Assembly (NCBI GenBank): GCA_003024785.1
Contig: PUQB01000935.1
Span: 1-64,000 of the forward strand
Reading direction: 5' to 3'
DNA from: Selaginella tamariscina
Lineage: Eukaryota; Streptophyta; Lycopodiopsida; Selaginellales; Selaginellaceae
DNA: 64,000 nt
Within the stretch, counting starts at the first letter, position 1, and each line of letters opens with the position of its first letter. The notes beneath the pieces are model-generated. The model saw nothing but the letters and a program-made list of their open reading frames with translations. It was not told where the DNA came from and searched no databases. Position numbers and translations under genes: made by a program. Positions 1-64,000 of the stretch are shown piece after piece.

Positions 1-1384
1 CAAAAATAGCATAGTTAACATTCGGTTCTTCTTAATTGCTTTAGCATTTATGGACACCCATGGATTATCATAGAATAGCATCTAGATCGCCTAAACTTAT
101 GTAATAAAAAAATTTATAAAATTACTAAGTGGTGTGTGAGTGAGCTTATTAATGGCTGTAAATAATTTAATTTTCATTCATTAATGGTTGTAAATAATTT
201 GATCTCCACCATCGAATTTAAATTCAATTTAAGATTTAGATTATTTAACTTAAAGCTTAAATAATATACATAACAACTGTTGAAAGTAATTTAATCTTCA
301 CTATTAAATTTAAATTATATTAAAGATTTACTATGTCAAGTTAAATCTATACCATTTTAAGATTTTAAAGTATTAAGGGACACTCACACTTACCTTAAAA
401 TTTAAACTTAAAGAAAACACTCATTCACATCAAACTCTTAAATAAGTTTTGACTTACATCCAAAATTTAAGAGATTTTTTTAAGGATTATGTCATTCATT
501 TTGTAGGATTATGTCATTCACACAACATGAAGACTTTTCAAAATTAAGAAAGGTGAACAGTGAATTGCATGTAGTTTTGAAGGGACCTCCGTAGGTTAGA
601 TATTTGACATTCCAATAATTAATAATTTAAGTAAAAATCTGGTGTAAACTCAATTCACACTTAACACTTATTACACACGCTCGTAAGAAAAATAAGGGTA
701 AAGGTTGGTGTGAATGCCCATAACTCTCACAAGTAAACCGAGGATATACACAATATACTAGTACTACAATATCACTGCTGAATTTTCAAGCGGTGAAATT
801 TTTAGACTGAGATATATTACAACATACTAGTACTACTATAGTATCACTGCGCAGAATGTTCAATCAGTTTTTGACTGTTAGGTTTAGACGTGTAACTTAA
901 CTATCAATAAATCATGTGTAACACTTTATGTTAATATATATCATACTTTATATTATAATATTTATCTACGTTTGATCCAATGCATTATACTGTATCATGT
1001 ATATTATATGTTTAAATTCATATTTTAAATATAGCATATTTATTTGAACATATAATTTACCGGTAAATACACGTGGATGGCAGATACACGTGTATATATA
1101 TTGGATGGATAAGATCTACCCATGCAGCAGCAAGTTTTCTTCTGACTGATTCAAATATTTAAAATATGAACCAAGTGATTCTCGTGGGTGGAGCGGACTT
1201 AAAACCTAGAATATAATACAATATAACCATGTCAACATAAGTGTGTGTATAATGGAAGCGTTCTACCTAAGGCATGGCATGTGTCTACGTATATTTCTAT
1301 ATTTTATAATTCCAGTATATCCTAAGAATATACAAAGGACACGTGTAGACCTTTGCCCCTTTCCCTATGTAGCTGTGCAGTATA
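1..1384. other. AT-rich upstream intergenic sequence, no gene seen
   Basis: I see no coding sequence here. The DNA is strongly AT-rich with loose repeats of ATTAATGGTTGTAAATAATTT near 150-200. A degenerate direct repeat built on ATACTAGTACTAC occurs at about 753-775 and 824-850. The stretch is the distal upstream region of the arogenate dehydratase gene. Confidence 0.6.
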
Positions 1385-1721
1385 CGCATCGAACCAACTA
1401 GTCAAGGAACACCTAATTCAATCATAAACAAAATATAACTTACCTTTCGCATATTATCTATCGTTCAAAGACACCCATGCCACGTGTCTTGTTCCTCTGT
1501 AGTGAACATTGTTTACTTAGTCAAGTCCGCGTTGGTCAATCTTCACTAGCGGCATACCATTTTAGAGCAGATCAAGTTGACCAGCCTAACATTCCCAGTC
1601 AACAGTAAAAAACATGTAGTAAAATCCCCCACTATATAAATTTATCCCCATCCCTTCTCCTCTTCAGTGCAAGCTGCACTAACACAGAGGAAGAAGAGGA
1701 AATCTCAACATATTTTGTGTC
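1385..1721 (+). promoter_or_regulatory. Promoter of the arogenate dehydratase gene
   Basis: A clear TATA box (CTATATAAA, 1632-1640) lies about 130 bases before the chosen start codon. The 230 bases upstream hold several TTGAC/GTCAA cores (about 1400, 1520, 1535, 1570 and 1600), which match the W-box core bound by WRKY factors. CCAACTA and ACCTAAT strings (about 1394 and 1410) resemble the AC elements bound by MYB factors in phenylpropanoid promoters. The TATA call is direct. The factor assignments are inference from short motifs. Confidence 0.55.
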
Positions 1722-1769
1722 GTGCATACAAAGTCCGAATCAGAATCGGATAGATTGGCAGTAGTTATA

Positions 1770-3048
1770 ATGGCTTCTTTGGAGCTCTCCTCGAGCTTGT
1801 TTGAGAATCATACACTTCTTCTGAGAGAGAAGCACAAGAAGCAACTCCGGAGCAATAGAAGCTCTGTAGTGATGGCTGGTTACAACTTAGGGGAGGTATC
1901 AGGGTCCACATCCCGCCATGCCCAATGGAAGAGTCACTGTGCAATCGTTTCCAGCCAGAGCTCATCCGACGAGCCACACAAGATCAATGGAACATCCACT
2001 GAGAGTCTAATCGCCACGCAACCGCAGAATGGCACCGCACTCCTCACCAGGGCCTCTATACTCCCCAAGCCTCTCACAATTCAGGATCTCGCGATGCCGC
2101 CCACGCACGGATCGACCATAAGGTTGCCTACCAGGGCGTACCAGGTGCGTACAGTGAAGCAGCTGCAGCGAAGGCGTATCCAGAGTGTGAGCCAGTTCCA
2201 TGTGAGCAGTTTGAGGCGGCATTCCAGGCTGTGGAGCTTTGGATTGCCGACCGTGCGGTACTGCCCATAGAAAACTCACTGGGAGGCAGTATTCACAGGA
2301 ACTACGACCTCCTCCTCCGCCACAGGCTACACATAGTTGGGAAGTCCAGCTCCCGGTCCACCACTGCCTGCTCGGTCTTCCAGGCGCAACCATCGAGTCT
2401 ATCCGGCGGGTGATCAGTCACCCACAAGCTCTTGCACAGGTTGAACACACACTCACCAAGCTCGGGCTGCAGGCCGCTCGCGAGGCTGTTGACGATACCG
2501 CCGGTGCCGCCCAGTACATATCGGAGAATAACCTCAGGGATACTGCTGCAGTAGCCAGCGCTCGTGCTGCAGAGATCTACGGCATGCAGGTAAATACATA
2601 ACACACAGCGAGAGAATAGAGACTTATGTGAGTGTATATATAAGGTGCTTGCAAGTGGAATACAGGACGACTTAGGGAACGTAACCAGGTTCCTGATGCT
2701 CGCCAGAGAGCCGATCATCCCACGGACAGACCGGAAGTTCAAGACGAGATAGTTTTCGCACTTGAGGAGGAGCCGGGTGCATTGTTCAAGGCGCTATCCG
2801 CATTCTCCCTCAGGGGTATAAACCTTACAAAGATCGAGAGTAGACCTCAGAGAAAGCGCCCATTACGTGTGGTTGACGATAGTAACCATGGTACAGCCAA
2901 GTATTTCGAGTACCTGTTCATATAGATTGAGGCGTCCATGGCGGATCCACGAGCACAGAATGCACTCGGGCAGCTGCAGGAGTTTGCCAGCTTTATACGT
3001 GTTCTTGGGAGCTACCCAATGGATATGACACCATTATACCGCTGGTAA
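1770..3048 (+). CDS. ADT: Arogenate/prephenate dehydratase, plastid type, with frame breaks
   Basis: This enzyme decarboxylates and dehydrates arogenate (or prephenate) in the last steps of phenylalanine synthesis in the plastid. The start at 1770 ([11 protein letters not shown]) gives a Ser-rich, basic, transit-peptide-like leader. The catalytic region begins at 2123 ([14 protein letters not shown]) and includes [19 protein letters not shown] and HPQALAQ. The ACT regulatory domain follows with the ESRP motif (about 2835) and ends in [10 protein letters not shown] before a TAA at 3046-3048. One 55-base GT-AG intron (2590-2644) splits GMQ from VLASGIQ. The frame slips by one lost base near 2122, near 2341 (GGG where GGGG is expected) and near 2748. 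An in-frame TAG lies at 2923-2925, where about three bases of a Y-I-D-F stretch are missing. The family call is firm. Whether the breaks are real decay or sequencing error cannot be told here. Confidence 0.9.
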
Positions 3049-4740
3049 CCCACCAGCCATCGTCATCAGTACGTAAGACACCGTGCAGTTTTTGCTGCAT
3101 ACCGTGCAGTATATGAGGATGATAGACGAACATTTTGTAAGTGTCACTATAAAAGCAGTCACACATAAAGGGAAAGTGCTTTTTTTTAGGGAAATATTGA
3201 TATTATTTGGCAGACAATTTCGCATCTATAGTTATATATTTTGTTGGCTATATATATATACCAATATATACACATATAACATATATGCGTGTGCGTGTCT
3301 TTTAAAATATATAGACTACAACCTCAACAATAATTCCGGCAAGTGGACAAGTCGATGTTTTATGAAAAACTCACGTTTATATTGTTTAATTCTTAAACAA
3401 ATGTTTATCTTTTTAATATTTGAGTCGTTTCAGGCCTGACAAAGACACGCTACATATGGCATCTTGTGTACATATATATACTCTATTAAATATATATAAA
3501 ATGTGCGTGTATGTTTGCACATGTGTATTATATATACGTGACGTTATATTACAGTTGGATCGTGACGTCCCATGTGGAGTACGTGGGTCTGTGATTTTCT
3601 AGAGGTCATGGGCTTTTCATATGCATGTTTCACATAAGTAAATACATATACACACACACATAAATTTTAATTCAATTTATTCAACTCTATATGGAATAAT
3701 GTTCTCTATATAAATACTATATTTGTTTCGAGTATATATATATAAAAAAAATAAATTATATAAGAATTATGAGAACAAGCTTGGCTGAAACTCCATGTTT
3801 CACAAGTAATTAAAATAGATAGATAGATAATATGAATTTATAAATGAGTATCTACAAAATAATTAATAAAATTTATGCATATATAACATATTTAAAACAC
3901 ACACATCTAAATATTGAGCATATTCTATTTCAATTATACAAAAACTTTGACACATTACATTAGTTGAGATACAAATGCACACATTACTTCTTATGTGATA
4001 ATTTTAACACATTAATAATATGTTATTTAAATAACACAAATGCACACACACACACAAAATTGTATATCTTAGTTTTTTCATATAGACAATTTTGCAATTT
4101 ATTTAAGTAATGTTTCTTATATGATAATTTAAATTATTTAAGTAACATTTAGAAAACAGTAAGTATAAAAATAGTATATACATATATAAATAAAGTACAC
4201 ACATGTATTGGTGAAGATTTGGTCTCATGCATACAATTTATATATAATTTAAATAAGCGTATATGTACACAAATATGTATTAAGATTTATTTTCTTAAAA
4301 TTATTAAAGAACTAAAGATATTAAAAATTAAACTATGGATTTAATTTTTGTAATTCGTAATTCATTGGTTTAATATAAAATAATAATTACACATTAGAAG
4401 TTAAAAAAATTAAGTTAAAACTATGGATTAGAATTAGGACCATAAAAAAATTAAAATAAATAAATTTTTTAAAAAATAAAAAATGTGGGATTAGGAACAC
4501 TCCATTTTTATACTATCTATATACATTTAATAAAAATAATATATGTAATAACTTAAATCATCAAGCATTTACTCTCGTGAGACAATGTTCACATAATTAG
4601 TATTTTTAATAATATTTTAAGTCATTAAGATATATGTATATATACATTATCATTTGTTTAATAAAGTTAATATTGAAATATAAAAAATTAAGATAATAAA
4701 CCCTAAACAGGGTTACCCTAAAACAGGGGATCTAATCAGG
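3049..4740. other. AT-rich intergenic sequence
   Basis: This is spacer between two genes on the same strand. It is rich in TATA and CA runs and contains no convincing coding stretch. Open frames here are short, low-complexity and lack splice context. Confidence 0.6.
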
Positions 4741-5836
4741 ATGGGCGCAGCTGAGTCGATTCCGCTAGCAGTAAGCATCCATACATATTATTAATTACAC
4801 ACACACACACACACATACACACACCACGCACACACGCACACAAATTAAATTCTATTTTTCAGGACCAAATAACTACGGTTTCTAAGGGCAAATCGGAAGC
4901 ATTGATCCCTGTCTGGCGAAGCTACAGTCTCTCAAAGTCGTAAGTTATTAATTAAATAATTTGCAATAATTTAAAATAATGTATCTATATATACTATTTT
5001 TAGAATATACATTGTAATTATACATCACATTTAAATGTGTGTAACTAATATATATATATTCTGTACATCTGTGACAAATGTAAAGTGTAGGAGCATATAG
5101 ATAGTAAGGTCCGAGTTTACTTAATTATAATTAATAAATAACTGGAGTTTTTGAGTAATGTAATTATAACCTTAAATATTCAGGCTGGACCTTTATTTCA
5201 ACCAACTACGGCAGAGAGTGGAAAAAAATATTACTAGGCAATCTAATCCCAGTCAGAAAACCATCGAAAACCGTAAGTTACACACACACACACACGTATT
5301 TGCATAGCACATATTTAAGTATATTTTGTATGTATGCAAACACATCGCAAACACTTACATGGGTGTGTGTGTGTGGATTGTAATATAAAGAACTCTTTAG
5401 AAGAGTTATACGCTAACAGCTTATAATATAATATAATATAAATAAAATTTATTTGATTAATTGTAATTTTGAATTTTAATTTGTGTGTTTACTTTCAGTG
5501 ACTCTAGACGCCACCACAACAGCAAGAGTTAATATTCTCTGTACCACAAATGGCAAAAAGAAAACTGCACAAAGATTTGTAACGGCAGGTTACATACCAT
5601 TTATTTAATTAAATGTCTAATAAGCTAATTGTGTAGTTAATTAACCTCTAATTATTTGATTAATATTTAAGCAGGAGGATTTAGGATACAGAATTGAGGC
5701 AGTGGAAAAGGCTCTTAAATTGTTTCATCGCTTGGGACATTCAGCATCAGTTATGAAAACCACAGCTTCTCATCTTGAGGAGGTACACACACACCACAAA
5801 TATATATATATGTAATATATATATATATAGTAATAT

Positions 5837-5902
<66 letters not shown>

Positions 5903-7044
5903 TGTGTATGTATATATCTCATACAAAGGTTAAAACATGTACATATTACACATCCAGATGCATAGTCACATCTCCAGTCTTTCATATACATACACATACA
6001 GTAGACACGGCATACATCTATACACATATACATGCACATAAAAGTGAACACACAGCAGATACATACATGTGTGTGTGTGTGTGTGTGTGTGATACATATA
6101 TGTATAAGTATAGATGTGTATAATAACGAAGTTCTTAGTGGGGAAGCTACAAAAGGATGTGAAGGAAATGCGTCAATTATTAGAAACCACATGGAGGAAT
6201 ATGATGCACTTTGCAAGAAGGTAAGTGAAAAGCAAATATTAAACGAGTGACAATTTAGTAAATCACTTCTTATATGTGAAATATACTCATATAATTATTT
6301 AAACTCTTTAGGTATATACTAGGAATATCCAAGGGATGTTTAGTTTACATATTTATTTAAATTTATAAAGTTAGATCTTGTTATTCAATGTGTATGTGTG
6401 TGTGTGTATGTATGCGGAATACACACACTTGTTTTAATCACATTAAACCACGTGTAAACTATAGCTTAAATTAAACAAAAAACTAAAAATTTATGGTAAT
6501 CTCCATTACAAATAATTAAAAAACTCTAAAAATGTTCTTTATTAAGTATGTTAAATTAATTTTATTTATATGTTAATAAATAATTATTAAAGAATATTGA
6601 AACAGAATTTAAAAAGAGTACATGCTCCATTCTATTAAAAAAACTTATAAAAAATTCTAAAACATTTATAGTACGTTGTATTTTATTTTTATATATTTTT
6701 GTCTATACTAAAATTTATTTTTACTTAAATTATTATATATATTATTATTAAAGTTTAAAATATAAATACTATCCTGTATTTATGTAACATATGTTAAAGA
6801 TATATTTTAATTGGATAGTTTAAATTTTATAATATTCAACATATTCATAATTATTAATTTTAATATTTTTAATAAATATTCAACTTAATTAATACTATAC
6901 GATACAAATATACCTAGCCTTTAAATTACCCAAGCGTATAAGCTTTGCAAATATATTCTTATAATTTAATAATTAAATAGACTTACATTGCAAAGTCTAT
7001 AAAATCAGACAATTAGAATTTATAAAGTCATCTTAATCTCTCTC

Positions 7045-7078
<34 letters not shown>

Positions 7079-7763
7079 TTCATATGTACGTATGGCTAGG
7101 TACCCACATAGACAACACACAGGCAGCATATACTTACATACACAGATATAGTACATATAATCTTCATATATATACAAAAAAGAGATACATACTCAAAGCA
7201 GCTGATAAATGCTGTGTGCATGATGACGGGCTTGAAGTTCCTTCGTCGCTCTCTCTCGTTGCCTTTGACTGTCATCTGATGACGTGGATGACGTCAGTTT
7301 CGCCCTTATAATACCAGCTTGAGCCTAAAATGGCAATACAACCCATTACACACACACACATATATACGACGTATACATACATACATAGAGAGAGAGAGAG
7401 TTTAATATACAGTTTGTAACAAGTTAGATGTGTAAATTTACTGTGCTGTGTATTTATGTGTCTATGTAAAGTATGAATCTATACACTGTATACGTAAACA
7501 CACACATACGCACACGAGTTACTACATACCAGGTTTTCTTGCCATTTTTTGCGTAAAGTTACGTGAGCTTGATTCTCTTTCTCGATTAAGGGTGCATTTC
7601 CAACACCTCCACTTGACTATACACCACCAAATCGCTAATGCTCGTGTCACCAAGTGCAGCAACAAAGGTATATATTACTCGCATTATTTTCATCCAAAAA
7701 ACAAAGAATATGCTGTAAAATAACAGAATTAGTTTAATATTCCTAGTTAGTATTATTATTTGA

Positions 7764-7800
<37 letters not shown>

Positions 7801-8274
7801 ATATATAACTTCAACACAGTCCAACATATAGGTTTCTATGTATATATGCACACATATATATTAAACGAAAGTATATCTCATATGCATGTCTCCAAGTAGA
7901 AATGTGTCTATATATGCATATAAAATATTTGTTAAATTATTTCGTAATTAGTTCATGTGTAAATTTACATAGATATAGAAGTAAGTTTGTATAAACATAT
8001 GCACACGAGAGGTTAATGAAAGACGAACACATTAAACCACTAGTGGCAATTAAACTATTATAGATGATCAATATTACATATAGTTTACCTTTAGATTGGG
8101 AAATGTTTTGTAAAACATCCACAGTTGTGAGACGTGTGTGTTTTCTCTGTGGTGGAGGTTTCACACTGTTTGACTCTGTGGCTAACATGTTTGTCATTGC
8201 TTGTATTGCTTTTGTTCTCTCCAGGTTTGCGTTTAACCTCCAGTTTATTATCTATGAAAGTTCAAGTAAGTTAA
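4741..8274 (+). CDS. Unrecognised multi-exon gene, possible N-myristoylated helical protein
   Basis: Exons with matching phases and good splice sites are 4741-4770, 4863-4939, 5184-5272, 5499-5578, 5675-5782 and about 6132-6220. Later exons fit at about 7531-7671 and 8226-8274. The join between 6220 and 7531 is not resolved. The start ATG is followed by GAAESIP, so Gly2 could be myristoylated. The middle exons encode charged, probably helical sequence (LDLYFNQLRQRVEKN; EDLGYRIEAVEKALKLF; LQKDVKEMRQLLE). I do not recognise the family. Introns carry long CA or GA runs, often right after the donor site. The apparent stop (TAA, 8272-8274) faces the stop of the minus-strand exoribonuclease gene 52 bases away. 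The exon chain is well supported to 6220 and weak after that. Confidence 0.55.
5836..5899. repeat. (GA)n microsatellite
   Basis: A nearly pure GA run of about 60 bases lies in the intron after the exon at 5675-5782. A (GT)n run at about 6069-6091 is in the same intron. Confidence 0.9.
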
Positions 8275-8325
8275 TAACTAATGATAACTAATTAAGTAGA
8301 AGCTGAAAGCTTAAAATATGTAAAA

Positions 8326-8989
8326 TCAGTCTAGTCTAGTGTTGTACTTACTTTTAAGCAAGTCGAGATCAGAAATAGAGTACGAAAGTAACTCTTCTTG
8401 TACGGAAGGATCATTTTCGTTAAGCAGCTCCATACGAAGAGTTGGTCCGTGTGCTCGTGAACCTGAACGTTAACCATTTAATTAACAATCTAATATCTAA
8501 TCTAACTTGCTAATGAAGAAAATTTGACGGCGACCAGTGAATAACGATTTGATATACTTAGAACATATATAGACTTAACCAAGTTACTAAACATCCAAGT
8601 TGAACCTCTGTGTGTGATGTACGCGTAGCTACATACATGTATATGCATACATACACATACATACATTCATATATCTAAGTTTAATACCATCTGCTCTTAG
8701 TCGAACCCAGACTTTGTCCATGAGTTTATATTCTCGTTCAAGGTACTGCATAATCAGAATACAAATAAGTATATAAAATTTACAATTTCTATATTATTTG
8801 ATTACTCAGTATTAACTAATATATAAGATCACATTAGCTAACATATATGCATTAACTAAGATATATTAAAATCACATTAATATACTTCAGTTATATAGTT
8901 GCTATGAAGATTACCTCCAAATGCACAAGTCCACGAAGGTCGTATTTTGGTACGAATACCATAATCCCCTTGGAAGTTATATTAATCAC
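8326..8989 (-). other. DIS3L C terminus with S1-like strands
   Basis: Exons 27-29 encode [25 protein letters not shown], the start of the S1-like RNA-binding barrel. They continue with [11 protein letters not shown] and [11 protein letters not shown] and end in [15 protein letters not shown] before TGA at 8328-8326. A GTAAGT lies at the end of SDLDLLK, so an alternative splice into weak sequence at about 8090-8255 is possible. I prefer the TGA because the opposite strand at 8226-8274 has its own exon. Confidence 0.6.
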
Positions 8990-10729
8990 CTGCGAATTAA
9001 GTTAGCACCACTAATAGTGTTAAATTCTAATAGTTTGAATATACTAATATTAAATAATAATAATAGTACCACTCCACATTCTGCCTTGGCTTGTTTCTGA
9101 AGATACATAAGCAAATACAGCTCGTTACATTCCTTTTGAGCCTTTTTACTTGCTCTATGTTTCTCATTTAGATGTTCTGCAACCTGTAGAAATTGTAACG
9201 TTATTAGTGCAATTTAATAACATAATTGAACTCATGTTATTGTGTACTATCATATATGTTAAGAAGCATTCAACGTTATATATTTACGGTATACACTACG
9301 CTCAGCCACGCATGTACGCACGCACGCACATTTTCTCTCTCTCTCTCAAACGTAAATGAACAATATGTAATATAGAATACAGTATCGTATGTTCGTAATG
9401 GATATACCAGTAAACGCATAGAAGTATGTAAGTTATACTGTAGATTACGTACGTGTACTTACACCATATGATTTGTAAGGAGAAACGGAAATCAATGTGT
9501 GTGTGTGTGTGTGTACACACAAACACACACACACACACCTGTTGAAGTTCCGTGGGACTCATTAGAATATTCATGTCCGTATTACATGAGGCTATGAGCA
9601 TACGATGCACTAAAATATCAGCGTATCTCCGTATTGGTGATGTAAAATGCGTGTAAAATCTGCAACATAATACGCCTTAAATATTACATAAAAAGAACAT
9701 TTTACACATATAATAGTATTAGTTAACAAACCATTACGTACAGAATGCCTCATATATAAAATATTGTACATATAATTGTCTGTCTAAATACATAATTATA
9801 TATATAGAAAGTTCATAAGTTGTCATACGACATTCATCCACAGAGAGACAGATAGAGAGAGAGAGAGAGAGAGCACCCACTCTAGTGCGAGTCCGTAATG
9901 GTGAAACTGAGAAGGTTCCAATTTCTCCCCGGTAGAGAAATATTCTGCCTACATAAAGAAGAAAATGTTATTAAAACAATTTTCTTAAAATAATTATCTT
10001 ACTTCCGACATTGCTCGAGTAACCAGAGCTCTGAATGCACGCTGTAAACAAGTAGATTCTGTAAGCATATCCATTCTGATTACGCATGCTTAAGAGATAA
10101 TTACCTCAATTACCATGTCACCGCTCTCTCGTAACCGATCCAAAGAAGCTGCCAGTTGCTGAAAAAGTATGTGTTAACAACTTAAGAAAATAAGACATTT
10201 TGTTATAATATAACAACTGTTATGAAGTATATGTAACCATATTAAATCAAATGTCTAAGATATAACGATATACCTAACTTTAGTAAGCAAATGTATCATG
10301 TATTGGTATATATTCTATACAATGTTATATTTTATAATGTTACTTGCCTTGTTGCTTGAAGCATCCAAAGTAAATCCTCGAGCTTCACAACACTTTAAAT
10401 GAAAGAGAGTTAACAAGCTTATAAAACTAAAACTAGATAATTAGCTTAATAGGAAAGCTAATCTCTCTCTCTAACACACACAACAACTTAAAAAGTAAAC
10501 CTGTATAAGCGTTGTAAAACTGTCTAGTTTTGGGCAGAGTGCTTTCGAAGAAGTGCACATGTTGGGAATGAGCTGCATAAATATAAAGTAAGTACAAAGC
10601 ATATCTTTATTCTTATTAACAACATAAGCATATAATAGTTTCACACAAACACACACACACACACACACACCAATACACATATCTGAGGTATTTCGATTAT
10701 ACTAAACAATTTACAGTTACTAATATATA

Positions 10730-10779
<50 letters not shown>

Positions 10780-13700
10780 GTATGCCCTTAATGATTAGTA
10801 TGAGGCTTACTGATAGATTTTGTCAGCGACACAAGCATTGGCAAATATCATCATCTCAGCAACGATCCAGTTCATCTACCATATGCAAATATTGTCAATT
10901 AAGAACAAGCTAGTATACATACACGTATATACATACATCAGACACACACACATACACATGGAGCTTACAGGGAGATCCGTTTTAGTTTCCACTTGTACAG
11001 GCTCTCTTTCATTTATTTCAAAACGTAACTCCGTGCTAGCTAGCTCTAAAAACCGTTCAACCTTCGTAAAGCCCTCCTGCTCTGTAAGAGATAACAAGCT
11101 TATTAACTAATTATATATACTGTGTATATAAATGTATCCTCTTGAAATAGTTGATTAACTTAGTAAAGTTAATTATAACTCGTAACATACTTGTGCAAAA
11201 GCTCCAAGCACCGTCAGATCCATCTGCAACTGAGTTAAATCACCCCCTTTGATTTCCCATCCAGGCGGTAAATGCTTGCCTTCCATAACAGCTTCAGCTT
11301 GAGCATAAAACAGCTAGAAGAATTAAATACATAATAGTAAACAAGTAATTTTTCACGATTATAAATAGCCGGCGTGTGTATTGAACAGGTTTGAATTTTA
11401 ACACAGACATACACACACACGGAACGTAAAACCTTGAACAAACTGGGACTTAATATATAATAACATTATTATAATAACTAAATATGGATTCATCAAATAA
11501 ACTCACACACCTGATGTCGAGAGCGTATTATAGTTCTTCCAAACCATGTGTTAATAACTTCAAAGTTATTCCCAGGGTTAATTGTCCAAATGACACTAAC
11601 TGCCAATCTATCTTTTCCACCAATTAAAGAGCATAAATTTTCACTGTAACAAGCAGTATTAATATACATGTTGTAAATGTATGTATGTGTATGATTATAC
11701 ATAATTCTATATGAGATAAATAAGCATGCACACACAAACATACATGTATATGTATGATACGTATAACAACACTATAATATACAATATCAAACGGTCAGTA
11801 TTGAATAATTAATATCAATAATGGTGGTTTTAAACAAAAACAAGAATCAACGTGTGATGAAAAGAATAGCATAAGATCTCTCGTTTAAATAGAAACACAA
11901 TGTTTTTTTCATCACCCAGTATGCACCTACATACGATATATATACACATAAAGCACATGCAACTATTAAACAGCCTGTGGTGCTTCACAGCATACTAGTA
12001 TATTGAAACAATAATTATACTAAGAAATAGTTAATGACCTTAGAATATTTGGAAGCATATGCCAGCTTTTTCCCACCATATATACTGTAGTTCCACGACT
12101 TTTAGCTTCCAGATCTAGAATACTTCCTGGCTTAACAAAAACGATACATCCGCTATATGTACACCAATCTGCAAACGTGGTAGTTATATAAACAATATAT
12201 GCATGCGTATCTATGTACATACATACATATTTATGGATAAATAATTAGCATTATGCTTTTCTTTAAGATTTGAAGTATACAGCCTATCTTTTTTTACCAA
12301 TTGCTTTTCTTCTGTATATACAACGTTAGCTAGATCTATATATGTCTATATATACAAATATATGTTAACAGTCTCACAACACTCGTTTAATCAATAGGTA
12401 ATATACAATGTGCTTATATATTTTTAGTATTTGTGTGTGTGTGTGTGTGCATGCATGCGTGCGTATGCGTGTGGTGGACATATATTATGCATATACATAT
12501 AACTTAAAAAGAATTAAACCATTTATCTATTAGATACTGCACATGCTTATGTATTTATAATATACCTCAAGAAAACCGTTTTCCAGTTGACTGACTGATA
12601 TTACATCATCCACATCTTTGCTACCAGGAGGATCAATACTGCATTTATATAACAAAATTTATAGGTAATACCCATTTAACTGGTTAGCTAAATATAATTA
12701 AGTTAGTGACGTATAGCTTAGTTGTATATGCGTGTATATACGTTTTTAATATGAATTTGTGTATGCATATGTATGTCTGTCATATGTATAGGTGTGAGTA
12801 TATATATCTATGTGTGTATATATATAGCGATATTCACCTGTAGCAGCGGTGAGAGGGTCTAATATCCCTTCTTGAAGCATATTCTTCTTCTGGTATATTC
12901 CATGGTTTGGCCGGAGTATCTTCTGGAAGCTCCTGCAAAGAGCTTTAATAACAGGTTAACTATTAAAATAAAATTTAACAATTATGTGTTATTAAATAAA
13001 TTAGAGATTTTCCGTTAATCGTGTGTGTGTGTGTGTGACTTTAATAGGTAGCAGATTGAAAGATTAGAGGGAAAAAGTATGCATATATACTATTATTACA
13101 CACACACAGACATGTGTGTGTGTGTGTGTGTATTATTTATTTATTTATACCAAATTGTTATTCATAAGTAAATTAATATATAGCTTACAGGGTGCTAAAT
13201 GATGTTGTGGATATTCCATTCTCGATTAGAATCGCATGAACTTCAGCATTTAAATCGCCAATGAGTCCTAATACTCGCACTAAATGGCCTTTAGGATATC
13301 TTGATGTTGATTCCCAGTTATCTATTCGTAAAACGAATCTTTGATTGATTAAACGTTGTGCTTGGCGTGTTTGATCTCCACCTGCAAAATAGAAAGTCAT
13401 ACAATTATATTATATAATAATAATGTAATATAATAGTAAATTAGTATATATAATAGTGATATTATACTTATAGTACTATATTACTATACTTGTGTTATTG
13501 CTGGATTATAAAAGTATAACTATTATAGGACAGAATGTAGAAATGTAATAGTATATAGATGACAAGTTGAATCATCATTACATTTAATATAACCATATAC
13601 AGTTAACTAGCTACTTAACTATACATGTATACATGTACATATATCTATATATCTATATATATAGAGAGAGAGATATATATAGACGCACCAGAGGAATGCG

Positions 13701-14205
13701 TTTGTCCATTGGTATGCATAGTAACTTCTCCTGTCTGCACAGAAGTAAATGTAAAAAACACACAGAATTGCTACCAGTATATTAGTTGTATATGCTAAAG
13801 TATCCCGTGCATGTGTGTGTGTGTGTGTAACACAAACAAATACGCATATGCATGCGATTACTAGAATACTATGCATATGCACACATGCACATCTCTTGTG
13901 TGTTCTCTCTCTCTCTCTCACACACGCACACGCACAGAGCACGCACAATGTACCTTGCAGTGGCCAGAACAGACTCGTCTTCTTCGGCGAGACAAGCAAC
14001 ATAGTCTGTCCGAACTCTTTGTAATATTCCCACTACTTCACCGGCATATTCCGTCGAACCACCTGTGTCTTCTTCTAATATATCTTCGTTTTCTTCCGTA
14101 TTCTCTATGGAATCTTTTTTAAATGTTCTCACCTGTAAATAACAATAATAGTGATAAAAGCTTATCCTGCCGTTTCTTAAGTTTTTAACAACAGCATACT
14201 ACATT

Positions 14206-14254
<49 letters not shown>

Positions 14255-15053
14255 GACACACACACACATATAACAATTACTCACAGCAACTACATCTCCA
14301 TGTAAAGCTCTGTTTTGAAGCACACGTCCAGGTACAGAGATTTCCAGGCGTGAAGCTTCCCCTTTGTTACTGTAAATTCAGACATAGACATACATATATT
14401 AACATGCATAAGTAACTGTACATGTGTGTGTGTGTGCGTGACTTACGTCGGACGAACCAAGGCTTCCGAAGGTCTATACTTGCTAACAGAAAATATACCA
14501 ACTCTCAAATATCCACTAGAAGTGCCAGCCTCAAGTGAACTGGCTAATAAGGAGCGAAAAGAGATAAACAGAAAACAAATTAACAAACAGTTTAATTGTT
14601 TTACTAATAAGTTGAATTAAATTAACCGAATAAATTGTTCATATATCCAATAAGTGTACCTGATAAATGCTCCATATATGTGCCTTTCCCACTTGTTGGC
14701 CTTCCATTGATTTTGTTATCTTTAGCTTCTGTTATTGTTACAGCCTTAAAAAAGAAAAAAAAAAACTTGATTAAAACACAACACACAGGTGCACGCATGC
14801 ACGCACACGCACAGGACACACACATGAAAGTAAAAGCACGTATGTATAGAGAAATAAACACGCACACACACGAACAAGTCTAAAAATGCATAAATAGAAA
14901 ATATTTCAAAGTACTAACCAGTGAAGTGAAAAGGTCAGAAACAGTCGAGTCATGTGACCAGTAAGTTTCAAAGTATGTGTCGGGATCAAGCACCTGTAAA
15001 CACACAAACATAAGCACTGTTGTAAGTGTGTTTATACGAATATATGTATTATA

Positions 15054-15122
<69 letters not shown>

Positions 15123-16308
15123 ACTTTGACGTTGTACGAAGAGACACCTGACGAGTCTAATCCAGTTAGAAGAAATACTGGAATGCTGCCTTCGAGGTGA
15201 TTAGCAAACCATTCAGCTACTTGCTTGAGATAATTAGAAGCATGTTCCTTATGGGTTAACCATGTATATATACAATGCTCATCATCAAATAGTATGTTGC
15301 ATCGCCTTTGGTCTGCATATATTGATCTGCAAACACCAACACATATAAACATCTATATAACTTATGGCGTGTATATATATATATCATATCGTACACATAT
15401 ATAAATATTATCTAATATGCATTCACGTATATATATCTCATATAGTAAAATATCATAGCAATTTAAACACATGAAGATCATGTAAATATGACATTGAGCT
15501 ATTTGGACCCGACAACCAAAATGCAATATATACGCATGCCTCTGTGTGTGTGAGTGTGTGTGTATATATGGACTAACGCACGTATGTATATGCAATCCTG
15601 TGTATGTTATATATCTATACATACAGAGACACTTTGTACATACATAGATATAGATACACAAACACCCACACACAATCCAATAAATATGATTTATAGAAAA
15701 GTATATAGACACAAATAAATGCAAACCCACCTTAACCTCCGCCAGGTTCGTTGAGTAGCTTTATCTTGAACCTAAAAGAACACATGTATATACAATTAAC
15801 ACAAGTATATACATGCATAAGCGCGCGCGCGCACACACACACAATATTACTCACCTCCTTTAAAACAGAAGTTAAGAAAATCACTGATGCAATTTGAGGT
15901 AATTCTAGTATTTCCCAAAATTGTATTAGAGCGTCGGCATTGGGAAGCTTGAAATATATATATAAAAAACAGTTAGATTAAATAACCAAGATATATAGAT
16001 GCATATATATAAGGGTGAAAAGGGTAAATACCAGGTAATGTGAGGCAGAAAAGGGCAAATGTGGCAAATGTAGTGAACAAGATTTGCACAAAGGGCTTCC
16101 GCAGCGGATATCATCGCGAAGATATACTTCCTCATTCACAATTGCGATCGCTTTAGAGTGTTTCTTGAACTTGCATTTTCGATTCATCTGAAACACATAC
16201 GCACGCAAACACATAAGAATCCATACATCAAAAGTACACATTTAAGCACACAGACGCGAGCAGACACACTCCCACTGTGCTCACCTTGCGCGCGAGCCAG
16301 ATCCCCAT
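8326..16308 (-). CDS. DIS3L: DIS3L-like exosome 3'-5' exoribonuclease, 29 exons
   Basis: This RNase II/RNB-family enzyme should degrade RNA 3' to 5', probably with the cytoplasmic exosome. Exons in order: 16308-16285, 16187-16032, 15947-15855, 15771-15731, 15326-15125, 14993-14919, 14744-14660, 14543-14447, 14369-14285, 14132-13954, 13734-13685, 13381-13189, 12932-12838, 12638-12566, 12168-12039, 11643-11511, 11313-11191, 11079-10969, 10875-10811, 10572-10501, 10392-10348, 10158-10105, 10041-10003, 9948-9881, 9659-9539, 9183-9070, 8989-8915, 8745-8688, 8462-8326. Phases agree except for slips near 13189/12932, 12137-12141 and 10532-10534. The exon 11 donor (13685/13684) is not consensus. The product is about 930 residues, somewhat shorter than animal DIS3[16 protein letters not shown] and RVLGLIGDL match DIS3L more closely than DIS3/RRP44A. 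The start ATG (16308) is inferred. Confidence 0.85.
9070..12638 (-). other. DIS3L catalytic RNB domain
   Basis: Exons 14-26 encode the RNB nuclease domain. Exon 14 carries [12 protein letters not shown], which has all four aspartates that bind the two catalytic metals. Exon 25 carries [17 protein letters not shown], the conserved RNA-binding and catalytic-arginine segment. Exon 24 contributes [20 protein letters not shown]. The active site therefore looks complete. Two one-base frame slips lie in short homopolymers inside this domain: an A run on the plus strand at 12137-12141, and a G run at 10532-10534. Confidence 0.8.
13189..14744 (-). other. DIS3L cold-shock domains CSD1 and CSD2
   Basis: Exons 7-12 encode the RNA-binding cold-shock domains. 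Marker strings are [41 protein letters not shown] and [21 protein letters not shown] very acidic insert ([15 protein letters not shown]) sits between the two domains in exon 10, where DIS3L proteins have a variable loop. Exon 11 joins exon 12 in frame only through a weak donor (GTGC/GTCTAT at 13685/13684). The consensus-looking donor three codon positions earlier breaks the frame. Confidence 0.7.
14919..16308 (-). other. DIS3L N terminus: CR3 cysteines and degenerate PIN-like region
   Basis: Exons 1-6 encode [16 protein letters not shown], the CR3-type cysteine cluster seen at the start of DIS3 and DIS3L. It is followed by [19 protein letters not shown]. In active DIS3 proteins the matching site reads P-D-T-N and its Asp binds metal in the PIN endonuclease. 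Here that position is Asn, so the endonuclease site is probably dead, as in animal DIS3L. The rest ([31 protein letters not shown]) keeps the fold-like pattern of a PIN domain. Confidence 0.7.
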
Positions 16309-16461
16309 AGCTCCTCTGCTCACATAAACCCTAATCTAGAACCTTAAATGATATAATTAAACCTGGTCCGGGTTCGATACCGTTCTCTACAGGTGTGTTA
16401 TATCACTAAACGTGTTCTAAAGTAATTATACGATAATTTATACAAAGTCACACACACTTAC
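16309..16461 (-). promoter_or_regulatory. DIS3L promoter/5' UTR with telo-box
   Basis: The sequence between the DIS3L start and the upstream gene holds AAACCCTAA at about 16326-16334. This telo-box is common near transcription starts of plant genes for translation and growth. The same telo-box and flanks are kept in the degraded duplicate at about 47,345. The exact transcription start is not visible. Confidence 0.45.
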
Positions 16462-18060
16462 CAATATGTATACAAAGACAACAACATAACGATATAATGG
16501 CAATTGCCTCTGTATAAGAAATATATACATGGATGTAATTATCCATATACAGGTAGTCCAAGATATGCACACATCCAAGAAGCAGGTATGGTACGCCAAG
16601 GATACGAAAACGAGCGTGGGTGAAACCATAGTGGTATGAATTCTTCTGATGTGGATTTAGACTCTCCGGTAGAAACTCCATAGCATGAGGGTTTAGCTCC
16701 CCTAGTACAAACTCTGGTGCGTGCGGGTTCAACTCGGTCGCATGAGGGTTTACCTTCCTTAGTACAAACTCTGGTGCATGCGGGTTCAACCTGGACGCAG
16801 ATGAAGAAGCAGAAGCCGTTGGATCAAGAGATGGAGATGGTACAGAGTTTTCATAGCTCTCCTCTCTCTGTGATGTCTCTTCCTTCCTGTTTGAACTAGT
16901 GTAAGTCATGTACGTACTTACTATATGACATATCTATAAATCCATATCTTTAAGTTATGTAAGGCTTTCACTTACTCAGCTTTGCTGCCAATGCCTTCTG
17001 CAGTTTTCTCCTCATTCCTTGCTCTAGGCAGTACATCTTGTCCGCGGATATCTTCTGCAGTCCTCTCCTCTCTAGGCAGTACATCTTGTCTCCCGATATC
17101 TTCTGCAGTCTTCAGTACATCTTGTCCGCTGGAATCTTCTGCAGTCTTCTCTTCTGTAGGCAGTACATCTGGTCGGCCTAAATCTCCTGCAGTCTTCTCT
17201 TTTGTAGGCAGTACATCTGGTCGGCCTAAATCTCTGCAGTCTTCTCTTCTGTAGGCAGTACATCTGGTCGGCCTAAATCTTCTGCAGTCTTCCCCTCTAG
17301 GCAGCGCATCTTGTCCGTCCATACCTGCAGTCTTCTCCTCTAGGCAGCACGCCAATATCTGCAGTCTTCTCCTCTCTAGACAATAGATCTTGTTCACCCA
17401 TATCTACAGTCTTCTCTTCTATAGGCAGTACAGCTTGTCCACCCATATCTGCACTCTTCTCCTCTATATGTCCACCCATATCTGCAGTCTTCTCCTCTCT
17501 AGGCAGTACATCTTGTCCACCCACAGTCTTCTCCTCTGTTGGCAGTACATCTTGTCCACCCACAGTCTTCTCCTCTGTAGGCAGTACAGCTTGTCCGCGA
17601 TCTTCTGGGGGGTTCAAGGAGTTCCTTCCAGATAACCTAATTGAGCAAGTTTTAATTAGAATTAAATATGATATATATATGTATGTATGTATATAAAACT
17701 AAAGTAAATACAGCAGTGTGTGTAGGCACATACTCAGTGATATTAAAGTAGACATTTATCGTAATTTCTTCATGGTTATTGTCCGCAACAAGAGCTTGAG
17801 AAGCATCATCATTTGTTGCAGGCATTTGTATTTGACCAGTTTGCTCCTTGGCAGCTTTAGCTTTGTTTCTGCGCTTCCTCCTTCGCTTATCTGCAGTAGT
17901 CTGATTTTCTACAATAGTTAAACACTATACAAATACATATAGTTACAACATAAAATAGAAAAACATATAAATCTAGAACTATAATAATTTTTTGTAGAAC
18001 TTACCTTCATTTGAGTCGATTGTTGGCCTTTTTCCCTTTGCGAAACAACAGACCACAATA
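16462..18060 (-). CDS. Unrecognised gene encoding a tandem-repeat protein
   Basis: Four exons fit with correct phases: about 18060-18005, 17908-17734, 17636-16976 and 16895-16462. Exon 2 encodes a very basic stretch (TTADKRRRKRRNKAKAAKEQ) that could be a nuclear localisation signal. Exon 3 is a tandem array of units like GGQDVLPTEEKTVGGQDVLP. Its units are not always a multiple of three, so the frame changes part-way along. Exon 4 repeats a second unit (LNPHAPEFVLGELNPHAMEF) about four to five times. No start codon is visible in the frame that joins exon 1 to exon 2. The degraded duplicate has ATG at 48749 (MVCCFANRKGKG), where this copy reads TTGTGG. No family is recognised. It may be a decaying gene. 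Confidence 0.45.
16985..17605 (-). repeat. Minisatellite of about 45-50 bp units, coding for QDVLP/EEKTA repeats
   Basis: About 13 units of the pattern TCTTCTCCTCTGTAGGCAGT followed by ACATCTTGTCCG and a short variable part fill this stretch on the plus strand. Read on the minus strand the unit encodes (D/G)GQDVLPxEEKTA. Some units are short (for example near 17100-17130), which changes the reading frame. Confidence 0.8.
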
Positions 18061-21000
18061 GTGATACTAATCTAACTAGAAACCCTAGAGCCGAGCGTAC
18101 CACGAAAACAAAACCCAATACAACCCAGAGCATAGTGTCCACAGTAGTGATACTAATCTAATTAGAGACCCTAGAGCTGGGCGTACCACAAAAATAAATC
18201 CCAATACAACCATAATTGTCATGTTGCCGACTGTTTGTTAATTATCCTTCCGATTGTTTCTATATCTCCGGAAGTGTTACTATATAAAAAAAGAAGAAAT
18301 AATGTGCAAGCGCACAGACACTGTGTCTGTTTCTCTTCCTAAACCCTATTCAAATCCCATTTCCCCTTAAATATATCATGATTTTAAAAGTATATTCTCT
18401 TACGTGGCAAAATGGCACAAAATCCTAAAAACAAGCTTCTCTTGAACTTAATGGTGGTTTGACAACTATATAAATTAATATTTAATGATTTAAATTCTTT
18501 AGTTTTGATAAGCATAACTGCCAACAAGCTCAATTGGCACAGGTATGAAATTCCTTAGTACAAAAAAAAAGAAAATATATATTTCACATAATTAGCTCAT
18601 AAAATTACATTTTAATTTACTAGATTTATTTTAGTAATTACTTTTGATGTGTTTATAAACGCATATATGTATATAGCATATAATATATATTATATACACA
18701 CATATATATGTACTTTACTAAATAAATGTGCATATGTATACATAAATATAAATGTTTTAATTGGTTAATAAATATATGTGTGTGTTTGATTCATGGGTTT
18801 GGGCAATGGGAAATACACACACACATACACACATATATATCATCTAAATCATCCATAACAAGATTAATCCAAAATACATGCACATGCATGAAATATGTGC
18901 AAAGAAATACTTATTATTTTGTGTTTTAACCCATTCATGTTCTTCATCCAATCCAAAAAACCAAGTACATACATGCATATTATAATTTATAATTGAATAC
19001 TAGCTAATTATTTTGGATAAGTGTTTTAGAGAGTCTCAAGGTACAAAACATTTATAAATTTATGCCACAATAACCATTATTTAAACTAATAAACATATAA
19101 CATCACTTTATGCAAGGTCCTTAACCTCCAAAGCAATATAAAAATGATTCATCTTGGAGAGACTGGGTTTTCTCTCCCGTGCTTCACACGTGTACGTGTA
19201 CACACAATATGTCTAAGAATATAGTAGTAAGCAAAGATTGTGTGACACTGTTATGTTACAGTGACAATAATACTATACATATTTGATATTAGACTCAAAA
19301 CTATGTAGAGTCTAATAACAAAACCTCGTATAATGCAATGCCGACCTGGTAACTGGAGTAAAGTTCTCAGGTGTTATTCAGCAATGGCTAGACTATTGTC
19401 TTATTAGTTAGTGTTATTACGTCTTGCTACATATGGCTTGTTTTATAGCATACACTAGTGCAAATTGGGGCTGAATTTCTTGCATATGCGAGTGTCACAA
19501 CAATCCATTGTGACAGCCCTAATTTCATTATCATTATTTATAGACAACCCTAATATCATTAAGGTTATTCATTCTATTTAATTAGAAGTGTAAAAAATTA
19601 TTTGGCTATACATCAAAGTGTATTTTATTATTTATTCTAAGGTAAATATTAATTAGATTTATTATAATTTATAATTCACAAAAATTAAAATTGTAACTTA
19701 TGTATACTACTCAACCAAATACACTTACCTAGAGACATATTAGAAGTTTAATATGATTAAATCTGTAATTTTAAATAAAGTATTTGTACTATGATTTACT
19801 CGATGTCTCATAAAGAACCGTGACAATCATCACCTTATATATCTGAAATAAAATCCTTAACTAGGTAATGTATAGTTTATTTCAATGAAATTAAAACTTA
19901 AAATTTGTTATTATCACTTTCTTTTTTATGTCTCATCTAATATTAATAAGAATTAGTTCATTCATTTGTGTATGAGTTATATAAATTAAATTTAATAAGA
20001 AAGAAATAGACGTTTCTTTTGAGAAATAATAAGTAGTATTAATATTATGATAAAAATTAATACTATTTAATTAATATAATACATGATTTATTTAAATGAC
20101 TTTCACCACTGTAATAATAATGATACTTAGAATCACTCTTTCGATCCAGATCTAAATACATACACCTCCAGTATCACTTTTTTTTTAATCAAGAAAAATG
20201 TAGCCAACTAAAAAGATTTGACTTGTTTACCAAACCATTGGTTGAGAGTATGTTACAGGATGAGTGCATCAGAGGGTTGGAATACCATTAATTTAATTAA
20301 CCACAAAGACGGTAGGGGGAACGTTTTGAGGACAAATAATTTAAAACAAATAATTTAAAAATTAATTTTTAACTAAAATTTCACATGTAATTGCATATGC
20401 CGGAAGAGGGCAACTACATGACAAGGATGAATACAAAGCTACAAGGCAAAGGATCCTTCATCATCTGTTATAAATCTTAAAAATTAAATTATCATATTTA
20501 TAAATAATCAACATGTAATACAAGGTTAGGAAACCTTTCCTTATATATAAGGAGGCTAGATACTTACATATAGTTCTAGTATATACCCTAGAATATACAT
20601 AAGGTATATTTTATAAAATCTTTAAAGTACTCCCTTTATGTTCCATAAAATCTTATAGTACTTCCTCCTTCAAACTTAATGTCAATGATATTTAAACAAT
20701 TGTGTACATTTTAATCAACTTCATATGAATTATGAACCATGTACATTTGAAAACCCAATCTTTACATAATATGGACCAAGTTAGTTGAAAATTAATCTAA
20801 AGGACCAACCTTTAAGATGCATCTTCAGATATAAAACCAACACTTCATCACCCACAACATAATAAAAAAACAAACAAATGCCAAGCATTATAATATCATT
20901 CATGTACCTCTTGGGTATGAAATAACCTTATTAACTTCTCCTCACACAACACCGAAATTCTAATCAATTTATTGACTCCATGTTTGTATATCTATTGAGA

Positions 21001-21338
21001 CGTGACTAAAAGAGGGGAACTGACATAAGAAAAAACATAGGAAAAGCAACTATATAAGAAATGAAATGGGGAAACTTTTAGTGGATTGATAAACATAAAA
21101 CACATAAGTAAACTAAAGAAGGGATAAGTATTGATCCCAGTCGGTTTGATATTGATTCACATACTTAAATAGTATGCATTTAAAAGTACGGTTGAGTTGT
21201 TCCATTAGACCATTGGTTTTTCAATGATAAGGTGTCGTGAAGGACTGACTTCGTGATCCCCAACTTGATAATTAACAAACTTAAAACTTTAGTTGTGAAA
21301 TGAGGCTTTTGATATGAAATAATGTGCTCACTCATGCT
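18061..21338. other. AT-rich intergenic sequence between gene block and transposons
   Basis: No gene is seen. The part up to about 20,520 belongs to the segmental duplication. From 20,520 to 21,338 I see only AT-rich sequence with no repeat or coding stretch that I can identify. Confidence 0.6.
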
Positions 21339-21868
21339 TGTTAAGCCACAATCCAGGAACAAGAAAGTGAGCAAGATTTCGAGAACAAGGAGGCTTAACT
21401 CAGGAGTAGGATAAGGAACAGGATAGGGAGCAGGATAGAAACTAGAGTAGGACAGGAACTAGGAACCAGGAGCAAGATGAGAACTAGGAATAAGATAAGA
21501 GCAAGAAGCAAGGAGCAAGACAAGAACAAGGAATAAGAATGATCATAGAATGATTGGTGTTGATAGTAACTGATTGTATAATAATTAGGTCGGAGCTTTT
21601 ATGCTCACAACTCCAAGAACTAATATGGTCATGAGTCTAATCTAGTCATGAGCTAAAAATGATGACCCTTATCCTCTAGGCATATCCTGTAGCATATCCT
21701 TTAGGCATATCCTGTAGCATATCCTTTAGGCATATCTTATAGGAGTATCCTGCAGGCATATCCTGTAAAAATATCCTGTAGGTATATCTTGTAGGCATAT
21801 CCTATATTTCGTATCCTGTATCATGTAACCTGTATCCGAAATCCTGCATCTTATATCGGGTCGTGACA
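21339..21868 (-). repeat. 3' LTR of element 1
   Basis: The ends are TGTTAAGCC and GGGTCGTGACA as written on the plus strand. The right part is a run of ATATCC-TGTAGGC type units, which form the U3 in element orientation. The TATA-like CATAAAAGCTCC is conserved on the minus strand near 21,600. Confidence 0.85.
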
Positions 21869-21969
21869 GCACCTCCTCCTTAAGGATGAGTTCCACGAGT
21901 CTTGGGACTTAGTTTAGCAGGATATTCCGATGGAAGGTAACAACCTTGAACGAAGCATGGAGTAAGCTA

Positions 21970-23480
21970 GATGCAAGTTCTCAAGTGTGATCGATAGGCA
22001 AATAACCTTTCCAATCCACTAAGTATTGAAGTTGGCGGCGATGAAGACGAGAATCAAGGATGGCTGCCACTTCGTACTCAGGTTCATTGTCAATAACCAC
22101 AGAAGGGGAGGAAAGGAGAAGACCAGGAAGAGAAGAAGGATGATATGGCTCCAACAAAGAGGTGTGAAACATAGGATGAAGTTTCACCATAGATGGTAAC
22201 TCAAGTCGGAAAGCTACAGGATTGACCTCAGGGCCCAATCCTTGAAAATCCAACTTAGATGAAGGCCTATTGGTGTGAATATGCCGACAAAGAAGCCAAA
22301 TGAGGTCACCAACCTTGTATGCAGGTGCCGGTTGATGGTGAGCATCAGCATGACGCTTGTACCGTTCTTGTGCCTGCTGAAGATGAATCCGGAGATCATC
22401 CTGTACCTGATGAAGATGCTGAAGACGATCATGTACTGCAGGAGCGGAAGAAGGAAAAGTAGGAGGAACAAAGTCAAAACGTGGATGGTAGCCTGTAAAG
22501 ACCAAAGAAAGGTGTCTGGCCTGTAGATGCGTGAACGGAATTGTTGTAGGTAAACTCCACCATCGGAAGAAGGTCTAACCAGTTGTCCTTATTGGTAACT
22601 AATGAAGCAGCGAAGATATTGCTCCAAGGTCTGAATTTGGACTGCCCATCAGTTTGTGGATCATATCATGAAGAAAGATCCGCTTTCACTTGTAGACTTC
22701 GAAGAAGCTCTCGCCAAAACTTGGACATGAATTGTGGGTCTCGATTAGAAACATGCTCTCAGGAAGACCATGATGTCGGAACACTTCGGATCACCAACTC
22801 AGCAGTTGTCTGGCCTGTAGCGTCTTGTTACATGGTAGGAAATGAGCCTGTTTGGTGAAACGGTCAACCACCACAAGAACTGCATCAAACCCAGAGGAGG
22901 AAGATCTGTGAGGAAATCCATAGAAATGGATCTCCAAGGAGCAGAAGGAACAGGAAGAGGACGAAGAAGACCAGAGGGTGCATGACGAGGCATCTTCGAC
23001 CTGTTGCAGGTCACAACTCCGTACAAACCTTTCCACAAAACCTCGCAACCCAGGCCACCAATAGTTGCGAGTCACCAACTCAACTGTCTTGGCCACACCA
23101 AAATGTCCTGTAGCCGGGGTATCATGACAATCCTGTACCACACGAGTCCTAAAAACCAACAGGAACGTACAGGAGACCTTCCCGGTACAGGAGTCCATCC
23201 TGTATGGCAAACAACTTGTAGTCTGAAGGGAACTGGAGGAAGAGGAGCTTGCAATGTCAGGATAATGTGTGAGAACACATTCTTTGCCAAGTCGTCTGTA
23301 GCCAACTGCGAACGGATGTCCTGTAGAGTGTTGAATTTGCTGGAGCCTGATGAACCTGTAGTGCCGCAAGCCGGAATCGATCAGGACCCAACAACACTTG
23401 CCTTTGACAGTCATATGCAGGATCGCCTGGGGTCGGTGCAAGGTAAGAGCGCCTAGACAATGCGTCCGCCTTGCCATTCC
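21970..23480 (-). pseudogene. Integrase and chromodomain of element 1
   Basis: Read on the minus strand, the zinc-binding HHCC region ([20 protein letters not shown], then a CDxC remnant) is at about 23,150-22,980. The catalytic core begins with [10 protein letters not shown] and [14 protein letters not shown]. The C terminus is a chromodomain (EYEVAAILDSRLHRRQLQYL, then VDWKGY) at about 22,080-21,985. Chromodomains of this kind steer integration to marked chromatin. Several frame shifts break the gene. Confidence 0.85.
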
Positions 23481-23499
23481 GAAAACCGGCCTGTAGACG

Positions 23500-24720
23500 A
23501 TGACAAATCAAAACGTGATAGGAACTCTGCCCACCTAGCCTGTCGTCGACTGAGAACTCGAGCCGTTTGAAAAACTCCAGGTTCTTGTGATCCGTAAGAA
23601 CTTGTACAGGATGTGCAGCACCTTCCAGGAAATGCCGCCACTCCTCGAACGAATCCACAATGGCCTTGAGTTCCTTGTCATGAATCTCGTAATTGATCTC
23701 CCAAAGGAACTTACGAGAGTGAAAAGCTACAGATGAAAACTTGTCTTCTAACTTGTGATAGGACGATCCTACTGCAAAATCCGAGATCTGCTTCAACGAA
23801 GAAAGGACGAGAAGGATCAGGATGTGCTAAAATCGGAGCTGTCGTGAAGGTGTCCTTGAGTGTTGTGAATGCATGTTCCGCCTTGTCGGACCAAGAGAAA
23901 ACCTCTGTGCGCTTGGTGAGTTCCGTGAGTGGAAGTACACGCTTGGAGAAGTCCTGTATGAACCGCCTGTAGAAGTTTGCAAAGCCAAGGAAACATTGTA
24001 CATCTCGTACAGACTTGGGCCTCTCCCACTCCACGATGGTCTTCACCTTGTGCATGTCCATGGAAACGCCAGCAGGAGAGACGATGTAGCCCAAGAACTC
24101 CACAGAATCCCTATCGAAAAAACACTTCTCCAACTTCGCATACAGCCATGCTCGGAAGCCGCTGTAGAACTAATCGTACATGCTTGTCATGTGCCGCCTG
24201 GTCCTTGGAGAAAATCAAAATGTCGTCGAGGTAGATCACCACAAACTGGTCCAAGAAGTCACGAAAGATGTCGTTCACCATGTGTTGGAACACGGCTGGG
24301 GCATTGGTAAGGCCGAAAGGCATCACCGTGTACTCGAAGTGTCCATACCTTGTACGAAAGGCAGTCTTCCACTCATCGCCTGGACGAATCCGTACAAGGT
24401 TGTAGGCCCCTCGTAAGTCGATCTTCGTGAACACCTTTGCTCCTCGCAGCCGATCGAGAAGTTCCGGGATCAATGGCAACGGTACCGATTCCGAATGGTG
24501 ACTTGATTCAAACCCCTGTAGTCCACAACCAAACGTAAACTCCCATCCTTCTTCTTGACAAAAAGATAAGTGTCCTGCAGGGGACTTTGAGTGACGAATG
24601 AAGCCGGATGCCAAGTTGTCCTCGATGTACTGGCGAAGAACCTCCAACTTGTGGTGACAGTGCATAAATCGGTCCGAACGGTGGAGTCTTTCCTTCTGCA
24701 AGATCAATAGGACAGTCGTA
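23500..24720 (-). pseudogene. Reverse transcriptase and RNase H of element 1
   Basis: The reverse transcriptase palm has [15 protein letters not shown], the [14 protein letters not shown] motif and the YLDDILIF active site (about 24,440-24,200). RNase H follows with ILAHPDPSRPFFVEAD and later AFHSRKF and DHKNLEF (about 23,850-23,560). The upstream part of the palm near 24,540-24,590 has lost frame relative to element 2. Confidence 0.85.
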
Positions 24721-25379
24721 GGACCTGTGAACAGGAAGAACTGCAGCCTTGTGCTTGTCAAAAACGTCCTAAAGAGTGATACTTGGATGGTAGGGAAGGA
24801 GGAGAAGGAGAAGGAGCAGGAGAAGAGATTGAAAAACAGGGAGTCAGATACAGGAAAGGTAGAAGAGGACGTAGGAGTTACTTGAAAGGCAAAAAGGTGA
24901 AAAGGAGCAGGATCAGTGGCAAGTTCATGCATGGTAGTGGTAAGAACTCGAGAGGAGAAGGAGGGAGCTGTGACTGAAAAAGAGGAAGGATCTTGGGGGG
25001 TGGAACAGAAGCAGAGTAATGAAAAAGGCAGGATTGGGAAAACCTGTGTGGATGTTGACAAGTGTACAGGATTGGAAGAATCCTGTACAGAAGTCCGTGG
25101 AGCACAGGAGTGAGGAGAGCCTTGAGTGTGCTGACGAACCAACAGGAGGTGGATCCTGTTGAGGAGGAACCTTCGACACTGATACAGGATTGGAAGAACC
25201 CTGTATAGGAATCCGCAAACTTACAGGAGTGGAGAGAGCCTGATGTGCTGAGGAACTGACATGAGGTGAATCCTGTCGAGGAGGATCTTCAACACTGATA
25301 CAGGAACAGGCACGGTCAATCCTGTAGCTTGTACTGCCTCAGACACTAAGATATCCTGCACACAGGAAGGTACATGATT

Positions 25380-25705
25380 GATCTTGTTGCCAGAGAGAAA
25401 CGTGAGCGTCCTAGACCTCTAGTCGATCTGAGGATTTGCAACCATGAACCATGGCATGCCCAAAATGATGGGAGTCAACCGAGTCTTGATTAAGTTGAAG
25501 AAAATAAAACAGTTGAATGCGCCATAACTGCAAAAGAGAGATGTGGTAGCATGGCTAACTATGCCAGAAGCAATCAGACGACCATCGGCCACCTCTACAG
25601 GAATTGCACGCTTCAGCTTCACCACCAAAATGCCATGATGAGTTGCAAAAGTGTCATCTATGAAACATGCATTTGCACCAGTATTTAACAGGGCAAACTC
25701 CTTGA
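25380..25705 (-). pseudogene. Protease fragment of element 1, active-site Asp changed
   Basis: The aspartic protease signature reads LLNTGANACFIDDTFATHHG, where element 2 has LLDTG. The catalytic Asp is therefore Asn here and the protease is dead. The reading frame is cut at 25,705 by the nested solo LTR. Confidence 0.8.
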
Positions 25706-26224
25706 TGTCATGACCCAATACAGAATGCAAGATACATGATACAAGTTAAAAATATGCCTATAGAATATACCTACAGGATATTTCTACAGGATATACCTAC
25801 AGGATATTCCTACAGGATATGCTTATAGAATATACCTACAGGATATGCATGTAGGATATACCTACAGGATATTCCTATAAAATATGCCTATAAGATATAC
25901 TACAGGATATGCCTAGAGGATAAGGGTCACTATTTTTAGCTTATGACCAGATTAGACTCATGACCAGATTAGCTTGGAGTTGTGAGTATAAAAGCTCTGA
26001 CCTAATGGTTGTACAATCAATTATTATCAACACCAGTCTTTATATGATCAATCTTGTCTTGTCTTGTTTGCTCCTTGCCTCCTGCTCTTGTCTTGTTCAT
26101 GGTTCCTAGTTCCTGTCCTACTCCCTGTCCTACTCCCTGTCCTGCTCATTGTCCTGCTTCTGAGTCAAGCTTCCTTATTTTCGGAATCTTGCTCACTTCC
26201 TTGTTCCTGGATCGTGGCTTGACA
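25706..26224 (+). mobile_element. Nested solo LTR of the chromovirus family
   Basis: This 519-bp LTR has ends TGTCATGACC and GGCTTGACA and lies in the opposite orientation to its host element. It is flanked by CTTGA (25,701-25,705) and CTTAA (26,225-26,229), a five-base target duplication with one later change. It splits the protease/gag region of element 1. A TATA box (TATAAAAGC) is at about 25,987. Confidence 0.9.
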
Positions 26225-26229
26225 CTTAA

Positions 26230-27552
26230 GCTCTCGATTATTGAGACGAATGTGTATAGGAAATTTGAGTGATGGAATGGTATGAGCAGCACCAATGGAG
26301 CCTGCACCTACATCCAACTTTGTGGCTCCTAAACGAAGTGGACATTCAAGTTTTCCGACTGAACTTCAGCTTCAACTTCACGCATCTTGAACTTCCTGGC
26401 TTTAATAGGACATTCTGCCACCTTGTGTCCTGCTTCACCACAATACAAGCATAGGTTCTTACTGCGGCGACGTTACTTCTCAGCAATGAAAAGAGAGCCA
26501 CGCTTGCATTTCTCAACCTCCATATGAATTACTCCAGAAGGTGTTGCAGGAACATGTACCACAGTTGCAGGATTGGTTTACAGGAACTACTGATGGGATC
26601 TTTCTTGATGACGCTCGAACAAATGATTGTCACAGCGAACGGCTTGTTGCATGATCTCTAATAATGTTTGGGCATTCGGTAACGTAAGGAGAAATGCACG
26701 TTATAACTAAAATGGGCATGATATAAGAAAATGGGAATATAAAATAAATATTAATTAATACATAAGTTCTAATTCTTAATTAATTATTTAATAAAAATAT
26801 ATTTAAATCTTTCTTTAAACATATATTATTCTAAAGAATATTTTTGTAATATTAAAAATGCTAATTAAATATTTAAAATTGTTAATATTATTTAAAAATG
26901 GGACTATAGATATGCCCATTTTAGTTACAACATGCATAGAAGGTCCTTCATGTCATTCCTCAACCCAAAATGGAAGTGTTCGATTAATGCAATCTCGTCC
27001 CATGGAATGTTCGTGCAAGTTGCTGAAATTCGGATGCATAAACAAAAGCTGGTCGGGATCCTTGGGTGAGTTTTCATAACTTCGTGCATGCGGAATGGTC
27101 CTTATCGAGATTTCCAAAGTAGGCTTCAAAGGCAGCCACGAAACCTTCAAAGTCTTTCATCAATGAGTCGTCACGCTCCAGCAAGGGGGCAACCCAACCC
27201 GTGGAGATTCAATTAGTAAGGATGCCAAAAGGCCAACCTTTGATGCATCAGTCGAGTAGCAGCGTGGTTGCATGCGGATTCAAGAGCTGGATTTGATTTA
27301 GGAAACCTTGGAAATCGGTGCGATTGCCACTGAACTTTTCTAGCATACTGATCTTCGGCTCTAAAGAAGCGTTCGATGAAGAGGAAACCACCAATGCTTA
27401 AGAGAGAGCCTGTGTAGTAGCCTTGGAGGATGCATTAGCAGTTGCATGCGCCACGTTGGTGGAACCTTATAGATCTGTAACCACTTGGTGCAAGTGGCCA
27501 GCTCATGAAGTAACATTTGGTGCTCATGTTGAAATTGCTCAAAATCGGCCAT
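26230..27552 (-). pseudogene. Gag of element 1, interrupted by a MITE-like insertion
   Basis: The start at 27,552 gives MADFEQFQHEHQMLLHELA, the conserved Gag N terminus of this family. A CCHC zinc knuckle (CLYCGEAGHK then AECP) is encoded near 26,456-26,405. The frame is broken in several places and by the insertion at 26,694-26,937. Confidence 0.8.
26694..26937. mobile_element. MITE-like insertion in gag
   Basis: A 244-bp AT-rich segment interrupts gag exactly where element 2 is continuous. Its ends are imperfect inverted repeats of about 26 bases (ATGCACGTTATAACTAAAAT... and ...ATTTTAGTTACAACATGCAT). It is flanked by AGAA on both sides, a likely target duplication. No coding sequence is present. 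Confidence 0.8.
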
Positions 27553-27671
27553 GATCTATGAAAGAATAAAGGAGGAAAACGAAGGAGAAGAATCAAGAAA
27601 AAAAAGTAGTTGGAAATTAGAAAGTTATGAAACGAGTTTACTATTAAACTGTCAAGCCACAATCTAGGAAC

Positions 27672-28282
27672 TGTCAAGCCACGATCTAGGAACCAGGAAG
27701 AGAGTAGGATTTCAAGAACAAGAAGGCTTAACTCGGGAGCAGGACAGAGAGCAAGACAGGAACTAGGAACTCAGAAGCAAGATAAGAACATGATAGGATT
27801 CGGAAGAGACAGGAACAGGATAGGATTCAGGAGCAAGACAGAAAGGCGCAGAAACAGGATCCAGGAACAAGACAGGAACAGGACATGATCCAGGAGCAAG
27901 ACAAGGAAAGAACAAGAAGTAAGGCAAGAACAAGACAAGACAAGATTGATCGTAGTAAGACTAGTGTTGATAGTAACTGATTGTACAACAATTAGGTCGA
28001 AGCTTTTATGCTCACAACTCCAAGAGCTAATCTAGGCATGAGTGTTAAAAGTGGTTGCATGCATGCAAAGTGATTGTATGCATGCAAAGTGACTGTATGC
28101 ATGCAGAGGCTAAGATGAGTAAACATGTCCCTTATCCTCTAGGCATATCCTGTGACATATCCTATAGGAATATCCTACAACCGTATCTTATATCCGGAAT
28201 CCTGGTAGGAATATCCTATAGAAAAGTCTTGCAACCCGTATCCTGTATCCGGAATTCTATATCCTTATATCGGGTCGTGACA
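27672..28282 (-). repeat. Shared middle LTR of the tandem chromovirus array
   Basis: This LTR is at once the 5' LTR of element 1 and the 3' LTR of element 2. A 22-bp duplication of its left end (TGTCAAGCCACAATCTAGGA) starts at 27,650. Near 28,055-28,107 it holds three copies of a unit built on TGCATGCAAAGTGA. Confidence 0.85.
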
Positions 28283-28389
28283 GCACCTCCTCCCTAAAGA
28301 CGAGTTCCACGAGTCTTGGGACCTGGTTTAGCAGGATAATGCCGATGGAAGGCAGCAACTTTAAGGGAAGTTGGATAGTGTGCAGGTTG

Positions 28390-29723
28390 TGGCAAGTGCG
28401 TCTTTAATCCCACCAAGTATTGAGTTGGCGGCGATGAAGACGAGAATCAAGGATGGCTGCAACTTCGTACTCAGGTTCAGTGTCAATGACCACAGGAGGG
28501 GGAGGAGAAGAAGCACGACCGGAAGAGAAGAAGGATGATACGGCTCCAACAAGGAGGTGTGAAACACAGGATGAAGTTTCACCGTGATGGTAACTCGAGT
28601 CGGAAAGCTACAGGATTTACCTCCGCCACATCCTGTAAGGGCCCAATCGTTGAAAATCCAACTTAGAAGAAGGCCTGTTGGTGCGAATGTGTCGACGAAG
28701 AAGCCACACGAGATCACCAATCTTGTATGCAGGTGCCGGCTGACGGTGAGCATCAGCATGATGCTTGTATCGTTCCTGTGCCTGCTGAAGATGAACCCGG
28801 AGATCATCCTGTACCTGACGAAGATGCTGGAGACGATCCTGTACTGCAGGAGCGGAAGAAGGAGAAGCGGAGGAGCAAAGTCAAAACGTGGATGGTGGCC
28901 TGTAAGAGCAAAGAAAGGTGTCTGTCCTGTAGATGCGTGAACGGAGTTGTTGTAGGCAAACTCCGCCATTGGAAGAAGGTCCAACCAGTTATCCTGGTAA
29001 CTGATGAAGCAACGAAGATACTGTTCCAAGGTCTGAATTGTGCGTTCGACTGCCATCAGTTTGCGGTGATATCCTGAAGAAAGATCCGCTTTAACCTGTA
29101 GACTCCGAAGAAGCTCTCGCCAAAACTTGGACATGAATTGTGGACCTCGATCGGAAACAATGCTCTCAGGAAGACCATGATGTCGGAACACCTCACGGAT
29201 CACCAACTCGCAGTTGTCTGACCTGTAGCTGTCTTGTTGCAGGGTAGGAAATGAGCCTGCTTGGTGAAACGGTCAACCACCACAAGAACTGCATCGAATC
29301 CACGAGAAGGAGGAAGATCTGTGAGGAAATCCATAGAAATGGATCTCCAAGGAGCAGAAGGAACAGGAAGAGGACGAAGAAGACCAGAGGGTGCATGATG
29401 AGGCATCTTCGACCTGTTACAAGTGTCACAACTCCGTACAAACCTTTCCACAAAACCTCGCAACCCAGGCCACCAATAGTTGCGAGTCACCAACTCCACT
29501 GTCTTGGCCACACCAAAATGTCCTGTAGCCGGGGTATCATGACAATCCTGTACCACACGAGTCCTGGAAATACCAACAGGAACGTACAGGAGACCTTCCC
29601 GGTACAGGAGTCCATCCTGTATGGTGAACAACTTGTAGTCTGACGGGAACTGGAGGAAGAGGAACTTGCAACGTCAGGATGAATGTGTGAGAACACATTC
29701 TTTGCCAAGTCGTCTGTAGCCAA
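28390..29723 (-). pseudogene. Integrase with chromodomain of element 2
   Basis: [20 protein letters not shown] and CDTCNRSK form the HHCC zinc-binding module (about 29,545-29,410). The core keeps [24 protein letters not shown], the second Asp in IVSDRGPQF, and [14 protein letters not shown]. The catalytic Glu lies after YHRK, where QTDGQSER is expected; that stretch is damaged. The chromodomain region at about 28,500-28,400 is degraded (LILVFIAANSIL in a shifted frame). Confidence 0.85.
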
Positions 29724-29829
29724 CTGCGAACGGATTGTAGGAGTGTTGAATTTGCTGGAGCCTGATGAACCTGTAGTGCCGCAAGCCGGAATCGATCAGG
29801 ACCCAACAACACTTGCCTTTGACAGTCAA

Positions 29830-31076
29830 TGCAGGATCGCGCTTGGTGCAAGGTAAGAGCGCCTAGACAATGCGTCCGCCTTGCCATTCCGAAAAGGGCC
29901 TGTAGACGATGACGAAGTCAAAACGTGATAGGAACTCCGCCACCTAGCCTGTCGCCGACTGAGAACTCGAGCCGTTTGAAAGTACTCCAGGTTCTTGTGA
30001 TCCGTAAGAACTTGTACAGGATGCAGCACCTTCCAGGAAATGCCGCCACTCCTCAACGAATCCACAATGGCCTTGAGTTCCTTGTCATGAATCTCGTAAT
30101 TGATCTCCGCGAAGGAACTTACGAGAGTGAAAAGCTACAGGATGAAGCAACTTGTCTTCTCCAACTTGTGATAGGACGGATCCTACTGCAAAATCCGAGG
30201 CATCTGCTTCAACGAAGAAAGGACGAGAAGGGTCAGGATGTGCTAAAATCGGAGCTGTCGTGAAGGCGTCCTTGAGTGTTGTGAATGCATGTTCCGCCTT
30301 GTCGGACCAAGAGAAAACCCTGTGCGCTTGGTGAGTTCCGTGAGTGGAAGTACACGCTTGGAGAAGTCCTGTATGAAGCCTGTAGAAGTTTGCAAAGCCA
30401 AGGAAACATTGTACATCTCGTACAGACTTGGGCCTCTCCCACTCCACGATGGTCTTCACCTTGTGCATGTCCATGGAAACGCCAGCAGGAGAGACGATGT
30501 AGCCCAAGAACTCCACAGAATCCCTATCGAAAAAACACTTCTCCAACTTCGCATACAGCCATGCTCGCGAAGCCGCTGTAGAACTAAGTACGTCTTGTCA
30601 TGTGCCGCCTGGTCCTTGGAGAAAATCAAAATGTCGTCGAGGTAGATCACCACAAACTGGTCCAAGAAGTCACGAAAGATGTCGTTCACCATGTGTTGGA
30701 ACACGGCTGGGGCATTGGTAAGGCCGAAAGGCATCACCGTGTACTCGAAGTGTCCATACCTTGTACGAAAGGCAGTCTTCCACTCATCGCCTGGACGAAT
30801 CCGTACAAGGTTGTAGGCCCCTCGTAAGTCGATCTTCGTGAACACCTTTGCTCCTCGCAGCCGATCGAGAAGTTCCGGGATCAATGGCAACGGGTACCGA
30901 TTCCGAATGGTGACTTGATTCAAACCCCTGTAGTCCACAACCAAACGTAAACTCCCATCCTTCTTCTTGACAAAGAAGATAGGCGCTCCTGCAGGGGACT
31001 TTGAGTGACGAATGAAGCCGGATGCCAAGTTGTCCTCGATGTACTGACGAAGAACCTCCAACTCTGTGGGTGACAA
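29830..31076 (-). pseudogene. Reverse transcriptase and RNase H of element 2
   Basis: The palm region reads [20 protein letters not shown], then [40 protein letters not shown] and [11 protein letters not shown] (about 31,000-30,620). The thumb and connection have [19 protein letters not shown]. RNase H shows [26 protein letters not shown] and the DHKNLEY motif. One frame change lies near 30,590. Confidence 0.9.
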
Positions 31077-31866
31077 TGCATAAATCGGTCCGAACGGTGG
31101 AGTCTTTCCTTCCGCAAGATCAATAGGACAGTCGTAGGACCTGTGAACAGGAAGAACTGCAGCCTTGTGCTTGTCAAAAACGTCCTTAAAGTCGTGATAC
31201 TTGGATGGTAGGGAGAAGAAGGAGAGGAGAAGGAGAGGAGAAGGAGAAGTAGGAGAAAGGAGAGGAGTAGAAGGAGATTGAAAAACAGGAGAGTCGATAC
31301 AGGAAAGGTAGAAGAGGACGTAGGAGTTACTTGAAAGGCAAAAAGGTGGAAAGGAGCAGGATCAGTGGCAAGTTCATGCATGGTAGTGGTAAGAACTCGG
31401 AGAGGAGAAGGAGGGAGCTGTGACTGAAAAAGAGGAAGGATCTTGGGGGTGGAACAGAAGCAGAGTAACAAAAGAGGCAGGATTGGAAAAACCTGTGTGG
31501 ATGTTGACGAGTGTACAGGATTGGAAGAATCCTGTACAGGAGTCCGTGGTTGCGCAGGAGTGAGGAAAGCCTGCGAATGTGCTGAACAACAGGAGGTGGA
31601 TCCTGTTGAGGAGGAACCTTCGACACTGATACAGGATTGGAAGAACCCTGTACAGGAATCGCAAACTTACAGGAGTGGAGAGAGCCTGCGGATGTGCTGA
31701 GGAACTGACATGAGGTGAATCCTGTCGAGGAGGAGTCTTCAACACTGGTACAGGAACAGGCACGGTCAATCCTGTAGCTTGTACTGCCTCAGATACTAAG
31801 GATGTATCCTGCACACAGGAAGGTACAGGATTGATCCTAGCTGTCGGAGAGGAAAACGTGAGCGTC

Positions 31867-32445
31867 CTAGACCTCCAGTCGATCTGCGGATTTGCAACAA
31901 CGAACCATGGCATGCCCAAAATGATGGGAGTCGACCGAGTCTTGATCAAGTTGAAGGAAATTGAACAGTTGAATGTGCCATGACTGCAGGAGAGGTTCGG
32001 TAGCATGGGTAACTGCGCCAGAAGCAATCAGACGCCCATCGGCCACCTCTACAGGAACTGCACGCTTCAACTTCACCACCGAAATGCCATGTTGAGTTGC
32101 AAAAGTGTCATCCATGAAGCATGCATTTGCACCAGTGTCTAACAGGGCAAACTCCTTGAGCTCTCGATTATTAAATGAATGTGTACAGGAAACTTGAGTG
32201 ATGGAATGGTATGAGCAGCACCAATGGAGCCTGCACCTACGTCCAACTTCGCGGCTCCTAGACGAAGTGGACATTGAAGTTTTCCGACTGAACTTCAGCT
32301 TCAACTTCACGCGTCTTGAACTTCCTGGCTTTAATAGGACATTCTGCCACCTTGTGTCCTGCTTCACCACAATACAAGCATAGGTTCTCACTGCGGCGAC
32401 GTTGCTTCTCAGCAGCGGAAAGAGAGCCACGCTTGGATTTCTCAA
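31867..32445 (-). CDS. Protease region of element 2
   Basis: The sequence FALLDTGANACFMDDTFATQ holds the intact D-T-G active-site triad of a retroviral-type aspartic protease, at about 32,155-32,095. It is followed by VPVEVADGRLIASGAV and LGMPW, the usual family landmarks. The frame upstream overlaps the end of gag. Confidence 0.8.
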   Translation of the reverse strand: MRNPSVALFPLLRSNVAAVRTYACIVVKQDTRWQNVLLKPGSSRRVKLKLKFSRKTSMSTSSRSREVGRRCRLHWCCSYHSITQVSCTHSFNNRELKEFALLDTGANACFMDDTFATQHGISVVKLKRAVPVEVADGRLIASGAVTHATEPLLQSWHIQLFNFLQLDQDSVDSHHFGHAMVRCCKSADRLEV

Positions 32446-33215
32446 CCTCCATAGGAACTACTCCAGAAGGTGGTGCAGGAACATGTACCACAGCTGCAGG
32501 ATTGGTTTGCAGGAACTGCTGACGGGATCTTTCCTGACGACGCTCGAACAAACGGTTGTCGCAAAACAGCTTGTTGCATGATCTCCGCTAATGTTTGGGC
32601 ATCCGGTAACGTAAGGAGAAGGTCCTTCACGTCATCCCTCAACCCAAAACGGAAGTGTTCGATCAATGCAGTCTCGTCCCATGGAATGTTCGTGCAAAGT
32701 TGCTGAAATTCGGATGCATAGACGGAAGCTGGTCGGGATCCTTGAGTGAGCTTCGTAACTTTGTGCATGCGAACGGTACTTATCAGGATCTCCAAAGCAG
32801 GCTTCAAAGGCAGCCACGAAACCTTCAAAGTCTTCCATCAATGGGTCGTCACGCTCCAGCAAGGGGCAACCCAAGCCTATGGAGTAAGGATGCCAAAAGG
32901 CCAACCTTTTGTGCATCGTCGAGTAGCGGCGTGGTTGCATGCGGATCAAGAGCCGGATCTGATTCAGGAAACCTTGGAAATCCACGATTGCCACTGAACT
33001 TTTCTGGCATGCTGACTTCGGCTCCGAAGAAAAGTTCGATGAAGAGGGAACCACCATGCCTGAGAGAGAGCCTGTGCAGCAGCCTTGGAGGATGCATCAG
33101 CAGCTGCATGTGCCGCATTGGTGGAACCTTGCAGGTCGGTGACCACTTGGCGCAAAGTGGCCAGCTCATGAAGCAACATTTGGTGCTCGCGTTGAAAGTG
33201 CTCAAAATCAGCCAT
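32258..33215 (-). pseudogene. Gag of element 2
   Basis: The start at 33,215 gives MADFEHFQREHQMLLHELA and a predicted helical N terminus (TLRQVVTDLQGSTNAAHAAA). The middle has FEGFVAAFEACFGDPDKY, the capsid-like core. The CCHC zinc knuckle (CLYCGEAGHKVAECP) is at about 32,385-32,335. Three frames are needed to read it through, so small indels are present. Confidence 0.8.
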
Positions 33216-33294
33216 GATCTATGAAAGAAAAAGGAGGAAAACGAAGGAAAAGAATCAAGGAAAAAAAAGTAGCTAGAAAACGGAACTGTCAAAC

Positions 33295-33865
33295 TGTCAA
33301 GCCACGATCCAGGAACCAGGAAGAGAGTAGGATTCCAAGAACAAGAAGGCTTGACTCAGGAACAGGACAGAGAGGAGGATAGGAACTAGGAACTCAGAAG
33401 CAAGACAGGAACAAGATAGGATCTGGGAGAGAAGGAACAGATAGGATCCGGGAACAAGACAGGAAGGCGCAGGACAGGATCCAGGAACAAGACAGGATCA
33501 GGAGCAAGACAAGGAAAGAAAAAGAAGCAAGGCAAGAACAAAACAAGACAAGATTGATCGTAGTAAACTGGTGTTGATAGTAACTGATTGTATAACAATT
33601 AGGTCGGAGCTTTTATGCTCACAACTCCAAGAGCTAATCTAGGCATGAGTGCTAAAAGTGGTTACATGCATGCAAAGTGACTATGCATGCAAAGGCTAAG
33701 ATGAGTCACATGTCCCTTATCCTCTAGGCATATCCTGTGGCATATCCTGTAGGAATATCCTGCAACCGTATCCTGTATTCGGAATCCTGGTAGGAATATC
33801 TGTAGGAAAGTCCTGCAACCTGTATCTTATATCTGGAATCCTGTATCCTGTATCGGGTCGTGACA
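33295..33865 (-). repeat. 5' LTR of element 2
   Basis: The ends are TGTCAAGCCACGATCC and ATCGGGTCGTGACA on the plus strand. A TATA-like CATAAAAGCTCCG on the minus strand near 33,610 precedes CAATCAGTTACTATCAAC, the proposed RNA start. It is followed at 33,866-33,925 by a fragment of another LTR of the same family. Confidence 0.85.
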
Positions 33866-33925
33866 AGAATAAGGAAGTGAGCAGGATTCGAGAACAAGAA
33901 AGCTTGACTTAGGAGCAGGATCGAA
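33866..33925 (-). repeat. LTR fragment of the same chromovirus family
   Basis: The sequence AGAATAAGGAAGTGAGCAGG and the following GCTTGACTTAGGAGCAGGAT match the start of the family LTR. The fragment directly abuts LTR 33,295-33,865, so the array once continued or a further copy inserted here. Confidence 0.7.
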
Positions 33926-34130
33926 AATTTTGAACTTGTCATAAATGACATATTTGCAAATATTGATGAAGATCATGTCAAAAATAAAACCAAGATCGAG
34001 AATTTTGAACTGTCATAAATGACATATTTGCAAATATTGATGAAGATCATGTCAAAAAATAAAACCAAGATTGAGAATTTCAAACTTGTAAATATTGATG
34101 AAGATCATGTAAAAAAATAAAACTAGTAGA
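33926..34130. repeat. Tandem repeat of about 75 bp, nearly three copies
   Basis: A unit containing GAATTTTGAACTTGTCATAA and TTGATGAAGATCATGTCAAA is repeated two full times and a third time in shortened form. No open reading frame follows it. Confidence 0.85.
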
Positions 34131-37100
34131 ACTAAGAACATAATTTGTCAAGTACCTTGTGAAACCTGAGATAACCATAAAGAGGGTCCTCATGAAAAGC
34201 ATGAAAAAAGTAAAGTACATAACATACTAATTGAGCCAAAGCATGTGTTTTACTTGGTCCCACAAAATAAAGAAGATCCTTTACCATTATGAACATTGTA
34301 GCATGGTCTCGGAAACCAACATCAACATTTACCACCAACTCAAGAGCTTTAAGTGCATTTATTATTTGTTAACGCTATGGTTCCAAGTGTTTGTGCCAAC
34401 CCAAATTCATAGAGACTAGGCAATGGTCTAAGTTCTAAAGATGATATAACACTTGCAACAACTAATGTCCATGATAAAACATCCACATCAAAAGCATGAA
34501 TAATGATGAATCATAAATTTATAATTTTGTAATGTTAATGTCCATTGCACATGTTAACTCACCAATGCTTATTCTTCAACACTAAATGCACTGCAGCATG
34601 ACCATATCCTACCAAAGTAAAAGATTGTGAAAATAAGCATAGAACTTATGAAATGACCAAACAATTGCTAAACATTCTTTGTCTTTAATTGAATAATTGA
34701 GTTTTGAACCACTAAGACTTTGACTTACATATGCAATAGCATGTCATTGATTAGACTTTAGATCTTCTTGCATAAGATCAACACTTAGATTGAAATTTGA
34801 AATATCAGTACAAAAAACAAAGAAATAAGAGAAATCAAAGTAATTGAGTAGAAGAACACATGTTAAAAATGGGTAAGAAACTTAAAAGGAAGACTAACAT
34901 TTAAAAAACCACAAGAAGAATGAAGCAAATAATGTAATGGAGCCATTTCATCAACCAAATGTGGAAAGAATTGCGCCAAGTAAGTCACATTGCCCAATAA
35001 TCGTTGAAGTTCATAATTTAGCCCCTAAATCTTCGTTGGATTTGAACAAACACCCTCGTGAGAAATAATAACTCCCAAATACTTCATAGAAGTCCAACCA
35101 AACTTGCACTTCAATAATTTTAATATTGGTCGATATTGTCACAAACGTAATAAGATATGTTCCACATGAGTTAAATATTTATCTCATGTATCAATTGAAT
35201 ACATCAAAAGATCATCCAAACACTCATATAAAAGATTCTAAACCTTGGATGATTTTGTCCATTGGCCATTAAAACATTGTTGAATCATTCATCAAACCAA
35301 AGGCATCATCGTTAACTCATATAACTCATTAGGTGTTTGAAAAGCAATCTTGGTTGCACTTGCTGAAGTGAGAGGAACTTGTAAATAGCCTAAAACCAAA
35401 TCCAATGTCGTAAATCAACAACTTTTTCCCAATTTGTCAATAAGATCATCCATGTGTCGCATGGGATAATTATCTGGCACCATGAGGAACTTGTAAATAG
35501 CCTAAAACCAAATCCAATGTCGTAAATCAACAACTCTTTCCCAATTTGTCAATAAGATCATCCGTGTGTCGCATGGGATAATTATCTGGCACCATTACTT
35601 AAGGCCAAAAATTAATTATAAAATGCCTACCTTCATTTGCTTTGTCAATAATAAGAGGCTCAAAAGCCCATGATCTACGTACCGCTCCTATTTCGAACAA
35701 CATGTGCCATCTCTTGCTTCTTTGACAAAGACTTTTGACATTGATTGGCACATCTTTTATATAAATCTAATGCTGAGTGTTGACTATAGTCTTCCCATCC
35801 GCCACTAGCTACTACAAATCTGAAAACCAACTAAGAAGCTTTTCTATATCCTTCTACTAACATTCTAAAGATGGATTAGGAGGAAAGACCACGTCTACAA
35901 CAACCTAAAGAAATGTGCAAAACTCTAAATTTTATTGTAAATTGTGTTTGTAAAGAAGAGTAACCAAAAATGAACACCTCCTCTGTGTTGAAGTCCATAT
36001 GCATACCCTCAACATGCATCTAATTAAATCAAAAAGCACATCATATAATTGGGAAGGCATGGCTTGAAGAGGCATATGTAATGCTTTAAAGGATTACCCT
36101 AATCAACATGGGAGGGAAAGACTTGTTGTTTTCGTACAATACTTGAAGTGTTTGCTGAGTAGGCTCACTGAAAGGGAGCATTGTGCCACCAAGGAATGTC
36201 AAATAGATGAAATTGCTGACTTAAAATTAAGAAGAATAAATACTGGGTTATCACACACAAAACCTTCAAAAGAAAAGATAGTAGGTTCTATCTCGAGTAC
36301 CGTAGTAGCACCTTGTAACATCACACTACGAAAACACAATTTATCTATTGCACTGGTGATGGGAATTAGTTTTCCTACTCATTATCAAGAGGCAATATGT
36401 GCATCGAAGAAACTACAACTTCTATGTCTTACACACCTTGGCACATCGGTCATTGACGGTTGGCACAATCAGCAGCCAAATGCCTAAATCCATGGCATTC
36501 AAAACATGGTATTATTACCAAGCTCGCATTGTTGACCACATCCACAACCTCCATACCCACAACCATGTCCTTGTCTTCATCGTACGTGTTAAAATGCATC
36601 TTGCAAACTGAAACATCTACCTCCATAAGTTGTGGATGAGTAGTCAAAGAGAGAGGGGTTGGTCCAAGTAATTCAAGTTGAACATGAGTAGTAAAGGAAG
36701 CACCACCATCTTTAAGTGCTTGTGCAAATTACATGGCATCCTCCAAAGTTGTTGGGTGATGTCTACAAACAAAGACTCCGATAACACCAAAGACTTAACA
36801 AAATAACTTCTTTTTGACCACCTCAGATATATTAGGATCAACCCAAGCAAAATGTACTCCAAATTGTGCAGTTGTTTCACCACCCTTCCATTGTAACTAC
36901 GAAACCTCATCCAATAACATGAAGGCATCCCATGACATCCAAACGTAATTGCCAATTCAGACAAAGACAAATCAATTGTTACCTTGAACATCAAAGCAAG
37001 TGTTGAAACCATAGTGTAACAAATCCATGCAAGCAAAGTGATAATTTGTGAAGTTGATGGAGGGGTACTATTGATGATATGCAACCACAATACAAAAGTG

Positions 37101-37230
37101 CTCTATTCAAGCATGCACCGCTCCCAAGAAAAAATTATGGCGAAAATGAAGACTATATCTTGTTGGATTGTGCCAAGACACAAACACAACGGGTCCCTTT
37201 GTAACACTATATGTGATTTTGTGCTGTAGC
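34131..37230 (-). mobile_element. Decayed Ty3/gypsy element of another family
   Basis: Minus-strand translation gives a CCHC zinc knuckle (CFECHGFRHLAADC) at about 36,520-36,470. A Gag-like frame lies at 37,090-36,644. Around 35,350-35,290 a reverse-transcriptase remnant reads like AFQTPNELYELTMMPLGLM, the equivalent of the usual MPFGLTNAP region. Stops and shifts are frequent and no LTR boundaries were found. The family differs from the chromoviruses on both sides. Confidence 0.65.
35370..35595. repeat. Tandem duplication of about 120 bp in the decayed element
   Basis: The block beginning GAGGAACTTGTAAATAGCCT and containing GCATGGGATAATTATCTGGC occurs twice in direct succession with two or three differences. 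It lies inside the reverse-transcriptase remnant. Confidence 0.85.
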
Positions 37231-38002
37231 TTTTACCATTTAATACCACTAAATAATCACATGTGAGTAAACTACAAATGCAATTATTAGATACATGTGA
37301 TTTTTAAATGTAATTTGCAACCATGATTATATAGTGTGGTTTTTTAAATTAAAAAATTATATGTAGTTAGTCAATGCATTTGCACATATGGTTTATGGTT
37401 ACCATTTTATCCTTTTTTATTATTGTTATGTATATTAATATAACATATTTAATATTTAAAAGTTAATTAGTTAATGGTTTCCCAAGTGACATCTCTCTTT
37501 AGTTTCCCTATTTACATGTGAAGCTTCTATTAGGTGATATTCTTGCATAGTGAATATATATTCCTTATCTTCAAAAGCACATCCTCTTGCTCTTGCTCAT
37601 GGTAGCAGCATTGATCCAATATCTACTATTTGATATTAGTTCTCTTACCACAAGAGGAGCTATCCTCGCATTCATGATCATACCTAGTATATTCTACAAC
37701 AATCAAAATTATTAATTATCATATTAAACCATCGTAAATCACTTTAATGTTATATATTGCATAAAACTAATGTACACAATGCAAGTAAATTAGCAAACTT
37801 TCAAGTTGTAGTCATATTATGGTTTCATATAATTTGCAATCCCTTGAACAAATGGTGAGCTTAGGAAAAAATCATATTAAAGAAAGATTGAGATCAGCTA
37901 GCTAGCTAGACGATGTTGATTGTGTTATGGAAAAGAAGACCATAGCAACAATAAAAATTGATTGCAAACACCACGAACACGCTACTACTAAGAAGACCTC
38001 AC
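37231..38002. other. AT-rich spacer between transposons
   Basis: I see no gene, LTR or clear repeat here. The stretch ends where the family B LTR begins. Confidence 0.5.
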
Positions 38003-39206
38003 ACCACATAGTTTTTATCATAACTATTCTTTACTTTGGACATTAATTTTTATTACCTATAGAACTATCTAAGTGTTAAGGAAACATGTTCACTTTGTGC
38101 ATTTGAATATTTAGTGATGGTTCAACTGGGTGTCATTAGGTATTTATAAAAACTTATAGGCAAAGCTAACACTTCCATCTAAAAAAATTCTCTTATTTTA
38201 ATGTTATAATTGGTGAGTTTGGCATGTCGGACCCCTAGGGTGACCTTAACCCTAAGTTTTCCTTAACCCCATGCCCTAAACCCCTTGGGTTAGTGTTTAG
38301 GTGTCAATGAGTTATTAAGTTCAATTTACCAAGTATACGTTTATTTAAAACAAGATACTATGCTAACCCACTTTACAAAACATGAAAATCGAGGGGGGTC
38401 ATATAAATTAAGTAGGATAAGTGTGAGAAAAACATGCCAGAAACTAAGAGGTGTATGGTTCCTTCTTCCTCATCAACATAAGCCTAACTTATGTTGTTAA
38501 AGCACATCATTTATGCTGCCCTAACTTCCGATACATCACACTGTAAGGATAGCATACCCTTATCACTGGTAAATCTATGCATGGGAGGTCATGTCGGAAT
38601 ACACGTTCCAATGGTCATAGTTTGAGGCATGTCTCCAACCTCCTCCTTCATGTCAAGTTAAGAGCAACACTCATAACTAAGCAGGGCACATTCATGTTAT
38701 TATCCAACTATGAGCATGGGATCTTGGTTAACATATTCTCTTTATCAAGTTTCTGATGGTTCACATAGGGGTTCTAGAGTTGTCATCAGTGAGCCATGTT
38801 TGTGGCACCATATATAATGTTTGATTCTAAGGGGTCATGAGGAGATAGCCCATATCTTGAAATAGTGACACATGAAGATGTAACACTAAGTTATGTGACA
38901 CACAGTACAACGCCTAAGGCACATTCTTTGGGATGGTCTCACAGACTTAACACCAAGGGGTGGGATACTCTAGAAAGCAAATGTGCTTATGCTCGCACCA
39001 TGGTGTTAAACCTTAGGCATCTGCTCAAGAGAGGTTAGGTTGCATACATAAGTTATCATGACTCGATACAGGATATAGGATATGCCTATAGGATATATTT
39101 ATAGGATATGCCTACAAGATAAGGGACATTATTTTTAGCTCATGCCTAGATTAGCTCTTGGAGTATCATTTTAGCTTATACTTAGATTAGCTTTTGGAAC
39201 TGTGAG

Positions 39207-39214
39207 TATAAAAG
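39207..39214 (+). promoter_or_regulatory. TATA box in the left LTR of element 3
   Basis: GAGTATAAAAGCTCCGAC is conserved in nearly all LTRs of the family. About 27 bases downstream is CAATCAGTTACTATTAA, the proposed start of the element RNA. Confidence 0.7.
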
Positions 39215-39370
39215 CTCCGACTTAATTGTTGTACAATCAGTTACTATTAACACCAGTCATTCTACGATCATTCTTCTCATGTTCCTTGTTCTTGTCTTAT
39301 TTATTGTTCTTGCCTTGCTCTTAAGTCAAGCCTTCTTGTTCTTATCATGCTCTTGGGTCGTGGCTTGACA

Positions 39371-39389
39371 ATTTGATAGTAACTGATTG
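39371..39389 (+). other. Primer-binding site, likely self-primed
   Basis: Directly after the LTR end (GGCTTGACA) comes ATTTGATAGTAACTGATTG. Its last 17 bases are complementary to CAATCAGTTACTATTAA at 39,234-39,250, with one mismatch; other LTRs of the family have CAATCAGTTACTATCAA, a perfect complement. No tRNA-type site (TGGTATCAGAGC for initiator Met) is present. This fits the Tf1/sushi mode, in which the 5' end of the RNA folds back as primer. Confidence 0.65.
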
Positions 39390-41539
39390 CATAGCTCTTC
39401 AATTTTTAGTTACTTTTTTTTCTTGGTTCTTCTCTCTTGTTTTCCTTCTTTTTTCTTTTACAGATCATGAGCACCAAATGTTGCTTCATGAGCTGGCCAC
39501 TTTGCGCCAAGTGGTCATAGATCTGCAAGGTTCTACCAACGTGGTGCATGCAGCTGCTGATGCATTGTCCAAGGTTGCTACACAAGCTCTCTCTTAAGCA
39601 TCCGTGGTTTTCTATCCATTGAACTTTTCTTCGGAGCCAAAAATCAGTGTGCTGAAGAAGTTAAGTGGCAATTGCGTCGATTTTCAAGGTTTCCTGAATC
39701 AAATCAGGCTTTTGATTCACATGCAACCATGTCGCTACTCAACTATTGCACAAAAGGTTTTAACATCTTTACTAGTTGGATCCCCACAGGCTTGGGTTGC
39801 CCTTTGCTAGAAAATAACGACCCATTGATGGAAGACTTTAAAGGATTCATGGTTGCCTTTGAAACCTGCTTTGGAGATCCTGACAAGTACCATTTCGCAT
39901 GTACAAAGTTAAGGTAGCTTGCACAAGGATTCCGACCATTTTCCGTTTATGCATTCGAATTTCAGCAACTTTGCACGAACATTCTATAGGACAAGATTGC
40001 ATTGATCAAAACTTCCGTTTTGGGTTGTGGGATGACATGAATGACCTTCTCCTTACGTTATCAGATGCCCAAATCTTAGCAGAGATCATACACCAGACTA
40101 TTCGCTATAACAATCGTTTGCTTGAGAGTCATTAAGAAAAATTCTGTTAGCAGTTCTTGCAAGCCAATCCTGTAGCTATAACACATGTTCCTACGACATC
40201 TTCTGGAGTAGTTCTTATGGAGGTCAACAAATACAAGCGCGGCCCACTTTTAGCTGCTGAAAAGCAACATCGTTGCAGTGAGAACTTATGCTTGTATTGT
40301 GGTGTAAGTAGGACATAAGGTGGTAGAATGTCATATTAAAGCCAGGAAGTTCAAGACACGTGAAGTTTAATCGAAAAACTTCAATGTCCACTTTATTTAA
40401 GAGCCATGAAATTGGACGTAGGCGCATGCTCCATTGGTGCTGCTCACATCATTCCATCACTCAAGTTTTCTATACACATTCACCTCAATAATCGAGAGCT
40501 CAAGGAGCCTGCCCTATTAAAACTAGTGCAAATGCATGCTTCATGAAAGACACTTTTGTAACTCAACATGGCATTCAAGTGGTAAAGTTGAAGCTTGTAG
40601 TTCCTATAGAGGTTGCAGACGGTCATTTGATTGTTCTAGCGTAGTTACCCATGCTACCACACCTCTTTCTTGCACCCATGGCGCATTCAATTGTTCAATT
40701 TCCTTTAGCTTCATCAAGACTCGGACGATTCCTATTGTTTTGGGCATGCCATAGTTCGTGGTTGTAAATCCTCATATTGATTAGAGGTCTAGGACGCTTA
40801 CATTTTCCTCTCCAGTAGCCAGGATTAATCCTGTACCTTCCTGCATGCAAGATATAACCTTAGTGTCTGAGGGAATTTTACCTACTATACTATGTTGACG
40901 GACCCTAGATGTAGTGAGAAACAACCCTGCTTAGTGCACTACAGGATTGACTGAGCCTGCTCCTATATCAGTGTCGAATGTTCCTCCTCAACAGGATCCA
41001 CCTCCTATCAATTCGTCAAACATTTGTAGGCTCTCCTCACTTCTGTGTGTTCATGGACTTTTGTACAGGGTTCTTCCAATCATGTACATTCGTCAAACTC
41101 AACATAGGTTTTTCCCAATCTTGCCTCTTTTCATTACTCTACTTCTGTTCCATCCCCCAAGATCTTTCCTCTTTTTCATTCATAGCTCCTTCCTCCTCTC
41201 CACATTCTTACCACTATCATGCATGAACTTGTTACTGATCCTGCTCATTTACATCTTTTTGCTTTTCAAGTAACTCCTACGTCCTCTTTTACTTCTCTTA
41301 TATCTGACTCTCCTATTTTTCAATCTTCTTCTCCTTCTCCTTCTCTTATTTCTTCCCTACCATTCAAGTATCACTCCTTTCAGACATTTTTAATAAGCAC
41401 AAGGCTGCAGTTCTTCATATTTGTATGTGTCTTCATGTTTCAGATTCTCTATTAGTCACACACACACACACGTATAACACATTGTATATTGTTCAACGAT
41501 ACAAAATTGGAGGTTCTTTGTCAGTACATCAAGGACAAC

Positions 41540-42600
41540 TTAGCATATGACTTCATTTATTACTCAAAGTCCCTTGTAGAACCATTATCTTCTTTTTCAA
41601 GAAGAAAGATGGGAGTTTGCATTTGGTTGTGTACTATAAGGGTTTGAATCAAGTCACCATCCGGAACCAATACTCGTTGCCATTCATCCCGAAACTTCTC
41701 GATCGGCTAAGAGGAGTAAAGGTGTTCACGAAGATTGACTTACGAGGGCCATATAATCTTGTACAAATTCGTGAGTGGAAGATTACCTTTCGTACAAGGT
41801 ATGGACATTTCAAGTACACGGTGATGCCTTTTGGACTTACAAATGCCCCAGTTGTGTTCCAACACATAGTGAATGACATCTTTCGTAACTTCTTAAACTA
41901 GTTTGTGGTGTCTACCTCGATGACATACTGATTTTCTCCAAGGACCAGACAACACATAATAAACAACAACTAGTTTTACAGAAGCTTCGCGAGCATGGCA
42001 TGTATGCAAAATTGAAGAAGTGTTTTTTCGACAAGGATACTATGGAGTTCTTGGGCTACATCGTCTCTTTGTCGGCATCTCAATAGACATCCACAAAGTG
42101 AAGACTATTGTGAAGTGGGAGAGGCCTAAGTATGTACGAGACGTACAATGTTTTCTTCACTTCGCAAATTTCCATAGGCGATTCATACATGACTTCTCCA
42201 AGTGTGTACTTCTGCTCATGGAACTCACCAATTGCACAAGGGTTTTCTTTTGGTCCGACAAGGCAGAACATGCATTCACAACACTTAAGGACGCATTCAT
42301 GACAGCTCCGATTTTAGCACATCCTAATCCTTCTCGTCCCTTCTTCATTACAACAAATGTTTCGAACTTTGCAGTAGGTTCTATTCTATCACAAGTTGGG
42401 CGTCACTTCTTAAAAGGTGTTGTGCATCCTGTACAAGTTCTTACGATCACAAGAACTTTGAGTTTTCAAACAGCTCGAGTTCTCAATTAGCGACAGGCTA
42501 GGTGGGTAGAATTCCTATCACATTTTGATTTTATCATCGTCTATAGGCCTGATTTTTGGAATGGCAAAGCAGATGCATTGTCTAAGCGCTCTTACCTTGC
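41540..42600 (+). pseudogene. Reverse transcriptase and RNase H of element 3
   Basis: The palm has [15 protein letters not shown] and [15 protein letters not shown]. The expected YLDD site reads VYLDDILIF after a frame change near 41,910. RNase H keeps AFTTLKDAFMTAPILAHP but has lost the Asp of the VEAD motif (FITTN). Confidence 0.8.
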
Positions 42601-42639
42601 ATTGACCCCGGATGATTCTGCATAAGACTGTTAAAAGCA

Positions 42640-44010
42640 AGTGTTGTTGGGTCTTGATCAATTTCGACTTGCGGCACTACAGATTCATCAGGCCCTAGCA
42701 AATTCAGCACTTTTACAAGGATCCATTTGTAATTAGCTACAGACGACTTGGCGAAGGATGTGTTCTTACACATTTGTCCTAACATTGCAAATCCTTTCCC
42801 TAGTTCCGTACAGATTATAAGATGTTTGCCATACATAATGGACTCATGTACATTCATGTTGGTGTTTACAAGACTCACATGGTACAGGATTGTCATGATA
42901 CCCCAGCTACATAACATTTTGATGTGGCCAAGACAGTTGAGTTGATGACTCATAACTATTGATGGCATGGGTTGCGAGGTTTTGTGGAAAATTTTATACG
43001 AAATTGTGACACCTGCAACAAGTCGAAGATGCCTCATCACGTGTCCTCTAGTCTTCTTCATCTTCTTCCTATTCCCTTGCTCCTTGGAGATCCATTTCTA
43101 TGGATTTCTTCACAAATCTTCCTCCTCATGGATTTAATGCAATTGTTGTGGTGATTGACTGTTTCACCAAACATGTTCATTTCATGCCCTGTAACAAAAC
43201 GGCTATAGGCCAAACAACTACTGAGTTGATGATCTGCAAAGTGTTTCGACATCATGGTCATTCTGAGAGCATTGTTTTTTATCAAAGCCCACAATTCATG
43301 TCCAAATTTTGGCGAGAGCTTTTCTCTGGAGTCTACAAGTTAAAGCAGATCTTTCTTCAGGATATCATCCACAAACTGATGGGCAGTTAGAATGCACAAT
43401 TTAAACCTTGGAGCAGTATCTTCGCTACTTCATCAGTTACTAATAGAACAACTGGTTGGACCTTCTTCCTATGGTGTAGTTTACTTACAACAACTTCATT
43501 CATGCATTTATATGTTAGACACCTTTCTTCGCTCTTACATGCTACCATCCACATTTTGACTTTGCTCCTCATGCTTCTCCTTCTTCCGCTCATGTAGTAC
43601 AGAATTGTCTCCAGCATCTTCTTCAGATACAGGACGATCTTCGAGTTCATCTTCAACAAGCACAGGAATGGTACAAGCATCACGTTGATGCTTATAGTCA
43701 ATCGACACCTATATACAAGGTTGGTGATCTTTTGTGACTTCTTCTAAGCTGGATTTTTAACAATTGGGCCCTTACAAGATTGCAGTTGAGGTCAATCCTA
43801 TAGCTTTCTGATTAAAACTACCATTTACTATGAATGACGTTTCATAGTAAATGACGTTTCATAGTAAATTTGTTTCACACTTCTTTGTTGAAACCGTATC
43901 ATCCTTCTTCTCCCCCTCATGTGGTCATTTACGATAAACCTGAGTACAAAGTTGCAACCATCCTTAATTTTCATCTTCATCATCGCCAACTTCAATATTT
44001 GATAGATTAG
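42640..44010 (+). pseudogene. Integrase and chromodomain remnant of element 3
   Basis: CDTCNKSKMPHHV marks the end of the zinc-binding module at about 43,006-43,045. The core has a degraded IDCFTKHVHFMPCNKTA. The second Asp of the DDE triad has changed: IVFYQSPQF stands where element 2 has IVSDRGPQF. Stops interrupt the frame throughout. Confidence 0.8.
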
Positions 44011-44879
44011 AAAGGTTATTTGATCGCACTTGAGAACCTGCATCCAATTTACTTAATGCTTCTTTCAAAGTTGCTCCTTTCCATCAACGTTATCTTGCTA
44101 AACCAGGTACTAGGACTCGTGAAACTCATCCTTAAGAAGGAGGTATTGTCGCAACCCGATACGGGATACAAGATATGCCTACAGGATATATCTACAAGAT
44201 TTACCTACAGGATATGCCTACATAATATGCTTATAGGATATACTTACATGATAAGGGATATTATTTTTAGCTCATGCCTAGATTAGCTCTTGGAGTATCA
44301 TTTTTAACTTATGCCTAGATTAGCTTTTGGAGTTGTGAGTATAAAAGCTCTGACCTAATTATTGTACAATTAGTTATTATTAACACCAATCATTTTACGA
44401 TCATTCTTGTTTTGTTCCTTGTTATTATCTTGTTCTTTACTCTTACTTTGTTCTTGCTTTGCTTTTAAGTCAAGCCTCCTTATTCTTATCCTGCTCTTGG
44501 TAAGTGTGTTATTAACACATCTAGCTAGGGGGTGTTCTTCTTAAGGTTTAGGAGTTGAACAACTTAAGCTTGATATCAAGAACTCTTTCGTGAGGCATTT
44601 GTAATGTCGTGTACTTAGAGTTATTCAAATTTAGCCGTAGGGAGTTTACTTAGCAAAACACTTGTGTTTGCATATGACATACACTCATGTTCTCATTAAG
44701 TATTAACCCTAGGTATATGGACATTTAAATTAAACTCTCAAAGTCATCTTAAGTATTAACCCTAGGTATATGGACATTTAAATTAAACTCTCAAAGTCAT
44801 CTTAAAAGACTTAGTGTTACTCACAAGATATTAACATTAATTAATTACTTAACAACTCCTTTAGGTAAAAACTCAGACA

Positions 44880-45732
44880 TATCATATGTACATGATATAT
44901 ACATGTAAAGAGGAAAAAGAACTGAGAAAACACACACCTTTCATCCATACGGCAACATTGATCCGAAGGTTCGCTAGAACCATGGCACCTCTGAAATTGA
45001 TCTCACTTTTTATCAAACAATTGTCTTCCTTTTCCATGTGGTGTGTATACAGAGCTTTCCTTGTTCATGATAAATTTGTGTTAATTTCATCTTTATCCTT
45101 CCATTTTCCCATCAATAATGTCCTGACACTCATGTATCTGTCAAAGTTCACAAGTAAATAACAGTATAGTGTGTGTGCATGCACTTGTGTGTGTGGGGTA
45201 TGTTTCTATATGTGTGTGTGTAGAACTATCCTAATTTGACGGGTGTCTGTGCATGTAAAATAAAATCGAGTGCTATTTCGCTTGTATACTGTAGCCTCAC
45301 GCTTGAGTTTTAGGGTGGAGATGTCACATTGGGTTTCTCATGTGGTGATAACCCCAGAGAAAAATGGTAAGTGGCGGATTGAATAAAATATAAAAGAAAC
45401 ATGCGTAAATAGTGTTATTTATTTTAGTTTTCTATCATCAAACATGTCACTTGTGGAGGCTTCAGAGGAGTAACAACATCCTCAACTCTTGAGCATTTCA
45501 AAAGAAGAGATGTTAGTGTAAGTCTTGCATCCACATGTTGAGGAGTTCTTCTTCGGTGATAACTCTGCTGAATGTAAGGTATATATATACATATATTACG
45601 TATCAATAAACATAAAACTATATACTAAAATTATATAATCAATTAGTGAGTGAGTGAGAGAGAGAGAAAGAAGGGACAGATATACAAAATATGCATAAGT
45701 GTGAGGAGGCAGTTTTTTTAACACTGTAACGG

Positions 45733-45798
<66 letters not shown>

Positions 45799-46600
45799 AG
45801 GGAGAGGGAGAGGGAGAGGGGGGTGGGTGGGTGGGAGATGTAATAGATACATAAATAAAGATGTGTATGTAGTACCTTTGTAGTAGACTTGAATGGCATC
45901 CTCTGCACTCAGCAATTATCAAAGACAGCATGCACAAAAAATCAATTAACTTAGTATATGTGTGTTTGTACTTGAGCGTGCATGTTTTATTAAGTTCACA
46001 ATATAATTTGCAAGCACGTATAAATTGCTAACTAAACGTCAATAAACGATTGTTAAAATCACATCTATATACACAGCACATGCACATGAGAGGATGAATG
46101 ATTATGTGTGTATATATATCTTACATGACATTATTAAAGAATCACACATACTAGGGTTTTAAATTTATCTTAAAATAATGTATATTATATAATAATTTAT
46201 AATGTAATTTTAAAGGGTGTACATGTATAATAAAATGTACAAATTTGTTAATGTATAGCAGTTTATCACTTTATTATTCTTCACATTTAATAATAAAATC
46301 AATTTATTAATTATTTATAACAATGTAATTCTAAATGTGTTTTATAAAACATAATTAAGTAATATAAATTATTAATTTAGACATCATAAGAGAGTTTTAT
46401 AAAAAAAAAAATAAATATAGACAAACTTTTTTTAATTAATAATATTAGGTGTGTGAGAAAGGAGATTAACATTTAATGACAAGAGTATTTTATAATATGT
46501 CAAACAAAAAAAAGATCACATGTGATTCTAACATGTCAATTAAAAAATTACACTCACACAAATGTTATATGTCAAAACCACACCTCCTAAAAATATAACA
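44880..46600. other. Intergenic sequence with microsatellites
   Basis: No secure gene is present. A compound (GT)n(GA)n(GGGAGA)n(GGGT)n microsatellite occupies about 45,735-45,836. TG runs occur at about 45,165-45,223. AT-rich sequence fills 46,100-46,600. Confidence 0.6.
45446..45925 (-). other. Possible two-exon coding fragment, unrecognised
   Basis: On the minus strand a short open stretch (LSAEDAIQVYYK) ends at a GT donor near 45,888. A second (AELSPKKNSSTCGCKTYTN) begins after a CAG acceptor near 45,575 and runs to TGA near 45,490. The phases fit, but the fragments are short and no family is recognised. Confidence 0.2.
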
Positions 46601-46720
46601 ATCTATACATACAGACATACATAGATATAGATTCACAAACACCCACACACTTCTAATGGAGATGCAGCGATTATATATGAATTATAGAAAAGTATATGTA
46701 CACAAATAAATGTGAACCCA

Positions 46721-47225
46721 CCTTAAGCTCCGCCAGGTTCGTTGAGTAGCTTTAATCCTGAACTTACAAGAACAAGGGAGCAGTTAAAGCACATATTATA
46801 AACATTTATACATGTGTATACAGAGTATACACATGCATACACGCACGCACGCACACACATACACAATATTACTCACCTCCTTTAAAACAGAAGTTAAGGA
46901 TGCAATTGAGGTCACTCTAGTATTTCCCAAAATTGTATTAGAGCATCAACATTGGGAAGCTTGAAATATATATTAAAAAACAAGTTAGATTAACAACCAA
47001 GATATATAAATATATTTTATACAAATGCATATATATGCATATATATAAGGGTGAAAAGGGTAAATACCAGGTAATGGGAGGCAGAAAATGTCAAATGTGG
47101 CAACTGTTGTGAACAAGATTGCACAAAGGGCTTCCGCAGTGGATATCATCGCGAAAGATATACTTCCTCATTCCACAATTGCGATCGCTTTAGAGTGTCT
47201 CTTGAACTTGCATTTACGATTCATC
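46721..47225 (-). pseudogene. DIS3L pseudogene: exons 2-4 only
   Basis: The sequence keeps DIS3L exon 2 (47,225-47,068), exon 3 (about 46,960-46,878) and exon 4 (about 46,761-46,721) with their intron order and splice sites. Small deletions break exons 2 and 3; one of about 10 bases lies near 46,899. The exon 1 ATG is lost. Nothing corresponding to exons 5-29 is present. It cannot make an enzyme. Confidence 0.85.
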
Positions 47226-47340
47226 TGAAACACACAAAATGCACACACACACATAAGAATCAATACATCAAAATGTACATATTAAGCACACAAGCACACG
47301 CCCACGCGCGCACACAGATTTGTGCTCACCTCGCAGATCA

Positions 47341-47802
47341 ACATAAACCCTAATTTAGATTAAACTAATTAAACCTGGTCGATGTCGCGAGTGCGAGTTC
47401 TTCCCTGATATAATATATGGCTTGTGTTACTATTATGTTTCTAAAGCTTAAATTATATGATAGTTTGCACAGACAAGATGTGCTGCCTAGAGCAAGGAAT
47501 GAGGAGAAGACTGCAGAAGATATCCTGGACAAGTTTACTGTCTAGCAAGGAACGAGGAGGAGACTGCAGATGTACTGCCTAGAGTAAGGAATGGGGAAGA
47601 CTGCAGAAGAATATCGCTGAACAAGATGTACTGTCTAGAGCAAGGAATGAGGAGAAGACTGCAGGGGGGGTGTGCAAACTATCATATAATTTAAGATTTA
47701 GAAACATAATAGTACTCTGTAGACATACATTATATCAGGGAAAACTCGCACTCGCGACATCGACCAGGTTTAATTAGTTTAAATCAAATTAGGGTTTATG
47801 TG
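47341..47802. repeat. Large inverted repeat, arms of about 130 bp
   Basis: The arms 47,341-47,470 and 47,673-47,802 are reverse complements with few differences. Both contain AAACCTGGTCGATGTCGCGA and the telo-box region of the DIS3L promoter. The 200-bp loop holds four minisatellite units (AAGATGTACTGTCTAGAGCA type) in the orientation opposite to copy 1. Confidence 0.9.
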
Positions 47803-47865
47803 AGTAGATTACAGATTTTATACACATATATATATAAATAAAACTATACTCAATTAAGTTACTAG

Positions 47866-48106
47866 AAGACCATGGTGAAAGTGGACAAGATGTACTGTAT
47901 AGAGAGGAGAAGACTCCAGAAGATATCACCAGATAAGATGCCCAAAATTGTATTAGAGTGTTGGAATGGGAGTTAATTTGTTTTTTTATATTTGAAGCTT
48001 CCCAATTCCGGACGCTCTAATACAATTTTGAGCATCTTGTCCGGTGATATCTTCTGGAGTCTTCTCCTCTCTATACAGTACATCGTGTCCACTTTCACCA
48101 TGGTCC
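47866..48106. repeat. Near-perfect palindrome, stem of about 105 bp, loop of 26 bases
   Basis: The arms are 47,866-47,970 and 47,997-48,106. Each combines a minisatellite unit (GACAAGATGTACTGTATAGA) with a piece of DIS3L exon 3 (CAAAATTGTATTAGAG). A transcript from either strand would form a long hairpin. Confidence 0.9.
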
Positions 48107-48128
48107 TGTAATTGAGTATAGTTTTATT

Positions 48129-48159
<31 letters not shown>

Positions 48160-48179
48160 CACGTGTATAAAATGTAAAT

Positions 48180-48749
48180 TATGTATAGCAGTGTGTGTAG
48201 GCACATACTCAACAGACATGTATCCCAGACTGATGTGCTATTTCCCTCCTGATTACTGTTCATGAGAAGAGCTTGAGAACATTATTTGTTGTAGGCATTT
48301 GTATATGAACAGTTGCTCCTTGGCAGTTGCAATAAGGCACAGTCACTTCGATTGCAATCAAAATTAAATATTTCATAGTTAATTAAGACTAACTTAATTG
48401 AATGACATATGTTAACAATTTTAGTATAATTACTAATTAAATTTATTAATATATAATTTATATAACTTAATATAGAGCATAAATTTGGCAATAAATCACT
48501 GTTTTATAATTAATAATTCTGCATCTCACTCTGGCAGCTTTAACTTTTATGCGCTTATCTGCAGTAGTCTGTTTTGTCCAACAGTTAAACACTATACAAC
48601 TTATTATTAACATGCTAAGTATCAACATAAAATAGAAAGAAAATATAAATCTAGAAACTATAATAATTTTTTGTAGAACTAGTGTTATTACCTTCATTTG
48701 AGGTGATTGTTGGCCCTTTCCCTTTTCTGTTTGCGAAACAACAGACCAT
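48180..48749 (-). pseudogene. Remnant of the tandem-repeat gene
   Basis: An ATG at 48,749 opens MVCCFANRKGKGPTITSNE and ends at a GT donor near 48,691. The next exon begins QTTADKRIKVKAA near 48,580 but runs into an insertion of about 180 bp (48,345-48,525) absent from copy 1. The end of the corresponding exon is near 48,210. The repeat exon is reduced to fragments in the palindromes. Confidence 0.6.
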
Positions 48750-51707
48750 AGCAATCTAATTAGAAACCCTAACCTGGGAAAAAGAAATCCCATTACAATC
48801 TAGAATATAGTTGTTCTCCCACCCATTGTTCTGACTGTTACTGTATCTCCAGAAGTGGTACCGTTAAAAAAAAGGAGAAAGTAATGCTCAAGCACTCTCT
48901 TTATTTATTTCAATCTTATTTGGCTTTTCAATGTACTAATGATTTTAAAACATATTCTCTTATGTGGCAAAATGGCTAAAAAACATTGAGTCTGTGCATT
49001 ACTAACTGTATAATTTAATATTAATTATTTAAATTGTTTAATGTAGATAAGCATAAGTGTCAACGAGCTCAGCTGAGTTTCACCTTTCATATTTGTACAA
49101 GTGTCATATCAAAGTCCTTAATGCAAAAAAAAAAGAAATTATGTATTTCACACAAGTTTTTATTTCTTTATAATTAGCTTATAATTACATTTTAATTTAC
49201 TAGATTTATATTAATAATTACTCTTATGTGTTTATAAACACGTATATGAATATAGGATATAATATAATATTATATACATACATACACACACACACACGTG
49301 CGTGTGCTTTACTAAATAAATGGTCTTTGGAGCATATGTATACATAAATATAAATGTTTTTCGTTGGTTAATACAGATATGCGTGTGTTTATTCTTTGAC
49401 ATAATTTATTAATATATCATGAATATAGAATTTAACTATTGATATCTTTATTAATTTAAATTACTTTAAAAAACATCAATCTTAAACACTGATTGAGATT
49501 CTTTAAGTATATTATTTTCCCAAATATTATTGTTATTCTTTGTTTAGTTTAAAATAAATTTAATATATCTAGCAGTGCATTTATGTTTTATATGTCTACA
49601 TAAGTATGAGACATACATACATAAGACATCTTCTTTACATTTTAAAAACAATTAATATCATTACCTGTATTATTTGATTAAATAACATTAATTCATTATA
49701 ATATTAATACTCTTATATTTATTATTATCAAAAGAAACTTAAGTTTTTTTTCTTATTAAATATAAATTTATATAACTCATACACAAAATGAACCAGCTAA
49801 TTCTTATTAATATTAGATGAAACATAAAAAGAAAGTGATAATAACAAAGTTTAAGTTTTAATTTGTTAAAATCCACTTAAATAACTACACATTACCTAGT
49901 TAAGGATTTTATTTCAAATTATAAGGTCATGGTTCTTATTCTATGAGAGCCATTGAAATAAATCGTATATCATTCAATACAAATACTTCAATTAAAATTA
50001 TAGATTTGATCGTATTAAGTTCATTCTAATTAAGAACTTTGAAGTTCTAAAATCTAATTAACATATTTACCTCACTTCAATGTATAACTAATTATTTTTA
50101 GTAATGATATTAGGGTTGTCTGGATTGTTGTGGCACTATGTGCTTATCATTTACTTTGCAATTACATTATCAGCCTCTGTACTTGTACTGCAACTATAAA
50201 ATATGATACTCATATACAAGAAAGTCTAGTAAATGAACGTAGCCGTAGCCCAATTTACACGAGTGTATGTTATAAAATAAGTCATATGTAGCAAGACATA
50301 ATACATTAATAAGACAATATTTAGCCAAGTGAAATTAGTGAAGTCTAGCCATCGGTGAATAAGACCTGAGAACTTTACTCCAGTTACTAGGTCTGCACTG
50401 CATTAAATGAGGTTTTGTTACTAGACTCTAGTATAGTACCAAATATGTACAGTATTTATGTGACTAGAACATACATATTAACACAATCTTTGCTTACTGA
50501 GTACATGCATATGTGAACTATTTATCTGTGTATTCTTAGACATACATGTGTGTACATGTACACGTACGAAGCATGGGAGAGGTGACTTTAAAACCTAAAC
50601 CCTAAACTAGTTGTGTACATGTATATAATAAATGTTTCTGGTTTAGTGAAGAGTTGCAAGCAACCAAGATGAATCATTTCTATGTTGCATTGGAGGCTAA
50701 GCCTTATAGAAAGTGATGTTATATGTTTATTTGTGATTATTGTGGCTGAAATTTTATAATATTTCTATAAGATGCCTTGAGACTTTCTAAAACACTTAAC
50801 CATAATAATTAATTAGGATTCAATTGCAGATTATAATATGCATGTATGACTTGGTCTTTCGGACTGGACGAAACGTTTTCTAGAATGTGAAGAGCATGCT
50901 TCCTCATGAAACAACAAATAAGTATTTCTTTGCACAGATTTCAGAATGTGCATGTATATTGGATTAATCTTGTTATGGATGATTTAAGATGATATATATA
51001 TATATATATATATATAATGCTTTAATAATAAAGGTTATAACTATAACATTTCCATATGGGAAACAGTCCAAAAATTTCCATGTGGGAATTTGAAAATTCC
51101 AGAATGAGATATACAAAGAAGAGTTTTAATGTATGTATATATGTATGAATTTATGTAAACAGTATCATGGGTTTGAGTATTTTGATTTATCTAAATGACT
51201 TTACCACTGTGATAATAATGATACTTAGAACCACTCTTTCCATCCAGATCTAAATACATACAACTAAATAATAGTTATGAACTGACTAACCATTGATTGA
51301 GAGTACATTCTTTTGAAGTTACAGGTTAAAGGGTATGTTGGAATACAAGTAATCTAATTAACTTTGAGCGTTTTGAGGAGTAAAATAAATTAAAAAATAA
51401 TTAAAAATTAATCCTTTAATTAAAATTTCACTTGTAATTGCATATGGGAAGAGGGAGTTACAAGGCAAAGGATCCTTCGTATGTTATAAATCTTAAGAAT
51501 TGTATTGTCATGTGTATTAACGGGACGATTATGATATACATCCCTTTTGTATTAGTGGTAATTAATTAATAACATATATTTAAGAAAATTTATATATACC
51601 AGGTTTTTTTCATTCACATATAAAACATTAAAATACTTAATTAATTATGATTAACCCTTATCAATAATAGTGATAGGTATGAATATGATATGGCTAAGAA
51701 GTGATTC

Positions 51708-53379
51708 TTACTGAGATACAAGTTTTATAGAGGTAGGACTCCTTTTAGAAGCACTTAACAAGGTAGCCCACGCCCAATCATCTGCCTCAAAAGGCATATT
51801 CTCAACGAGTTCACAAGCATCCTCAAGACGTCCAGCTCTGGCTAACAAATCAACAACACATACATAATGTTCCACGTTAGGAGGAATCCCATAACCCCCA
51901 TCCCACTAAACAAATCCCGCGCATGACCCAAATCCCGCGTGACTACAAGCAAACAACAAAGTCACGTAGGATATACTATCTGGCAATATCCCATCCAGCT
52001 GCATGTACATAAAGAGCTCTATAGCAGTCCTCCCCCTCTCGTTCTGTGCATATACCAACATCATCGCATTCCATGCCGCATCGGTCCTCAGGAGCATTCG
52101 GTCGAACACGTATCTCGCATCCCCAACTTTCCCACATTTCCCATACATGTTCACCAATGAAGTCGCGATGATGAAGTGGTTTTGGTATCCCTCCTCTGCA
52201 ATTATCTTGTGGAACATCTTACCTTCTCTTGTTAACGAGTTCTCTGCACACGTATCTACCATGATAATATAAGTGACCTCGTCGGGTTTTACTCCTTCCA
52301 GGTCCATAATTCCCGGTAGCCTCAGGGCTATCTCGATATGCCCAGTAACGACGTATGCCTTCACCAAAGCCGTCCACGACACCACGTTTCTCTCGGGGGC
52401 ACTCGCGAAAATGCTCTTTGCCTCCTCCAGGAGCGCACCGTCGGAATACGCTGTCAGGATGGAGTTCCACGAGGCAAGATCGTGCTCCGGCATGAGATCA
52501 AACATGGAACGTGCGTCCCGTACGTATCCGCTCTTTGCATCCCGCGACCATGCACGTCCATGATATCACGTTCCTGTGTGGCATCTGGTCGAACAAGGAG
52601 TGCGCCTCTTCCATGTCGTAATGGATGGAATATCCCTGGAGAATCGCATTCCACGAGACCGTGTTCCGCACAGGCATCGTGTCAAAGATCTCTCTGGCGG
52701 ACTCGAGGTCGCCGTGGTAGGCGTTTGCCGTAACGAGTGCAGTATATGTAACGACGTCCGGGTAAGGCATCTGATTAAGCAGCTCATTTGCTTCCTGTAG
52801 CTCCCCTCTCTGAGAGTATGCTTGTATCATCACGTTCCATGTGACAGTGTTGGGAAAATCTAGGTGGTCGAAGAGTTTCCGAGACTCCTGCATTTGCCCA
52901 TTCTGGGCAAATGCAGAAATCATCGTGGTCCACGCTATAACATCTGGGTCAGGAATCGAACTGAAGATCTCATATATTTGTTGAATGTCCCCCAAATGCA
53001 TATACATACTCAAAGCTGCATTCCATGAAACCGAGTCTCTTTCCGGCATCGAATCGAACAAGGACTTAGCCAGGTGGGGATGCCCGGTCTGGGCATATGC
53101 CGAGAACATGATATTCCACGTGTATATGTTTTTATAGTGCATCGAAGTGAATACGGCTTTTGCTAGAGCGAGGGAATGGCAGCTTGCGTACATTTGTATG
53201 AGGAGGTTTGAGATGTACGTGTCGTTTTCGTATCCGTTGTTGCGTATGTGTATGTGGAGTTGCTTGCCTTCCATTAAGGCTCTGGAGTCTCTGCATTGTC
53301 TTAAGAGGTGTGCGTAAGTGGCTGTGTCTGCCTTGAGGCTTAAGTTGTTCAGTGCTTCAGTCAGCTTGTGCACCCTCAT
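51708..53379 (-). CDS. Pentatricopeptide repeat protein, intronless, with two frame slips
   Basis: PPR proteins bind organelle RNA and guide editing, cleavage or stabilisation. From [12 protein letters not shown] (53,379) I count about 16 motifs. Most are 31-residue S-type units such as [20 protein letters not shown] and [18 protein letters not shown]; a few 35-residue L/P-like units come near the end ([18 protein letters not shown]). The last unit reads [20 protein letters not shown], and the frame ends soon after at 51,710-51,708 (LVSQ stop). There is no E or DYW domain. The frame slips near 52,530 (two bases missing, or one extra) and near 51,920. The style resembles the large lycophyte PPR families. 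No clear transit peptide is visible. Confidence 0.88.
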
Positions 53380-54140
53380 GCATTTACCATTGATTGTAAC
53401 TTTTATACCTACATTTTTGTTTAAATTTATTCTAAGTTTTTATTTTAATATTAACTAGGTAAATAGTATACGTTTTTTTATTTAATACATAAATGATATG
53501 ATTAATCAGGAGTAAAATGTCAATGGTTCCATTGTTATCTAATTTTTTTAACAAGAACAAAACAAAATAAAATCACATAGTAGATAATAAAATCCTTTAT
53601 TATTAGAATTCAAATATGGAGAATAACAATGTATTATTTATGTTAAAATTATAATTTTAGTTCAGGATTCCGATCTTATTAATACTTATGCTTTAATTTG
53701 GTCATTATCTTGGGATCTTAAATGTATATTTTTAACATATAATATATTCTTTATAAATGACTAAAAGGAAAGAAAAAAAAAAAAACAATTACTTGTTTTA
53801 ACAAATCTATGTGATTAGTATTAAAATGTTTATTAATAAACTTAATCATTTTAAATTATTATGAATATTATTATGTGATTATTTTAAATTATAATTACAT
53901 TACAGAAATTGTAGGACACTTATTCTTTATTATATATGGTCATTATTTTGTTACGAAATGTTATATTAATCCACCTACTCATGTATGTTGCTCATTACAT
54001 AATGTTATATTAAAGAATATTAAGAAGTTATGTTATTATTTATTTAGCTGTAATGTTCTTATTTATTTTACTATATGATATAACTCCAAGATGATGAGTA
54101 TAATGAAATGAAGGTATGTTAGTTTAAATTTTGAAATTAA
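53380..54140. other. AT-rich intergenic sequence
   Basis: I see no gene or repeat in this stretch apart from poly-A/T runs. It is the upstream region of the PPR gene; no TATA or other motif stands out. Confidence 0.55.
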
Positions 54141-54490
54141 ATGCTTACATATACCCATAAAAACCATTAAAAAAATTAGTGATTAAACCTTAAGCTCATC
54201 ATAATAATTAACCATACCATCATAATTTTTACCACAATAAAACTAGTGATTAAAATTTAGACTCACTATAATATCTAACCATACCGTATTAAAACCATGT
54301 TTTATGGAGTAGAACTCACCAATGGCTAAACTTTGAATTTACTATAATAACTAGTCATATCATGTTAATAACCATGTTTTTTGAGTAAAAACCATTATAA
54401 AAATAAGTGGTTCAAACTTCAAATATATCATAATAGCTAACCATATCATATAAAATACCATTATAAAATCAATGGATGAACTTTGAATTA
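54141..54490. repeat. Degenerate tandem repeats of about 70-80 bp
   Basis: Four to five diverged copies of a unit contain ACCATACCATCATAATTTTT-like and CTAGTGATTAAA-like strings (for example at about 54,170, 54,240, 54,310 and 54,400). No coding frame crosses them. Confidence 0.65.
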
Positions 54491-54630
54491 ACCAGACTAG
54501 ATAGAAAGATAAGACATAAAAACCAATTCAAAACACCATGTGTCACACGTTATCCAAACCACCTTTTAAAAACAAACATATAATTTTAAAAATAATTTAT
54601 GTTTTCACTAAAAAAAACATGATTTTTTGA

Positions 54631-54747
54631 TAACAAGTCACATCACATGCTTTTACTAAAAAAAAACCATTTAAAAACCAATGGTGGAATTGAACTAACC
54701 ATTTTTGAAAACCATGTTGGGTAAAAACCATGTGATGTGACTTGTTA
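54631..54747. repeat. Foldback with perfect 19-bp arms
   Basis: TAACAAGTCACATCACATG at 54,631-54,649 is the exact reverse complement of 54,729-54,747. The 79-bp interior is AT-rich and non-coding. It could be a small MITE or a simple foldback; no target duplication is obvious. Confidence 0.7.
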
Positions 54748-54769
54748 GATTTGCTAACTTTTACTAGTG

Positions 54770-55040
54770 TTTCATCAAGGACTTCTCAAATATCGGATTG
54801 CCAAGTTGATAACAAAGTTCTAATAGATGACTAAGGTCAACACAACTTTTGAGATGTTGAAGTGTGCTTTCACCAGTGCCCTAATTCTTATACATTTAGA
54901 GCCTATCAAATTGTACATCATAAAGATTGATGCTTTGGACTACAATGTGTTATCACAAGAGGGTCCTAACCACAATGGCCACCACATGGCATTCCACTCC
55001 CACAAGTTCACAATTGCCAAGGTCAATTATGACTTTTAAT
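54770..55040 (+). pseudogene. Gypsy RNase H fragment
   Basis: The plus strand reads TFEMLKCAFTSALILIHLEP and later HHMAFHSHKFTIAKVNYDF. This is the connection and RNase H start of a gypsy polyprotein, diverged from the nearby chromoviruses. It stands alone, with no other domains next to it. Confidence 0.7.
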
Positions 55041-55157
55041 AAAGACATTTGTTTCTAAAAGAATCACCATACCTTACCATTATTATAATTTTTTTATGAC
55101 TACTCTTTACTTTAAACATTAATTATTGATACATACTAAGCTATGTTGACAAGCCAG

Positions 55158-55686
55158 TGTCACAACCGATACAGGATACAGGATGCAGGATACAGGTTTC
55201 CGGATACAGGATACAGGATACGGGTTACAGGATATACCTGCAAGATATTCCTACAGGATATACCTATAGGATATGCTACAGGATATGCCTAGAGGATAAG
55301 GGCCACTATTCTTAGCTCATGACTAGATTAGACTCATGACTAGATTAGCTTGGAGTTGTGAGCATAAAAGCTCCGACCTAATTATTGTACAATGAGTTAC
55401 TATCAACACCAGTCTTACTACGATCAATCTCGTCTTGTCCTGTTCTTGTCTTGATTTCTGTCTTGTTCCTGTCTCGCTCCTGTTTCCTGTTCTGCTCGGA
55501 TCTTGTCCTGTTTCTGTTTTGTTCTTGGATTCTGTCCTGCACCATCCTGTCTTGCTCTTGGATCCGTCATGTTCCTGGATCCCTCCTGTTCCTGTTCCTG
55601 TTCCTAGTTCCTGTCCTGCTCTCGGTCCTGCTCCTGAGTCAAGCCTTCATGTTCTTGGAATCCTGTTCTCTTCCTGTTTCTTGACA
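55158..55686 (+). mobile_element. Chromovirus solo LTR with perfect target duplication
   Basis: The ends are TGTCACAACC and TTCTTGACA; the length is 529 bp. GCCAG is present on both sides (55,153-55,157 and 55,687-55,691). It is inserted in a family B LTR. Confidence 0.93.
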
Positions 55687-56399
55687 GCCAGAAGAAATGG
55701 TTCCTTTAGTGCACTTGAGTATTTAGTGATCAGTTGGCTAGGTGTCATTACATATTTGTAAGAAACTTTGAACGAAGTTAATACTTCTATTTAAAAAACT
55801 CTTACCTGTCAAGCCACGATCCAGGAACAAAAAAGTGAATAGGATTTCGAGAACAAGGAAGCTTGACTTAGAAGTAGGACAAGGAACAAGACAGGGAGCA
55901 GGACAGAAACTAGGAACCAAGAACAAGACAAGAGCAAGAGGCAAGGAGCAAGACAAGACAAGATTGATCGTAGAAAGACTGGTGTTGATAGTAACTGATT
56001 GTACAACAATTAGGTTGGAGCTTTTATACTCACAACTCCAAGCTAATCTGGTCATGAGCTAAAAATAGTGACCCTTATCCTCTAGGCATATCTTGTAGTA
56101 TATCCTATAGGCATATCCTATAGGAATATCCTGTAAGCATATCCTGTAGGTATATCCTATAGGCATATCATGTAGGTATATCCTGCAGGCATATCTTGTA
56201 TCTTGTAACCTGTATCTTGTATCATGCATCATGTATCGGGTCGTGATAACACCTCCTCCTTAAGGATGAGTTCCACGAGTCTTGGACCTGATTTAGTAAG
56301 ATAACGCCAATGAAAAGCAACAACTTTAAAAGAAGCATGGAGTAAGTTGGATACAGGTTCTCAAGTGCGATCGGTAGGCAAATAACCTTTCCAATTCAC

Positions 56400-57680
56400 C
56401 AAGTATTAAAGTTGGCGGCGATGAAGATGAGAATCAAGGATGGCTGCAACTTCGTACTCAGGTTCATCATCAATAACCACAGAAGGGGAGGAGAAGAAGC
56501 ACGACCAGGAAGAAAAGAAGGATGATACGGCTCCACAAGAGGTGTGAAACACATGATGAAGTTTCATCGTAAATGGTAACTCGAGGCGAAAAGCTACAGG
56601 ATTGACCTTAGCCACAATCTTGTAAGGGCCCAATAATTGAAAATTCAACTTAGAAAAGGCATGTTGGTGCGAATATGCCGACGAAGAAGCCACACGAGAT
56701 CACCAATCTTGTATGCAGGTGCCAGTTGACGATGAGCATTAGCATAACACTTGTACCGTTCCTGTGTCTGCTGAAGATGAACTCGGAGATCCTCATGTAC
56801 CTGACGAAGATGCTGGAGACGATCCTGTACTGTAGAAGCAGAAAAGGAGAAGCAAGAGGAGCAAAGTCAAAACGTGGATGGTAGCCTATAAGAGCAAAGA
56901 AAGGTGTCTGGCCTATAGATGCATGAACGGAGTTGTTGTAGGTAAACTCTGCCATTGGAAGAAGGTCCAACCAGTTATCCTGTTGGTAACTGATGAAGCA
57001 GCAAAGATATTGCTCCAAGGTCTGAATCGTGCGTTCTAGCTACCCATTGGTTTGTGGATGGTATTCTGAAGAAAGGTCCGCTTTAACCTATAAACTCCGA
57101 AGAAGTTCTCGGCAAAACTTGGACATGAATTGTGGGCCTCGATAAGAAACAATGCTCTCAGGAAGACCATGGTGTCAGAATACTTCGTGGATCACCAACT
57201 CAGCGGTTGTTTGGCTTGTAGCAATCTTTTGACATGGTAGGAAATGAGCTTGTTTGGTAAAAGGGTCAACCATCATAAGAACTGCATCAAATCCACAAGA
57301 AGGAGAAAGATCTGTGAGGAAATTCATAGAAATGGATCTCTAAGGAGCAGAAGGAATAGAAAGGACAAAGAAGACCAGAGGTGTGTGACGAGGCATCTTC
57401 AACCTATTGCAGGTGTCACAACATACAAACTTATCCACAAAACCTCGCAACCCAGGCCACCAATAGTTGCGAGTCACCAACTCAACTGTCTTGACCACAC
57501 CAAAATGTCCTATAGCCGGGGTATTATGACAATCTTGTACCACATGAGTCCTACAAACACCAACAAGAACGTACAGGAGACCTTCCCAGTACATGAGTCC
57601 GTCCTATATGGCAAACAACTTGTAGTTTGTACAGGAACTGGAAGAAGAGGAACTTGCGATGTCCGGACTAATGTGTGAAA
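56400..57680 (-). pseudogene. Integrase and chromodomain of element 5
   Basis: The zinc-binding module reads [20 protein letters not shown] with CDTCNRLK. The core is broken by frame shifts. [20 protein letters not shown] marks its end. EYEVAAILDSHLHRRQL is the start of the chromodomain near 56,465. Confidence 0.8.
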
Positions 57681-57859
57681 ACACATTCTTTGCCAAGTCG
57701 TCTGTAGCCAACTGCAAACGGATGTCCTGTAGGAGTGTGGAATCTGCTAGATCTTGATGAACTTGTAGTGTTGCAAGCCGAAGTCGATCAAGACCCAATA
57801 ACACTTATTTTGACAGTCATATGCAGGATCGCCCGGGGTCGGTGCAAGGTAAGAGCGCC

Positions 57860-58257
57860 TAGACAATGCATCCGCCTTGCCATTTTGAAAACCAGGCCTG
57901 TAGAGATGACGAAATCAAAACATGATAGGAACTTTGCCCACCTAGCCTATTGTCGACTGAGAACTCGAGCCGTTTGAGTTCTTGTGATCCGTAAGAACTT
58001 ATACAGGATGCGCAACACTTTCCAGGAAATGCCGCCACTCCTCGAAACCACAATGGGCTTGAGTTCCTTGTCATGACTCTTATAATTGATCTCCGCCGAA
58101 AGGAACTTACGAGAGTGAAAAGCTACAGAATGAAGTAACTTGTTTTCTCCAACTTGTGATAGAACAGATCCTACTGCAAAATCCGAGGCATCTGCTTCAA
58201 CAAAGAAGGGACGAGAAGGATAGGATGTGCTAAAATTGGAGCTGTCGTGAAGGCGTC
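57860..58257 (-). pseudogene. RNase H part of element 5, downstream of the insertion
   Basis: PSRPFFVEADASDFAVGSVL and VAFHSRKF identify RNase H. A deletion has removed the NLEFFK part of the DHKNLEF motif, and the frame moves from [12 protein letters not shown] to TARVLSRQ. Confidence 0.8.
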
Positions 58258-60004
58258 TGTCATAGTTTTTACTATGACTCAACCCTTTACTTTGGACGTT
58301 AACTGTTGTTACCTATTGTACTATGTTGATAAGCCCTAGGTGTAGAAGAAACAGGCCCGCTTAGTGCACTTGGATATTTAGTGATGGTCCGGCCGGGGTT
58401 GTCATTAGGTATTTGCAAGAAACTCTAGGTGAAGCTAGCACTTCCATGTAGAAAACTCTTACCTTGGTTTTCCGTATCCCGGTTGGATTAATGGCTAGTT
58501 CCGGTGAGTTCGGCATGTCAGATATGCTTAGAAATACCCCCAGGTTTGACAGGTTAGGGGTCAATGGATAACTCACCAAGTATGTTCCCTCTGGAATGAG
58601 ATTTCAGTGCTAGCCCACTTATGTAAACAGGAAAACAGGGGGGGGGGGCTCTGTCACATAAATAAGGTAGTATATAGAGTGAGGGTTCCTGGGTTCATGA
58701 CTGAGCTTGTTACTCTTCTCCCGGTGCAAGCTCTAGCTTATGTCGTCAAGGCACAACCCTTTTGTTTGCCGCCCTAACTTCCAGATGCCAGGGGTACGTC
58801 CACCTTCAGGGTAGCTTACCCTTAACGTTGGCGAATCTATGCCTGGGAGGTCTTGTCAGAATGCACGTTCCAGAGGCAGAGGTTGAGGCTTGTCTCCAGC
58901 CTCCTCCTCCACGTCAAGCTAGGTGTAGCACTCACAGCCAAGCAGACACATCCGTGTCCTTGCCCAATTGTGAGCGTGGGATCTGTTTGACAGGTTCATG
59001 TTACTTGGTTCCTGAGGGTTCATTGAGGGGTTCTAGAGTCGGCATTTAGGAGCCACGTTTGTGGCACTTGTGCAACCCTTGAATCTAAGGGCTATGGCAT
59101 GATAGCCCACATCGGGGAAGGCAGTGTCACATGGGAATGTGACACTGGACTAAACGTCACATGGTACAACGCCTGAGGCACGCCTTTGGGGTTATGTCAT
59201 GGGCTTGTTGCCAAGGGTTGGATACTTTAGCAAACAGCATGCTTGTGCTTGCACTAGGGTGCTAAGCCTTGGGCATCCGCTCAAGGGGGTTAGGTCTCAT
59301 AACTAGGTGTGCTTTGGCACACTTGGCTAGGGGAGTGTTCTCCTTGGAATTCAAGGGTTGAACAACCTAAGCGTGTTAGCAGGAGCCCTTTCGTGAGGCA
59401 CTCGCAAGGTCAGTGTTAGGGTTATCCCAAACCTAGCCTTAGGGAGTTTGCTTAGTAGAACACTCGTGTCCGCCTACGGCGCACACTCGAGCCCTCACTA
59501 AGTACTAGCCCTGGGTCTAGGGTATAACTTGGCCACTCAAACCTTAGGGGTTAGTCGTGGTTCAGGGTACCCCTTGTCGCCTAAAGGGGTTGTACTCCCG
59601 GATGAGGGTGATTCCTCAAGGGTAAGTAGCCTGTCCAGGGTATGTGTAGAACACACGTCTCCTTGATGGGGGTTAGGGCATGAGCCTGTCTAGGTCTTCT
59701 AGGGCAAGACCCTTAAGTCAAACTAGGGTTAACCCTCAAGGGTTTTGGGGGCAGAGACATCTAGGGAGACTTAGGCTAAACCCTAAGTCAACTAGGGTTA
59801 TCCCTCAAGGGTTTTGGGGTAGACACTCTAGGGAGACTTGGCTAAACCCTAAGTCTCCTGTCCACTTGGGCATTAGAGCTAACCCTAGGGTCGTTGGGGT
59901 TGTTCTGGGAAACTTAGCGTTGCTCACACAGGGTGATGACGCCAAATGGCCACCTGGCAGCCACGTGTTGCCACGTGTTGGCCCTTTGGGTTAAAACTCT
60001 GACA
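58258..60004 (+). mobile_element. Family B LTR, complete 1,747-bp insertion
   Basis: The segment begins TGTCATAGTTTTTACTATGA and ends TTAAAACTCTGACA. It is flanked by GCGTC on both sides (58,253-58,257 and 60,005-60,009). TGT...ACA ends and a five-base duplication indicate an LTR-retrotransposon, present as a solo LTR. It contains no coding domain. A repeat of about 75 bp (GTCAAACTAGGGTTAACCCT / TCAAGGGTTTTGGGG...) is duplicated in tandem at about 59,708-59,858. Its base composition is clearly more GC-rich than its surroundings. Confidence 0.9.
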
Positions 60005-60009
60005 GCGTC

Positions 60010-60840
60010 CTTGAGTGTTGTGAATGCATGTTCCGCCTTGTTGGACCAGAGAACACTCCTGTGTGCTTGGTGAGTTCGTGAGTGGAAGTACACGCTTGGA
60101 GAAGTCCTGTATGAAATGCCTAAAAGTTTGCAAAGCCAAGGAAACATTGTACGTCTCGTACAGACTTGGGCCTCTCCACTCCGTAATAGACTTCACCTTG
60201 TGCATGTCCATGGAAACGCCAGCAGAAGACGATGTAGCCCAAGAACTCCACAAATCCCTGTCGAAAAACACTTCTCCAACTTTGCATACAAGCCATGCTC
60301 GCGAAGCCTCTGTAGAAGTGTACATGCTTGTCATGTGCCGCCTGGTCCTTGGAAAAATCAAAATGTCATCGAGGTAGATTACACAAACTGGTCCAAGAAG
60401 TCACGAAAGATGTCGTTCACCATGTGTTGGAACACGGCTGGGGCATTGGTAAGTCCGAAAGGCATCACCGTGTACTCGAAGTGTCCATACCTTGTACGAA
60501 AGGCAGTCTTCCACTCATCGCCTGGACGAATCCGTACAAGATTGTAGCCCCTCGTAAGTCGATCTTCGTGAACACCTTTGCTCCTTGCAGCCGATCGAGA
60601 AGTTCCGGGATCAATGGCAACGGGTACCATTCCGAATGGTGACTTGATTCAAACCTGTAGTCCACAACCAAACGTAAACTCCCATCTTTCTTCTTGACAA
60701 AGAAGATAGGTGCTCCTGCAGGGGACTTTGAGTGACGAATGAAGCCGGATGCCAAGTTTCCTCGATGTACTGACGAAGAACCTCCAATCTGTGGTGACAG
60801 TGCATAAATCGGTCCGAACGGTGGAGTCTTTCCTTCCACA
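60010..60840 (-). pseudogene. Reverse transcriptase of element 5
   Basis: [47 protein letters not shown] and FRDFLDQFV are present in shifted frames (about 60,715-60,380). The YLDD site lies just beyond, at about 60,380-60,355, in damaged sequence. Confidence 0.85.
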
Positions 60841-61559
60841 GATCAATAGGACAGTCGTAGGACCTGTGAACAGGAAGAACTGCAGCCTTGTGCTTGTCAA
60901 AAACGTCCTGAAAGGAGTGATACTTGGATGGTAGGGAAGAAGAGGGAAGAAGAAGGAAAGGAAGGAGATTGAAAAACAGGAGTCAGATACAGGAAAGGTA
61001 GAAGAGGACGTAGGAGTTACTTGAAGGCAAAAATGAAAGGAGCAGGATCAGTGGCAAGTTCATGCATGGTAGTGGTAAGAACTCGGAGAGGAGAAGGAGG
61101 GAGCTGTGATTGAAAAAAGGAAGGATCTTGGGGGTGGAACAGAAGAAGAGTAATAAAAAGGCAGGATTGGGAGAAACATGTGTGGATGTTGACAAGTGTA
61201 CAGGATTGGAAGAATCCTGTACAGAAGTCCGTGGATGCACAGAGAGGAGAGCCTATGAGTGTGCTGACGAACCAATAGGAGGTGGATCCTGTTGAGGAGG
61301 AACCTTCGACACTGATACAGGATTGGAAGAACCCTGTACAGGAATCGCAAACTTACAGGAGTGGAGAGAGCCTGCGGATGTGCTGAGGAACTGACATGAG
61401 GTGAATCCTGTCGAGGAGGAGTCTTCAACACTGATACAGGAACAGGCACGGTCAATCCTGTAGCTTGTACTGCCTCAGACACTAAGGATGTATCCTGCAC
61501 AAGGAAGGTACAGGATTGATCTGGTTGCGGAGAGGAAAACGTGAGCGTCCTAGACCTCC

Positions 61560-62906
61560 AGTCGATCTGAGGATTTGCAACAACGAACCATGGCATGCCC
61601 AAAATGATGGGAGTCGACCGAGTCTTGATCAAGTTGAAGGAAATTGAACAGTTGAATGCCCATGACTGCAAGAGAAAGGTTTGGTAGCATGGTAACTGCG
61701 CAGAAACAATTAGATGACCATCGCCACCTCTACAAGAACTGCACACTTCAACTTCACCACCGAAATGCCATGTTGAGTTGCAAAAGTGTCATCCATGAAA
61801 GCATGCATTTGCACCAGTGTTAACAGGGCAAACTCCTTAGCTCTCGATTATTAAGATGAATGTGTACAGAAACTTGAGTGATGGAATGGTATGAGCAGCA
61901 CCAATGGAGCCTGCACCTACGTCCAACTTCGTGGCTCTAGACGAAGTGAACATTGAAGTTTTCCGACTGAACTTCAGCTTCAACTTCATGCATCTTGAAC
62001 TTCTTGGTTTTAATAGGACATTCTGCTGCCTTGTGTCCTACTTCACCACAATACAAACATAGATTCTCATTGCAGCGACGTTGCTTCTCAGCAGCGGAAA
62101 AGTGAACCACGCTTGTATTTCTCAACCTTCATAGGAACTACTCTAGAAGGTGTCGCAGGAGTATGTACCACAGCTGCAGGATTGGTTTGCAGGAACTGTT
62201 GACAGGATTTTTCCTAACGACACTCAAACAAGCGGTTGTCGCAGCAAACGGCCTATTGCATGATCTCCACTAATGTTTGGGCATCCGGTAATGTAAGGAG
62301 AAGGTCCTTCACGTCATCCCTCAACCCAAAACAGAAGTGTTTAATCAATGTAGTCTCGTCCTATGGAATGTTCGTGCAAAGTTACTGAAATTCGGATGCA
62401 TAAAAAAGTTGGTCGAGATCCTTGTGTGAGTTTTCGTAACTTTGTGCATGCGGAACGGTACTTCGGGATCTCCAAAGCAAGCTTCAAAGGCAGCCATGAA
62501 ACCTTCAAAGTCTTTCATCAATGGGTTGTCACGCTCTAGCAAAGGGGCAACCCAAGCCCGTGAAAATCCAATTAGTAGGGATGCCAAAAGGGCAACCTTT
62601 TGTGCATCAGTCAAGTAGCGTGGTTGCATGCGGATCAAAAGCCTGATCTAATTCAGGAACCCTTGGAAATCGGCACGATTGCCATTGAACTTTTCTGGCA
62701 TGCTGATCTTCGGCTCCGAAGAAGTACAATGGAGAGGAAACCACGGATGCTTGAGAGAGAGCTTGCGCAGCAGCCTTGGAGGATGCATCAGCAGCTGCAT
62801 GCGCCGCGTTGGTGGAACCTTGCAGATCTGTGACCACTTGGCGCAAAGTGGCCAGCTCATGAAGCAATATTTGGTGCTCGCATTGAAATTGCTCAAACTC
62901 GGCCAT
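61560..62906 (-). pseudogene. Gag and protease of element 5
   Basis: The start at 62,906 gives MAEFEQFQCEHQILLHELA. The zinc knuckle reads CLYCGEVGHKAAECP near 62,060-62,015. The protease region near 61,830-61,740 lies over frame shifts (TLVQMHAF instead of TGANACF). LGMPWFVVANPQIDW marks its end at about 61,600. Confidence 0.8.
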
Positions 62907-64000
62907 GATCTATGAAAGAAAAAAAGAAAAACGAAGGAGAAGAATCAAGGAAAAAAAAGTAGCTGAAATCGGAAAGCTATGAAAGTAGTTATTATCAAAC
63001 TGTCAAGCCATGATCCAGGAATAAGGAAGTGAGCAAGATTCCGAGAACAAGGAAGCTTGACTCAGAAGCAGGACAAGGAGTAGGACAGAGAGCAGGACAG
63101 GAACTAGGAATCAAGAAAAAGACAAAAGCAGGAGGCAAGGAACAAGACAAGATAAGAACAAGACAAGACAAGATTAATCGTAGAAAGACTGGTGTTGATA
63201 GTAATTGATTGTACAACAATTAGGTGGAAGCTTTTATACTCACAACTCCAAGCTAATCTGGTCATGAGCTATCGATTGGTTGTTAAGTTAAACTCATTAA
63301 GTATATTTCTATTGCAAATAAGATTATATACTTGCTTAGTTTATGAAATAGGAAAACAAGGAGGGAGGCCTCTATCACACATATTAAGTAAGATATGTGG
63401 GAAAAGCATGCAAGAGACTGAGAGTGTCTAGCCCCACTAGCATAAGCCTAGCTTATATCATTAATGCACACCCTTAACTTCCAATCAATAGGGTTATGTC
63501 ACACCTTAAGGATAACCTACCCTTAGCATTAGCAAATCCACACTATTATACATGGGTATGTCGCATTTATGAGTTTAGATAACTCCTTTTGTTTGGTAGA
63601 TTGCACACACCTAGGAGGTTTTGACAGAGTATATGTTCTACTAGTTAAATGGGTTTTCTTTATTAGGTTCTTGAGGGTTCACATAGGGGTTTTAGAGTTT
63701 GCACCTATGAGTCATGTTCATGGCATAAGGTGATATCTTGAGTTTCAAGGGCTATGGTGAGACATCCGCTTAAGGAAGGTTAAGTCTTGTAATTAAATGT
63801 GCTAGTTGGCACACTTGGTTAGGAGGGTGTGAACATGTTTAGGGCTTGAACAACCTAACCTCGTTAACAGAAGCCTTTCCGTGAAGCACTCGTGTATTTG
63901 GAGTTGTCTAAACCTAGCTTTACGGAATTTGCTTAATAAAACACTCGTGTTTGCCTACGGTGCACACTCATGTCCTCATTAAGTACTAGCCTAGATCTAG

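Follow-up and report, generated by a model that had tools for sequence, protein, structure and literature searches.

In the window, the 64,000-nt stretch of Selaginella tamariscina DNA analyzed here, a single LTR retrotransposon family is represented by several old copies; its LTR pairs are 76–86% alike and its frames are broken. Element 3 lies on the + strand, with a 5′ LTR at 39055–39370 (start approximate; the last base, 39370, follows GGCTTGACA) and a 3′ LTR at 44147–44500 (end approximate), the two being 84.7% alike over 295 columns. Elements 1 and 2 lie on the − strand, with LTRs at 33865–33295, 28282–27672 (the middle LTR, common to both) and 21868–21339. Element 5, also on the − strand, has LTR ends at 63001 and 55807, and two further LTRs of the family are found at about 25.7–26.2 kb and 55.2–55.7 kb. 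The succession of LTR, internal region, LTR, internal region and LTR formed by elements 1 and 2 over 21339–33865 is such as LTR recombination leaves, and a further LTR, oppositely oriented, lies within element 1. In the U3 part of the LTRs a 13-bp unit (ATATRCCTACAGG-like) is repeated in tandem a varying number of times, at 25726–25923, 44147–44279 and 55206–55312.

Coding pieces recognized by Pfam include several on the − strand in elements 1 and 2. Element 2 carries gag and zinc knuckle pieces at 32261–32837 (PF03732, E = 2.7e-5; PF00098, E = 0.0019, below its cut-off), a protease piece at 31870–32457 (PF13650, E = 2.6e-5), the reverse transcriptase (RT) frame used for the RT tree at 30459–31361 (PF00078, E = 2.1e-29), an RNase H piece at 30088–30597 (PF17919, E = 8.5e-23) and integrase pieces at 28364–29673 (PF17921, E = 2.8e-20; integrase core PF00665, E = 2.2e-5, below its cut-off). 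An SH3_Tf2-1 and chromodomain piece of element 1 lies at 21984–22574 (PF24626, E = 1.7e-9; PF00385, 24.5 bits against a cut-off of 25.1, positions 1–28 of 53). This candidate chromodomain is half a domain in a broken frame; by eye it shows the Y, W and Y that the available text of PMC3350952 gives for group I. The label chromovirus, given to these elements in the sequence-only reading, is supported by the RT, the SH3_Tf2-1 piece and this putative chromodomain match just below the Pfam cut-off.

Outside the family, two long related stretches (15613–20504 and 46601–51520; 65–80% alike, with parts inverted and short tandem repeats) perhaps represent another mobile element family. An arogenate dehydratase gene at 1683–2922 (+) is spread over several frames, which reflects either assembly indel errors or a pseudogene. 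In a three-row group (99/98) it stands beside a Selaginella moellendorffii protein, to which it is 89% alike over 222 columns; in the search the lowest E-value belonged to a Lupinus protein with 46% identity, and the Selaginella protein was second, with 69% over 96%. A PPR search also had Selaginella as its best named hit, at 39%. The arogenate dehydratase points to a host close to Selaginella.

A self-complementary site beside the 5′ LTR

The sequence-only reading proposed that these elements are primed by their own RNA rather than by a tRNA, as the bases right after the 5′ LTR of element 3 are complementary to a word within that LTR. We confirmed this complementarity: positions 39373–39389 form 16 Watson-Crick pairs and one G·U pair with 39234–39250. 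The former stretch reads TTGATAGTAACTGATTG, the exact reverse complement of the family word CAATCAGTTACTATCAA, and the LTR of element 3 itself has CAATCAGTTACTATTAA at 39234–39250, the source of the single G·U among the 17 pairs. The TATA box of element 3 (TATAAAA, 39207–39213) starts 27 nt upstream of 39234, as had been claimed. The word CAATCAGTTACTATCAA is present in all nine family LTRs of the window, with no mismatch in four, one in three, two in one and three in one; the copy in the 3′ LTR of element 3, at 44367, has three mismatches. The perfect complement of the element 3 primer-binding site (PBS) that had been noted in other LTRs of the family is the zero-mismatch word of these four window LTRs. 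At 27 nt before the word stands TATAAAA in five of the nine LTRs and CATAAAA in the other four.

The pairing next to the 5′ LTR stood, as did the prediction of an RNA start in the region downstream of the TATA box, whereas the proposed length of 17 nt and the start at 39234 did not. We searched the assembly (300,702,823 bases, 1,391 contigs) at the DNA level with the element 3 junction and took the best 40 of 3,438 candidates, a sample that is hence biased towards element 3. The outer five bases, GATTG at 39385–39389, which pair with 39234–39238, occur at one of these 40 junctions, that of element 3; in none of the other 39 was GATTG found, and the commonest bases past PBS position 12 were GCTTT and CCTTT. 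A 17-bp primer with an RNA start at 39234 was rejected because its outer 5 bp are private to element 3, where they look fortuitous. The site shared by the family is thus 12 nt long (AGTTACTATCAA/TTGATAGTAACT in the genome copies), and the RNA start is now predicted, from the position of the TATA box, at A39239, 32 nt after that box. The putative 12-nt self-primer, AGTTACTATTAA (39239–39250), can form 11 Watson-Crick pairs and one G·U pair with the PBS at 39373–39384, which is separated from the LTR end by a 2-nt spacer at 39371–39372 (AT in element 3, GT in all 19 junctions chosen through the RT, see below).

The eroded sites quoted from beside the other 5′ LTRs were also found, as TTTGATAATAACT in element 5, TTTAATAGTAA in element 1 and TTTGACAGTT in element 2, all on the − strand. 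In element 5 the site (62987–62998) forms 10 of 12 pairs with the primer word of its own LTR (63195–63206), in element 1 (27636–27647; primer word 27967–27978) 9 of 12, and in element 2 (33281–33292; primer word 33574–33585) 8 of 12. When the letters of the LTR were shuffled, the match observed at 31–33 nt past the TATA box was equalled in 3 of 20,000 trials for element 3, 6 for element 5, 12 for element 2 and 20 for element 1. The primer word is conserved without standing out, at rank 28 among 141 LTR windows (0.90 vs a median of 0.85), and its conservation was discounted as evidence. The further claim that no initiator-Met tRNA site is present agreed with our scan, in which TGG was absent within 40 bases after the four 5′ LTR ends (39370, 63001, 33295 and 27650; the LTR end of element 1 is duplicated over 22 bp, and the second copy was taken as the end). 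Rfam and ARAGORN searches of the window found nothing.

Genome copies and relatives in other assemblies

Of the 40 junctions, 37 could be scored without gaps (L051, L062 and L069 were dropped for gaps, and L069 has no recognizable PBS). Watson-Crick pairing was complete over the 12 nt in 18 of them, with 11 pairs in 11, 10 in seven and eight in one; if G·U is counted, 22 pair at 12 of 12 positions and 15 at 11 of 12. Swapping the PBS among these 37 same-family copies had no effect (415 pairs vs a mean of 414.6), and the case for covariation therefore rests on differences between families and on one double change. The double change came from an RT search that was independent of the PBS, in which 131 of 17,088 candidates were scored and 20 were hand-picked, many of them with long open frames. 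The upstream stretch of 19 of these 20 shows the junction (the fetched stretch of L110 has none), and 18 of 20 pair at 12 of 12 positions, with the primer 32 nt past the TATA box and the PBS at the third base after the LTR end. Sixteen of the 18 perfect pairs are AGTTACTATCAA/TTGATAGTAACT; the other two, in L107 and L114, show the double change AGTTACAATCAA/TTGATTGTAACT, which leaves all 12 pairs in place and was probably inherited by both from a single event. In L111 the LTR word has lost 2 nt and the PBS is intact, and the stretches of loci L072–L091 end before the junction. The 13th PBS base is G in 17 of the 19 RT-picked junctions and the base preceding the primer is C in 18; a 13th pair, or an RNA start one base earlier, is possible. 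Many genome copies keep perfect pairs, while the four window copies are old and broken.

An RT-alignment scan of bacterial and archaeal assemblies returned 24 related loci, evidently eukaryotic DNA in bins. In seven of them, six from one bin (L001, L002, L003, L006, L009 and L022) and one from a second bin (L005), an exact self pair of 11 or 12 nt occurs in the same layout: a TATA box, 31–33 nt, a primer ending in CAA, an LTR ending in ACA, 2 nt, and a PBS beginning with TTG. Their primer words are AAGGCGAACAA (four contigs), AAGGTGAACAA, ACTCTTGATCAA and CAGTCTCGACAA. Each primer matches its own PBS at 11–12 of 12 positions and that of clearly different families at 3–8, and the two AAGG words, which are one step apart, match at 10 crosswise. 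In the shuffle control the observed match was reached in 0 of 20,000 trials for six relatives; the pair of L001 sits at +33/+34, and the shuffle test at +31 to +33 is thus void for it. Among the other loci, L007 has an eroded site, L017 a 9-nt pair 2 nt past the LTR, seen by eye, and L021 a tRNA-type motif; no site was found in 14 of the 24, several of which are contigs without the junction. As controls we used six stretches of more distant RT carriers from the first bin, in which the LTR ends were not mapped: L094 (on the same contig as L021) and L095 have the iMet-type motif TGGTATCAGAGC and no self word, and L092, L093, L096 and L097 have neither. A scan of viral contigs gave 26 pattern matches, none of them a relative.

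The primer has a further complementary word, GTTCGCCTT, in L002, L003, L006, L009 and L022 (weaker in L005), about 12 nt after the TATA box and before the predicted RNA start; in L006 it reads GTTCACCT, changed in step with the primer. It could form a promoter hairpin in the DNA or have a role in the 3′ U3 of the RNA. Many eukaryotic retrotransposon contigs (those of L001–L004, L006–L009, L021, L022 and L024) are found in a public cyanobacterial bin (Trichormus, ERR2144891), and these probably come from its Azolla host.

In the RT tree, the window elements form a 14-row group (97/92) together with eight environmental proteins and loci L001 and L008. A wider group (44 rows, 87/80; not a strong fork) adds the remaining loci with a self pair, amphibian proteins, which we take to be sushi-type, and an Adiantum protein. 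Around these lies a strong group (56 rows, 100/92), and Ty3, L021 and two Tanacetum proteins fall outside it. By its RT the family thus falls with the Tf1/sushi group and is separate from Ty3 and from ordinary plant chromoviruses. The label Tcn1-like is given provisionally, from the Tf1/sushi grouping and the host, in a tree that contains no named Tcn1, Tf1 or moss element.

One explanation for the complementarity is chance, which appears to account for the outer 5 bp of element 3. For the 12-nt site, however, chance is refuted in practice, and its probability is negligible, given the shuffles, the four other words that occur in the same layout and the double change within the family. The compensating primer/PBS changes that the sequence-only reading had named as a check were found, between families and once within the family (L107 and L114), and these bear on a second explanation, in which a tRNA serves as primer, through its 3′ end or an internal half of the molecule, and the LTR match arises only incidentally. 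Most plant chromoviruses are primed by tRNA-Met, according to the available text of PMC6317226, and half-tRNA sites require no TGG. However, TGG is lacking in the 40 nt after all four 5′ LTRs, and differences between families in the PBS mirror those in the LTR word exactly, while within the family the two have changed together, which is unexpected for a conserved tRNA. We consider a tRNA primer very improbable.

Probable priming by the element's own RNA

The kept layout, the co-varying words and the lack of a tRNA 3′-end site argue for priming by the element's own RNA, and self-priming is the best explanation for a layout that persists across genome copies and relatives as its words change in concert. 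We conclude that the family is, with high probability, a Tcn1-like chromovirus of the Tf1/sushi group whose reverse transcription would be primed by the 5′ end of its own RNA. By analogy with Tf1, the RNA would begin at or next to A39239, and its first 12 nt would pair with the PBS. A cut after the terminal CAA of this word, presumably by RNase H as in Tf1, would free the primer, which would then be extended into U5, and removal of the constant 2-nt spacer would fall to integrase.

In folds computed for the predicted leader RNAs, the 5′ end is paired with the PBS (z-scores of −2.4 for element 3, −3.2 for L001, −3.1 for L002 and −2.9 for L006). These folds also contain a second, Tf1-like stem, in which the LTR end pairs with the stretch that follows the primer; we discounted it as evidence, as combining halves of different families often gives pairing no worse than that of the true partners. 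Complementarity is by itself no proof of priming, and the RNA 5′ end might pair beside the LTR for leader folding, dimers or packaging, or the match might serve as a promoter hairpin in the DNA, with an unrecognized primer starting synthesis; the further complementary word before the RNA start in some relatives would fit such a role. However, in seven relatives and 19 junctions the site begins after a gap of 2 nt from the LTR end, the position required of a PBS, and its length and place agree with those described for Tf1 in the available text of PMC7175516. We therefore regard pairing for a purpose other than priming as unlikely.

Comparison with known self-primed elements

A prediction of self-priming already exists for the Tcn1 clade in mosses and club-mosses: in the available text of Neumann et al. 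2019 (PMC6317226), most plant elements of this clade (moss, club-moss) are without tRNA sites and predicted to be self-primed, unlike other plant chromoviruses. The family described here resembles them in its relationship to Tf1/Sushi, in having no tRNA PBS, in a self-primer within the 5′ LTR and in the class of its host. That prediction was made from complementarity of at least 10 bp, whereas here a predicted RNA start, the primer length, the 2-nt spacer and the co-variation are worked out. A bare prediction for plant Tcn1 elements would in this way become a precise model, with an RNA start at 32 nt past the TATA box, an 11–12-nt primer, a 2-nt spacer and co-changing words. The same source also gives the TAR lineage of Ty1/copia (Houba, Osr-1) as predicted to be self-primed in plants, but this lineage belongs to another superfamily.

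For SM-Tcn1 of Selaginella moellendorffii, the available text of Novikova et al. 2010 (PMC2864245) reports that neither a tRNA PBS nor self-priming was found; among the plants surveyed there, Tcn1-like elements were seen only in mosses and Selaginella. Our family is like SM-Tcn1 in being a Tcn1-like chromovirus of Selaginella with TG…CA LTRs and a TATA box. SM-Tcn1 has no recognized self PBS in that account whereas the window family has a plain one, a comparison made by description and not by sequence. A clear primer site is now at hand for Tcn1-like elements in a Selaginella-type genome, where the earlier study of SM-Tcn1 found none. Annotation limited to tRNA sites would overlook such a PBS.

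The contigs from the bin of an Azolla symbiont, with several primer/PBS words, and the Adiantum protein in the same RT group suggest a tentative extension, which we rate as possible rather than probable: self-primed Tcn1-like chromoviruses may reach ferns, and primer and PBS may diversify as a locked pair that keeps families from cross-priming. Each new primer/PBS pair would be copied as a unit, since plus-strand DNA would re-copy the RNA primer. If this is true, primer/PBS switching, seen once within one family of one genome, would stop families from priming on each other's RNA. We found no report of self-primed Tcn1 elements in ferns in the literature searched, a body of text that has most subscription journals outside its coverage.

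The closest parallel in mechanism is Tf1 of Schizosaccharomyces pombe, whose leader is described in the available text of PMC10085805 as a 'pretzel' of three duplexes; here the primer-PBS duplex is present in all four predicted folds, and the second stem is non-specific. The Tf1 primer consists of the first 11 bases of the RNA, cut between bases 11 and 12 (PMC7175516, available text). As in Tf1, the RNA 5′ bases, predicted in our case, would pair with a PBS beside the 5′ LTR, and the family has a candidate chromodomain; the primer is 11 nt long in Tf1, 12 nt in the window family and 11–12 nt in its relatives, and the words differ.
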